Part shown: positions 1 through 39,696 of the stretch, piece by piece
Position numbering within the stretch: position 1 is the stretch's first letter
Layout: each line of letters starts with the position of its first letter
Virus record (IMG/VR): IMGVR_UViG_3300037070_002001
Span: 1-39,696 of that record
Reading direction: 5' to 3' (one strand)
Origin: a virus
DNA length: 39,696 nucleotides
The notes under the pieces: model-generated
Databases searched by the model: none
What the model saw: the letters and a program-made list of their open reading frames with translations, nothing else
What the model was told of the DNA's origin: nothing
Made by a program: the position numbers and the translations under genes

Positions 1-1137
1 AGGATCTTTAAACAGACGATCGCCAGAGATGTATGCGCTATCCCAGCCTGCCCCAGACTTCTGCAAAATCCTTCCGTACTTGGTAAGACTTCTCAGTGAC
101 GGCCCGGTAGCAAGTCCAATCGCATTGACGTTAGCCGCATCGAGGCCCGCATAGACCATGTAATAAGTGCCGGCATCATAAACGAACGATGGGCCGTACG
201 CTGCGTTAGCATCAAACGAACCAGGCGCGCCCTTGTCGAGGATCATGTCCGTTGCGGTGTTAACCGTCCAACCATCGAACGCCTCGGCGGCATACTTAGG
301 CCTTCGCGTAACGGTCAACCCATACTTGCCCGCCAAGTAAGCCTCGACGTTGACAATGTCGATGTTGGCCAGGCACTGCTTATAGACAATGATCTCGGCA
401 ATATCGCCAATGATCAAATTGCCTGTGCCATTTTGCGAAGCTCCGATACAACACACGCCAGGCGGCGTCATGGGGAACCCGTTGGCGCCACAGCCTGGTC
501 CGTTGCCGCCGCCACCCGCAAACGCTCCATTCTGTCTGAGAAGACACTCGACCAGGCCGTTGTTTATTCCCGTACTGTCAAGTTGATTTGCGTTGGCTGT
601 GCCTACAGACCTATAGGTGAGAAGGTCCCAAACATTGATGACGCTGACGCTGTTTGTTAAACTGGTAGTGACACCAAACTTGCCTATACCATGCTTGCGT
701 CCCTGCGCCGCAGTCCCGACGCAGAAACCAAAGGTGCCATTCGCTGATCCATTCTGCTCGCAGAACCATGTTGCGAAATCAACCATCGTGGTCTGACGGC
801 AGACAATGAACACAGTGAAGTAGGCATCCGTGAATTTGTAGTTGCCCGTTAGAAATTGCGTGCCATTGAACCGCACAACTGGCTTGCTGTTGAGACCGGA
901 GGCGACCAACGTCGGCTTCCCGGCGCCGGCTTGCGTAAACGACTGACCCGTCACGGCCGCCCACGTCCCCGACGTGGCGTTGTAGGTATCCGCAGACAAC
1001 CACAAATCCGCACCGGCAACACCACCTGGTGCAAAGCCAGCACTCGGGGGCTGATTGATGCTCGGCGGCGTCTCCGACGGATACGCAAACGTTTGCGGCT
1101 CGTTGATGCTGTCGGGAGTGGTTTCTAATGGTGTCAT
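1..1137 (-). CDS. LamG-like plus beta-propeller surface protein, open at window edge
   Basis: The frame starts at ATG 1137 and stays open to position 1 (379 codons), ending SGDRLFKDP at the edge. The first 35 residues are a Pro/Asn linker with SINEP and SINQP motifs. Residues about 40-260 read as a concanavalin/LamG-like jelly roll (ADLWLSADTYNATSGTWAAV near the start, EIIVYKQCL and VNVEAYLAGKYGL near the end). About 100 residues then resemble the first blade of a GH43/GH32-type five-bladed propeller (YGPSFVYDAGTYYMVYAGLD, IGLATGPSL). The role is probably glycan binding or processing on the virion (inference). The gene begins one base after the TAG of the SPRY-like gene. If the window ends are joined the next codon is TGA, giving a 379-residue product with an incomplete propeller. 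Otherwise the gene continues outside the window. Confidence 0.8.
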   Translation of the reverse strand, partial: MTPLETTPDSINEPQTFAYPSETPPSINQPPSAGFAPGGVAGADLWLSADTYNATSGTWAAVTGQSFTQAGAGKPTLVASGLNSKPVVRFNGTQFLTGNYKFTDAYFTVFIVCRQTTMVDFATWFCEQNGSANGTFGFCVGTAAQGRKHGIGKFGVTTSLTNSVSVINVWDLLTYRSVGTANANQLDSTGINNGLVECLLRQNGAFAGGGGNGPGCGANGFPMTPPGVCCIGASQNGTGNLIIGDIAEIIVYKQCLANIDIVNVEAYLAGKYGLTVTRRPKYAAEAFDGWTVNTATDMILDKGAPGSFDANAAYGPSFVYDAGTYYMVYAGLDAANVNAIGLATGPSLRSLTKYGRILQKSGAGWDSAYISGDRLFKDP

Positions 1138-1138
1138 G

Positions 1139-1888
1139 CTATGATCCCGCATTCCAAGAAACGAAACCGGAAGGTATTGTCTGAGCGAACGCCGTCGCGC
1201 CGAAATTAGCGGTGCAGCTATTGCCACTAAACGACGCCCCATAAGCTGGGAACGCATTCAACCCCGCAGTGAACACCGCGGAAATATCAATACCGCCAAC
1301 GCCAGTCGCCGGATCGTTACCAGCAGATGCGTTCCAAATGCCGGCATCGACCCGCGCCCAGAACCGTTTTGCAGTCATATCAACGGCAATGCAGTGTCGT
1401 TTACTCGCAGTAACCGAACCAACATTGACACCTACACTAGCGCCATTTCGAAATATCCCGCCGTTATCGAAAATACAAATTCCGCCTAAACCATTACCCA
1501 TCCAGAGCGCCAGATCAGCGCTCGACAACGCTATGCCGGCGGCAGATGAGGCCCCGCCTGCAACGGACACATACAAAATCTCGAAATAAATTTTTGCACT
1601 TGTGCGTCCGTTAATGCCTCTAACGCCACCACCTGCCCCACTTGTGCTAGCAGCCGTCAGATTTCCCGCACTCAAGTTAAAATTAGCTGACTTGTCGGAG
1701 GGGTTCCATGTCGTCGGCACAGCGACTATCCCAATCGTCTCGAACACCACCGGCATCCCCGGCTTGCCGACGACTTTCGTCACCGCCACGCCACGGCCGT
1801 TCGTAGCCTCGGTGACCGGCGTGCCGCCAACCGTGCTCTCCACGATCGGCAAGCCGCCTGATGCTACCGTGACAACCGGCATACCCAT
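1139..1888 (-). CDS. SPRY-like virion surface protein
   Basis: 249 residues. The N-terminal 50 residues are a repetitive Val/Gly/Pro segment (GGLPIVESTVGGTPVTEATN, then GRGVAVTKVV). Residues about 65-249 resemble the SPRY/B30.2-like fold seen in some phage proteins: the sample is described by a block YFEILYVSVAGG, a core VDMTAKRFWARVDAGIWN, the segment ADPATGVGGIDIS-like (here NDPATGVGGIDIS), and a closing CTANFGATAFAQTIPSGFVSW. I infer a surface or adhesion role because the gene lies among TIG and LamG genes downstream of portal. Its ATG overlaps the TGA of the previous gene by one base (TGATG), implying translational coupling. The exact function is not recognised. Confidence 0.75.
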   Translation of the reverse strand: MGMPVVTVASGGLPIVESTVGGTPVTEATNGRGVAVTKVVGKPGMPVVFETIGIVAVPTTWNPSDKSANFNLSAGNLTAASTSGAGGGVRGINGRTSAKIYFEILYVSVAGGASSAAGIALSSADLALWMGNGLGGICIFDNGGIFRNGASVGVNVGSVTASKRHCIAVDMTAKRFWARVDAGIWNASAGNDPATGVGGIDISAVFTAGLNAFPAYGASFSGNSCTANFGATAFAQTIPSGFVSWNAGS

Positions 1889-2343
1889 CAGCGTTTCCTT
1901 TTCTTGGGAGCAGTCTTAGCGTCGCCTTCATCGAGGGCCTCGGCTATTTCATCCTCGAGATCATCAGGATCGGCGTTACGGGTAGAGCCAGCCGAGGCGA
2001 ACGTAAAATCCACGGGGTCAGAGATGAGCGATCCATTCTTAACCTGGCACTGCACCACAGTGGGCGAGCTCCACAGCGACGGCTTAACCCCCGTCGATAA
2101 CGTGCTCTCCTCTTCGTTCCAGGTTGTGGGCTCATCGTGACCGGCGAAGAAGATGATGCTGCCTCCGTAAAATCCTTCGCCAGTCACGTCCAACGTAAAA
2201 TCCGGATCACCTATCATGCAACTGGTCGGCTCGATCGAGGCGATGACAGGCTTGCCTACTCCCTCGGGGAGAACAATCCCTTTGATGTTGCTTCCCGGCG
2301 GTTCGTTGATGCTCTCGCTGCGTAGCTCTTCATCCTGTGTCAT
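1888..2343 (-). CDS. IPT/TIG-domain protein, small
   Basis: 151 residues. A short N-terminal tail contains SINEPPGSN. Residues about 33-118 form one immunoglobulin-like IPT/TIG domain, recognisable from IASIEPTSCMIGDPDFTLDV, TGEGFYGGSIIFF, a strand containing DEPTTW, and a last strand DPVDFTFA. The final 30 residues are acidic then basic (DDLEDEIAEALDEG, APKKRKR). TIG and other Ig-like domains on phage heads and tails usually decorate the surface and bind carbohydrate weakly (family knowledge). Assignment to the particle is inferred from position. The start is ATG 2343, three bases after the preceding stop, with a poor Shine-Dalgarno sequence, so expression may depend on coupling. Confidence 0.78.
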   Translation of the reverse strand: MTQDEELRSESINEPPGSNIKGIVLPEGVGKPVIASIEPTSCMIGDPDFTLDVTGEGFYGGSIIFFAGHDEPTTWNEEESTLSTGVKPSLWSSPTVVQCQVKNGSLISDPVDFTFASAGSTRNADPDDLEDEIAEALDEGDAKTAPKKRKR

Positions 2344-2346
2344 GGC

Positions 2347-3225
2347 TCATGTCCAAGTGATGGTGGAGGTGACGCCCATCTGAACGCCTGCGAGCTTGAC
2401 CACAACCGGCCACGTGCCTGCCTGCGCCTTCTTGGCGATCGTCGAGGTAAGGGATGTCGCACTGACAAACGTTGTCGCCTGCTCGACATTGTTAACCCAG
2501 ATCCTGCACTGCGGCGTGAATGCAGTCCCGGTGCACGTCAACAGCGTTGTGCCGGCGCCTGACACCGACGAGCCAAGACCGATCGACACCAGCGCAGGGT
2601 TGGTCGCAGGAGACATGCTCGAGGCGTGCGTGGCATTGGGTCCAGCCAGGATAGAGGCCGCACTCAGCGCCGGGCCGCATCCAACCATCACAGGCGTTCC
2701 GGCCGGATTGGCAACGATCGTGCCTACGCCCGTATATGTTCCAGAGTTGGTCACCCAAGGCGCTACGCCCCACGTCGCAATGGTCTCGGTGCCTGCGCCT
2801 TCGTGCGCGACACTGGTCGATGCCGGCACCAGGCCGGCGGTTGCGCCAGGATAAGTCCCTCTTACAAGGTTGAAGTCCGTGCCGCCGGCCGCGGTAGCCA
2901 CCGTGCCGTGCACCGTTCCATCGCCAGGCGCGGGGTTATCGTCCGTCGATGATACGCCGCCGGCCAGCGCAGAGGTGTTGGCGGCGAACGTAATCAGGGC
3001 TCCGGCCGACCCGTCATCAAAGTATGGCGGCGGGTTAGGATTGACGCCGTAAGGCGATTGTGGAACGCCGCCGGCTCCGTTGGCGGTTCGCGCCGTCATG
3101 TTGAACGGGTTGGCGTAATGCTGCCGGGAATAATTAGGCGGGTTAGGCCCCGTCACTCCAGTGCAACTGAAATTGGTCGGAGGCGTCGGGCTTGGTGGAG
3201 TAACTGTCAGTGCGCTTTGAGCCAT
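2347..3225 (-). CDS. IPT/TIG-domain protein, large
   Basis: 292 residues from ATG 3225, chosen over an in-frame ATG at 3252 because GAGGAG lies at the right distance upstream and the 3252 start would overlap the preceding gene. Residues 1-190 are rich in Gly, Ala, Pro and Thr with no recognised motif. They contain SRQHYANPFNMTARTANGAG and a central strand-rich part. Residues about 205-292 form a TIG-like Ig domain (ALVSIGLGSSVSGAGTTLLT, then CTGTAFTPQCRIWVNN, ATTFVSATSLTSTIAKKAQ and WPVVVKLAGVQMG). The gene lies between the 527-residue unknown and the small TIG gene. It is probably a capsid decoration or head-fibre protein (inference). The C-terminal Ig domain with an unrelated N-terminal part resembles display-type decoration proteins. 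Confidence 0.72.
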   Translation of the reverse strand: MAQSALTVTPPSPTPPTNFSCTGVTGPNPPNYSRQHYANPFNMTARTANGAGGVPQSPYGVNPNPPPYFDDGSAGALITFAANTSALAGGVSSTDDNPAPGDGTVHGTVATAAGGTDFNLVRGTYPGATAGLVPASTSVAHEGAGTETIATWGVAPWVTNSGTYTGVGTIVANPAGTPVMVGCGPALSAASILAGPNATHASSMSPATNPALVSIGLGSSVSGAGTTLLTCTGTAFTPQCRIWVNNVEQATTFVSATSLTSTIAKKAQAGTWPVVVKLAGVQMGVTSTITWT

Positions 3226-3238
3226 GGTGGTCTCCTCA

Positions 3239-4822
3239 TTACCTGTAGTCATCCTGCGCGGCCAGTGATCCCATTACAGCCGCGCCGCCAAGGCCGTACA
3301 TCGGTATTTGCTTGTAGATCAGGCCGCGCTTGACAATCTCCTCACGCGGCATGCCAGTAAGTCTGTGCGTTGTTTCGATCGACTTGTTGATTTGGTTGAT
3401 CATCGGCCCTTCATACCTGAACGGCTTGCCGGTTTCGGCCTCGGTCTTGAGCGCCTTCAGCCCAGCCCAGGCGACATCCTGCATTCCTCGCACGCCGCCG
3501 CTGTTGTGGCCGATCTTGCCGGCCTCCTCGTGCAGCACACGTGTTGCCGGGCCATACCATTGCGGGATTGTCTGCCCCGGCATGATAGCACCAAACATCT
3601 GCTCGTCCATCACGCCGGCATTTACATCACCCAAATAGGCGTTCTGAAAATCGTGACGCTTGGGGTTCTTGACCGGACTGAACCCGTATTGACCGAGATC
3701 GATGTATTTCTGCGCCTGCTCCATGTTGCCGCTGGCGAACCTACCGCCGATCGGGAACGGCATTTGATACGCACGCTCCGGCAATCTCTCCTTAGCCTTA
3801 TTGACGTAATTGGCGTAGTGCGACATCAGGAAATTATCGTACGGGCTGGCGCCACCAGTCGTCGCGGCCATCATCCCCGCGAACTCCTTGGCGAACGCAT
3901 CCCGGCCGCGCTCGTGTCCCAGCTCCTTGATGTACTCGTTCTCGAGCTGCTTCATGAAATACCAGCGATCGGTATCGGGCATGCTCGCGCCCTTCTCGTA
4001 GCCGGCTTGAAGCCTGGCTCGAGCTGCCGGCGTGCCATACATCTCGTCGAACTTGGCAGTGGTTGCGGCCGTCTTTGGATTAGCCGCGGTTCGCGTGTCC
4101 GCAAACGGACCATAGCCGGTAACGTCAGCGCGCTTAGCCGGGTCGAAATACGGCGTATAGCCGTGTAGTTCCATGTCACGCTGGACGATGTTGCGATCCT
4201 TCTGAAATTTCTCGACCTCGGGCAATAGCTTCTTCTCGAGGAAATATCCCGGCTCAGCGTCCTTTGCCAACGCCTCCTCCAGCGTGGCGTATGGCACTTC
4301 CTCCTTTGTCGCCTTGGACAGAAACTTACCTTCGTTCTTTGGATCAGGCATCTTCGCACGCAATGCCGGCGGGCCTACATCAGGATATTGCTCTGCATAC
4401 TGCGGATACGTGTTCCAGATCTTCTCCGCCTTCGCGCGCAGCCTCGGGTCGGCGAATGTATTCGGCCGTATGGCGCCTTGCGCCTGCGGTAATGGCGCCG
4501 CCACTACCGGCTGTTCAAACGCCTCCTTTGACGACGTGTACCACGGTCGATCGCTGGTCACCTTCATGCCGCTTAGTATGCTTCCAGGCGGCACCTCGGT
4601 TTTTAATCCGCCGCCAGCCACACCCATTGCAGCCGCGGTCGCGCGCCCAATGTCGCCCTCGGTGATGTTCACCAACGGGCTCGCAGTCCTGTATTGCACC
4701 GTCTCGTCATATTCCGGATGAACATTGAGGATCTCGCCCAGGCGATTAGCCCAGCCTACGCCGGTCGATTGCTCGAGCGGGACGTCATATTCGTCCTGGC
4801 TTGCGAGAGCGCCCATAGGCAT
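3239..4822 (-). CDS. Unknown head-region protein downstream of portal
   Basis: 527 residues, not recognised. The protein is mostly charged and predicted helical, without a signal peptide. It carries an amphipathic, tyrosine-rich middle part (YDNFLMSHYANYVNKAKERL near residue 350) and ends in a short hydrophobic glycine/alanine segment (MYGLGGAAVMGSLAAQDDYR). The C-terminal GSLAAQDDY echoes the N-terminal GALASQDEY, a small internal repeat. The ATG overlaps the portal stop as TAATG, so the two are coupled. A gene directly after portal may encode a scaffold, a head protease or an internal virion protein. I see no protease motif, and length and composition fit an internal or ejected protein better. 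That is inference. Confidence 0.65.
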   Translation of the reverse strand: MPMGALASQDEYDVPLEQSTGVGWANRLGEILNVHPEYDETVQYRTASPLVNITEGDIGRATAAAMGVAGGGLKTEVPPGSILSGMKVTSDRPWYTSSKEAFEQPVVAAPLPQAQGAIRPNTFADPRLRAKAEKIWNTYPQYAEQYPDVGPPALRAKMPDPKNEGKFLSKATKEEVPYATLEEALAKDAEPGYFLEKKLLPEVEKFQKDRNIVQRDMELHGYTPYFDPAKRADVTGYGPFADTRTAANPKTAATTAKFDEMYGTPAARARLQAGYEKGASMPDTDRWYFMKQLENEYIKELGHERGRDAFAKEFAGMMAATTGGASPYDNFLMSHYANYVNKAKERLPERAYQMPFPIGGRFASGNMEQAQKYIDLGQYGFSPVKNPKRHDFQNAYLGDVNAGVMDEQMFGAIMPGQTIPQWYGPATRVLHEEAGKIGHNSGGVRGMQDVAWAGLKALKTEAETGKPFRYEGPMINQINKSIETTHRLTGMPREEIVKRGLIYKQIPMYGLGGAAVMGSLAAQDDYR

Positions 4823-7152
4823 TACGGCAGCCCTCCCGTGTTGGTCATTTTGAATTGCTGCTGAGCCCTCCGATCGGCTTGCGCTTGTACTTGCATGTTG
4901 GCTTTCATCGAGCTCTGCTGCATCATGGCCTGATGCTTCGCCATCTCCGTTTGAGCCTTCATCGCAGCCTCACGCAGCTTGAGCTCGTGCTCCCTCTGCT
5001 TGTTCACCCCGTCCTGTTGTATCTGTACTATCTTGGCGCGGTGCTCCTGCTGTCGGCCCTGTACTTCCATCTGCTTAGCCTGGGCATCGATTTGGTTGTC
5101 TGCAATCTTGCCCTGATTCTGGGATTGTATCTGCGCAATCTTAACTTGCCTGTCCGCGTCGTCCTTTTGCTTTGCGTAAACCAATTTCATTTGCTCAATC
5201 TGCAACGTGGTCTTGGCGTTCACCGTGGTGGGATCTTCCGCCTTGCCCTGGTCGCCCATTGCCTTGACGTGCTCGACGTACTCGTCGATCGAGCCTTCTA
5301 GCTCGCGGCCGACCCTGAACGGCGCTGTGCCGAACTTGAGGATCTTGCCGCACATATCCGCGGACTGCGGGTCGGCTTGGATCAGCTGACCAAGTTGTGG
5401 GATTAGCCCGCCAAGGACGCCAACAAATTCCGTCCTGCGCTGCTTCTCCGCATCCTCGTCGCCCATCACCGTGCTATCGGTCTCGATATCGAGCACGAAG
5501 CTCTTGACGCGGTTGTTCTGTAGGAGCTCGAGCACTTGCTGAATTGTCGGCTCGTGCTGTATCCGCTGCATTTCCAGCACGCACTTTTCAATCTGCTGGT
5601 TTAGCTGCACCAATTGCTGATCTTGCGGATCTGGCTGCGTTGGATCAGGCGCTTCTTGCTGCGGGGGCGGCCCCTGCTGCTTCATCGTTTGAGCTTGCTG
5701 CATCAGTTGCTGCAACTGACCTTGCACGCCCATCATTTTCTGCTCTTGCATTTTCTGTGTCGGCAATTGCGTCTGCGACATCTCAATGATGGTCTTTTCC
5801 TCGAACTTCTCCGTTATGATTTCACTCGTTACCTCGACTAGATCACGCGCCAACCGCACCAGTTCCTGTTGCTTGTCTCTGATCCTGCTTGATCCGTATT
5901 GTGTCTTGAGTTGCTGGGCGCCTAACGTCTCGTTAGGATCGGTATCACCCCTCATTATGTCGGCCATACCAGTGATTTGATATATATCATCAATGATTTG
6001 TTTTCTTAACATAACAAGCGCTGTTATCGTGGCGCTGATCATTTCGATCGGCATCCACATGATCGGCTCTTTGTTGGCGCCGAACGCCGCCCAATTGGCG
6101 ATTGGCACAATCACAGTGCCAGGCGAGTTCATCGCCAGCGCAGTCTGTATGGCCTCGGCCGCTTCGCCTCCTCCCGCGGGGTAGAACCCCTTGCAAACGA
6201 GCATCTCGCTCAATGCGTGGATCTTGGCTGTTAGGTCGTTGATCTCGTCGAGCTGGTCTCGGTACTGCATGCTGTCCGGCACCGGCACCAGGCTGCCGCG
6301 CTGTATCGTGCCATAGGCCGGCTTGGGGCAAGGAAAGAAGTTTTGCAGCTCGAGATGCGGCTCGTCCTCGTCGAGAATGTCCTCGCAGCCCTCGGACACC
6401 CACAGCACTCTGCGTGAGCCTTTATGCCAAATTTCCCAGAATTTGGCACGCTCTCGATTGTCCGCGCCGCCTACGTTCTTGCTTTCTTTGTCAACGCGGT
6501 ACTCGCAATCCTGATAGGCGTCGCCGCTGTAGTCCTTGAACCTCTCTCTCGCCTCCGATCGCGTTAGGTAGCTCGCCGCGGCGACCCACATAACTTCCCG
6601 CCAGTTGCGGCTGATCGAATGCAGGAAGTCTCGCCGCCCCTTGAAGTCGATGCACACCTTCTCATGGTCGTAGTAGCCCTTGCTGCCGCTCTCATACCGG
6701 CACCAGGCAACGCCGCGGCCGTACAGCGCCAGATCATCGCGCACCAACAGCATCAGATCATTGATACGGGTTAAGTCGAATGCGACGTTGCAGCAGCGCT
6801 CCATCACTTCGGAGGCTTGCTGATAGACGGGCCTTCTGTCCTTGAATTTTGGTGTTACAACGGGGACGGGCGCCTTGGCGTAGATCGCCGGCTTAATAAC
6901 CTCGAGATTGGCCCAAAACATTTGATATTGCTTGGTGCGGCCTAACTTGGTGGAGGACAGCTCCTCAAGGTTGGCGAATAGCCTATCGGTGTTGTCGCAA
7001 TGCTTATTCCAATCCTCGAACGCTTCCTCGCTCTCCTTCAATAAATTCAGCCACGCCTTGGCGCTTTGCGGCTCGAGCGCGGGGTTGTATTCGTGATCCT
7101 CCGATCGAATGTCATCTTCTATCGGCGGTTTGTCAGCGTCATATTCAGCCAT
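4822..7152 (-). CDS. Portal protein (head-tail connector)
   Basis: 776 residues. Portals form a dodecameric ring at one capsid vertex, through which DNA is packaged and ejected. The N-terminal 450 residues are portal-like: YQMFWANLEVIKPAIYAKAP near residue 80, a helical core around VMERCCNVAFDLTRINDLML, a WREVMWV strand, and YRDQLDEINDLTAKIHALSE near 300. Residues about 455-540 are very rich in Gln and Pro. Residues about 640-760 form a long Gln/Lys coiled coil (QIEQMKLVYAKQKDDADRQV), a C-terminal extension compatible with a barrel or crown reaching into the head as in P22 gp1. The neighbours (large terminase two genes upstream) support the call. The start ATG 7152 overlaps the end of the previous gene by eight bases. 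Confidence 0.88.
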   Translation of the reverse strand: MAEYDADKPPIEDDIRSEDHEYNPALEPQSAKAWLNLLKESEEAFEDWNKHCDNTDRLFANLEELSSTKLGRTKQYQMFWANLEVIKPAIYAKAPVPVVTPKFKDRRPVYQQASEVMERCCNVAFDLTRINDLMLLVRDDLALYGRGVAWCRYESGSKGYYDHEKVCIDFKGRRDFLHSISRNWREVMWVAAASYLTRSEARERFKDYSGDAYQDCEYRVDKESKNVGGADNRERAKFWEIWHKGSRRVLWVSEGCEDILDEDEPHLELQNFFPCPKPAYGTIQRGSLVPVPDSMQYRDQLDEINDLTAKIHALSEMLVCKGFYPAGGGEAAEAIQTALAMNSPGTVIVPIANWAAFGANKEPIMWMPIEMISATITALVMLRKQIIDDIYQITGMADIMRGDTDPNETLGAQQLKTQYGSSRIRDKQQELVRLARDLVEVTSEIITEKFEEKTIIEMSQTQLPTQKMQEQKMMGVQGQLQQLMQQAQTMKQQGPPPQQEAPDPTQPDPQDQQLVQLNQQIEKCVLEMQRIQHEPTIQQVLELLQNNRVKSFVLDIETDSTVMGDEDAEKQRRTEFVGVLGGLIPQLGQLIQADPQSADMCGKILKFGTAPFRVGRELEGSIDEYVEHVKAMGDQGKAEDPTTVNAKTTLQIEQMKLVYAKQKDDADRQVKIAQIQSQNQGKIADNQIDAQAKQMEVQGRQQEHRAKIVQIQQDGVNKQREHELKLREAAMKAQTEMAKHQAMMQQSSMKANMQVQAQADRRAQQQFKMTNTGGLP

Positions 7153-7642
7153 CTCTAGCTATTCCCTTGATCTTTTTCCGTTCCTTACGATCGGTGCTTC
7201 CGTTCTTCAGCAACGGGACGACGGCCTTCGCCAACACCTGATGCGTCTTGCGTATGTGGTTCAGATCACCGATGTGCGCGTAGTTGTTCAAGCCTCGCTC
7301 ATTGCGGTTGATGAGAGAGGTCAACTCTCTAATGGCGCCCTCCAGCCTAACAACATCGGTCGATAGCACCGCTACAACTTCCGTTATACTCTTGCGATCG
7401 TGTGCCGACCCGGCAACGATTGTATCCACCGCTGACTTGACCACAGCACCAAAGGATGCGGTTTGATTGGACAGCGACAGATAGCGAGCGTCCAGCCTGT
7501 TAATGCCGGTGATCATGCTCTGCATGTCCTGTTGCTGCTGCGTCGGCTTCTTGACCTTTGCCTCTGTCTTAACGAACGCCTTTCGGAGCTGCGCTCTCGT
7601 TAATTCTTTCATCTTGGACCCTTTCTTGTTTGCTCTCCTCAT
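7145..7642 (-). CDS. Unknown coiled-coil protein between terminase and portal
   Basis: 165 residues, not recognised. It is basic at both ends (MRRANKKGSKMKELTRAQLR; DRKERKKIKGIARDG) and has a helical heptad-like centre (RLEGAIRELTSLINRNERGL). ATG 7642 overlaps the terminase stop as ATGA, which favours this start, although MKEL at 7612 also has a reasonable AAAGGG upstream. The gene overlaps the portal start by eight bases. Its position between large terminase and portal suggests a packaging, portal-assembly or head-completion accessory role. This is inference from position only. Confidence 0.65.
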   Translation of the reverse strand: MRRANKKGSKMKELTRAQLRKAFVKTEAKVKKPTQQQQDMQSMITGINRLDARYLSLSNQTASFGAVVKSAVDTIVAGSAHDRKSITEVVAVLSTDVVRLEGAIRELTSLINRNERGLNNYAHIGDLNHIRKTHQVLAKAVVPLLKNGSTDRKERKKIKGIARDG

Positions 7643-9027
7643 AACACAATCCCCCTGCGTTTATTCTCCGCTGGAGGAGGCAGATACCAACCATCGCGCC
7701 TTGGCCTCTCTACTCGCTTGATCGGCACCGGCCGCCAGGACATTGCGAAGTATCGGAAGCTGTCCGCGGGGTGACTGGCCCAATCGTGTACCTCGGTTGC
7801 TCTGAAGCACTTGCGCTCGTCGTCCCATTCGCGCCTGTACTGCTCGAGCGCCGAGATGCCGCCCTCTTCAGTGCGCGGGTGAAATACGCATAGAGGCAAA
7901 GTTCGCCTAACAGCGTTAATTCCGTCGTGGAGACTAGCGTTGGGCGCCGGCATAGGTCTAAGACCAAGCGCTGACATAGTCTCAACTCGCGTTCGTCCGG
8001 TGCCAAGCTCTCTAACCTTGGCGTCATGAGGGACGTAATCGTAGCCGTGCAGCCATCCTCGAGCGTTCTCGCGCTTGAATATCTCATCTCGCCACCATTC
8101 CAATGATACCGAGTTGTTAGCGAGGTGATCTAGGATTAACACTTGTCCTGATGGCTGCGGTTGAAACCACCACACCGACGTATCATCGGACATGCCCAGA
8201 TCCCAAGAGCGATGCACTGGCACGTCCGCGATCGGCTCGCAGTCTATGATGCGGTTCTCGATGCGCACCTGGCGCATTTCTCGCGCGTAGAACGCGCCGA
8301 TTTGAATCGAGGCGTTCCAGCTGCACATCATCTCCTGTTCGAACAGCGCGTTGCCGTGATCCTCTCCGTAGAGATCGATCAGCTCTGTTCTGGCTTCATC
8401 AAGCGCCTCTGCGGTGAGGGCAAAAGTTTCTGTTGCTGGGAGATGCTCTGCGAACCATCCGGGGGTACGAACAGCATGTTGGTAGAGTTGTAGAAAATAA
8501 TTGCGTCCTCGGGGAGTAGAGATCCAACACGCCCAGCCGTCATTTTCCTCGAGGATGGGTCTATAGAAGCCCCACGCTTCCGGCCGCGCGAGAGCAGCTT
8601 CCGAGAAGACAATACCCGCAACACTTGAACCGAGGCCACTACCTCCTTGCACGATACTGTCTGATCCTGCAACGCTCCATGTTGCTCCGTTGTGGTAACG
8701 GATGAACATGGTGCCTTCGTTGGTGTTAGCGCGGAGATGCTGCGGGAAAGTCTCATCGATGCGTCGCCTTCCTGTATGCGGGTTTACGCTTTCCCATATC
8801 GCACGTCGCGCCATTGCAAACTCTGGTAACAAATGCACATAGTTCGCCGGCCGCTTGATCATTGCCAGCGATGTGGCGTGCAAGCAGACCTCGTCCTTGC
8901 CTGCGCGTCTGTGCCATACAGCGACGGCGCGTTTGCCGTCGCGCATGAGAAAGCGCCAGAGATTTTTCTGATGCGGCCGAGGCGCCCATCCTTGGTACGG
9001 CAGATAGAATTTGGCCGGCTCGTTCAT
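7639..9027 (-). CDS. terL: Terminase large subunit (packaging ATPase-nuclease)
   Basis: 462 residues, the usual length. The protein powers DNA translocation into the prohead and cuts the concatemer. The N-terminal ATPase has a Walker A-like WHRRAGKDE (K44) in which Asp follows Lys, as in many phage terminases of the HRRAGKD type, and a Walker B-like strand VAGIVFSEAAL with E143. A motif III-like ISTPRGRN follows at about 169-176. The C-terminal RNase H-like nuclease shows the first acidic residue in HRSWDLGMSDDTS (D276), a middle HDAKVRE (D336), and the last acidic site in WASHPADSFRYFA (D422). The ATG overlaps the previous gene's stop as ATGA. Portal lies just downstream. Confidence 0.93.
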   Translation of the reverse strand: MNEPAKFYLPYQGWAPRPHQKNLWRFLMRDGKRAVAVWHRRAGKDEVCLHATSLAMIKRPANYVHLLPEFAMARRAIWESVNPHTGRRRIDETFPQHLRANTNEGTMFIRYHNGATWSVAGSDSIVQGGSGLGSSVAGIVFSEAALARPEAWGFYRPILEENDGWACWISTPRGRNYFLQLYQHAVRTPGWFAEHLPATETFALTAEALDEARTELIDLYGEDHGNALFEQEMMCSWNASIQIGAFYAREMRQVRIENRIIDCEPIADVPVHRSWDLGMSDDTSVWWFQPQPSGQVLILDHLANNSVSLEWWRDEIFKRENARGWLHGYDYVPHDAKVRELGTGRTRVETMSALGLRPMPAPNASLHDGINAVRRTLPLCVFHPRTEEGGISALEQYRREWDDERKCFRATEVHDWASHPADSFRYFAMSWRPVPIKRVERPRRDGWYLPPPAENKRRGIVL

Positions 9028-9443
9028 GCCACCACTCTAACCGGGGGAAACCTCATTCCGAAATGTAGGCCGTGAGGGGCGAGCATTGCCTTGTAACGTT
9101 GCAGGCACGCCTTTCCGATGTTGGGCTCACGCAAGATCTGCGCTTCGCTCAGCTGCACGAGGTCGCGCACTGTTTGCAATTGAAACGGCGCAGACATCTC
9201 ATTTATCCTAAAACGCGAGTACTTACACATCTGACGCAAGCGAACGGTATATCCTGGGCCGAGTTCGATATCGTCGAGATACGTGTCTAGAAACTTAGTG
9301 TTAGTCCAATTGTAGTGATCGCCATCGACGCTGACCGGCTCGAGCTCGTTTTCCGCGCGCGCGTTGTTGGCTACGACGATACGCAACAAGTCGATGGCCT
9401 CTGTTAATTTGCGAAGCACATCGATCATCATTGGATCGAGCAT
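9024..9443 (-). CDS. RNA polymerase alpha-CTD-like protein in the terminase operon
   Basis: 139 residues. Residues 1-70 are a helical, acidic N-terminal part of unknown fold. Residues about 78-131 closely resemble the C-terminal domain of bacterial RNA polymerase alpha: TVRDLVQLSEAQIL, then REPNIGKACLQRYKAML, then APHGLHFGMRF. From memory of the family, alphaproteobacterial RpoA has TPNFGRKSLNEIKEVL and MGLHLGM at the same places. The helix-hairpin-helix centre (NIGK, residues 108-111) is the part that binds DNA in alpha. The dimerising N-terminal domain and assembly residues of RpoA are absent, so this is not a polymerase subunit. It could recruit or block host polymerase, or be a DNA-binding small terminase. 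The start ATG 9443 has GAGG upstream. Confidence 0.78.
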   Translation of the reverse strand: MLDPMMIDVLRKLTEAIDLLRIVVANNARAENELEPVSVDGDHYNWTNTKFLDTYLDDIELGPGYTVRLRQMCKYSRFRINEMSAPFQLQTVRDLVQLSEAQILREPNIGKACLQRYKAMLAPHGLHFGMRFPPVRVVA

Positions 9444-9451
9444 GATTTACC

Positions 9452-9595
9452 TCATCGTTTTGTGCCGCACATCTGCGGTTCGTCACCATACGGTTCGCAT
9501 TGGGGTGGAGGTTTCTTAGCGGCCTTCTTTGCTGCGTCCGCGGGAATAGCAGCGAGAGCGATAAGCGAGAGCGTGATAGCAAAGAGTTTAAGCAT
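9452..9595 (-). CDS. Small secreted peptide with signal sequence (47 aa)
   Basis: ATG 9595 to TGA 9452, 47 residues. The first 21 residues read as a Sec signal peptide: MLK, hydrophobic core LFAITLSLIALAAI, then PADA before a likely signal peptidase I site. The mature part would be about 26 residues, basic and Pro-rich, starting AKKAAKKPPPQCEP, with two Cys (QCEPYGDEPQMCG) that could pair in the periplasm. GGAGG stands nine bases upstream, and the ATG overlaps the 3' end of the small terminase candidate by eight bases. No function is recognised. An envelope-targeted peptide is unexpected between packaging genes. Confidence 0.65.
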   Translation of the reverse strand: MLKLFAITLSLIALAAIPADAAKKAAKKPPPQCEPYGDEPQMCGTKR

Positions 9596-9830
9596 TGTCG
9601 TCATCCTCCAACATTTGTCGCAGCACAACTTTGATCTCGCCCTTGACCTCGTGCGTTTGGTCTTGCTTTGGTCTTCCCCAACCGCGCTCCATCAAGGCCA
9701 TGATAGCTTTGTATTTCAGATCATCGTTTGTGTCTTTTCCATTAGCCCAACCGGCCAATGTTCTGATGTTAGCCTCGGTGTACGCCCGACACAGGCTCTC
9801 GAGCCATATTCGATCTTTGATCTCAGGCAC
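9588..9830 (-). CDS. Candidate small terminase-associated protein
   Basis: 80 residues from GTG 9830. An in-frame TAA lies about 30 bases upstream and there is no ATG, so GTG is the likely start, although the best Shine-Dalgarno (AGGAGGGG) lies rather far upstream. The protein is helical and contains AIMALMERGWGRPKQDQ. From memory, this resembles a family common next to phage and prophage terminases, with a core like ALLDRGYGKPKQ. The tail is acidic (MLEDDDNA). Position at the head of the terminase group makes a small terminase, or a fragment-like relative, the leading guess. Its short length and the nearby alpha-CTD-like DNA-binding protein leave that role open. Confidence 0.6.
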   Translation of the reverse strand: MPEIKDRIWLESLCRAYTEANIRTLAGWANGKDTNDDLKYKAIMALMERGWGRPKQDQTHEVKGEIKVVLRQMLEDDDNA

Positions 9831-9898
9831 TTGATCAGGGGGATTGCCCCTCCTCTGTTAGCTATGTTACGGGAGCATACGCCTGCTGGAACCGTTGT

Positions 9899-10126
9899 CT
9901 AGGGGCTGATTTCCAGCTGGTTCAACTGCAACAAGTCTAGATTTCTCAAAGTCTCCACAATATTCCCATACGGGCCAAGATTAAAGGTTTCGCCCCCATT
10001 TACGCTACATTCAAGCATATACAGCATTCCTTCGCGAAGGATGGTGGCATCTATTGTCCGTCCTTCTTTACGTGTTGTTTTCACTGTTAGTAAACGCTCT
10101 GTTTTATTTTCTAGGAATTTTTTCAT
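9899..10126 (-). CDS. Hypothetical protein, 75 aa
   Basis: 75 residues from ATG 10126, with AAGGAG and AGGG upstream. Not recognised. It begins with a basic stretch (MKKFLENKTERLLTVKTTRK) followed by strand-like segments (TIDATILREGMLYMLECSVN) and a C-terminal leucine-rich helix (VETLRNLDLLQLNQLEI). It is a compact alpha/beta protein without Cys clusters or membrane segments. It lies between the 190-residue unknown and the terminase group, in the same direction. The base composition is more AT-rich than its neighbours. Confidence 0.6.
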   Translation of the reverse strand: MKKFLENKTERLLTVKTTRKEGRTIDATILREGMLYMLECSVNGGETFNLGPYGNIVETLRNLDLLQLNQLEISP

Positions 10127-10144
10127 ATTCCCTAATCTCCTTGA

Positions 10145-10717
10145 TCAAGTGAGGTACTGAGGTAATATGTCATCAAGGCTGTCATTTAATGATACGGCGT
10201 CGCGGATGGCGTCGAGGGGGTCTTCTATATCGCGGCGTATGGTTTCGACTGTCGTTCCTGGGATGGCTTCCTTGACCTTGATGACCTCGCGGTAGTTGTC
10301 GAGCATGGCGACTATTTCACCGATCGCGAAGACGACCATCTTTCTGCCATCCTGTACAACGGCGTGCGCATCCGCCATATCGCGCACCAGGGCCAGCACA
10401 GTGCCGTCTGCCAGGGTAGCCTCCCAGACACGGGGATCGAGCTTAAGCGCACCAGCGGCCTCCGCAGCCCGATCTAGGGCGTTGTAGGCTATCACCATGC
10501 GCGCCGCTTCCTCTTGGAGAGTTGGCAGATCTGCGTTCCAGAGAGCGGCATTGTATTTGTAGCGCTGGCGGTCAAATTTCTCCCGCATCGCAACATCCAC
10601 CAAGAGGCGGAGGCGGCCGGCGCCCCACTTGCGTTCCATGTCGATCGCCATGGCGTCGGCGCCGTCGCGGGAGGCGCAGCCTGCGATGTAGGTTCCATGG
10701 CTTGAGCTCCATTTCAT
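10145..10717 (-). CDS. Hypothetical helical protein, 190 aa
   Basis: 190 residues from ATG 10717 with GGGAG seven bases upstream. Not recognised. It appears almost entirely helical: TLQEEAARMVIAYNALDRAA, then WEATLADGTVLALVRDMADA and a helix containing GEIVAMLDNYREVIKVKEA. The acidic C-terminus is SLDDILPQYLT. There is no catalytic motif or membrane segment. It is the first gene after the repeat-rich intergenic region downstream of the primase-helicase, so it may open the leftward late transcription unit. Confidence 0.62.
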   Translation of the reverse strand: MKWSSSHGTYIAGCASRDGADAMAIDMERKWGAGRLRLLVDVAMREKFDRQRYKYNAALWNADLPTLQEEAARMVIAYNALDRAAEAAGALKLDPRVWEATLADGTVLALVRDMADAHAVVQDGRKMVVFAIGEIVAMLDNYREVIKVKEAIPGTTVETIRRDIEDPLDAIRDAVSLNDSLDDILPQYLT

Positions 10718-10768
10718 GATCTGGCTCCCTTGTTTGTCTTTTCGCCATTTCGGCTCTCGTTTTTGGGG

Positions 10769-10790
10769 TACGCTAACGCTACGCTAACGC
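10769..10790. repeat. Tandem 11-bp repeat
   Basis: Two perfect head-to-tail copies of TACGCTAACGC in the intergenic region after the primase-helicase gene. They could be protein-binding iterons. No further copies are seen nearby. Confidence 0.8.
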
Positions 10791-10876
10791 ACGAGACGGG
10801 ACGAGCCGTGCCCACCCCTCCTCGGGTCGGGGGTGGGACGGGTCCTGGGACGATTTTTTCTGGTGATTTCATAGAC

Positions 10877-10932
10877 TTATCAAAAATCGTACCGCATCGT
10901 CCAACCCCCATAGGACGATGGGATTTTGATAA
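10877..10932. repeat. Nested inverted repeat
   Basis: The outer arms are TTATCAAAA (10877-10885) and TTTTGATAA (10924-10932). The inner arms are CATCGTCC (10895-10902) and GGACGATG (10913-10920) around a 10-base loop. Both pairs are perfect. On the minus strand the inner hairpin is followed nine bases later by a run of five T, so a weak terminator for the primase-helicase transcript is possible. A binding site or origin element is equally possible. Confidence 0.65.
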
Positions 10933-10974
10933 AATGGAACCTTAGCGTGAGACGGCATCTGGGACGGTAGTTTC

Positions 10975-13149
10975 CTAGCCAAAATTGGTGTTTTCATCGT
11001 CGTCTCTGCCTCCTACTCCTATCTCCTTCTCGCCCTTTACGGTAAGGCGATACCTGCCACGATGTATCTCAATTAGCCTGTCGCTTTTTAGGTTCATGCA
11101 CATTCTTCCGACTGCGCTTTTGCTGGAACCTATCCTGGCGGCCAGGTCAGCCAGGGACGCCCTGTTGCTGCGGTAAATCTGGCGCAGCAGCTTGTCCTCT
11201 CCGGTCTGTTGTTCCGCCTCTGCCGCCGCCAGGTCCTCATCGGAGAGCGGCTTGGCGACGGCGTTGGGCATGCGCCTGTCCTTGGCGTCCTTGACCCTCT
11301 CCGACTGCCCGACAGCAATTTCAAAGCTGACGGGGTTGAACTCTGGCCCGCGGAACTTGCCCTGCCAGTGCATGGTGACTTGCTTTTCGGAGTTGCTCCA
11401 TAGCGTCAAGTTCCCGTCGATCTCGTTCAAGAAGGAACTTCCTCCCATGGGAAGGAGGTTATCCCGCGCTGCATTTTTGATAGGGTGGCAGTTCACGATC
11501 ACCGACGGCTTGCCGGGCAGGAACGTCAGCTCTCTCAGCAGTCTGGCGTAGGCGCCCTGCTGGCTGTTGCTGTTCTGGTCATCGCCGGGGAAATACGCCG
11601 CCGCGGTATCGACTATTACGAGTACTAGGTCATCGATCTCCGCGGCCGCGGCACGTATTTCCGGCATCCTGCTGGCGATATCAACGACGCCCGCCACAAA
11701 CCGCATTTTCAGGCTCTCGGCGTGAAACCCGTAGGTATCGGCCAGGATCATGAACCTGGCGCGGATATCGTCCGGGTTCTCGCCGGCAAGCAACAGCACA
11801 GTGCCCTTAAGGACCGGACAGCCGTGCATCATCTGCCCCCTGGCGACGCACTGGGCGATGTACATCGCGACGGCCGTCTTGCCGTGCCCCGTCCTGGCGG
11901 TAAGGGAGTATAGGTATCCGCGTTGCAGGATGCCGTCGATCAGGTACGCCGGAGGGGTAAACCCGGCCACGAATTGCTCTGCCGTGAGAACCAATGGGCC
12001 GGAACTGTGCTGTCTTTGTTCTTCTGGCGTGACGAATTTACTCTGGAATGTCGCGGATGTCGCGGATCTCCCCTTCTTGGCGTAGATGGCCACGGCCTCG
12101 TCGAGGTTCCGGCATCCCTGTATCTTACCCTCGGTGAACCGCCTGATGGCGTAGCTGCATTTCTCGACCACCAATTCCGGCCCTTTGCCTGGCCGGGTAA
12201 GGTCCGTATTGCGTGAGTATTGCGGCCATACGGCATCGATTAGCTGCTGTGGCGTAGGGCAGGCGCCAGTCTCCCCGATCAGCTGTATCAGCACCGCGGC
12301 AACGGTTTTGGTGAGGTAAATGTCGCGGCCGTCATTGACGCGGCCTGGGCCGAGTGGCCCCATTTCACGTGAAATAGGCCCTGTGTTAACTTTCTCCCCC
12401 TGATTTGAGGGAACGGACAGTCCTGCATGGTCCGTTTGAATAGGGGGGAATAAAATGACCAGATGCTCAAAAGAATATTCCCGCTGGCCAGGCTCCTTGA
12501 GGGGCGCGATGTAGGTTAGCTCTACTTGCCTGCCAGGCTTGACGGGCCAGGCGATCGAGCCGGCCAGCCGCATCACCCTCGAGGGGTTGGCGACCGTGAC
12601 ATCCCCGTTTAGAGCCTGCGCAATGCCCCGTATAAGGGCCGTGATGGCGCCGTGGTCGGTGACTGGCTCCTCGAGCCGCCACCACAGCTGGGCCCTCCTG
12701 TAGGGCTCCCTGCCCGTTACAACGATGATTGTCGGTTTGTTCTCGAGATAGACGGATTTAGCCGCCTCGGCCACGCCGGGGTCGTCGAGATCCGCATAAC
12801 CGCACGTCAGCGCCCACACGTCATTGTCAGAGGCGCGGCCGAATGGCGGCGTCTCCGGCCGGCGCAGCGCGGCGCCGACATACACATTGCACTGAGGAGT
12901 AGTGTTTAATTTGACCGCTTTCTCCACCAGCTCGTCGAGCCTGTCAGTGCCGAATAACTCGGCGTGGCGGAGGGGATACCTTCCGTCCGAATTGGGGACG
13001 TGGTCCGTCCAAGACAGCTCGATCAAGCCCTCATGGAACCCGTCGAGATAGCCGCCAAAGAGGTGCTCGAGGTGCTCCGCCATTGCGGATGCATTGGGAA
13101 CCGGGAGCGGGTGGATGTTGCTTGTTGGGGGTCTATCTGATATATCCAT
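10975..13149 (-). CDS. Primase-helicase (AEP-type primase, RecA-like ATPase, winged helix)
   Basis: 724 residues from ATG 13149 (MDISDRPP). An upstream in-frame ATG at 13209 lies inside the terminator hairpin and is rejected. Residues about 30-260 look like an archaeo-eukaryotic-type primase/RepB-like domain: CGYADLDDP with D120 and D122, REPYRRAQLWWRLEEPV, and NPSRVMRLAGSIAWP. Residues about 390-620 are a RecA-like ATPase of the DnaB/RepA type: Walker A SLTARTGHGKTAVAMY (K424), GTVLLLAGENPDDIRARF, Walker B LVLVIVDTAAAYFPGDD (D514), and VIVNCHP. Residues about 650-705 form a winged helix (ASLADLAARIGSSKSAVGRM). It would unwind the phage origin and prime DNA for a host polymerase, as no polymerase gene is visible. 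Confidence 0.85.
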   Translation of the reverse strand: MDISDRPPTSNIHPLPVPNASAMAEHLEHLFGGYLDGFHEGLIELSWTDHVPNSDGRYPLRHAELFGTDRLDELVEKAVKLNTTPQCNVYVGAALRRPETPPFGRASDNDVWALTCGYADLDDPGVAEAAKSVYLENKPTIIVVTGREPYRRAQLWWRLEEPVTDHGAITALIRGIAQALNGDVTVANPSRVMRLAGSIAWPVKPGRQVELTYIAPLKEPGQREYSFEHLVILFPPIQTDHAGLSVPSNQGEKVNTGPISREMGPLGPGRVNDGRDIYLTKTVAAVLIQLIGETGACPTPQQLIDAVWPQYSRNTDLTRPGKGPELVVEKCSYAIRRFTEGKIQGCRNLDEAVAIYAKKGRSATSATFQSKFVTPEEQRQHSSGPLVLTAEQFVAGFTPPAYLIDGILQRGYLYSLTARTGHGKTAVAMYIAQCVARGQMMHGCPVLKGTVLLLAGENPDDIRARFMILADTYGFHAESLKMRFVAGVVDIASRMPEIRAAAAEIDDLVLVIVDTAAAYFPGDDQNSNSQQGAYARLLRELTFLPGKPSVIVNCHPIKNAARDNLLPMGGSSFLNEIDGNLTLWSNSEKQVTMHWQGKFRGPEFNPVSFEIAVGQSERVKDAKDRRMPNAVAKPLSDEDLAAAEAEQQTGEDKLLRQIYRSNRASLADLAARIGSSKSAVGRMCMNLKSDRLIEIHRGRYRLTVKGEKEIGVGGRDDDENTNFG

Positions 13150-13187
13150 TGTAATACCTGACTTCCTGCTTTGGCGGTAGGAACGGG

Positions 13188-13224
13188 AAAAAGCCGGGGG
13201 GAACGGCATGCTCCCCCCGGCTTT
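13188..13224 (-). terminator. Rho-independent terminator
   Basis: A perfect 12-bp stem has arms AAAGCCGGGGGG (13190-13201) and CCCCCCGGCTTT (13213-13224) around an 11-base loop. In minus-strand transcripts the stem runs into TTTTT (13192-13188). It sits just after the putative ssDNA-binding gene and before the primase-helicase start, so it should limit read-through into the latter. It also rules out the longer primase start. Confidence 0.9.
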
Positions 13225-13252
13225 CTATTTGATACCTCGATGACAGTGAAAT

Positions 13253-13912
13253 CTAGCCAAAATCGTCGGAGGCGGCCGAGTCTGCCGGCGCGTTCTGGTC
13301 CACCCATGGCGGCTGCGGCACTGGCGTGGTGTGCGACGCCGTCGAGGCCCTCGGCACGAACACCAGATCGGCCGGACGCGCAGCCCATCCGGATATCTTG
13401 AACACCGGGTGGTAGTTGGTCGAGCTTTGCGCTCCCTTGCCGCTCTTGACCGGGATGACGCGATCGACGACGACGACGGGCAGTTTGCCGGCGTTGTTCT
13501 TCTTCTGACTATCGTAGAGCGGGATCAGGTGCTCCATTGACGCCATGAAGGCCTTGCTGTTGCCGGTGATCTCCCTGACGTCTCCGCCGCACGATTTTTC
13601 CAGCTTGACCAGGATCCGCACGCCAGGCTTGTAGTCCTGCGACGGCTGGTCCGGGTACGGCTCGCCCAACCTCACCAAGACCATCTGCGGCGCCTGGCCC
13701 GCCATGAAATGCATCCAGCCCGTCTCGATATTCTCGAGATCCATGATGCATTTGAAGCCAGCGGTGATATCGACGGGCTCGCTGACGAAATTTCCGTCTT
13801 GATCCTGCACGCGATCAATCCGGGTAAAGCGTCCGGCGCGTGCGTCGTACTTCACAAGCGGGGTGAAGTCCGCGCCGTTGACCTTCTCGGGATAACCAAA
13901 GATGTTTGCCAT
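13253..13912 (-). CDS. Putative single-stranded DNA-binding protein
   Basis: 219 residues from ATG 13912 (MANIFGYP), with AGGAAA upstream. An in-frame ATG at 13936 has no better signal. Not recognised with certainty. The protein is strand-rich (FTPLVKYDARAGRFTRIDRV, MVLVRLGEPY, VRILVKLEKSCGGDVREITG) with a disordered Pro-rich tail that ends in acidic residues plus an aromatic (AASDDFG). An acidic aromatic tail is typical of phage and bacterial ssDNA-binding proteins, where it contacts replication partners. Its place beside the primase-helicase and nucleases supports this. A strong terminator follows it, as expected for a protein made in higher amounts than its neighbours. Confidence 0.6.
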   Translation of the reverse strand: MANIFGYPEKVNGADFTPLVKYDARAGRFTRIDRVQDQDGNFVSEPVDITAGFKCIMDLENIETGWMHFMAGQAPQMVLVRLGEPYPDQPSQDYKPGVRILVKLEKSCGGDVREITGNSKAFMASMEHLIPLYDSQKKNNAGKLPVVVVDRVIPVKSGKGAQSSTNYHPVFKISGWAARPADLVFVPRASTASHTTPVPQPPWVDQNAPADSAASDDFG

Positions 13913-13968
13913 TTCACTGTTTCCTATTTTCACCATTTCGCAACTGGGCGCCAGTTGCCAGCGTTCTG

Positions 13969-14139
13969 TTATTCCTTATCGAGCGCGGCGCGGGCGATGT
14001 CGCGAGCTTCCTCACATGAAGAAGGCCAACCGGCTATCTTGCGCAGCGCCGCCTCCAGCGTCTCGATGCGGTTGCGCAGGAGAATGACCTCGTCCATTGC
14101 GGCACTCAACATGGGCGCTGTCAGATGATCATTATTCAT
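13969..14139 (-). CDS. Small coiled-coil protein, paralogue of the upstream gene
   Basis: 56 residues from ATG 14139 to TAA 13969. Its core NRIETLEAALRKIA and end EEARDIARAALDKE match the upstream gene (EARIEALEAALRKIA, EEARNIARAALDKDAG). The middle part and N-terminus differ, so the pair looks like an old tandem duplication. The start overlaps the previous stop as TAATG. It probably forms a short helical hairpin or coiled-coil dimer. Such small proteins are common in phage early regions and have no assigned function. Confidence 0.7.
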   Translation of the reverse strand: MNNDHLTAPMLSAAMDEVILLRNRIETLEAALRKIAGWPSSCEEARDIARAALDKE

Positions 14140-14324
14140 TATCCTGCGTCCTTATCGAGCGCGGCGCGGGCGATATTGCGGGCTTCTTCGATCTCGTCCC
14201 AAGCGGGACCAAAATCACCGTTCTCGCTATAGTCTGCGATCTTGCGCAGCGCCGCTTCCAGCGCTTCAATGCGGGCCTCTACCTCTTCGATACGCGCAAA
14301 CGGCTCAAAATTTAACGTGCTCAT
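14139..14324 (-). CDS. Small coiled-coil protein, 61 aa
   Basis: 61 residues. It consists of a Leu/Ala/Glu heptad helix (RIEEVEARIEALEAALRKIA) and an acidic loop (DYSENGDFGPAWDEI), closed by EEARNIARAALDKDAG. It is the longer member of a tandem paralogous pair with the next gene downstream. The ribosome binding site is poor, and the start lies three bases after the nuclease stop, so coupling is likely. No function is recognised. Confidence 0.7.
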   Translation of the reverse strand: MSTLNFEPFARIEEVEARIEALEAALRKIADYSENGDFGPAWDEIEEARNIARAALDKDAG

Positions 14325-14327
14325 AGC

Positions 14328-15068
14328 TCAAATATTCCAATACCGATACGCCAAGTCGCGCGCACGTGGCGATTGCCAAAGATAGTTGTCGAGGTCAGGC
14401 GCCGTGTTCATGACAAACCAGGCAATTTCGTTGCTGTTGTCAAGGAAGCTCTCGACGCGAAGCGCGAGGGAATACAGCGCGTCTCTCGCCTTGATGCGCT
14501 CCTCGTCCGTAAGTGTGTATGTCTCGACCTTCTTTGGCGTAACGTAGGTGAGGCCTCCTTTCATGTTGTCACCATCGTAGCCGGTATAGAACGCGACTTG
14601 CCTCGCGTGTCCTGGCCTGGCCTCGCTTGGCATCTTATCCGTCGTCTTGAGATCTATGACGAGGGCCTTTGCGATCCACTCAAAATCGAGGATGCCAAAG
14701 ATCTTATATTTTAGCCCCTTGGGATGCCACTCGACCACCTTCTGCACCGCGGACGGTTTACCGTGAGGGCGTAGATGGTCTACCGCCAAGGCAACCATGT
14801 CCCCGATCGTGTCGCGGTAGTGATCCCTGCGGCTGTCTCCAGACAGACGCATTAGATCGTCATACTTTTTAACGGCTATATCGACACAAGTGAATAGCAG
14901 TGAGCCAGGATTGCACAGTGCGTGAGTGACGCCATGCTCGACCGCGGTGCCTCGGTGCGCGAGAGGCGAGCTGAGTTGCTTCTCCCTGATTATCTTTTCC
15001 AACACGAACATTGCGGGAGACGTAGCGAATTGATTGAGGCTCGACGGTGAGTGGCGATCGATCAGCAT
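14328..15068 (-). CDS. PD-(D/E)XK nuclease, RecB/Cas4-like
   Basis: 246 residues from ATG 15068 (MLIDRHSP), preferred over 15143 because AGGGG lies seven bases upstream. The sequence shows the RecB-type nuclease order: SPSSLNQFATSPAMF near the start, AHRGTAVEHGVTHAL with H38 and E44, the first acidic site FGILDFEW (D128), VIDLKTTDKM (D139, K141), and the Q motif HARQVAFYTGY (Q157). These are the metal and DNA-backbone residues of this superfamily. It is probably an exonuclease for recombination or DNA end processing, or for host DNA breakdown. Its start overlaps the VRR-NUC gene by seven bases, suggesting that the two nucleases are made together. Confidence 0.8.
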   Translation of the reverse strand: MLIDRHSPSSLNQFATSPAMFVLEKIIREKQLSSPLAHRGTAVEHGVTHALCNPGSLLFTCVDIAVKKYDDLMRLSGDSRRDHYRDTIGDMVALAVDHLRPHGKPSAVQKVVEWHPKGLKYKIFGILDFEWIAKALVIDLKTTDKMPSEARPGHARQVAFYTGYDGDNMKGGLTYVTPKKVETYTLTDEERIKARDALYSLALRVESFLDNSNEIAWFVMNTAPDLDNYLWQSPRARDLAYRYWNI

Positions 15069-15424
15069 AATTCTACCCCTGGCTTGAGAGCGCCGACGTT
15101 TTTCAGAAAATAATGCGCGTCGTCTATCGAATGAATGACGCAATACTGATGCGTAATCTTATCGCAAAGATCCCGAAATTGCTTTTGCTCCCGGGACAAC
15201 CGGCCGCCCTTGGCCTTTAGCTCGAGCCACACTATCCTCCCCATTGGCATCATGACGCCGACATCGGGAACGCCGGCCTGGACGCCCTCGGCCTTGAGCT
15301 TCCTGGCAACGGAGATGTTACGCAGTCCGCCATTTGGAATGGCAAATGCGTAACATTCCTTGCGCAGCGCGACTTTGAGAAACGCGAACAGCGCCACTTG
15401 CAGCTTGTGCTCGTCATCTTTCAT
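15062..15424 (-). CDS. VRR-NUC domain nuclease
   Basis: 120 residues from ATG 15424 (MKDDEHKLQV), which overlaps the previous stop as ATGA. The upstream in-frame ATG at 15559 would lie inside that gene. It is a minimal VRR-NUC type PD-(D/E)XK nuclease: helix with E5 and Q9, NGGLRNISVARKLKAEGVQA, the catalytic GVPDVGVMMP (D54), then VWLELKAKGGRLSREQKQF (E68, K70). Stand-alone viral VRR-NUC proteins act on structured DNA such as Holliday-junction-like branches (family knowledge). A role in resolving replication or packaging intermediates is inferred. Confidence 0.85.
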   Translation of the reverse strand: MKDDEHKLQVALFAFLKVALRKECYAFAIPNGGLRNISVARKLKAEGVQAGVPDVGVMMPMGRIVWLELKAKGGRLSREQKQFRDLCDKITHQYCVIHSIDDAHYFLKNVGALKPGVELC

Positions 15425-15714
15425 TTCGTTGCGCCAATTCTGAGCCGGTATTTGTAAAGACCCTCTTTGATCCTGACACGATCGACGATGCGGGAGCCAT
15501 ATTTTGGTTTTCGAAAATCCCTCAAGCGCGCGCTTACGGACGCCTCGCTGCCCCTGCACTCGTCGGCTATCTTCGCCAGGGTCCTGAACTCCCCGTCCTG
15601 CATCAGCCTATATACCCGCAGCAACTGACCTCTTAACCTGGCGTAGTCCACGTACGGGTCGTAGGTGAACCCATCAAATGCGATCTGCTCAGGAGGATCT
15701 GGGAGTTTAGTCAT
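15421..15714 (-). CDS. Winged-helix DNA-binding protein, 97 aa
   Basis: 97 residues. The centre reads as a winged helix-turn-helix: GQLLRVYRLMQDGEFRTLAK, then IADECRGSEASVSARLRDFR, with a two-strand wing SRIVDRVRIKEGLYKYRLRI. The family is not clear. It resembles helix-turn-helix proteins often encoded beside phage VRR-NUC and replication genes. It overlaps both neighbours as ATGA, so it is translated in one coupled run from the GcrA homologue to the nucleases. A regulatory or replication-accessory role is inferred. Confidence 0.7.
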   Translation of the reverse strand: MTKLPDPPEQIAFDGFTYDPYVDYARLRGQLLRVYRLMQDGEFRTLAKIADECRGSEASVSARLRDFRKPKYGSRIVDRVRIKEGLYKYRLRIGATK

Positions 15715-16223
15715 GCTCGCCGCCTCGGCCTGTGCTCATGGACGATATCATAGTGAGCCTTGCACCAATTGGTCTCACCATAGCTTGGAGCGCCACAGAA
15801 GCGATAAGCTCGCTCCTTGGGTCCTCCATAGGGATAGTGACAATTCCTGAACATCCGCAGCCGTTTGAACTTGATGCCGCGGGGAGTTGGCGGGCCGTAC
15901 ATCCCAGGTGCGAGCGGCTCGAATGGGCCGAGTGGGACGGCGGGTTGTGGTGGTTTAGGTGCCATTCTCACCTCCCTTATTATCGGGTAGTGCACCTGTT
16001 GCGGCCGAGTGAGTGGAGCAAATGACTTTGGGTTTACAATGCGAGGCGGAAGTTTAATCCTGCTGGCGCGGCCGATGCAGGCATTGCGGGTAAGGTTTAA
16101 ACCAAATTCCTTATTCAGTTTTTTGGCGATGATGCGATGAGACAGTTGCGGGTGCTCCTGCATATAAAGCTCTGTCAACCGCGCAGTGAGCTCCGGGTCT
16201 TTCCAGACACTGTTTTTGATCAC
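15711..16223 (-). CDS. GcrA-family cell-cycle transcription regulator
   Basis: 170 residues from GTG 16223, with GAGGAG eight bases upstream. The N-terminal 60 residues carry the GcrA helix-turn-helix: SVWKDPELTARLTELY, LSHRIIAKKLNKEFG and LTRNACIGRASRIKLPPR, comparable to TRNAVIGKVHRL in GcrA. A 60-residue Pro-rich linker follows. The C-terminal part (about 122-162) matches the GcrA end domain: FRNCHYPYGGP, YRFCGAPSYGETNWCKAHYD with C128, C143, C154 and H157. In Caulobacter, GcrA binds sigma-70 and activates promoters carrying methylated GANTC (known). A phage copy may redirect host polymerase or link phage expression to the cell cycle (inference). Confidence 0.85.
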   Translation of the reverse strand: MIKNSVWKDPELTARLTELYMQEHPQLSHRIIAKKLNKEFGLNLTRNACIGRASRIKLPPRIVNPKSFAPLTRPQQVHYPIIREVRMAPKPPQPAVPLGPFEPLAPGMYGPPTPRGIKFKRLRMFRNCHYPYGGPKERAYRFCGAPSYGETNWCKAHYDIVHEHRPRRRA

Positions 16224-16245
16224 TAACTTTACTCCTCTGTAAGCG

Positions 16246-16278
16246 CCGGGGGAGGAGGGAGGCCACCACCTCCCCCGG
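16246..16278 (-). terminator. GC-rich hairpin after the repressor gene
   Basis: A perfect 10-bp stem has arms CCGGGGGAGG (16246-16255) and CCTCCCCCGG (16269-16278), with a 13-base loop, starting two bases beyond the repressor stop. There is no T run behind it on the minus strand, so it may be an attenuator, an RNA-stabilising hairpin or a Rho-dependent stop. The GcrA gene start lies just beyond. Confidence 0.55.
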
Positions 16279-16279
16279 A

Positions 16280-16513
16280 CTATCCGCGCGTCCGGCTAAC
16301 GGTTGGAGATGAACCGCGCGGAATTGGCGAGTTGTAAAAATCGTTTGGCGTTACTTTGCCCTGGGTCGCGGAGGCGATTAGCTCCATGATGCGTGGGTGT
16401 GGGATGCGCGACCCGTGGCGGTAACGCTGGACGACCTGGCGGCCGACACCAATAGCGCGAGCAAACTCGGCATCGGTCAGGTCGTAACTGTCAAGGTATG
16501 CTGAGAGCTTCAT
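16280..16513 (-). CDS. Cro/CI-type repressor
   Basis: 77 residues from ATG 16513 (MKLSAYLDS), chosen over 16543 because GGGGG lies just upstream. It is a lambda-repressor-like helix-turn-helix: DLTDAEFARAIGVGRQVVQR, then YRHGSRIPHPRIMELIASAT and KVTPNDFY, which is the classic XRE end. There is no C-terminal cleavage or dimerisation domain, so it is Cro-sized. It is transcribed away from the plus-strand operon, and the shared upstream region carries inverted repeats that are likely its operators. It probably governs early transcription. As no integrase is visible, lysogeny is not supported by this alone. Confidence 0.82.
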   Translation of the reverse strand: MKLSAYLDSYDLTDAEFARAIGVGRQVVQRYRHGSRIPHPRIMELIASATQGKVTPNDFYNSPIPRGSSPTVSRTRG

Positions 16514-16535
16514 CTTGCCCCCGTAGCACCATTTC

Positions 16536-16594
16536 GGCGTCACGTCAACGAAAAAGATTTTAAATTATTTTCATTTAGTTGTTGCAGTGACGCC
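16536..16594. promoter_or_regulatory. Divergent early promoter region with inverted operator sites
   Basis: GGCGTCAC (16536-16543) and GTGACGCC (16587-16594) are perfect inverted half-sites, 43 bases apart. The match extends imperfectly outwards and inwards (ATTT before, CAAC after). A -10-like TAAAAT lies on the minus strand at 16562-16557, which would start the repressor transcript next to the left site. On the plus strand TTGCAG (16582-16587) is a possible -35, overlapping the right site. The arrangement suggests control of both early operons by the adjacent repressor. Confidence 0.6.
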
Positions 16595-16641
16595 AAATCG
16601 GTGACAAGATCTGATCACACCGAAAAACAGGGGATTGCAAA

Positions 16642-16815
16642 ATGACCGTCAAAACCACCAACGACCGCCGCATGTCGTGGACCGCGCCCAATCCATATCA
16701 CTGCATCGGCAACGACCTGCACGGCTATTTCGTCGAGACCACATACCCCAGCAGCATGATGTGGATCGTGCCCGGCACCTACCCAGACGACCCCTCCCGC
16801 GTGGTGGAGGCGTAG
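16642..16815 (+). CDS. Hypothetical early protein, 57 aa
   Basis: 57 residues, ATG 16642 to TAG 16815, preceded by GGGG about eight bases upstream. It is the first gene of the plus-strand operon. It is rich in aromatics, Pro and Thr (MSWTAPNPYHCIGNDLHGYF, MMWIVPGTYPDDPSRVVEA). There is no membrane segment. Not recognised. The next gene starts one base after its stop. Confidence 0.65.
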   Translation: MTVKTTNDRRMSWTAPNPYHCIGNDLHGYFVETTYPSSMMWIVPGTYPDDPSRVVEA

Positions 16816-16816
16816 G

Positions 16817-17083
16817 ATGGCATGGATCGTAATGACCTCAACCGCCCAGATGCCGGCCTCCGTCAAGAGCCGCTACCGCAAGATCGCCCTCGTCCAGATA
16901 ACGGACGAGGCCCACGCCGCCGGCTGGCGCCCAGCCAGGATCGATGCCCGCGATAAAGGTATTCTCAGCTTACAGAACCTCGGCCCCTACCACGTCGGCA
17001 CCACGGAGCGCGGCGCCTACCAGAGGGCCTTGGCCGAGGCCGAACAACTCGTCGAACGCCGTAACCTAGAGAAGGCATACTGA
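16817..17083 (+). CDS. Hypothetical early protein, 88 aa
   Basis: 88 residues from ATG 16817, one base after the previous stop. The N-terminal half is strand-like and basic (SRYRKIALVQITDEAHAAGW), and the C-terminal half ends in a helix (YQRALAEAEQLVERRNLEKA). No catalytic or metal motif is visible. Not recognised. Tight packing in the operon supports that it is real. Confidence 0.62.
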   Translation: MAWIVMTSTAQMPASVKSRYRKIALVQITDEAHAAGWRPARIDARDKGILSLQNLGPYHVGTTERGAYQRALAEAEQLVERRNLEKAY

Positions 17084-17084
17084 C

Positions 17085-17462
17085 ATGGAACGCGCAGTTG
17101 CGATTAAGAAGCTCGGTAAGATCCTCGGTAAATCGCTCGGCTACCGCGTAGACCCGAAGGCGCCAGATCAGGATGACCGTGATCGGGCGCGAGAGGACCT
17201 GAGAGACGCGGTGACGGAGCGCGAGGCGCTGGAGCAACAGAAGAAGGCTCGGATGCAGGAGCTTCTGCAAGCCGATGCAGAGTATCAAAGGTTGAAAGCC
17301 GCGCGTGCGGAGGCGGGCAAGCACTGCGAGGAACTGAGCTCAATCACTCATCACTACCGCTTCACAGTCGGCGTGTCGAACGGCATGTTCTTTAGCGTCA
17401 AGGCGCAAGGCGACAGTTGGGAAGAAGTCATCTCCAAGCTAACTGAGAAAGAGAAGGCCTAA
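17085..17462 (+). CDS. Hypothetical coiled-coil protein, 125 aa
   Basis: 125 residues from ATG 17085. It starts with a basic segment (AVAIKKLGKILGKSLGYRVD). The middle third is a strongly charged coiled coil (TEREALEQQKKARMQELLQA). A C-terminal alpha/beta part follows (HHYRFTVGVSNGMFFSVKAQ, then SWEEVISKLTEKEK). Not recognised. A helical stalk with a small globular end would suit an adaptor that binds a host protein, but this is only inference. Confidence 0.62.
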   Translation: MERAVAIKKLGKILGKSLGYRVDPKAPDQDDRDRAREDLRDAVTEREALEQQKKARMQELLQADAEYQRLKAARAEAGKHCEELSSITHHYRFTVGVSNGMFFSVKAQGDSWEEVISKLTEKEKA

Positions 17463-17463
17463 C

Positions 17464-17577
17464 ATGGACGTCCACTCCCTCCTCCTCGGCGCCATTACGA
17501 TCGGCATCGTCCTAATCATCGCCGCCTGCCTCACGGCATCGCTGAACATCCTCAATCAAGACGAATGGGAGAATTAA
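17464..17577 (+). CDS. Single-pass membrane peptide, 37 aa
   Basis: 37 residues, ATG 17464 to TAA 17577, directly after the coiled-coil gene. One hydrophobic segment (LLLGAITIGIVLIIAACLTA) is followed by a polar tail NQDEWEN. It has the size and layout of small phage membrane peptides whose roles include host membrane modulation and lysis control. No function is recognised. Confidence 0.58.
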   Translation: MDVHSLLLGAITIGIVLIIAACLTASLNILNQDEWEN

Positions 17578-17578
17578 T

Positions 17579-17953
17579 ATGGCACGCGCACAATCATTTA
17601 TGTTTGATTACGACGAGCTCCCGCTGGTGATCCACAACGGCGTCAAGGCCGCCCTCATCAGCGGCAAGGCCGAGGTCGAGTATGACCGCGACGGAGACTG
17701 GAGTGTCGGCCGCGACTGGGGTCCAGGGGCGGTCCTCGTCGAGGGTTATGGCGAGGTCGATGTTACTACCGGCAAGCGCCAGTGGCCCTATGTACCGGCG
17801 CCAAAAGAGCTAGCCGACATCATCGTGCACCGCCTCGAGAACGAGTGGGCGCCACGGGTGCAGGAAGCAGTCAACGAGATGATCGAGCACGATTACGAGT
17901 GCGAAGCCGACGACGCCGCGGATGCGAAACGCGACAGACTGATGGAGAGGTAA
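17579..17953 (+). CDS. Hypothetical acidic early protein, 124 aa
   Basis: 124 residues from ATG 17579. It has a mixed first half (FDYDELPLVIHNGVKAALIS, EVEYDRDGDWSVGRDWGPGA) and a helical acidic C-terminus (RVQEAVNEMIEHDYECEADD). The overall charge is negative, as in several phage proteins that mimic DNA or bind host enzymes, but there is no specific match. Not recognised. Confidence 0.62.
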   Translation: MARAQSFMFDYDELPLVIHNGVKAALISGKAEVEYDRDGDWSVGRDWGPGAVLVEGYGEVDVTTGKRQWPYVPAPKELADIIVHRLENEWAPRVQEAVNEMIEHDYECEADDAADAKRDRLMER

Positions 17954-17954
17954 G

Positions 17955-18167
17955 ATGAACGGCAACATACAGAACGAACTATCCACCATGCGGAAGCTGA
18001 CTGACCGCATTTCCCGCCTCGAGGCCGACCTGGCGGAGTGTCAGGAATATCTCGAGCGGCACTACATGGACGTCGTCGATGGCGACGACGGCCGGCCGGC
18101 GCCCAACGAAGCAATGCGCCTCGTCAGCATGATCAAGGACACCCTGCACGGGGAGGGAAACTACTGA
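17955..18167 (+). CDS. Hypothetical coiled-coil protein, 70 aa
   Basis: 70 residues from ATG 17955. The first half is a helical heptad region (MRKLTDRISRLEADLAECQE). The second half is acidic with a further helix (NEAMRLVSMIKDTLHGEG). Its TGA overlaps the next ATG by one base. Not recognised. Confidence 0.6.
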   Translation: MNGNIQNELSTMRKLTDRISRLEADLAECQEYLERHYMDVVDGDDGRPAPNEAMRLVSMIKDTLHGEGNY

Positions 18168-18385
18168 TGAATAAATCATTGCCGGACGACCGAGAAATAG
18201 CCGACGAAATGACTGCCATAACCGACCTGATGATGGAAAGAAACACAACTCCCAAAGTAGGACTGCTGGCGTTAGCCTCGATTTGGATAGCCGGCTTGCA
18301 GCATAGTGGGATCGACAAAAAAAGGGCGATGGACCTTTTTGAAAAACTCTGGGATGCGTCAGCAAGGACAATGCACGATGCGTAA
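18167..18385 (+). CDS. Hypothetical helical protein, 72 aa
   Basis: 72 residues from ATG 18167 (MNKSLPDDREIADEM), which overlaps the previous stop as TGATG. A longer frame from 18038 exists but would lie inside the previous gene. All-helical: TAITDLMMERNTTPKVGLLA, LASIWIAGLQHSGIDKKRAM, then DLFEKLWDASA. Not recognised. Confidence 0.6.
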   Translation: MNKSLPDDREIADEMTAITDLMMERNTTPKVGLLALASIWIAGLQHSGIDKKRAMDLFEKLWDASARTMHDA

Positions 18386-18587
18386 CGAACCAGTCGCTCA
18401 GCAACTCAACAGCATTCTCGTCATACTCGGTGACATCTCCAAGAAGGCCCTCAAGCCTGACATGTACGAGGAGATTAAGGAGGAGAAAGCAACTCTATAC
18501 TCCATCTACAACAAGACAGCTCTTATCATTGATTTTTTGGGTGCCTATAATCCACCGCGGTTTAAGAAGATACGGAGGAGATCATGA
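18378..18587 (+). CDS. Hypothetical helical protein, 69 aa
   Basis: 69 residues from ATG 18378 (MRNEPVAQQL), overlapping the end of the previous gene by eight bases. Helical (NSILVILGDISKKALKPDMY, then YSIYNKTALIIDFLGAY) with a basic end KKIRRRS. Not recognised. The end overlaps the next start as ATGA. Confidence 0.58.
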   Translation: MRNEPVAQQLNSILVILGDISKKALKPDMYEEIKEEKATLYSIYNKTALIIDFLGAYNPPRFKKIRRRS

Positions 18588-18847
18588 GCAGAGACGACAG
18601 AAGCATAAGCGATGGCTGGGGCCAGTATAGCCACGCCATGCCGGAACAATGCGAGGATTACGAAATAGACCAGCATCGCCTTACGTTCTATGCCGGTTGT
18701 GCTTTCATGTTTCGTCAGATGTCCTTCGCTATGCGAGATAAGGATGTTGATAGGCGGCTGAAAAAGGTTCTGGCCCTGCATAAGGAAATTGACGTTTTTC
18801 TCGAGCATGAAATGATGGTTCGCTTGTCAACAGAGGGGAATGCATAA
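18584..18847 (+). CDS. Hypothetical helical protein, 87 aa
   Basis: 87 residues from ATG 18584, coupled to both neighbours. A polar N-terminus (MSRDDRSISDGWGQYSHAMP) precedes helices LTFYAGCAFMFRQMSFAMRD and RLKKVLALHKEIDVFLEHEM. Not recognised. It is a soluble, Met-rich protein. Confidence 0.6.
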   Translation: MSRDDRSISDGWGQYSHAMPEQCEDYEIDQHRLTFYAGCAFMFRQMSFAMRDKDVDRRLKKVLALHKEIDVFLEHEMMVRLSTEGNA

Positions 18848-19287
18848 TGATTGATCCTGTGAAACTAGCAGTCGCCACCGTGATCGTTATCCCGGCCGTT
18901 CTGATCGGCTCGATTTTTTACGATTTGCCTGAGATAAATCGTAAGGCAGATCCGGCGGTAACCCTGGTGCAACCAAAGTATCAAGAACGTCCGCCGTTCG
19001 ACACGGTGGAGTGGGTTCCTGATGAGGCGATGAAAAAGCGAGCTCTGCTGCGGGCCTATCTGCTCAACGGCAATAGCATGGTCGGACGAGCCGCTATCGA
19101 CGTCAGCGACGATCCCGTAGTGACTGGGGTTATTCCGGCCGAGGAAGAGGAGGATCGAATAAACTATCTGCAACGCAAATGGGAACGGCTGTTTGGCGAT
19201 AAATTCGATCCTTCACCTGATGAGAGCGGGGAAGTGAAGCCCGCCCCCACCAAGAACAAGGTTCACCAACATCAAAATCGCAATTAG
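18847..19287 (+). CDS. Membrane-anchored protein, 146 aa, last gene of the plus operon
   Basis: 146 residues from ATG 18847, coupled as AATGA. A single N-terminal hydrophobic segment (PVKLAVATVIVIPAVLIGSI) should anchor it in the inner membrane with the rest outside or inside the cell. The remainder is polar, containing RPPFDTVEWVPDEAMKKRAL, an acidic EEEEDR and a Pro/Lys tail. Not recognised. Its last 25 codons overlap the end of the convergent holin candidate, and no terminator is seen between the two operons. Confidence 0.6.
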   Translation: MIDPVKLAVATVIVIPAVLIGSIFYDLPEINRKADPAVTLVQPKYQERPPFDTVEWVPDEAMKKRALLRAYLLNGNSMVGRAAIDVSDDPVVTGVIPAEEEEDRINYLQRKWERLFGDKFDPSPDESGEVKPAPTKNKVHQHQNRN

Positions 19288-19425
19288 TGCGACGATCACC
19301 CACAGCAGCTGAACTACCTTCTCGGGGATTGGTATGCCAACAATCCCCAACACCCAGATGATCAAATAGACCACGATCGCCAGGATACAGATATATATGA
19401 GCAGATTAATAACTGCTGCGATCAT
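19213..19425 (-). CDS. Two-span membrane protein, holin candidate
   Basis: 70 residues from ATG 19425, with GGAAGGAG eight bases upstream. Two membrane segments (VINLLIYICILAIVVYLIIW and VVQLLWVIVALIAILMLVNL) are joined by a short turn with GIPIPEK. From memory, similar two-span proteins sit beside endolysins in many alphaproteobacterial phages. Holins permeabilise the inner membrane to release or activate the endolysin. Adjacency to the amidase and the topology support the role. The glycine-rich, basic C-terminus is encoded in the convergent overlap with the plus-strand gene. Confidence 0.65.
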   Translation of the reverse strand: MIAAVINLLIYICILAIVVYLIIWVLGIVGIPIPEKVVQLLWVIVALIAILMLVNLVLGGGGLHFPALIR

Positions 19426-19430
19426 GGCCG

Positions 19431-20405
19431 CTACTCCTTCCAGGGATACGTGACTTCTACCTCGTCGTCAGTCTCCAGGCCTAGATCCGTCATTAGTCCT
19501 GGGGAGAGATCCGCTACCCTACCCGTGTCCTGATGTGGCCCCCAGTCGGCCGGCCAGGCGGTAAGACTGGCGCCAGTCTTGGGGTTGGTCACCAGCGCGA
19601 CCTTGTCAGGATCTTGCAAATAACTTTTCGGGAACTGGTTATAATCCCAACGGCAAGCCAGGTAATGTACGGCAGGGTTAAGTCGCCTAGCCAGCCCAGT
19701 TCCGCTGTCGATCGGGAGGAAGAGCTGTTGGTTGTCCGGGTTGATGGTGGAGTGAAAGGCCAGGCCTTCTGAATGGCTTACTCCGGTATCGTCGGGTCCA
19801 CCGAAAAACGAGCACTTCCCCCTCACGAAGAACACGTCCTCGGTGGGCTTCTCCGGCTCCGTGGGAGGTTTTGTGCCTGTGCTGGCACCACCTACCACGT
19901 CGGCGATACTACGCGCTATATGGGCTCTCTGAGCCTTGTATAGGTCGGCATCCACGGTGGAATCAACGAAGCAGACCTCGAGGAGTACGGCCGGTGCCGA
20001 GGTACCGTTCAGGAACGCCAAATCAGTCCGTTTCTTGGGGCCGCGGTCCAAAAAAAGACCAGCGTTCGCGATGGCTTGCGAGAGCTCCTTGGCGAGGGCC
20101 TCCTGCGTCACATACAACACTTCGGTTCCCATGGCCTTTGTGGTATGCTGGTAGGCGTTAAAGTGAGTTGAAATATCTAAGTCCCGCACCTTTGAGTTGT
20201 GGAAGTCCACGATGCGGCCGAGGTTTTCCGACTGGGTCTTGGAAACGTCGTCATGGAAAGTCGTGACATCAACGCCGCGGTAGCGCAGCTCTGTGGCTAT
20301 AAGCTCGACTAATGCCCTGGCGCAATCGACCTCGTCGAGGATGTCCGCAGCGCCGCGGATGTACTTGCCATGTCCTGAACTGATGACGACCCTGTTATAT
20401 GCCAA
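19431..20405 (-). CDS. N-acetylmuramoyl-L-alanine amidase (endolysin)
   Basis: 324 residues. The start is TTG 20405, supported by a perfect AGGAGG five bases upstream. Residues 1-170 are an Amidase_3 domain that cuts the bond between MurNAc and the stem peptide. Zinc and catalytic residues are visible: H12 in ISSGHGK, E25 in DILDEVDCARAL, H81 in DISTHFNAY, and E143 in AVLLEVCFVDS. A Pro/Thr linker (172-190) leads to a C-terminal domain resembling a double-psi beta-barrel or RlpA-like module (SFFGGPDDTGVSHSEGLAF, then TGRVADLSPGLMTDLGLETD). This may bind the cell wall. The holin candidate follows after five bases. Confidence 0.9.
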   Translation of the reverse strand: MAYNRVVISSGHGKYIRGAADILDEVDCARALVELIATELRYRGVDVTTFHDDVSKTQSENLGRIVDFHNSKVRDLDISTHFNAYQHTTKAMGTEVLYVTQEALAKELSQAIANAGLFLDRGPKKRTDLAFLNGTSAPAVLLEVCFVDSTVDADLYKAQRAHIARSIADVVGGASTGTKPPTEPEKPTEDVFFVRGKCSFFGGPDDTGVSHSEGLAFHSTINPDNQQLFLPIDSGTGLARRLNPAVHYLACRWDYNQFPKSYLQDPDKVALVTNPKTGASLTAWPADWGPHQDTGRVADLSPGLMTDLGLETDDEVEVTYPWKE

Positions 20406-20414
20406 GCTGTCCTC

Positions 20415-21719
20415 CTATAGAAATTGGAAGTCCCACTGCCCATTAATCGTTATCACGTCCGGGGCGTGGGTGTTGCCCTCGTAACCAATTTCCCAGTGCG
20501 TGGCATCAATCTGGGTGAACGTGCCATTGGTGCCATAGCCGCGGAACTCGATGTTGTCCCGGCCGCGCATGTCCGTGATGGTGTCGCCATTAGCTTCGCC
20601 GGCAACGAACACGAAGGTGTCGGAGCCTCGGCCGCCGGTGAGGATGTCCGTGCCCTTGCCTCCGGTGAGTATATCATTGCCAGCGAGCCCGTTGATTGTG
20701 TCGTTGCCGTCTCCCCCCACTAGAAAGTCCGCGCCGCCCGTGCCGTTGATAATCAGACCCTCGGGCGGAGGCGGAGGGGGCGGTGGAGGAGGAGGAGGAG
20801 GCGGAGCCGGCTCGCCAGTGTTGTCAACAAACTGGACGTTCGAGGACTGATTATTGAATAACTCGCTGAACTGCGGCGCCTGCGTCGGGCTGAGGTTGTT
20901 GTGCCAGACGAAGTTGTCGGTAATCAGAGCATTGTTGGATTTAAATGCAACGATGCCGACGCCACCGTTATCGTGCACGGTGTTGTTCTGCACCAGAAAT
21001 CCACCGGTATAGCCAGTGTTGTTGTTACTATCGAGCGAGATCCCGTTGCCGTCGGTGATGGTGTGGAAGCGATATTCTGGCACCAAGTTTGCATTACCGT
21101 ACGAGGTATTTCCATCGATGATAATGTGGGGGCCAGCGGCATTATCGAAATTGACTGAGGTGACGACCCCGATGCCGCTGTTCCCATAGGCGCTCCAATG
21201 CGCGTTGTCGTACACCGTGTTGTTGAGGATCTGAATGTAGTCTGAATTACCCGTCTCGATGCCGCCACCCGGCATGTCGTGCACGATGTTGTCCTCGATG
21301 ACAATGTGGTGTGAGCCGATGGCGACGATGCCGTTACCGTTCAATGCAGCGTTGCTTGGGCTCTCGTTCGCGAGCGCGTAGGCCAACGTGTAATTGTCCG
21401 CGCCGCCCTCGACCAGAAACCCTTTGAAGTGAATATAATTGGCTTCGATGTAGACCGCGTTCCAAGTGCCTGTGCTGTCAATCACCGGGTGATGTCCGTT
21501 CATGGCCTGGTAGGTGATTGGTGCAGTCGATGTGCCATCAATTTTGATGTCGAGCACAAGGCCGCCGGCAAAGCCGGAGTAAGTGCCATCCATGACCTCG
21601 ACGACGTCGCCAGGCTTGGTGTGGTTGGCGGCAGCCTGTATCGTGTCGAACGCCGCGCCGATGGATATCCCGTTGTTGTTGTCGTTGCCGGTGTTGGAGT
21701 TGACGTAATACGTGGTCAT
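20415..21719 (-). CDS. Parallel beta-helix protein with RTX calcium-binding C-terminus
   Basis: 434 residues from ATG 21719, which overlaps the previous stop as ATGA and has GGAG upstream. Residues about 5-300 form a right-handed parallel beta-helix, as in pectate/alginate lyases and alginate epimerases: repeated coils such as HHIVIEDNIVHDMPGGGIET, DYIQILNNTVYDN and GGFLVQNNTVHDNGGVGIVA. A 14-residue polyproline linker follows (about 304-317). Then come RTX nonapeptides of the GGxGxDxxx type (GTGGADFLVGGDGNDTINGL, GNDILTGGKGTDILTGG, RGSDTFVF), which fold on calcium. The likely role is a polysaccharide depolymerase, lyase or epimerase acting on exopolysaccharide. Catalytic residues are not certain. 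RTX repeats are rare in phage proteins. Confidence 0.78.
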   Translation of the reverse strand: MTTYYVNSNTGNDNNNGISIGAAFDTIQAAANHTKPGDVVEVMDGTYSGFAGGLVLDIKIDGTSTAPITYQAMNGHHPVIDSTGTWNAVYIEANYIHFKGFLVEGGADNYTLAYALANESPSNAALNGNGIVAIGSHHIVIEDNIVHDMPGGGIETGNSDYIQILNNTVYDNAHWSAYGNSGIGVVTSVNFDNAAGPHIIIDGNTSYGNANLVPEYRFHTITDGNGISLDSNNNTGYTGGFLVQNNTVHDNGGVGIVAFKSNNALITDNFVWHNNLSPTQAPQFSELFNNQSSNVQFVDNTGEPAPPPPPPPPPPPPPPEGLIINGTGGADFLVGGDGNDTINGLAGNDILTGGKGTDILTGGRGSDTFVFVAGEANGDTITDMRGRDNIEFRGYGTNGTFTQIDATHWEIGYEGNTHAPDVITINGQWDFQFL

Positions 21720-21940
21720 AGGACATTCTCCGGAAGTGTCATCTCTGTCTGCTTCACCGTGCACTTTTCAATCATGAACATAAAACGGGAATGGACGTTG
21801 GCGTCGCGTTGCATGTTCATCCACATTATACCACCCAATATGAAGAACTGCAAAAGTACAAGCGATAGTAAGACCGGAACACTATTGAGCGCGGAGATTG
21901 CACTTTGAGTTACTTTACTGGTCTCTTCTATGAGGCTCAT
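21716..21940 (-). CDS. Single-span membrane protein, 74 aa, possible lysis accessory
   Basis: 74 residues. One membrane segment (PVLLSLVLLQFFILGGIMWM) follows a polar N-terminal helix. The rest (QRDANVHSRFMFMIEKCTVK) is polar and carries one Cys. From memory, small proteins of this shape occur near lysis genes in alphaproteobacterial phages. It could be a holin, antiholin or spanin-like protein, and I cannot decide which. It lies three bases after the fibre stop and is coupled to the beta-helix gene. Confidence 0.58.
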   Translation of the reverse strand: MSLIEETSKVTQSAISALNSVPVLLSLVLLQFFILGGIMWMNMQRDANVHSRFMFMIEKCTVKQTEMTLPENVL

Positions 21941-21943
21941 GTG

Positions 21944-23716
21944 TCACCTCGTTTTTAGCGTCTCCAACTCTGCTCGCATTTCGCTGTTCTGTGCCGACAG
22001 TTGCTGTACGGCCGCCCACAATGTGGTGAGCATATAACGATCATTAATTGCTTTGACCGTTTCAGTTCCTTCACTGAGCGCGATCGCCTCCTTACTATCC
22101 TTCTCAGGAATAGCAATGCCGCGTATAGCCGCGCGAGACGCCAGGTCGTGCGCGGGAATGCCTACGTCGCGCACTGCGATCGGCACCAGTGCCTCGACGT
22201 CTTGCGCTACCCATCCGTAGAGGGTTTCATTTCCCTCTATCGCGAGTGCTGAGCTCGCGGCCGGCGTCGCTGCCGTGTACTGCTTAACCGCGATGGCGTT
22301 AACGGCCGCCAGCGCCTGTGAAGTATCGACATTATCAGCCACTGCCTTCAAGCGGCCGTCAGACGTGGCCCAAGTACCGCCGCTGATGAATGCTCCACCA
22401 ACGCCGTAGAACGAGTAATAGGCCGCGACATGGTGTGCGCCGCATTGGCCATAGGCGGTGTTGTTGATCGACCAGCCGATTATCCCCGCCGTATCAACTT
22501 TGTTTGCCCGGCCGTCGATCGCATAGTTAGAAGCTGTTGAGGTACCGTTAACGAGTAATCCGGGGACGTTGGCCGTAGGCTCACTGATGGTCACGGAACC
22601 TGATTGCGCAACATTAACTCGCAGTGTGCCAGCGGTGTAGAGGCCGATGGGCTGTCCAGTCGAATTAATGGAAAAATGCCCGTCGTTGTTGGCGTGGCCG
22701 ATGCTGCCGTAATCAGTTGTGCTGCCGTCCTTGTAAATAGTCAGAGCGCCGAAATTATTGCCTTCAAGGCGTAGGTTTGTTGTGCTCAGAAGACCTGCAT
22801 GCGACAGCGTCGCCGTGACTGAAAACGGGTCATGTGTAGTGCCGGCCGGACTAGATCCGTTGCTTGAATAAAACGCCAACAGCCCGTTGGCGGCGGTCAG
22901 CTCCAGCCGCGCGCCATACCCGGTTTTTTGCGCCATCCATGTTGTGCCGGCGGCATTGATGAAAGAGTTAAAGGCGACATTGACATCAGTCGATAGATTG
23001 CCGGCGCTGACAGTTTGAGCGTATGGCGGAACGGGAAATGCCGCACCAACACGCAACGCGCCTGTCATTGTGTCGCCAGTCTGAGACACATAAACCGACT
23101 GCTGATCAAAAACCCAGGCGCCCCAAACGCCGGATCTCTTGTCTCGTGCATAAACTCGACCAGGTCCTCTGCCGGCAATCCAATGCGTCGGGTTGGCGGT
23201 ACGGTATGCAGCGAAAGTGCCTGACGCCGGACTGACATGGTTCACAACGCATACCCAGCGTGAACTGTCTGCGCTGTCTACCGCCCCGGCATTCACGCCG
23301 TAGTTGGTGTTGAGCGCCCACGCGGGTGTTGTGTCGGTCTGGTCTCGTACTTCAATGACGAGATTGCCGTTGGTTGGCGGGTTCACCAGTGCTTCGTTGA
23401 GGTAGGCAATGCCCGCGAAAGCGTGACCGGCCACAGGCGCTCCTGTGGCTGTTGTTGCCGATCGGAACGAGCCTGGCAGGAATATGTGGCTGTCGTAGTT
23501 CGTGACGAGCTGATCGCATGTCTCTCCTTTGAGATTGAACAGCGCCTCGGGCGCACTGGTCCCACCCGTACCGCCAGCCACGATCGGCCGCGGCAAGTTG
23601 AGATCATGCTCGACGTCGGCCACGTTCACATTATACTTTTCACTCTCGATCGTGGTGTCGGTAACCGCGTCGGTACCGACCGGACGAGCATAAACTCCTG
23701 ATCCATTACGTGGCAT
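21944..23716 (-). CDS. Tail fibre/spike with S74 intramolecular chaperone (fibre A)
   Basis: 590 residues from the second of two adjacent ATGs (23716; the first, 23719, sits right against GGGGGAG). The N-terminus is a virion-attachment-like segment with LNLPRPIVAGGTGGTSAPEA. At 133-179 lies a small module starting WALNTNYGVNAGAVDS and ending in PTHW. A beta-structured shaft follows (YVSQTGDTMTGALRVG). The C-terminus is a peptidase S74 chaperone with the self-cleavage site WATSDGRLK (S452, D453) and a helical end (INDRYMLTTLWAAVQQLSAQ). S74 domains trimerise the fibre and are then released. The C-terminal half is clearly paralogous to the fibre at 35347-36987. It is probably a receptor-binding protein. 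Confidence 0.85.
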   Translation of the reverse strand: MPRNGSGVYARPVGTDAVTDTTIESEKYNVNVADVEHDLNLPRPIVAGGTGGTSAPEALFNLKGETCDQLVTNYDSHIFLPGSFRSATTATGAPVAGHAFAGIAYLNEALVNPPTNGNLVIEVRDQTDTTPAWALNTNYGVNAGAVDSADSSRWVCVVNHVSPASGTFAAYRTANPTHWIAGRGPGRVYARDKRSGVWGAWVFDQQSVYVSQTGDTMTGALRVGAAFPVPPYAQTVSAGNLSTDVNVAFNSFINAAGTTWMAQKTGYGARLELTAANGLLAFYSSNGSSPAGTTHDPFSVTATLSHAGLLSTTNLRLEGNNFGALTIYKDGSTTDYGSIGHANNDGHFSINSTGQPIGLYTAGTLRVNVAQSGSVTISEPTANVPGLLVNGTSTASNYAIDGRANKVDTAGIIGWSINNTAYGQCGAHHVAAYYSFYGVGGAFISGGTWATSDGRLKAVADNVDTSQALAAVNAIAVKQYTAATPAASSALAIEGNETLYGWVAQDVEALVPIAVRDVGIPAHDLASRAAIRGIAIPEKDSKEAIALSEGTETVKAINDRYMLTTLWAAVQQLSAQNSEMRAELETLKTR

Positions 23717-25383
23717 CATCTCCCCCTGTTTTGATAGGGAACATGGGATTGATCCCATTCTTCCTGTGCTTTTTGCTTGATCTGCGGGATCAAGGCGTAA
23801 GCGATCGCATCACGCTGCATGGCAAATGGATCTGGAATGTCCGGGCTGGCGGCAGCGCGCGATCGATAGAGTGGAGAATTGCGCCGAATCAGATCAACCG
23901 CATCTCTCGCCGCTTGCACCGTGCGTTCGTTAGCAGTGCCGCGAATAGCTCCGCCTAACTTGGCGGTGCCAAGTCCTGTCGCAGTACCTATTGCCAAAGC
24001 GCTAAGAGGATCGGCGCCTAACAGTCCAGCCCCGGCTGTCGCTCCGGACCCCGTCATGTAACTCATGCCGCTCTGGCCAATTCCTCCACCACCACCAAGA
24101 CGGTTACCCCATAACCGTAGTTTGTTGGTGAGATAGTCCCCTTTTACTACATCTCTGATTGCCTGTTGCTCCGGATAAGTGGCTCCCCACAGTGGGATTT
24201 CGCCTTTTCTGTTGGGAGTAATAAGGGGGTCGAGGCGCTGACGTGTGGTGTTGTCCAAGTTAAGTCCAGAATGGGCTCTGCCTGTCTTGGTGCCGGCAGT
24301 GTCGATTTCTTGTTCCACCAACCCACTCGTTTTATACGCGCGATAATCGCCACGAGCAGCCGCTTGACTGCGTCTGACATTATCCAAGGCTCCTGGCGCG
24401 GCTCGAAGGATAGAAGGCGGAGGAGGGTTGGAGAGGAACTTGTCGATAAATCCGGCAACCTTCTCGCCTGCCGCGCTATTCGGTCCAGGTCCGAATGCCC
24501 GCAACTGCTGCCGGAGGACATCGAAGTCGTGTGGCGTCGAGATCCGGCGTCCGCCGAAATCCGATGCCCACCTAGTAAGTAGGTCATGAACCTCTCGCGT
24601 TGCTTCTGGCGTGAATGAACCATGCTGCGGCAATTGTAGCGCCACTCGCGCGGCATCTGTGAACTTCGGCAGTGTCCCCGGCATGAAATCAATTGGTGCC
24701 GTGGCCACGTCAAAATAATGCTTAGAAGCAGATTTTTTCAATTCGTCGTCTACTGCGCCAGTTGTCTCATCAACTGTTCGTGCTGGTGTGGCGGCCGTCC
24801 GTATCATGGGCAGCTCGCCCCTCAACGCCTGTACACCACGCCGCGCCATCATTGCTGTTGGGATGACGCCAATGGTGTCAAGTGCGGCTTTGCCATAATT
24901 CCCACGAGACAGATTGTAGCCAGCGTCTCCCGCCGACAGGACGCCGCCTATAGGGGTAAAACCGGAGAGGCCTACTACCTTCTCGGCCATCCTGCGCGTG
25001 TTGTAGGGGTCCGGAGAGCCTCCTAGAGCCCTACTGGTGGACTCAAGGACATCTTGGCCGCCTCTGATCACCTGTTCTGTAAAACTAGGATCATCCGACC
25101 TCAATTCACCCGTTGGTTGATTGAGCTTGCTCCAATCTACCTTGTCAGGCGGAACAGCGGCTAATTCAGGCGGAGGCTCATCAAAGATATTGCCCTCCGG
25201 CCGAGGCGTCGGCGGCGTGGCGATGATTACACGCCTACGGCTGGGGTCATCGGCCGGTATTGCAACGATAGGCGCCGTAGGCACCGCCGGGCCAAGCACG
25301 CCAGGACGTCGCATTTCCACAGCCGGCGGAGGCGCCGAGGGCTGTTCTTGTGTCGGATCGGGTTCGTCAAATATTCCGGCCAT
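23716..25383 (-). CDS. Putative internal virion (ejection) protein, 555 aa
   Basis: 555 residues, no recognised domain. The first 85 residues are disordered and Pro-rich and contain IFDEP twice (residues 4-8 and near 66). The middle is helical and basic (ATREVHDLLTRWASDFGG; LRAAPGALDNVRRSQAAARG). Residues about 430-480 are a Gly/Ala hydrophobic stretch (GATAGAGLLGADPLSALAIG), typical of proteins ejected into or through the envelope. The start overlaps the previous stop as TAATG. Position between two other large Pro/Gln-rich virion proteins and the fibre supports an internal-virion role as in P22 and T7 ejection proteins (inference). Confidence 0.62.
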   Translation of the reverse strand: MAGIFDEPDPTQEQPSAPPPAVEMRRPGVLGPAVPTAPIVAIPADDPSRRRVIIATPPTPRPEGNIFDEPPPELAAVPPDKVDWSKLNQPTGELRSDDPSFTEQVIRGGQDVLESTSRALGGSPDPYNTRRMAEKVVGLSGFTPIGGVLSAGDAGYNLSRGNYGKAALDTIGVIPTAMMARRGVQALRGELPMIRTAATPARTVDETTGAVDDELKKSASKHYFDVATAPIDFMPGTLPKFTDAARVALQLPQHGSFTPEATREVHDLLTRWASDFGGRRISTPHDFDVLRQQLRAFGPGPNSAAGEKVAGFIDKFLSNPPPPSILRAAPGALDNVRRSQAAARGDYRAYKTSGLVEQEIDTAGTKTGRAHSGLNLDNTTRQRLDPLITPNRKGEIPLWGATYPEQQAIRDVVKGDYLTNKLRLWGNRLGGGGGIGQSGMSYMTGSGATAGAGLLGADPLSALAIGTATGLGTAKLGGAIRGTANERTVQAARDAVDLIRRNSPLYRSRAAASPDIPDPFAMQRDAIAYALIPQIKQKAQEEWDQSHVPYQNRGR

Positions 25384-27241
25384 TACCTTGGCCTCCGCAT
25401 CCGCAGAATATCACGCGATAACCCTGGCGTGTGGAACGTGTCGTCAAAATCCTTGAGAACTTTTGGGTCCTTTTCATACTTTAGCAGTCTGTCTACCTGA
25501 TACTGCGGGACCAGATCCACCATGTTTGGCACGCCGTAGGCGCCATACACTGTCCGCTGTCGATCGGGATCGTCCTCTCCCGCGTAGTTGCGAACCTTCT
25601 TCTGATGCTGAATAGCCATTGTAAGATTAAGCCGTTCAGCGGCATCAAGTGTGGCTATGATGGTTGCAGGGTTTAGCTTGGCGTCCGCGGCCGTGGCTTT
25701 TTGCAGGATATCCATATCCCGATCGGAACTTGTTCCTGGGCCTGTGATACCCTTCCTGGCCTGAGCCATAATTCCAGACATGGCTGTCCTGAATTGTTCC
25801 GTTCCGGTTTCCTTGGGGTTGGTCGGGAAGCCTGCGACGGTCATCATTTTTGATAGGAACACATCAGTATCAGCCAATCCCCCATGGAACATCTTGTCAT
25901 TAACAACGAGATCCCTGGCGCGTTTGATTGATTGTGTCGCTTGTGGGATGCCGGCCGTCATCTCTACTCCCTTGTCCAAATCCTTCTCCAAAGTAGCCGG
26001 AGACAATCCTCCGAACCGCCTAGTGAGTTTTTCTTGATAGGCTTGCTGTTGAGCGTCTTGCGCAGCTTTGGCGCGGCCTGGTTCCGCCTCCCATTTCCTA
26101 AGTGCGTTTTCATAGATATTCTTTCGTGCGTCCTCGTACCGACTGATAATTCCCCGATAAGTCTCCGCCTCGGAAACATTGCCCAATGCAGTAGCCCTGG
26201 AGAGTAGCGCCTCGACTTTTAACTGATCTGGGCTCTTTGGTGGGAGTGCTGGAATTGACGAGAATTGAGGTGCGGCAGGCACCGGCTCTGCCGGTGCAGA
26301 GGGAGGCTTAATCGAAGGCGGCATGGCCTGCGCCAATTGCACAGGCGGAGGCTCAGCCTGGATGGCAGGTGGAGGCGGAGGCGCCGCCCTTAGCCCTGAC
26401 GGCAGGATTGGCGCCGCGTCGCTTACAGTGCCTGTGTCGGCCGACGCCAGCCTCTGGTCAGGCTGTGTATCCACCGAACCGGAATATGCCAAAGGGGCCG
26501 GTCCCATACCGCGGGGGACGGACCCCGCCAGCATAGGGTTTTGTGGCGGCACCCCCTGAGCCGTTCTATTCTGCACCAGCGCAGCCAAACGATTGCGCGC
26601 CATTGGATCTACTGCATCCGTCCTCCCGCCAGGCGGCGCATCTCCGTTGATGGGATCATGCGGGAACATATTGAGGGGTTTAGCCGGGAGCGCTGTTGGT
26701 TGGGGGTTCATGAACACCGCGCTTTGCTGCGGGGTCAAAGCTGACGACGTTCCACCTAAATCCCTTGGCATATTTGGATTAACCAATACAGAGGACGGTT
26801 GAGCGGCAGCGGCGATGTTGGTTGCCGCGGCAGGTGGCATAGCCGCGACTGCTCGAACCGGGACGCCGTCGAAGGTATCATCTCCAGTGGCAGGCACCGT
26901 GTCATCACGTGCGGTAGTCACAGGGCGTGCCGTCACGGGTCTGTCGGACGAAACATCACTGGTTCGCTGCGGCGTACTTTCAGGCCCTTGCGGAACGGTT
27001 TTTATTCTTTCATCCACTCCTTTTTCAAATTCACCTTCTTGTTTCATTAACTGATTCAAAACCGCACGATCGCCAAACGCATCGCCAATTGCCGTCAGCC
27101 CCTCACCGATGTTTTTGGGGTACCCTTTTCTGGAATTGGCGATCATCTGCATCGCAATCCTGCGCCGCGCCTCCATTCCTGGCTGGCTTATTTGCTCATT
27201 GCCTCTAGGCGTATCGAGCCAACTGTCAAATGGCCAAACCA

Positions 27242-27242
<1 letters not shown>
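25383..27242 (-). CDS. Putative internal virion protein, 619 aa, Pro-rich centre
   Basis: 619 residues from ATG 27242 (a GTG three bases earlier is possible), coupled as TGATG. The N-terminal 90 residues are helical (GMEARRRIAMQMIANSRKGY, then NIGEGLTAIGDAFGDRAVLN). Residues about 95-335 are low-complexity Pro/Ala. The C-terminal 280 residues are helical (SKMMTVAGFPTNPKETGTEQ; PQYQVDRLLKYEKDPKVLKD). There is no enzyme motif and no lytic transglycosylase signature. The ARRRIAMQMIA segment closely resembles LRRRMAMQIMA in the neighbouring Gln-rich protein, hinting at a shared interface. An ejection or injectosome role is inferred. Confidence 0.62.
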
Positions 27243-27531
<289 letters not shown>

Positions 27532-27532
<1 letters not shown>

Positions 27533-28944
27533 CAGCCTGCCCTCATTATACTGCCCATGACGTGGCGCGGTTTAATGAACTTACGCCCGCCATGCTCCTC
27601 GACCGCCTCCGGCGTGATCCGCTCGACATCCTGCGCCATCGGTCCGACGTGCTGTGTGGATGCCGGATCTTCCTTGTACGAATAGCTGTAGATCGGCAAT
27701 TTCTTGCGCTCGCCTTCCTCATCGGCCGCAAACACCGTGCCTATCTTGGAGATGTTCTCTTTCATGCGGCGGTCGGACGCTCTTATCGCGCCAGCGCCAA
27801 GTCCCAGAACGCCTCCGATCAGTGACTGGGTGTTCTGATTTTGCTGTTGGTAGTTTCCGAACTGTTGGGCAAAGTTCTGATTGATCAGTCCCGCAATGTC
27901 AGTCGTGGGTATTTGCGCGCCTGGCGTGTTAACGAAATTTGGCTGCTGTACTTGCGCTCCGCTCATCAACGCAGAGATCTCGTTCATCGGCTGGTTGCGC
28001 GTCGCGAACTGCTCCTGCATGTAAGATCCGCGCGCGGCTTGTGAGGCGTTGAAAAAAGCCTGTTGCTGTTGCAGTTGCTGCGCCAGGCCGAGGTTGTGAA
28101 ACTGAGCTTGCTGCGCGTTCTGACCAAACAGTTGCTGCTGAGCTGCATTGGTGAACTGACCCGCACCAAGACTTTGTTCATAGCCCTGCTGCTGCGCCGC
28201 GTTTTTAAATGCCGCCAGCTGCGCGGCTTCTTGTACCATGCGCTGTTGTTCTGCTCCGGCGTTTTGGATGGCGCCATACCTGGCGTCGTTCGCCTGCCGG
28301 GAATAATCCATCATGGCATCGTTGTAGGCTTGCGAGCCGTAGCGGATACCCTGGTCCGACAATTGCTGTTGAACGCGCTGTTGCTCGATTTGCAACTGCG
28401 GGTTCATTCTCGCCATCAGGCTGTCTTCGACACGCTGCCGGTCGGCGCTGAAATTATCGGCCGGCCCGTAAGCCTTGGTAATGGCGCCCTGCGCCCCCAG
28501 ACTTTTCTGAACCGCACCTCCGCCTGCAAACGAGGTCGAGGCCTTCGGTATGGCGGAAATACCAGCGGCATTACCTCGCGCCGGAGCTCCGGTGTTTGGG
28601 TTAAACGGTGTGCCAAGCACGCCGGCAATACGTGTAGCCTGCTTAAATGCCGTGTCTGCTAATAGCTGCCTGGTTTGATTTTGCTTGTTGTAGAGCCAAG
28701 AATTATCAGGCGACAAAGTCTGCGTCGCCGTGAATTGCGGAATTTTATAAGTCTGCCCCGTGGTTGGATCGACCCAGGAATACTCGCCACTGTTGGAGTA
28801 GGTGAGATTGCCGCCTGGCGTTACCTGATTGATGTTTTGCAGGTTGGCGTTGGCGACGGCCGTGCCGACATTGGTGCCCGTCGCCGCTCGCGCGGTGTCG
28901 ATCGGATTAGGTGGGGTTGGTGGATCTCCGAACAGAAAGCTCAT
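27532..28944 (-). CDS. Gln-rich virion protein with C-terminal S74 chaperone domain
   Basis: 470 residues from ATG 28944. The N-terminal 75 residues include YSWVDPTTGQTYKIPQFTAT, a short motif resembling tail-associated proteins. Residues about 150-370 are Gln/Ala-rich helices (MARMNPQLQIEQQRVQQQLS; YGSQAYNDAMMDYSRQANDA). The last 90 residues form an S74-type domain with the cleavage motif ASDRRMKENISKIGTVF (S390, D391) and VGPMAQDVERITPEAVEEHG. From memory, this layout is known in internal or tail-needle-like proteins of podoviruses of Proteobacteria. It is the third S74 domain in the window. It may be a tail needle, a fibre or an ejected protein. Confidence 0.72.
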
Positions 28945-28947
28945 GGC

Positions 28948-29289
28948 CTAGTACCTCGGCGGCGGCATGCCCGGTTGCGGCGGAATTGGCGGCACGCCAG
29001 GCGACAGCGGGACATTAGGGGGCGGCATGCCAGGCGTCGGCATGCCCGTGTTTGGCATGCCCGGCATGGGCTGACTGAGTTGCGGCATACCCGTTCCTGG
29101 TGGCGGCATCTGCGGCATTGGCATCTGCGGCGGCACGCCACCCGCCGACAGTGCCGGCGCCATTCCAGGCGCGCCCATCTGCGGCGGAGGCGCAGCGACG
29201 TTCATCAACGCGCTGGTGATGTTATTGCGCTGGTTGTTAGCGGAAGGATCGAGGTAGCCTTGGTTATTGGGGCCTGGGGAAATGGGCAT
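28948..29289 (-). CDS. Pro/Met/Gly-rich protein, 113 aa
   Basis: 113 residues. The start MPISPGPNNQGYLDPSANNQ is followed by a short helix (NNITSALMNVA). About 80 residues of Pro/Met/Gly repeats follow, of the PxPGMP type (QPMPGMPNTGMPTPGMPPP). It is probably disordered or polyproline-helical. The gene starts three bases after the previous stop, with GAGG upstream. It is coupled in the virion operon. Function unknown, possibly a linker or internal virion protein. Confidence 0.6.
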   Translation of the reverse strand: MPISPGPNNQGYLDPSANNQRNNITSALMNVAAPPPQMGAPGMAPALSAGGVPPQMPMPQMPPPGTGMPQLSQPMPGMPNTGMPTPGMPPPNVPLSPGVPPIPPQPGMPPPRY

Positions 29290-29291
29290 GT

Positions 29292-29516
29292 CTACCTCGC
29301 AGCCATCGCTCTGATTTGCATCTTTTCCTGATCGGTGATCGTTCTGCCAAACGGATTGTTGTCGGCCGCAAATACATCCGACAGTCCGTAGGGGCTAATG
29401 TTACCCATCACTTGCGAACAACGATGGTGTCCTTGATAGTATTTGCAAATGCCGCAACACTCGACTGGACTACCTTTACCGTAGTTGGCTTCCGCCATCG
29501 TTACTCTCTTGGGCAT
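29292..29516 (-). CDS. Cys-rich small protein, 74 aa
   Basis: 74 residues from ATG 29516 (MPKRVTMAEANYGKG), coupled as TGATG. The longer start at 29585 would lie inside the previous gene. It has a conserved-looking cysteine core: VECCGICKYYQGHHRCSQV, then MGNISPYGLSDVF. From memory it resembles short phage proteins with CGxCxxF...C..V.G.I.P, where Cys bind metal or an iron-sulphur centre. The ligand here is not proven: one expected C-terminal Cys (usually in G-x-C) is replaced by GLSD. The role in the virion operon is unknown. Confidence 0.6.
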   Translation of the reverse strand: MPKRVTMAEANYGKGSPVECCGICKYYQGHHRCSQVMGNISPYGLSDVFAADNNPFGRTITDQEKMQIRAMAAR

Positions 29517-29995
29517 CAGGCGGCCTCCTCGATCGGCTCGACGATGTGGTGACGATAGCGTTGATTGAACTTGTTGTTGGCCCATCTCTCGTAGGTCAGT
29601 AATCCAATCACAGCGTCCCGATTGCGACCCAGCAACCTCGGTATAGTGACAAGCTGGTAGTTCAGCGCTTTGGCAATCCGCACTAATCTAACATTGTCTG
29701 CCGGCACCCGCATGATGGTCATCTGGCAACGGAGTTGGATAAACGGGTATTGGTACATGCGCCGGATGGTTTCTCGCGTGTACCAATTCTTACCAGGAAG
29801 CGCCGCCACCGACGTCTCGATGACGCCAGCATCGACGTCATAGTTGTGGTAGACGATGCCGGCGATTAGCTTACCGTCGTTGTCGATGACGCCGATTGCC
29901 GAACAATTCCCAAAATCGCGTCCGCGACATGGCAGGATCAGCTGCGAGACGAAGTTCGCAACGGTTCTATCGTGGCCATAGACATAATCAATCAT
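29516..29995 (-). CDS. GNAT-like acetyltransferase fold protein
   Basis: 159 residues from ATG 29995, three bases after the previous stop with GGTGG upstream. A GTG at 30004 would overlap that gene. The strand and helix order is GNAT-like: CSAIGVIDNDGKLIAGIVYH (strands 2-3), IETSVAALPGKNWYTRETIR (strand 4 and helix), and MRVPADNVRLVRIAKALNYQ (the helix and strand before motif B). From memory, similar proteins occur among structural genes of many podoviruses of alphaproteobacteria, with unknown substrate. The acetyl-CoA pyrophosphate loop (Q/RxxGxG/A) is not clear, so activity is uncertain. Confidence 0.65.
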   Translation of the reverse strand: MIDYVYGHDRTVANFVSQLILPCRGRDFGNCSAIGVIDNDGKLIAGIVYHNYDVDAGVIETSVAALPGKNWYTRETIRRMYQYPFIQLRCQMTIMRVPADNVRLVRIAKALNYQLVTIPRLLGRNRDAVIGLLTYERWANNKFNQRYRHHIVEPIEEAA

Positions 29996-29997
29996 GG

Positions 29998-32619
29998 TTA
30001 CCACCCTGGGCCGCCGCCAAGGCCGGCACCGATACCGCCACCTTCACTGCCGCCGATGCCGCCACCGAGGGCGCCGCCAGTGGAACTGCCATCTCCGATA
30101 CCGCCACCAAGGCCGCCAATACCAATACCGCCACCAAGGGCGCCTGCGCCCGATACGCCTGCAATGCCGGCCGCGCCTTCGCCAAAGCCGCCAGGAGAGG
30201 CGCCTTCGCCGGGGGCACCGACACTGACGCCTTGCCCGCTGGTGCCGCTGACGCCGCCGGCTGGGCCGCCGAGGCCTCCGCTGCTGTCGCCTGCGCTGCC
30301 GCCAAACCCAATGCCTGGACCAACGCCAGCGCTGCCGGTGCCACCACCAAGGCCACCCTGGCCGCCACCACTGCCTGGACCACCCGGCCCGCCGAGGCCG
30401 CCGTCGCCTACGCCTGCGCCGCTACCGCCCCCGCCGCCGCCAAGGCCGCCGCTGTCGCCGCCGGCATCCCCGCCCGGAGCGCCGCCAAGAGCTCCGCCCA
30501 AGCCCGCGGCGGGCCCTGTAGCCACCCCGCCTTGGTTGCCACTGCTCGCCGCATTGCCAAGTCCAAATCCAAGGCTAAAGCCCTGGGTTGGTCCTTGCGT
30601 CGGGCTCAGACCCAAGCTCTGGGCGATCGCGGCATCGACCGTGGACTGCTCAGTTGGATCGGCGACGAGAGCCGGTTGGCTTTCGATATTAACCGCAGGC
30701 ACCTCCGTCGTCGGCGTCGGCGCCACCTGAGATACCTGGGTCACCGCAGTCTGCGGCGCCGCCTTGCCAAGGGTTGCATTGACGGCTGTATTGATAGCTG
30801 CCTCGGCCTCAGTCGGTTCGCCCTTTTCTGCGGGTGCATAGCCGAGCGGGGCCACCGCTGTCGGTGCTGTGGGCGCTGCCGGTGCTGTGGGCGCTGTTGC
30901 GGGCGCCCCCTTGCCAAACCCAAGAGCCGCCGCAGCAGCGGCCGGCGATATACCGACATCCGCGGCCAGTGCCGCGGCCTGGTCCGATTGCGACTGGGTG
31001 AGCCCTGTCGTTGTTGTTGTAGGAGCCGGCGCAGTGCCGACATCCGCGGCCAGTGCCGCGGCAGCGTCGGACATCTGCGCCTGGAGCCCTGGATCTGACT
31101 GTAGGCCGGTGGGGTCCGGGGCAGTCTGGTCCGGTGCAGTGACGGCCGAGGGATGACCGAGGGGCCCTACTGGGCCATGCTGAGCGATCGCCGCGGCAAG
31201 CGCTGCATGGGCAGGGGAGAGTGAAGTAGGCGTGGGCGACGTCGTTACTTGGCCAAATGGGTCAGGGGTATTAATCGTTGGCGCGAACGGATCGACCGGC
31301 GACATCGGGGGCGCCATTGGCGTAGGCGTGACCGGCGATATGGGGCTCACGGTTACTTCCCCCTTGGGGAAACCGTGCTGGGCAGCTTCCGTCATGGAGG
31401 TATCGGCCACTACCGCCGGATTGTCCGGGTCGCTGGGCGTCGTAGTAGGCGTCGGATTGTCAGGGTCGCCCTTGCCGAGCGAGGTAAATCCCTGGTTAGC
31501 GTTGACACTGCCCTTGCCAACCGCATTAGCGGGACTTGGCGAAAAGCCGGTGAACCCATGCACGCCGGGGGCGGTAAATCCTAGGCTCGATAGCGACTGA
31601 GACGTGGTATTTTGAGTAGGCACGCCCTCCTGTGTCATGTAGCCTTTTTGCACGGCTTGGGCATTGGCAGCAGCCAATGCGGCGGCGTCTTCTTCGGCCG
31701 TGGGCTCTCCCTTTTGGTAGCCCTTCTGCATGGCTTGGTTGACGGCATTATTAATCGCTGTGACGGCGGGATCTTCCGGCGCTTCCTGAGTAAGATTCAT
31801 GGGGGCTGGTGGGGCTTCTGGCGTAGCAAACGGATTATTTGGATTGGTTTTGCCCAAATTAACCGTGGCAATCGCAGCTAAATTTTGCGCGATCGTCGCC
31901 ATATCGGCCTTTGTCGGAGTTCTTCCCTCCATTGTAACATTTGGTGTTAAGTCGGTGGGAGGCTCACCAAAGACTGAAGGTGGAGATTTGTCAGGTGCAA
32001 CACTCTGCTGGGTAGGAGACGCAACCAAACCTTGCTGCATCGCCTCTGCCAAGGCCTGACTTTGGGTTTGGTTGGCCAATTGGCCATGTGCGGTCAGCCC
32101 GGCCAATGGTGACTGTGCTGTTTCACTTGTATGCGCTTCCGGCCCGACTAAGCCTGGCTGCGTGATACTGGAATGTTCGGCTTGTTCGGCAAGAGTAGCC
32201 GCTGCACTGGCGTGCGCACCTGTGGGACTTGAAGCTGGACCAGGCGCCGCCGCGGCGTCGGAGCCAATGCCGCCCTTTCCAGAGGGTGTGCCTGGGGATG
32301 GGCTGGGACCTGTGGACGGGCCGTGACCGGGGCCAGTAGGCGCGCCGGTAGTTGGGCCAGCGGGCGCGCCAGTTGTCGGGCCAGTAGGTGTGCCGGTAGG
32401 TGTGCCAGTAGGCGCACCATAGCCAGGATCGCCCGCAAGCGTGCCATAGCCGCCGCCATAGGGTGGCAGCTGTGATGTATAACTCGGACGCTGTTGCGCG
32501 TTATTGCGCAAGATTGCCGTAGCGATAGCGTTGCGCTGCGCCAGCGCTGCATCCCGTTCTGTCGGCGTCCAGCGCGGATCGTCCTCGAACAGGCGCTCAT
32601 CATAGGCTGACAGTGCCAT
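29998..32619 (-). CDS. Very large low-complexity Ala/Gly/Pro protein, 873 aa
   Basis: 873 residues from ATG 32619 with AGAGGG upstream. Only the first 45 residues look folded (YDERLFEDDPRWTPTERDAA; LAQRNAIATAILRNNAQQ). Residues about 65-110 are TG-P repeats (GTPTGTPTGPTTGAPAGP). Residues about 110-640 are Ala/Pro/Thr-rich with degenerate repeats: NQAMQKGYQKGEP, NAQAVQKGYMTQEG, EAAQHGFPKGE, AAALAADVGTAP and AAALAADVGISP. Residues about 650-873 are almost pure Gly with Ala, Ser and Pro, ending GAGLGGGPGW. It is surely coding in this frame because it is coupled to neighbours and has the only plausible ribosome binding site. Proposed roles are a flexible virion fibre or filler, or an ejected protein. 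No homologous function is recognised. Confidence 0.68.
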   Translation of the reverse strand: MALSAYDERLFEDDPRWTPTERDAALAQRNAIATAILRNNAQQRPSYTSQLPPYGGGYGTLAGDPGYGAPTGTPTGTPTGPTTGAPAGPTTGAPTGPGHGPSTGPSPSPGTPSGKGGIGSDAAAAPGPASSPTGAHASAAATLAEQAEHSSITQPGLVGPEAHTSETAQSPLAGLTAHGQLANQTQSQALAEAMQQGLVASPTQQSVAPDKSPPSVFGEPPTDLTPNVTMEGRTPTKADMATIAQNLAAIATVNLGKTNPNNPFATPEAPPAPMNLTQEAPEDPAVTAINNAVNQAMQKGYQKGEPTAEEDAAALAAANAQAVQKGYMTQEGVPTQNTTSQSLSSLGFTAPGVHGFTGFSPSPANAVGKGSVNANQGFTSLGKGDPDNPTPTTTPSDPDNPAVVADTSMTEAAQHGFPKGEVTVSPISPVTPTPMAPPMSPVDPFAPTINTPDPFGQVTTSPTPTSLSPAHAALAAAIAQHGPVGPLGHPSAVTAPDQTAPDPTGLQSDPGLQAQMSDAAAALAADVGTAPAPTTTTTGLTQSQSDQAAALAADVGISPAAAAAALGFGKGAPATAPTAPAAPTAPTAVAPLGYAPAEKGEPTEAEAAINTAVNATLGKAAPQTAVTQVSQVAPTPTTEVPAVNIESQPALVADPTEQSTVDAAIAQSLGLSPTQGPTQGFSLGFGLGNAASSGNQGGVATGPAAGLGGALGGAPGGDAGGDSGGLGGGGGGSGAGVGDGGLGGPGGPGSGGGQGGLGGGTGSAGVGPGIGFGGSAGDSSGGLGGPAGGVSGTSGQGVSVGAPGEGASPGGFGEGAAGIAGVSGAGALGGGIGIGGLGGGIGDGSSTGGALGGGIGGSEGGGIGAGLGGGPGW
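30863..30898. repeat. Tandem 18-bp repeat in the low-complexity gene
   Basis: Two head-to-tail copies of GGTGCTGTGGGCGCTGCC (the second ends TT) encode repeated Ala/Pro/Thr units. Recent slippage or duplication is likely. Confidence 0.8.
30953..31062. repeat. Direct 26-bp repeat in the low-complexity gene
   Basis: A 26-base sequence beginning CCGACATCCGCGG occurs identically at 30953-30978 and 31037-31062, 84 bases apart (28 codons, in frame). It encodes the AAALAADVG motif and indicates a recent in-frame duplication. Confidence 0.82.
32280..32425. repeat. Short-period repeats encoding a TG-P tract
   Basis: Imperfect repeats of units like GGTGTGCCGGTA and GGCGCGCCAGTT encode the TG-P/TGAP tract near the N-terminus of the 873-residue protein. 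Confidence 0.6.
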
Positions 32620-32630
32620 CGTAAGGCCCT

Positions 32631-35345
32631 CTACACGTTCATCCCCGCTCGCTCAAAGAGAGCGGAAATTGCGATCAGATCCACATTAGGCTTGGCGTTC
32701 TGCGCGACCATCACTTGCACGATCGGCGCATGCGAGAACCCGGTGACGCCAATGCTGACCCACATCGTGTTGCGAACCGGGCCGTGGCTGGCGTAGTGCT
32801 GGTCCCACTGCGCGTAAGCAACGCGCTCCGGTGCAGTCGGCACTGGCGGCGGCGGAAACGTCCCGGCCGCTGTCCAGTAAGTCGGGTGATCCGCACGGTC
32901 GTCCCCAAACATCCCCGTTGCCGCACTGGTGTGATTAGTGGCAACAGTCCAGAGCGACCACAGTGAATTGTTGGGAGGTGGCGGCGAACTAACGAACGGG
33001 GTAAAACGAACCCAGTCATATTGTGTTGTCGCGTTGGTGGAAGGTGGCCCGCCACCAAAATCAGGCTCGCCACTCCACACGTTCATCATGATTAAACAGC
33101 CGCCAGTCGGAGGCAAAAAATTCGGGCTGGTCTGGGTGGCAACCATCTGCCCATCGACAAAATTCTGCACTGTGGCAGTGCCAGGGTCAGGACCCGGAAT
33201 CCAATTAATCGCGTAGGTGTGAAACGCCGCGGTGGGATCAAAAAATAACGGAACGATCGTTTCGCCAACTTCCGGATGATTAGTGACGTGGAGTATCTGC
33301 TGCTCGTTAAGCAAAAACTCCATATCAAATTCTGGAATGCCGCTACCCACGCCATACAAGAAGAAGCTAGCAACCCCCGCATTGGCGGGGGAGACCTTCA
33401 TGCGACATTCATAACGGCCGTAGCCATAACCGCGCGTAGTTTGCACCTCCGCGCCCTGCAATGGAGCCGAACTGGTCGTGCTGGTGAGGTTGAGTAGGCC
33501 GCCTGAAACCACTGCCCGCAATGGGTCCATATCGTTTCCGACTGACGTCCAATCGGACTTCATCCACAAGCCGTCCGAAGATGTGTCACCCGGCCACGCA
33601 TCGAAATTTTCGTTGATTGAAGAACGAGTGGTTGTTCCAGGCTCATAGACCTGTTGCCCAACCGTGTACGCAGTGTTGTTTTTCCACGCCGCCGGCTGTA
33701 CCGGACCCATGTTAGGCCCCCAGTGACCCTGATCCCAGACGTCGGCGATGCCAGGATCTGGTCCTGCCGGCGGCGGCTGCGGCAGCGTGACATTGTAGTC
33801 CGTTGTGCCCGATAGTTGCGGCTGGAATGGCTGGCCCTGGGCCGCCGTGAACGAAGCTCGCGCCTGCCGCCACGTGATGGTCTGGCCTGGTGACTGAAAC
33901 ACTTCCCAGCCGCCAACCAGCGTCGCCAGGTAGGGCACACCGTCATCGTAGCCAGTGCGATCGGCCTGCATGATCTTGCCGTCCTGGGTGCCGAAAAACA
34001 TGTCTGAGCGCATGCGAATAAAACACGTCGCGTCATAACCAACAAAACGACACCAGGCGCCAGTCGAAGCGTTGACTACGCCGCAATAACGTTTACCTGG
34101 CGCGCCGCCCGGCCAGGTGACAAATGCTCCTCCATATTCCTCCCAATTGCACGCCGTCCAAGACCATTGCCGCTTGGCGCTAACTTCATCGCGCCACATC
34201 TCGCGGATGTTGCGTGTGATGGCGGCGAGCTCGAGCTCTTCAGGCCCTTTGGTAATGGAGGCGCTGACAGGGATGATGCCGGACGTGGTGAGTATCAGAA
34301 GCTCGCCACCCAACTGCACCCATGCGTTCATCCCCATCGGCGGACTGATCTGATAGCGGCCTTCCTGGCGCCAGTTGGCGGCGCTCGAGGGATCGCCACC
34401 CGTGAATATGAGGAGCTCGCCGAGGTCTGTCGCGAAGACCAGCTTGTCATCCACACCGTCGCCGGCATCTAAACTCCAGGTTGCACAAAACAATAACTTC
34501 CCGCCTCGGGTGGCTGCGCCTGAAAGCGGAATCATCTGCAACTGACCGCCCACCGAATTAGGCGGTAGGTACCAGGCGTTCATCGAGGTCGCCTCAATGA
34601 AAAACAGGCGATTGCGATACTTGTTGACGTAAACGAGGTTTTTGCCGTTGACGACTTTTGAGGTTGCGGGTCCGGTAATCCAAGGGATGTCGTCAGACGC
34701 CGTATCCTCCACCCAATACCCCGGATGTGCACTGCGATCGGCGAGAAACGTCCCCGCGGCGGCACTAGTGTGGGCGTGTGTAGGAGCTACTTTCCAGTGG
34801 GTGTTATCGGCGGTATCCGTCGCCCTGGCGCCAACGGCGTAGAAAGTACTCGTGGCCCAGTTTGTCGGAACTGTATAAGTTAGTGTTATCCAATTTGTGC
34901 CGTCATAACGCAAAACATCATTGCCGGCGTCGTTCACCGCAATCAGATAATCACCGCCCTGATTAGCCAGTTGCGAGGCGGCGTAATTACCGGATGTTTG
35001 TCCCGACTTGACTAACGTTGGCGAGCCGCCAGCCGTCACGTTGTATAGCTTGGTGGCGTTAGCCGCGAACATCTGTTGGTTGTTTCCTGAAGCGTACTCG
35101 AAAGCGGAAATAACCGGCGTGGTCTCAGGCAAGGTCGCCCAGCGCACGCAGCCGCCGCGCAGGCTGCAACCGCGCAGTGTCGGTTTCCAATTGTCCATCA
35201 CCACCGCACCGCCGGGCTGTTGGAAAGCCTCGTTGTCGGCCAGCATCAATCCGCGGGTTGGCGCCGGAAATGTGATTGGCTCGTACTTCTGCACCAGCTG
35301 TGGCGGCATCGAGGCACGTTTGTAATTGGCGTATGCTGAGCCCAT
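32631..35345 (-). CDS. Tail protein with inserted GH16 glycoside hydrolase domain
   Basis: 904 residues from ATG 35345. The N-terminal 540 residues resemble a podovirus tail tubular/hub-like protein (NEAFQQPGGAVVMDNWKPTL; KLVFATDLGELLIFTGGDPS; AWVQLGGELLILTTSGIIPV). At 163-211 lies a small module running from WATSTFYAVGARATD to HPGYW. A second copy starts WKNNTAYTVGQQVYEPG at 554 and ends NHTSAATGM...HPTYW at 824. Between its halves (about 575-785) sits a GH16 jelly roll: NENFDAWPGD, YGYGRYECRMKVSPANAGVA, and the catalytic PEFDMEF with nucleophile E672, D674 and acid/base E676. GH16 enzymes cut beta-glucans and galactans, and rhizobial ExoK/ExsH, which trim succinoglycan, belong here. The enzyme probably opens a path through exopolysaccharide. 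Confidence 0.85.
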   Translation of the reverse strand: MGSAYANYKRASMPPQLVQKYEPITFPAPTRGLMLADNEAFQQPGGAVVMDNWKPTLRGCSLRGGCVRWATLPETTPVISAFEYASGNNQQMFAANATKLYNVTAGGSPTLVKSGQTSGNYAASQLANQGGDYLIAVNDAGNDVLRYDGTNWITLTYTVPTNWATSTFYAVGARATDTADNTHWKVAPTHAHTSAAAGTFLADRSAHPGYWVEDTASDDIPWITGPATSKVVNGKNLVYVNKYRNRLFFIEATSMNAWYLPPNSVGGQLQMIPLSGAATRGGKLLFCATWSLDAGDGVDDKLVFATDLGELLIFTGGDPSSAANWRQEGRYQISPPMGMNAWVQLGGELLILTTSGIIPVSASITKGPEELELAAITRNIREMWRDEVSAKRQWSWTACNWEEYGGAFVTWPGGAPGKRYCGVVNASTGAWCRFVGYDATCFIRMRSDMFFGTQDGKIMQADRTGYDDGVPYLATLVGGWEVFQSPGQTITWRQARASFTAAQGQPFQPQLSGTTDYNVTLPQPPPAGPDPGIADVWDQGHWGPNMGPVQPAAWKNNTAYTVGQQVYEPGTTTRSSINENFDAWPGDTSSDGLWMKSDWTSVGNDMDPLRAVVSGGLLNLTSTTSSAPLQGAEVQTTRGYGYGRYECRMKVSPANAGVASFFLYGVGSGIPEFDMEFLLNEQQILHVTNHPEVGETIVPLFFDPTAAFHTYAINWIPGPDPGTATVQNFVDGQMVATQTSPNFLPPTGGCLIMMNVWSGEPDFGGGPPSTNATTQYDWVRFTPFVSSPPPPNNSLWSLWTVATNHTSAATGMFGDDRADHPTYWTAAGTFPPPPVPTAPERVAYAQWDQHYASHGPVRNTMWVSIGVTGFSHAPIVQVMVAQNAKPNVDLIAISALFERAGMNV

Positions 35346-35346
35346 C

Positions 35347-36987
35347 TTACGTTGCCTTTAACAATTCAATTTCGGCCGATAGCCGCTGTACTGCCGCCCA
35401 CAGTACAGTCAGCATGTACCTGTCATTGATTGCTTTGATGCTCATGTCTCCTTCGCCAAGCGCTTCGGCCTCCTTGCTGTCTTGTTCAGGCATCGGAACG
35501 GACTTTAGCGCCGCGCGCGTAATCTGATCGTCTTTCGACAACGCGACGTCGCGCACCGCAATTGGGATCACCGCTTCGACTTCTTGGGCGTTCCAACCGT
35601 ACAGCGTGTCATTCTCGACATCTTCGCGGCCGAAGAATATCGATTTTGCAGCTGGCGATGCCGGCGTGAACTCGTTCACCTGAAGCGCGTTAACCGCCAT
35701 CAACGCCGCGACAGGGTCGAGCGTGCGAGTAACATTCTTGACGCGGGCGTCAGAGGTGGCCCAGGTCCCGGCGTTCAGGAACGCGCCCGTGCTGCCCCAG
35801 AAGCTATATTTGGTGCCAGAGGCCTCATGGCCGACACGGCCGTAATGAACAACCGTATAACACCAGCCGATGAGGGCCGCAGTGCCGGTAGTGTTGCTCC
35901 TGAAATCAGCGCAGAGAGCGTTTGTCGCCCCGACAACGGACAACGCTACGTTTGTAATAGTAGCCGGCTGGACAACAGTGAGCCCACCGCCGTGGGCTAA
36001 TTGCATTCTCGACGCGCCAGACCCGTACCAGTTATACCCGTTGCCTTGTTCGTTGAACGCCATGTAACCGCCCTGTACGCCAAATCCGAAATTCGCGCCG
36101 GGCGTGTCAGTACTGAGAATATTGTACGTCGAGAAACTGTCAGCGGAAGTGATATTGACCCACTTAGGGTTGAAACCACCTGTACGATCAAGCGTCGCTG
36201 TCGTAGCGAGCGTGTAGGCCGCACCAGCAGCGACAGAAGCTGTCGTCGTCGAGAAAATAATCTGCCCGGTGCCGGATGCCTGTGAGATCGTGGCGCCATA
36301 GCCGGCGTTCTGGGCAACCCAGCCAGTGCCCGCAGAATTGACAAACGCATTGAACCCAATGGCGTTGTCCGCCGAGAAATTATTGGCGCTGATCGTCGAG
36401 GTATAAGGCGTTACCGGGAACGCTGTGCCAGTCCGCAGCGCGCCACTCATGATGTCGCCGGCCTTGGCGACTTTCTCGTTGTCGAGCTCGACGAGCGCTG
36501 TCTGTACGTTGGTAGCCGCGATGTTGCCCGCTGGCGTAAAGGTAACGCTGCCTGCCGCGGGAGGCGCAACACTCGCTACAGCCGTGGTGACGAAAGCAGT
36601 AGTGGCAACGGACGTGTCATTGTCGCCAGCAGTCGGTGTCGGCGCCTTCGGATCACCCGTGAACGTCGGCGAAGCCAGCAGCGCCAACTCGGCGATCGTG
36701 CGGCCACCATCCTTGATCACTTTGCCAGTAGCGCCATTGTAGACTGCGATACGATCCGCAACTGCGCCAGCTGGGCCAGCCACATCTCCGGAGCCGGAGC
36801 CTGACGCGCCCGGCGGTCCGGTGTCTCCAGTATCCCCCTTGTCGCCCTTTACGCCCTGCGGGCCTGTATCGCCCTTTACGCCCTGCGGTCCTTGCGTGCC
36901 AGGCGGTCCCTGCACGCCCGCAGGACCCTCCAGCGCGACGTTAAACGCGGCGGTATCCGGCATTACCTGGCGGCTAGAAACTGCCAT
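35347..36987 (-). CDS. Tail fibre with collagen-like repeat and S74 chaperone (fibre B)
   Basis: 546 residues from ATG 36987, with GGGGGA six bases upstream. The start overlaps the adaptor gene by 14 bases. A short N-terminus (MAVSSRQVMPDTAAFNVALE) is followed by collagen-like Gly-X-Y triplets (GPAGVQGPPGTQGPQGVKGD) to about residue 65, forming a triple-helical stalk. A shaft includes ASPTFTGDPKAPTPTAGDND. The C-terminus is an S74 chaperone with cleavage motif WATSDARVKNV (S412, D413) and INDRYMLTVLWAAVQRLSAE. It is paralogous to fibre A from GALRTGTAFPVTPY to the end, with a different N-terminal anchor. Adjacent tail genes suggest that it is a receptor-binding fibre. Confidence 0.87.
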   Translation of the reverse strand: MAVSSRQVMPDTAAFNVALEGPAGVQGPPGTQGPQGVKGDTGPQGVKGDKGDTGDTGPPGASGSGSGDVAGPAGAVADRIAVYNGATGKVIKDGGRTIAELALLASPTFTGDPKAPTPTAGDNDTSVATTAFVTTAVASVAPPAAGSVTFTPAGNIAATNVQTALVELDNEKVAKAGDIMSGALRTGTAFPVTPYTSTISANNFSADNAIGFNAFVNSAGTGWVAQNAGYGATISQASGTGQIIFSTTTASVAAGAAYTLATTATLDRTGGFNPKWVNITSADSFSTYNILSTDTPGANFGFGVQGGYMAFNEQGNGYNWYGSGASRMQLAHGGGLTVVQPATITNVALSVVGATNALCADFRSNTTGTAALIGWCYTVVHYGRVGHEASGTKYSFWGSTGAFLNAGTWATSDARVKNVTRTLDPVAALMAVNALQVNEFTPASPAAKSIFFGREDVENDTLYGWNAQEVEAVIPIAVRDVALSKDDQITRAALKSVPMPEQDSKEAEALGEGDMSIKAINDRYMLTVLWAAVQRLSAEIELLKAT

Positions 36988-37684
36988 AGCGCTTCCCCCA
37001 GATGCCAATATTTACAGTCCGCGGGAGGAGGATGGGCGCCGGACTGTCACGTGCGGACACATTGGCGAGTGCATCACCATAAGTGCCCAGATCCTCGGTG
37101 TAGGCTGATCCTTTCTGCGCTTTCCAGCGCCAGATCATACCTAATTTCAAAACGCGCTCGTCCAAGGAAAAGCTGTCAGCGTCATCCATGAACACGTCGC
37201 CATGGCCGCCGCCTTTCAGATCGATGCAATTCTTATTCAAATAGGCGAAGTAGGCTTTTTCAGTCACAGTCAACGGGGGGAAGATGTGCAGTAGACCGCC
37301 GAGGATGGTCCACTCTCCCCAACTGCCAATAGACATCCAGTTGGTATTGCCAGACATCCTACGGTTCGCCCACTGGTCGGTATCTGAAATGAATTGCATG
37401 GGCGTTTGCGTTGACGAGGAGCGCCATACATTTGATGTCAGCAGGAACCTCTGGTAATCGGCCGGCAGGCTAAACCCTGTAGTTACGTCGTCGCCAGCGA
37501 CCGCTCCAATCTTCCTAAGCAACGTCCAGTCTCGCCCATCATAGGCGATCGTTTGCGCCATCTCGTTAGCCAAAGACAGCATTTCAGCCATGGTGCGGTT
37601 GGTATCAATGTTAGCGAACACGCTGGTAGGCATCTGAACGCCAACCACCGCGCAGACATCCCTAACAACTGACAGCAGCGTCAT
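36974..37684 (-). CDS. Head-tail adaptor, P22 gp4-like
   Basis: 236 residues. The sequence fits the family of P22 gp4-like adaptor/tail tubular proteins that close the portal and start the short tail. It has an N-terminal helical bundle (TLLSVVRDVCAVVGVQMPTS; EMLSLANEMAQTIAYDGRDW), then the typical FSLPADYQRFLLTSNVWRSS and WTILGGLLHIFPPLTVTEKA. The C-terminal helical part is LDERVLKLGMIWRWKAQKGS. It lies between the capsid-side assembly protein and the fibre/tail genes, where this protein is expected. ATG 37684 begins one base after the previous stop. Confidence 0.83.
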   Translation of the reverse strand: MTLLSVVRDVCAVVGVQMPTSVFANIDTNRTMAEMLSLANEMAQTIAYDGRDWTLLRKIGAVAGDDVTTGFSLPADYQRFLLTSNVWRSSSTQTPMQFISDTDQWANRRMSGNTNWMSIGSWGEWTILGGLLHIFPPLTVTEKAYFAYLNKNCIDLKGGGHGDVFMDDADSFSLDERVLKLGMIWRWKAQKGSAYTEDLGTYGDALANVSARDSPAPILLPRTVNIGIWGKRYGSF

Positions 37685-37685
37685 G

Positions 37686-38399
37686 TCAGGCTACTTTCTC
37701 GTCAACGCGACACTCCATTGCCATTCGCACCAGGGTCTTACGAGCCGGCTGCCCTACTGGGCCGGAGCCCGTGTTTGTCTTGATGAACTCTCGCAATTGC
37801 TCATCCGACATATTTTCAAATTCAGCCTCATCACTTTTCTTTTTGGCCTTGAGCACATGCACGTCCTCCTCGAGGATAGCATTGCGCGCCTTCAATGCCT
37901 CGAGCTCTGCCACCATCTGCTTGTTGGGCGCGGATGATTTACTCTCCTCGATGTATGCTTCCGCTTGGTTCTTAAGGTCACGGCCGCCAGGGCCGAGGTT
38001 CTTGAGCTCGTTGCCCTCGATGATGGCGAGCGCCTCCACGGTGTAGACGTTCTGCGCCTTGAGCTCCGCACGCTTGCCCTCGGTCAGGAACGGTGCGTGC
38101 TCAAGCGGCGTTCCGATTTTGGTCTGCGTCGCCTGCTTCTTAAATTGGATGTATTGGTAGCTGAACCGCTCAGCGTAGCTCTGCTTGACCGGCCGCCCAG
38201 TTTCGGGATCATCCACCCATCGTGAGAAGAAGTTCGCAGGAAAGACTTTGACGTCGCGACTGCCAGGCGCTCGAACTTCACAAACCTCTTCGTCGTCGAA
38301 AATCGGACGCCCCTCTTCGCGGGTCAGCAATTCATTTTCCTTGGGATGGTGTTTGAAAATCACAACGAGCGCATCGTCAGGATTGCCGCGGTAGGCCAT
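37686..38399 (-). CDS. Helical assembly protein between capsid and adaptor
   Basis: 237 residues from ATG 38399 with GGAG six bases upstream. Residues 1-90 are mixed (DDALVVIFKHHPKENELLTR; DVKVFPANFFSRWVDDPETG). Residues about 110-155 look like helix-hairpin-helix units (TEGKRAELKAQNVYTVEALA; GNELKNLGPGGRDLKNQAEA). Residues about 160-195 form a coiled coil (MVAELEALKARNAILEEDVH). A final helical motif (SDEQLREFIKTNTGSGPVGQ) precedes a basic end. No enzyme motif is seen. Position and coiled coil allow a scaffolding, head-completion or DNA-binding head role. I do not recognise it. Confidence 0.62.
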   Translation of the reverse strand: MAYRGNPDDALVVIFKHHPKENELLTREEGRPIFDDEEVCEVRAPGSRDVKVFPANFFSRWVDDPETGRPVKQSYAERFSYQYIQFKKQATQTKIGTPLEHAPFLTEGKRAELKAQNVYTVEALAIIEGNELKNLGPGGRDLKNQAEAYIEESKSSAPNKQMVAELEALKARNAILEEDVHVLKAKKKSDEAEFENMSDEQLREFIKTNTGSGPVGQPARKTLVRMAMECRVDEKVA

Positions 38400-38423
38400 C
38401 TACATCTCCATTGTTTGACAAAA

Positions 38424-38476
38424 CCCGGACCCGCCACTTGGATAGGGGGTTTGCTATGGGCGGCAGCGGGTCCGGG
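38424..38476 (-). terminator. Hairpin, probable partial terminator after the capsid unit
   Basis: A perfect 11-bp stem has arms CCCGGACCCGC (38424-38434) and GCGGGTCCGGG (38466-38476) with a 31-base loop. On the minus strand it ends in GGGTTTTG. The long loop and short T run suggest partial termination, which would lower expression of genes downstream of capsid. Confidence 0.6.
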
Positions 38477-38483
38477 CATTAAC

Positions 38484-38521
38484 GGGAGTGCACGTAGCTC
38501 ATTAGCTTCTCGTACACTCCC
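38484..38521. promoter_or_regulatory. Second hairpin upstream of the partial terminator
   Basis: The arms GGGAGTGCACG (38484-38494) and CGTACACTCCC (38511-38521) pair at 10 of 11 positions around a 16-base loop. No T run follows on the minus strand. It may stabilise the 3' end of the capsid message or act with the adjacent hairpin. Region 38400-38575 holds no other gene that I can support. Confidence 0.5.
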
Positions 38522-38575
38522 ATCTCCTAATCACATGGGAAAGGGGTCCAGCCAAACCATGCAACTAGAACGGTA

Positions 38576-38635
38576 TTAACAGCCAGGTTTTTCCATTGGC
38601 TTCGGCTTTGGTTTTTTAGGCGGTTTCTTTGCCAT
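38576..38635 (-). CDS. 19-residue Lys/Pro peptide downstream of capsid
   Basis: ATG 38635 to TAA 38576 encodes a 19-residue peptide starting MAKKPPKKPKPKP and ending EKPGC. It has seven Lys and seven Pro and no acidic residue apart from one Glu. The Shine-Dalgarno TAAGGAG, overlapping the capsid stop codon, is one of the strongest in the window and lies six bases upstream. No domain is recognised. The composition fits a DNA-condensing or capsid-lining peptide, but this is inference from composition and position. It is too short to be certain. Confidence 0.5.
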   Translation of the reverse strand: MAKKPPKKPKPKPMEKPGC

Positions 38636-38645
38636 TTTTCTCTCC

Positions 38646-39665
38646 TTACGATGCAGGAACTGAATCGTAAAAACGCCAGTTGAATAAAGGGTTTACTTGG
38701 GTAAGTTCGCCCATCCACCCCACGAACTGAGCGATGGCGTCCTTGTCAATTGGCATCATACCATCACCATCAAACAGCTTATCAAAATTCCTGTTGGGAT
38801 GGTAACGCATCCTAAACGTGTCGGTGTTGATACCGAACGTCGTGTTGGCCGGCATGTTACTTCCGATGCCGCCGTCGAGCACGATCTCCGCTCGCTTGCC
38901 GCCACCGATATATTCGAGCGCCGAGAAACCGAGTTTGCCGAGGGACGTCTCGTTGGTTTGGCGCTGTATGAGAACAGTCGCCGCATCATAGGCCGCGTAG
39001 TGCTCTGGGCTCATGATGAGAAGATCGGCGAAGTCGCGGCCCCTGGACTGCCGCGTCATGATGGCGTTGAGCATAGGCCTGATCGTTGTCGATGTAACCT
39101 GTGTCGCGCCGGCCAGGAACGAATGCGCATCAAACGTTGCCGTCTGCCAAATCGTGGCAGTGCCGCGGTTGATGCCGCCATATGTGCCGGAGTTGGTTAC
39201 GACGGGAATGGCAGCTGCAAGTCCAGTGATTTGTTTATTACCATTTGCAGTACCATCGCTATAGATCCCGGCATCCATTGCGTCTTCCAGGGCACGCTCG
39301 GCCGCCGATATATACTGTTCGAAAACATCGAGAAGTTGTGCTTCGCCCTCATTGTTCAAAATTTCTTGGAGGCTCAAAATCACAGGCACCACTACTTGTT
39401 TAGGGTCCCAGAAAGCGTCATTGAATAAATCGAGTGCCGGGTTCAGCAGCTGATCGTATCCAGAATACCACTGAGCATTTTGCTTACCTATCTGTAATGT
39501 CTCACGAATTTTAGGTCCACTGTATGTCTTCCAGAGCCCCTTGCGTTTCATAACCGCAAGGAGTGCGTTGTTGTTACTGACGAGATCCTGGTAGCCGGAC
39601 GATCGATCCTCGAGCGCCATGCTAAGGATTTGTTGGTATGCTGCGTTAGTCGTAATGTTAGGCAT
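38646..39665 (-). CDS. Major capsid protein
   Basis: 339 residues from ATG 39665, with GGAG eight bases upstream. It has the layout of HK97-fold coat proteins of podoviruses in alphaproteobacteria. The N-terminal helical part is NAAYQQILSMALEDRSSGYQ. An E-loop-like segment follows (KIRETLQIGKQNAQWYSG), then the spine helix LLDVFEQYISAAERALEDAM. Next are SDGTANGNKQITGLAAAIPV and a P-domain strand FADLLIMSPEHYAAYDAATV. The C-terminal part (RMRYHPNRNFDKLFDGDGMM) ends in FNWRFYDSVPAS. No N-terminal protease or scaffold part is fused. Being in one block with portal (across the likely circular junction) and the adaptor supports the call. Confidence 0.87.
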   Translation of the reverse strand: MPNITTNAAYQQILSMALEDRSSGYQDLVSNNNALLAVMKRKGLWKTYSGPKIRETLQIGKQNAQWYSGYDQLLNPALDLFNDAFWDPKQVVVPVILSLQEILNNEGEAQLLDVFEQYISAAERALEDAMDAGIYSDGTANGNKQITGLAAAIPVVTNSGTYGGINRGTATIWQTATFDAHSFLAGATQVTSTTIRPMLNAIMTRQSRGRDFADLLIMSPEHYAAYDAATVLIQRQTNETSLGKLGFSALEYIGGGKRAEIVLDGGIGSNMPANTTFGINTDTFRMRYHPNRNFDKLFDGDGMMPIDKDAIAQFVGWMGELTQVNPLFNWRFYDSVPAS

Positions 39666-39696
39666 TATAGCCGCTCCACATTAGGGTCAGAGTTCA

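Follow-up and report, generated by a model that had tools for sequence, protein, structure and literature searches.

A probable repressor-side accessory operon of ten small genes in an environmental phage, with a gene skeleton that recurs in related viral contigs

What might ten small, unrecognised genes in a tight row beside a repressor gene do for a phage? The window analysed here is the whole of IMG/VR virus record IMGVR_UViG_3300037070_002001 (39,696 nucleotides), from a virus of bacteria that is known from environmental sequence only. An earlier note on this DNA had marked out such a row on the plus strand, at 16642-19287, as lying where host-takeover and anti-defence factors are typically found. 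The row itself was borne out. It consists of ten coupled, ATG-started open reading frames (ORFs; g1 to g10, Table 1) with intergenic distances of +1 to -8 nt in the ORF list. Chance ORFs were ruled out as its explanation by a chain-length test on 1,000 first-order Markov samples that counted ORFs from 35 aa upward, in which the longest coupled chain had 4 ORFs with ATG starts, or 6 with any start, and chains covered at most 1,101 or 1,599 nt, respectively, versus 2,655 nt in the window. Further, dN/dS was 0.08-0.26 in the eight closest pairs of g3 homologs and 0.19-0.36 in six pairs of g5, g8, and g10 with their relatives (rough where dS exceeds 2), indicating that these four genes evolve under purifying selection. 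The make-up of the row was also largely as had been claimed: two proteins, g4 and g10, are of membrane type (helices judged by eye) and one, g5, is markedly acidic (net charge -13), and coiled-coil-like stretches were seen by eye in two proteins, g3 and g6.

Table 1. Features of the ten-gene row and its surroundings (positions are those of the window).
Feature	Position	Strand	Basis or remarks
GcrA cell-cycle regulator homologue	15711..16223	-	Pfam GcrA 5.4e-13; directly after regulator gene
HTH_3 (Cro/CI-type) regulator gene, 77 aa from ATG 16513	16280..16513	-	Pfam HTH_3, phrog_35
Inverted repeat, left arm; candidate operator/promoter element	16527..16549	.	18/23 positions complementary to 16581-16603
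Inverted repeat, right arm	16581..16603	.	TTGCAG at 16582 could be a plus-strand -35 (by eye)
g1, 57 aa	16642..16815	+	ORF, coupling; no family match; no relative among loci compared
g2, 88 aa, basic	16817..17083	+	ORF, coupling; no relative among loci compared
g3, 125 aa	17085..17462	+	Family in 11 viral contigs; possible moron
g4, 37 aa	17464..17577	+	Single transmembrane helix by eye; relatives in L007, L020, L021, L024
g5, 124 aa, acidic alpha/beta	17579..17953	+	Relatives in L007, L021
g6, 70 aa, coiled-coil-like	17955..18167	+	No relative among loci compared
g7, 72 aa	18167..18385	+	Relative in L024 only
g8, 69 aa, three-helix	18378..18587	+	Relatives in L003, L007/L015, L013, L014, L020, L021, L024
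g9, 87 aa	18584..18847	+	Weak relative, same place, in L007/L015
g10, 146 aa	18847..19287	+	N-terminal membrane anchor; conserved core of ~38 residues
Holin-like membrane protein	19213..19425	-	Convergent with g10, overlaps g10 3' end
Endolysin	19431..20405	-	phrog_435 4.6e-45

Judged from their layout, the ten predicted genes are a single unit, with a small HTH regulator gene divergent on one side and lysis genes convergent on the other. The regulator protein, taken without its first two residues, matches Pfam HTH_3 (2.3e-7, over 16361-16501), and its longer GTG form matches the phrog_35 transcriptional repressor (3e-7); the gene heads a minus-strand row that leads to replication genes. The 128-nt gap between the regulator ATG and the operon contains a separated inverted repeat that was reached by none of 500 shuffles, with arm lengths preset from the repeats already found, while 18 of 300 shuffles reached the window value once the test was relaxed and overlapping palindromes were counted as well. 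Comparable separated repeats of different sequence lie in the corresponding gaps of contigs L007 and L020 (0 of 500 shuffles each). No promoter was called by a consensus scan of the gap (16514-16641), so that a promoter there is inferred; the earlier claim that operon and repressor share one promoter region is supported in part, by the repeat.

This arrangement is probably a repressor-side accessory operon, transcribed as one unit, of a tailed phage of a probable alphaproteobacterium, here without lysogeny genes, and it can be read as being of either the lysogeny-module or the early-left type. The unit would fire on infection, the small HTH protein would later shut its promoter, and the products would target the host cell or competing phages and not function in the virion. 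Proteins g4 and g10 may act at the cell envelope, most likely in superinfection exclusion or lysis timing, and g3, g5, and g8 may act in the cytoplasm on host partners. The early-left (PL) operon of lambda-like phages carries ral, sieB, kil, and int-side genes. The operon in the window is like it in its divergence from a Cro-type gene and in its small accessory genes, the repeats of the gap may correspond to its operators, and the integrase in the same slot of relatives matches as well. However, the window has no integrase, no antiterminator was recognised, the nuclease and replication genes lie on the other strand, and no relation between lambda early-left genes and the ten genes was found in the family and phage searches.

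In those searches, none of the ten proteins had a match better than E 0.01 in Pfam, PHROGs, NCBIfam, or PADLOC, and the PADLOC defence models returned nothing for any of the ten even at E 1. Virion or metabolic families were likewise rejected for all ten, as no match fell below E 0.01 in Pfam, PHROGs, or NCBIfam. Among 50,697 isolate phage records, no relative was found of the region by blastn or of g2, g3, g5, g7, g9, and g10 by tblastn, and the g8 homolog of contig L013 scored no better than E 0.8. Bacterial genomes scanned with g10 and g5 yielded no confirmed relative. The viral collection was queried with g3, g5, g8, and g10 only, and g1, g2, and g6 were compared with the loci so gathered; more relatives of these three may turn up, because one single-sequence scan sufficed to find ten relatives of g3. 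The claim that none of the genes is recognisable therefore holds for the curated libraries and the isolate phages searched but not for viral contigs, where several have relatives. The structure-based comparison that the earlier note had proposed was made as fold searches of predicted models of g5 (moderate quality, pLDDT 71.6; the top Z was 4.2 and the lowest Foldseek E 0.21) and g8 (pLDDT 84.7), and gave no usable match. When solved structures were searched with profiles, g5 had no match, and those of g8 (at best a designed coiled coil, E 0.0031), g10 (best E 0.26), and g3 (occludin at 0.047, the P4 polarity-suppression protein at 0.69) were all taken as coiled-coil or chance similarities.

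The same slot was found in six other contigs (L007, L013, L014, L020, L021, and L024), in which, as far as sequence comparison tells, a skeleton of g4, g5, g8, and g10 recurs in unchanged order, interspersed with exchangeable genes; g7 and g9 are less certain members. Homology within the skeleton was assessed by leave-one-out searches and 500 shuffles, with E-values of 3.9e-9 to 0.028 for g4 and of 2.8e-29, 1.7e-13, and 5.2e-17 or better for g5, g8, and g10, respectively. The g5 proteins of L007 and L021 are 66% and 48% identical to that of the window, and g5 adjoins g4 in all three. Convergent lysis genes follow in 6/6 contigs that reach that far (the window, L007, L013, L014, L021, and L024; located by tblastn in L007 and L024 and by eye in L013, L014, and L021). 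Relatives of one exchangeable gene of the L020 operon (7036-7269) occur in L024 (3e-34) and, beside HTH genes, in Bradyrhizobium phage ppBjS10J-1 (6e-21). This phage (OP596615; portal 36% identical to that of the window) and Rhizobium phage RHph_I3_18 (MN988542; 49%) are among the nearest isolates by portal, but neither carries g1 to g10 in a profile search at E 0.5, and g3 was also absent from both in a separate search of records for this gene. The stretch analysed of the one other contig of the window's own virus (L002) matches window positions 978-14411, and the operon lies outside the matched part. Elsewhere in the window, the gene at 9899-10126 shares 88% protein identity with L007 8584-8805; the recent transfer that this suggests was rejected, and a dS of 1.42 argues for an old, strongly conserved gene.

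The slot also carries lysogeny genes in relatives. An integrase (PF00589) occupies it in L013, L014, L021, and L024, and the equivalent operon in L005; further, a second regulator heads the operon in four contigs, as an HTH_3 pair in L013 and L028 and as an S24-type repressor in L003 and L005, while HTH_3 did not exceed threshold in L007 and L024. Temperate-phage lysogeny modules run repressor, exclusion gene, integrase, with the exported Ltp of TP-J34 as an example of the second. Contig L013 resembles them in that a single strand carries a repressor-type gene, small genes, an integrase, and a protein that is probably exported, and L021 and L024 fit in part. The window, in contrast, lacks both lysogeny genes: it encodes no PF00589 integrase and no S24 repressor, its single HTH_3 gene is on the minus strand, and the maintenance repressor that such modules carry on the operon strand is absent. 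The virus would accordingly be either a virulent member of its lineage or one that persists in the cell in some other way. The sharing of one strand by a repressor-type gene and an integrase in L005, L013, and others, the exported look of the g10 family, and a promoter-like site of g3's own in three contigs would suit a superinfection-exclusion or lysogenic-conversion module that is expressed from the prophage and blocks other phages at the envelope (g4 and g10) or inside the cell. This remains a tentative alternative, short of probable, as without an integrase or a second repressor the prophage state of the window is conjectural. The same missing genes, together with the three genes that have no relatives, could instead mark a decaying remnant of a lysogeny module that is functionless in a now virulent phage. 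Such decay is very improbable, given ten intact and coupled frames and dN/dS values of 0.18 for g3 (window versus L022) and 0.28 for g5.

The N-terminus of g10 has the shape of a signal peptide in L020, L022, and L024 and is anchor-like in the window (by eye), such that the family is probably exported; no sequence relation to known exclusion proteins was found. Further, g10 and the holin-like gene overlap in the window and are ~0.5 kb or less apart in L007, L013, and L014, and the core of g10 appears exported, as would be expected if the operon controlled lysis and g10 were an antiholin or a timer of lysis, either exported or anchored in the membrane, that works on the convergent holin. This is quite unlikely, however, as the integrase sits between g8 and g10 in L013, L014, and L024, in L013 and L014 short plus-strand genes also come between g10 and the holin-like gene, and L021 has the lysis genes but not g10. 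It should be noted that the label holin was given by eye, since Pfam gives no family for this protein, which is 71-79% identical to the products of genes in L007, L015, L017, and L018.

Among the cytoplasmic candidates, the acidic g5 could be a nucleic-acid mimic if the operon served host takeover or anti-defence in the strict sense. Such an operon would be expressed in the first minutes and disarm restriction, CBASS, and similar defences, and the place beside the regulator, the variable gene content of the slot, and the charge of g5 and its two relatives (-13, -6, and -9) are consistent with this. Nevertheless, g5 is only mildly acidic and its two relatives are less so, and the proteins match no library, although none of the libraries searched is one of anti-defence proteins. 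Additionally, 8 of 49 six-base palindromes are strongly depleted in the window genome, versus 11 of 3,428 non-palindromes, and this loss of many restriction sites suggests that the virus relies on it against type II restriction; a broad anti-restriction protein would make the avoidance of restriction sites and GANTC pointless. The strict form of this reading is accordingly unlikely. The earlier placement of the row as host-takeover or anti-defence territory is a fair one from its position and from the varying gene content among relatives, but three points pull away from it: the slot lies on the repressor/integrase strand in several relatives, g10 is apparently exported, and restriction sites have been lost. 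Superinfection exclusion is as usual as anti-defence on that strand, and it fits the operon at least as well. Two marginal PHROG scores were discarded, namely phrog_9554 for g5 (E 0.013), matched by only one of three members, and a virion structural family for g8 (E 0.022), which three g8 relatives scanned did not repeat.

The member of the operon that stands out is g3. Its protein has a basic N-terminus (MERAVAIKK...) that is almost invariant, a coiled-coil-like middle, and a conserved C-terminal block; 26 of 125 aligned positions are invariant, and the window and L022 proteins are 89% identical. The gene was present in 11 and absent from 14 of 25 records searched, and ten of the 11 contigs had entered the set via the g3 scan itself. 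These contigs, most of them stretches of only 6-13 kb, mostly appear to share little else: within the stretches compared, another called gene is common to 11 of 55 pairs, a twelfth pair (the window and L028) shares the regulator by tblastn, and the window has four, two, and three called genes in common with L024, L030, and L031, respectively. In L029, g3 lies among structural-looking genes, which suggests that it is independent of the ten-gene operon.

Morons are extra phage genes with their own promoter and terminator that lie between genes of the other strand. Since g3 stands alone on the plus strand in L023 and L029, with minus-strand genes on either side, it may be one. A promoter-like site precedes it in L023 (TTGACT-17-CATAAT) and, as an extended -10 (TGCTATAAT), in L025 and L026, where it was reached by 5 and 1 of 1,000 shuffles, respectively; a terminator-like hairpin is present in L026. 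All these traits occur together in no single contig. In L025 and L026, g3 closes a plus-strand row, and in L026 the end of a same-strand gene that resembles a serine recombinase lies 512 nt upstream of it. In the window and six further contigs, g3 lies inside a same-strand row and without an extended -10 of that quality, which is missing from 9/11 upstream regions. The promoter and terminator counts from scans of L023, L025, L026, and L029 were within the shuffle range, only the extended -10 of L025 and L026 being exceptional.

The ten genes can thus be narrowed to ranked candidates, with g3 first and g4 plus g5 and the g8/g10 skeleton second. Being strongly conserved, present in many contigs, under purifying selection, and unmatched in the curated families and isolate phages searched, g3 has the profile of a protein with one specific host job. 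It could belong to a new phage effector family that passes as a moron from one phage to another, unrelated phage of a single host group and binds one conserved host target, with g4-g5 and g8-g10 as a second, syntenic envelope kit; this joint proposal is distinctly improbable as a whole. If g3 were such an effector, the operon would help a virus with purged CcrM/HinfI sites and its own GcrA to take over the alphaproteobacterial cell cycle.

Among the remaining genes, g7 is related to its counterpart in L024 (hmmsearch 2.9e-5; 35% identity by blastp), while kinship with the genes at the same place in L020 and L021 was not supported by the leave-one-out test. The match of g9 to the gene at the same place in L007/L015 (E 0.04-0.06) was above all 500 shuffles. 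No function is supported for g1, g2, and g6, because none has a relative among the loci compared, and they stand solely as open frames in a real operon. An association of g3 with the purging of GANTC was also considered and rejected, as L023, L025, L026, and L029 carry g3 at about half the expected number of sites. In the window genome, GANTC is almost purged (11 sites versus 79-148 expected), and the virus encodes GcrA.

The earlier note had claimed ten coupled genes on the plus strand, and this description held: the ORFs g1-g10 are real and coupled. Decay of the operon is, in our judgement, highly improbable. The 39,696 bases of the window form one virus record, in which a simple gene caller placed on the plus strand, besides g1-g10, only a 31-aa ORF at its left end; the remaining called genes are minus, as are the regulator, GcrA and holin-like genes, all three absent from that caller's list. 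Portal, major head protein, terminase, primase-helicase, endolysin and tail proteins were identified, and contig L002 is the same virus (100% over 13,434 bases). Judged by portal protein, the best isolates infect Rhizobium (49%), Microcystis (41%), and Bradyrhizobium (36%); together with the nearby GcrA homologue, this makes an alphaproteobacterial host likely. At third codon positions, GC ranges over 0.69-0.88 for g1-g6 but only 0.55-0.59 for g7-g10 (long genes, 0.65), a split that may reflect two origins.

A g5 scan of viral contigs recovered L007, which carries the same unit in the same position, with GcrA and VRR-NUC genes at one flank and a holin-like gene at the other. Relatives of g4, g5, g8, g9, and g10 keep their order there, and other positions hold different genes. 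Scans with g10, g8, and g3 added L013, L014, L020, L021, L022, and L024. In leave-one-out tests, support for these recurring (skeleton) genes was strong for g5, g8, and g10, moderate for g4, and weak for g9; the relationship of g7 to L020 and L021 genes was unsupported, leaving a single g7 relative, in L024 (E 2.9e-5). g5 is limited to the window, L007, and L021; g8 is present in L024 and in 8 of 12 searched records, a count that includes L015 (the same virus as L007 over their overlap, with 100% identity in three genes) and in which the alignment's own rows match by construction. The same construction applies to g10, present in 6 of the 12 records, in L022 (1.4e-13), and, by eye only, in L024.

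The g8 model consists of three helices (pLDDT 84.7) and that of g5, of moderate confidence, of four strands and two helices; neither gave a usable fold match. In L020, L022, and L024, g10 relatives have a signal-peptide-like stretch at or near the start, with an AxA end before Gln. The conserved core of g10 (PFxTxxWVPxEAxKxxALxxAYxxNGxSM...IDVS) would lie outside the inner membrane if this stretch is a signal peptide. We infer that g1-g10 form a repressor-side accessory operon, encoding envelope and cytoplasmic factors aimed at the host or at competitors. Anti-defence or takeover in the strict sense is judged unlikely as its function, and control of lysis, whose genes converge on the operon, somewhat less likely still.

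Lysogeny genes also occupy this slot in several related contigs. A PF00589 integrase, held by 8 of the 22 records searched for that family, lies within the slot (between the divergent regulator and the lysis genes) in L013, L014, L021, and L024 and within the equivalent operon in L005; L003, L025, and L031 also encode one, but outside any unit with skeleton genes. An S24-type repressor heads the equivalent operon in L003 and L005, and a divergent HTH_3 gene pair stands there in L013 and L028. In L007 and L024, HTH_3 fell below threshold in the family search; small genes of that look are present there. The window has one HTH_3 gene, and searches of it for PF00589 integrase and S24 repressor both returned zero. 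Between regulator and g1 lies a 23-nt inverted repeat; L007 and L020 have repeats at the corresponding gap too, but their sequences differ from the window's. Among the functions considered for the operon, superinfection exclusion or lysogenic conversion is, by judgement, rated highest, though only as a tentative possibility. The corresponding operon of L021 includes a cytosine-5 DNA methyltransferase gene (see table).

A viral scan with g3, at that point the largest of the genes lacking a relative, yielded ten loci with 43-90% identity across almost the entire protein. In the alignment, 26 columns are invariant: 8 in the first 15 residues, 10 at 35-70, and 8 at 95-118. Against PHROGs, the 11 members gave a best E of 0.013, with each family matched by at most two members, and isolate phages gave no match at E 0.1. 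Within the stretches compared, 11 of 55 g3 contig pairs have another called gene in common; tblastn added the pair of window and L028 (regulator). The window has four genes in common with L024, three with L031, including terminase, and two with L030. In L023 and L029, g3 is a lone plus-strand gene flanked by minus-strand genes; it follows a plus-strand row after 161 nt in L025 and 512 nt in L026, with minus-strand genes beyond, and in the window and six other contigs it stands within a plus-strand row. An extended -10 of full quality precedes g3 only in L025 and L026 (5 and 1 per 1,000 shuffles, respectively) and is absent from 9 of 11 regions. L023 has a promoter-like TTGACT-17-CATAAT, and L026 a terminator-like hairpin of 11 pairs 3' of g3; totals of the promoter and terminator scans around g3 stay within the shuffle range. 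With these reservations, g3 fits a moron captured into operons. The L031 record has a second, weak g3 match (E 4e-5, positions 37-108), which may be coiled-coil noise.

GANTC, the HinfI site, occurs 11 times in the window versus 148 expected from base composition and 79 from a maximal-order Markov model; genes >300 nt contain 11 versus 83.9 +- 7.4 (minimum 64) in 200 synonymous-codon shuffles. By base composition, GANTC is near-absent (observed/expected) from L007 (0/57), L017 (1/43), L018 (0/27), L020 (2/30), L021 (1/22), L022 (0/31), L024 (2/38), L027 (1/40), and L031 (1/47). Depletion is milder in L003, L005, L006, L009, L010, L011, and L013 (0.36-0.50 of expectation), in L014 (0.21) and L012 (0.83), and in L023 (25/46), L025 (23/45), L026 (25/46), L028 (6/21), L029 (13/22), and L030 (10/42). 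GcrA, which functions together with CcrM methylation in its hosts, is encoded by this GANTC-poor virus and exceeded the cut-off in 6 of 12 records (window, L007, L013, L014, L017, and L020), lying on the operon strand in L013 and L014. Excerpts of a review give GANTC as the CcrM site and hold no mention of its depletion in phages (PMC13076061); phiCbK-like phages also carry GcrA (PMC3556154). Among six-base words, 8 of 49 palindromes (AAGCTT, ACCGGT, ACGCGT, CCCGGG, CTGCAG, GAATTC, GGATCC, and GTCGAC) are near-absent from the window versus 11 of 3,428 non-palindromes.

Coordinates of features in the window and related contigs
Feature	Contig	Position	Strand	Remark
g1-g10	window	16642-19287	+	
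HTH_3 regulator	window	16280-16513	-	
GcrA homologue	window	15711-16223	-	Pfam 5.4e-13; directly behind regulator gene
GANTC sites	window	5115, 8304, 13278, 19960, 23886, 25040, 27053, 31794, 33197, 34529, 38662		
Cytosine-5 DNA methyltransferase	L021	1238-2533		Pfam 6.3e-49
Small gene	window	9899-10126	-	
Relative of small gene	L007	8584-8805	+	88% identical; within operon
Adjacent short paralogues	window	13969-14139, 14139-14324	-	EALEAALRKIA...ARAALDK
Likeness of paralogues	L014	867-1082		within operon
Right-handed beta-helix protein	window	20415-21719	-	calcium-binding RTX repeats; located between the genes for tail fibre and endolysin

A search of isolate phages at E 0.1 returned nothing for the small gene shared with L007; with dN/dS of 0.05 (dS 1.42), this gene is strongly conserved, at different places in the two viruses. 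Likenesses of the short paralogues were seen by eye in L014, L017, and L021. The C-terminal part of the beta-helix protein is 67% identical in L022.
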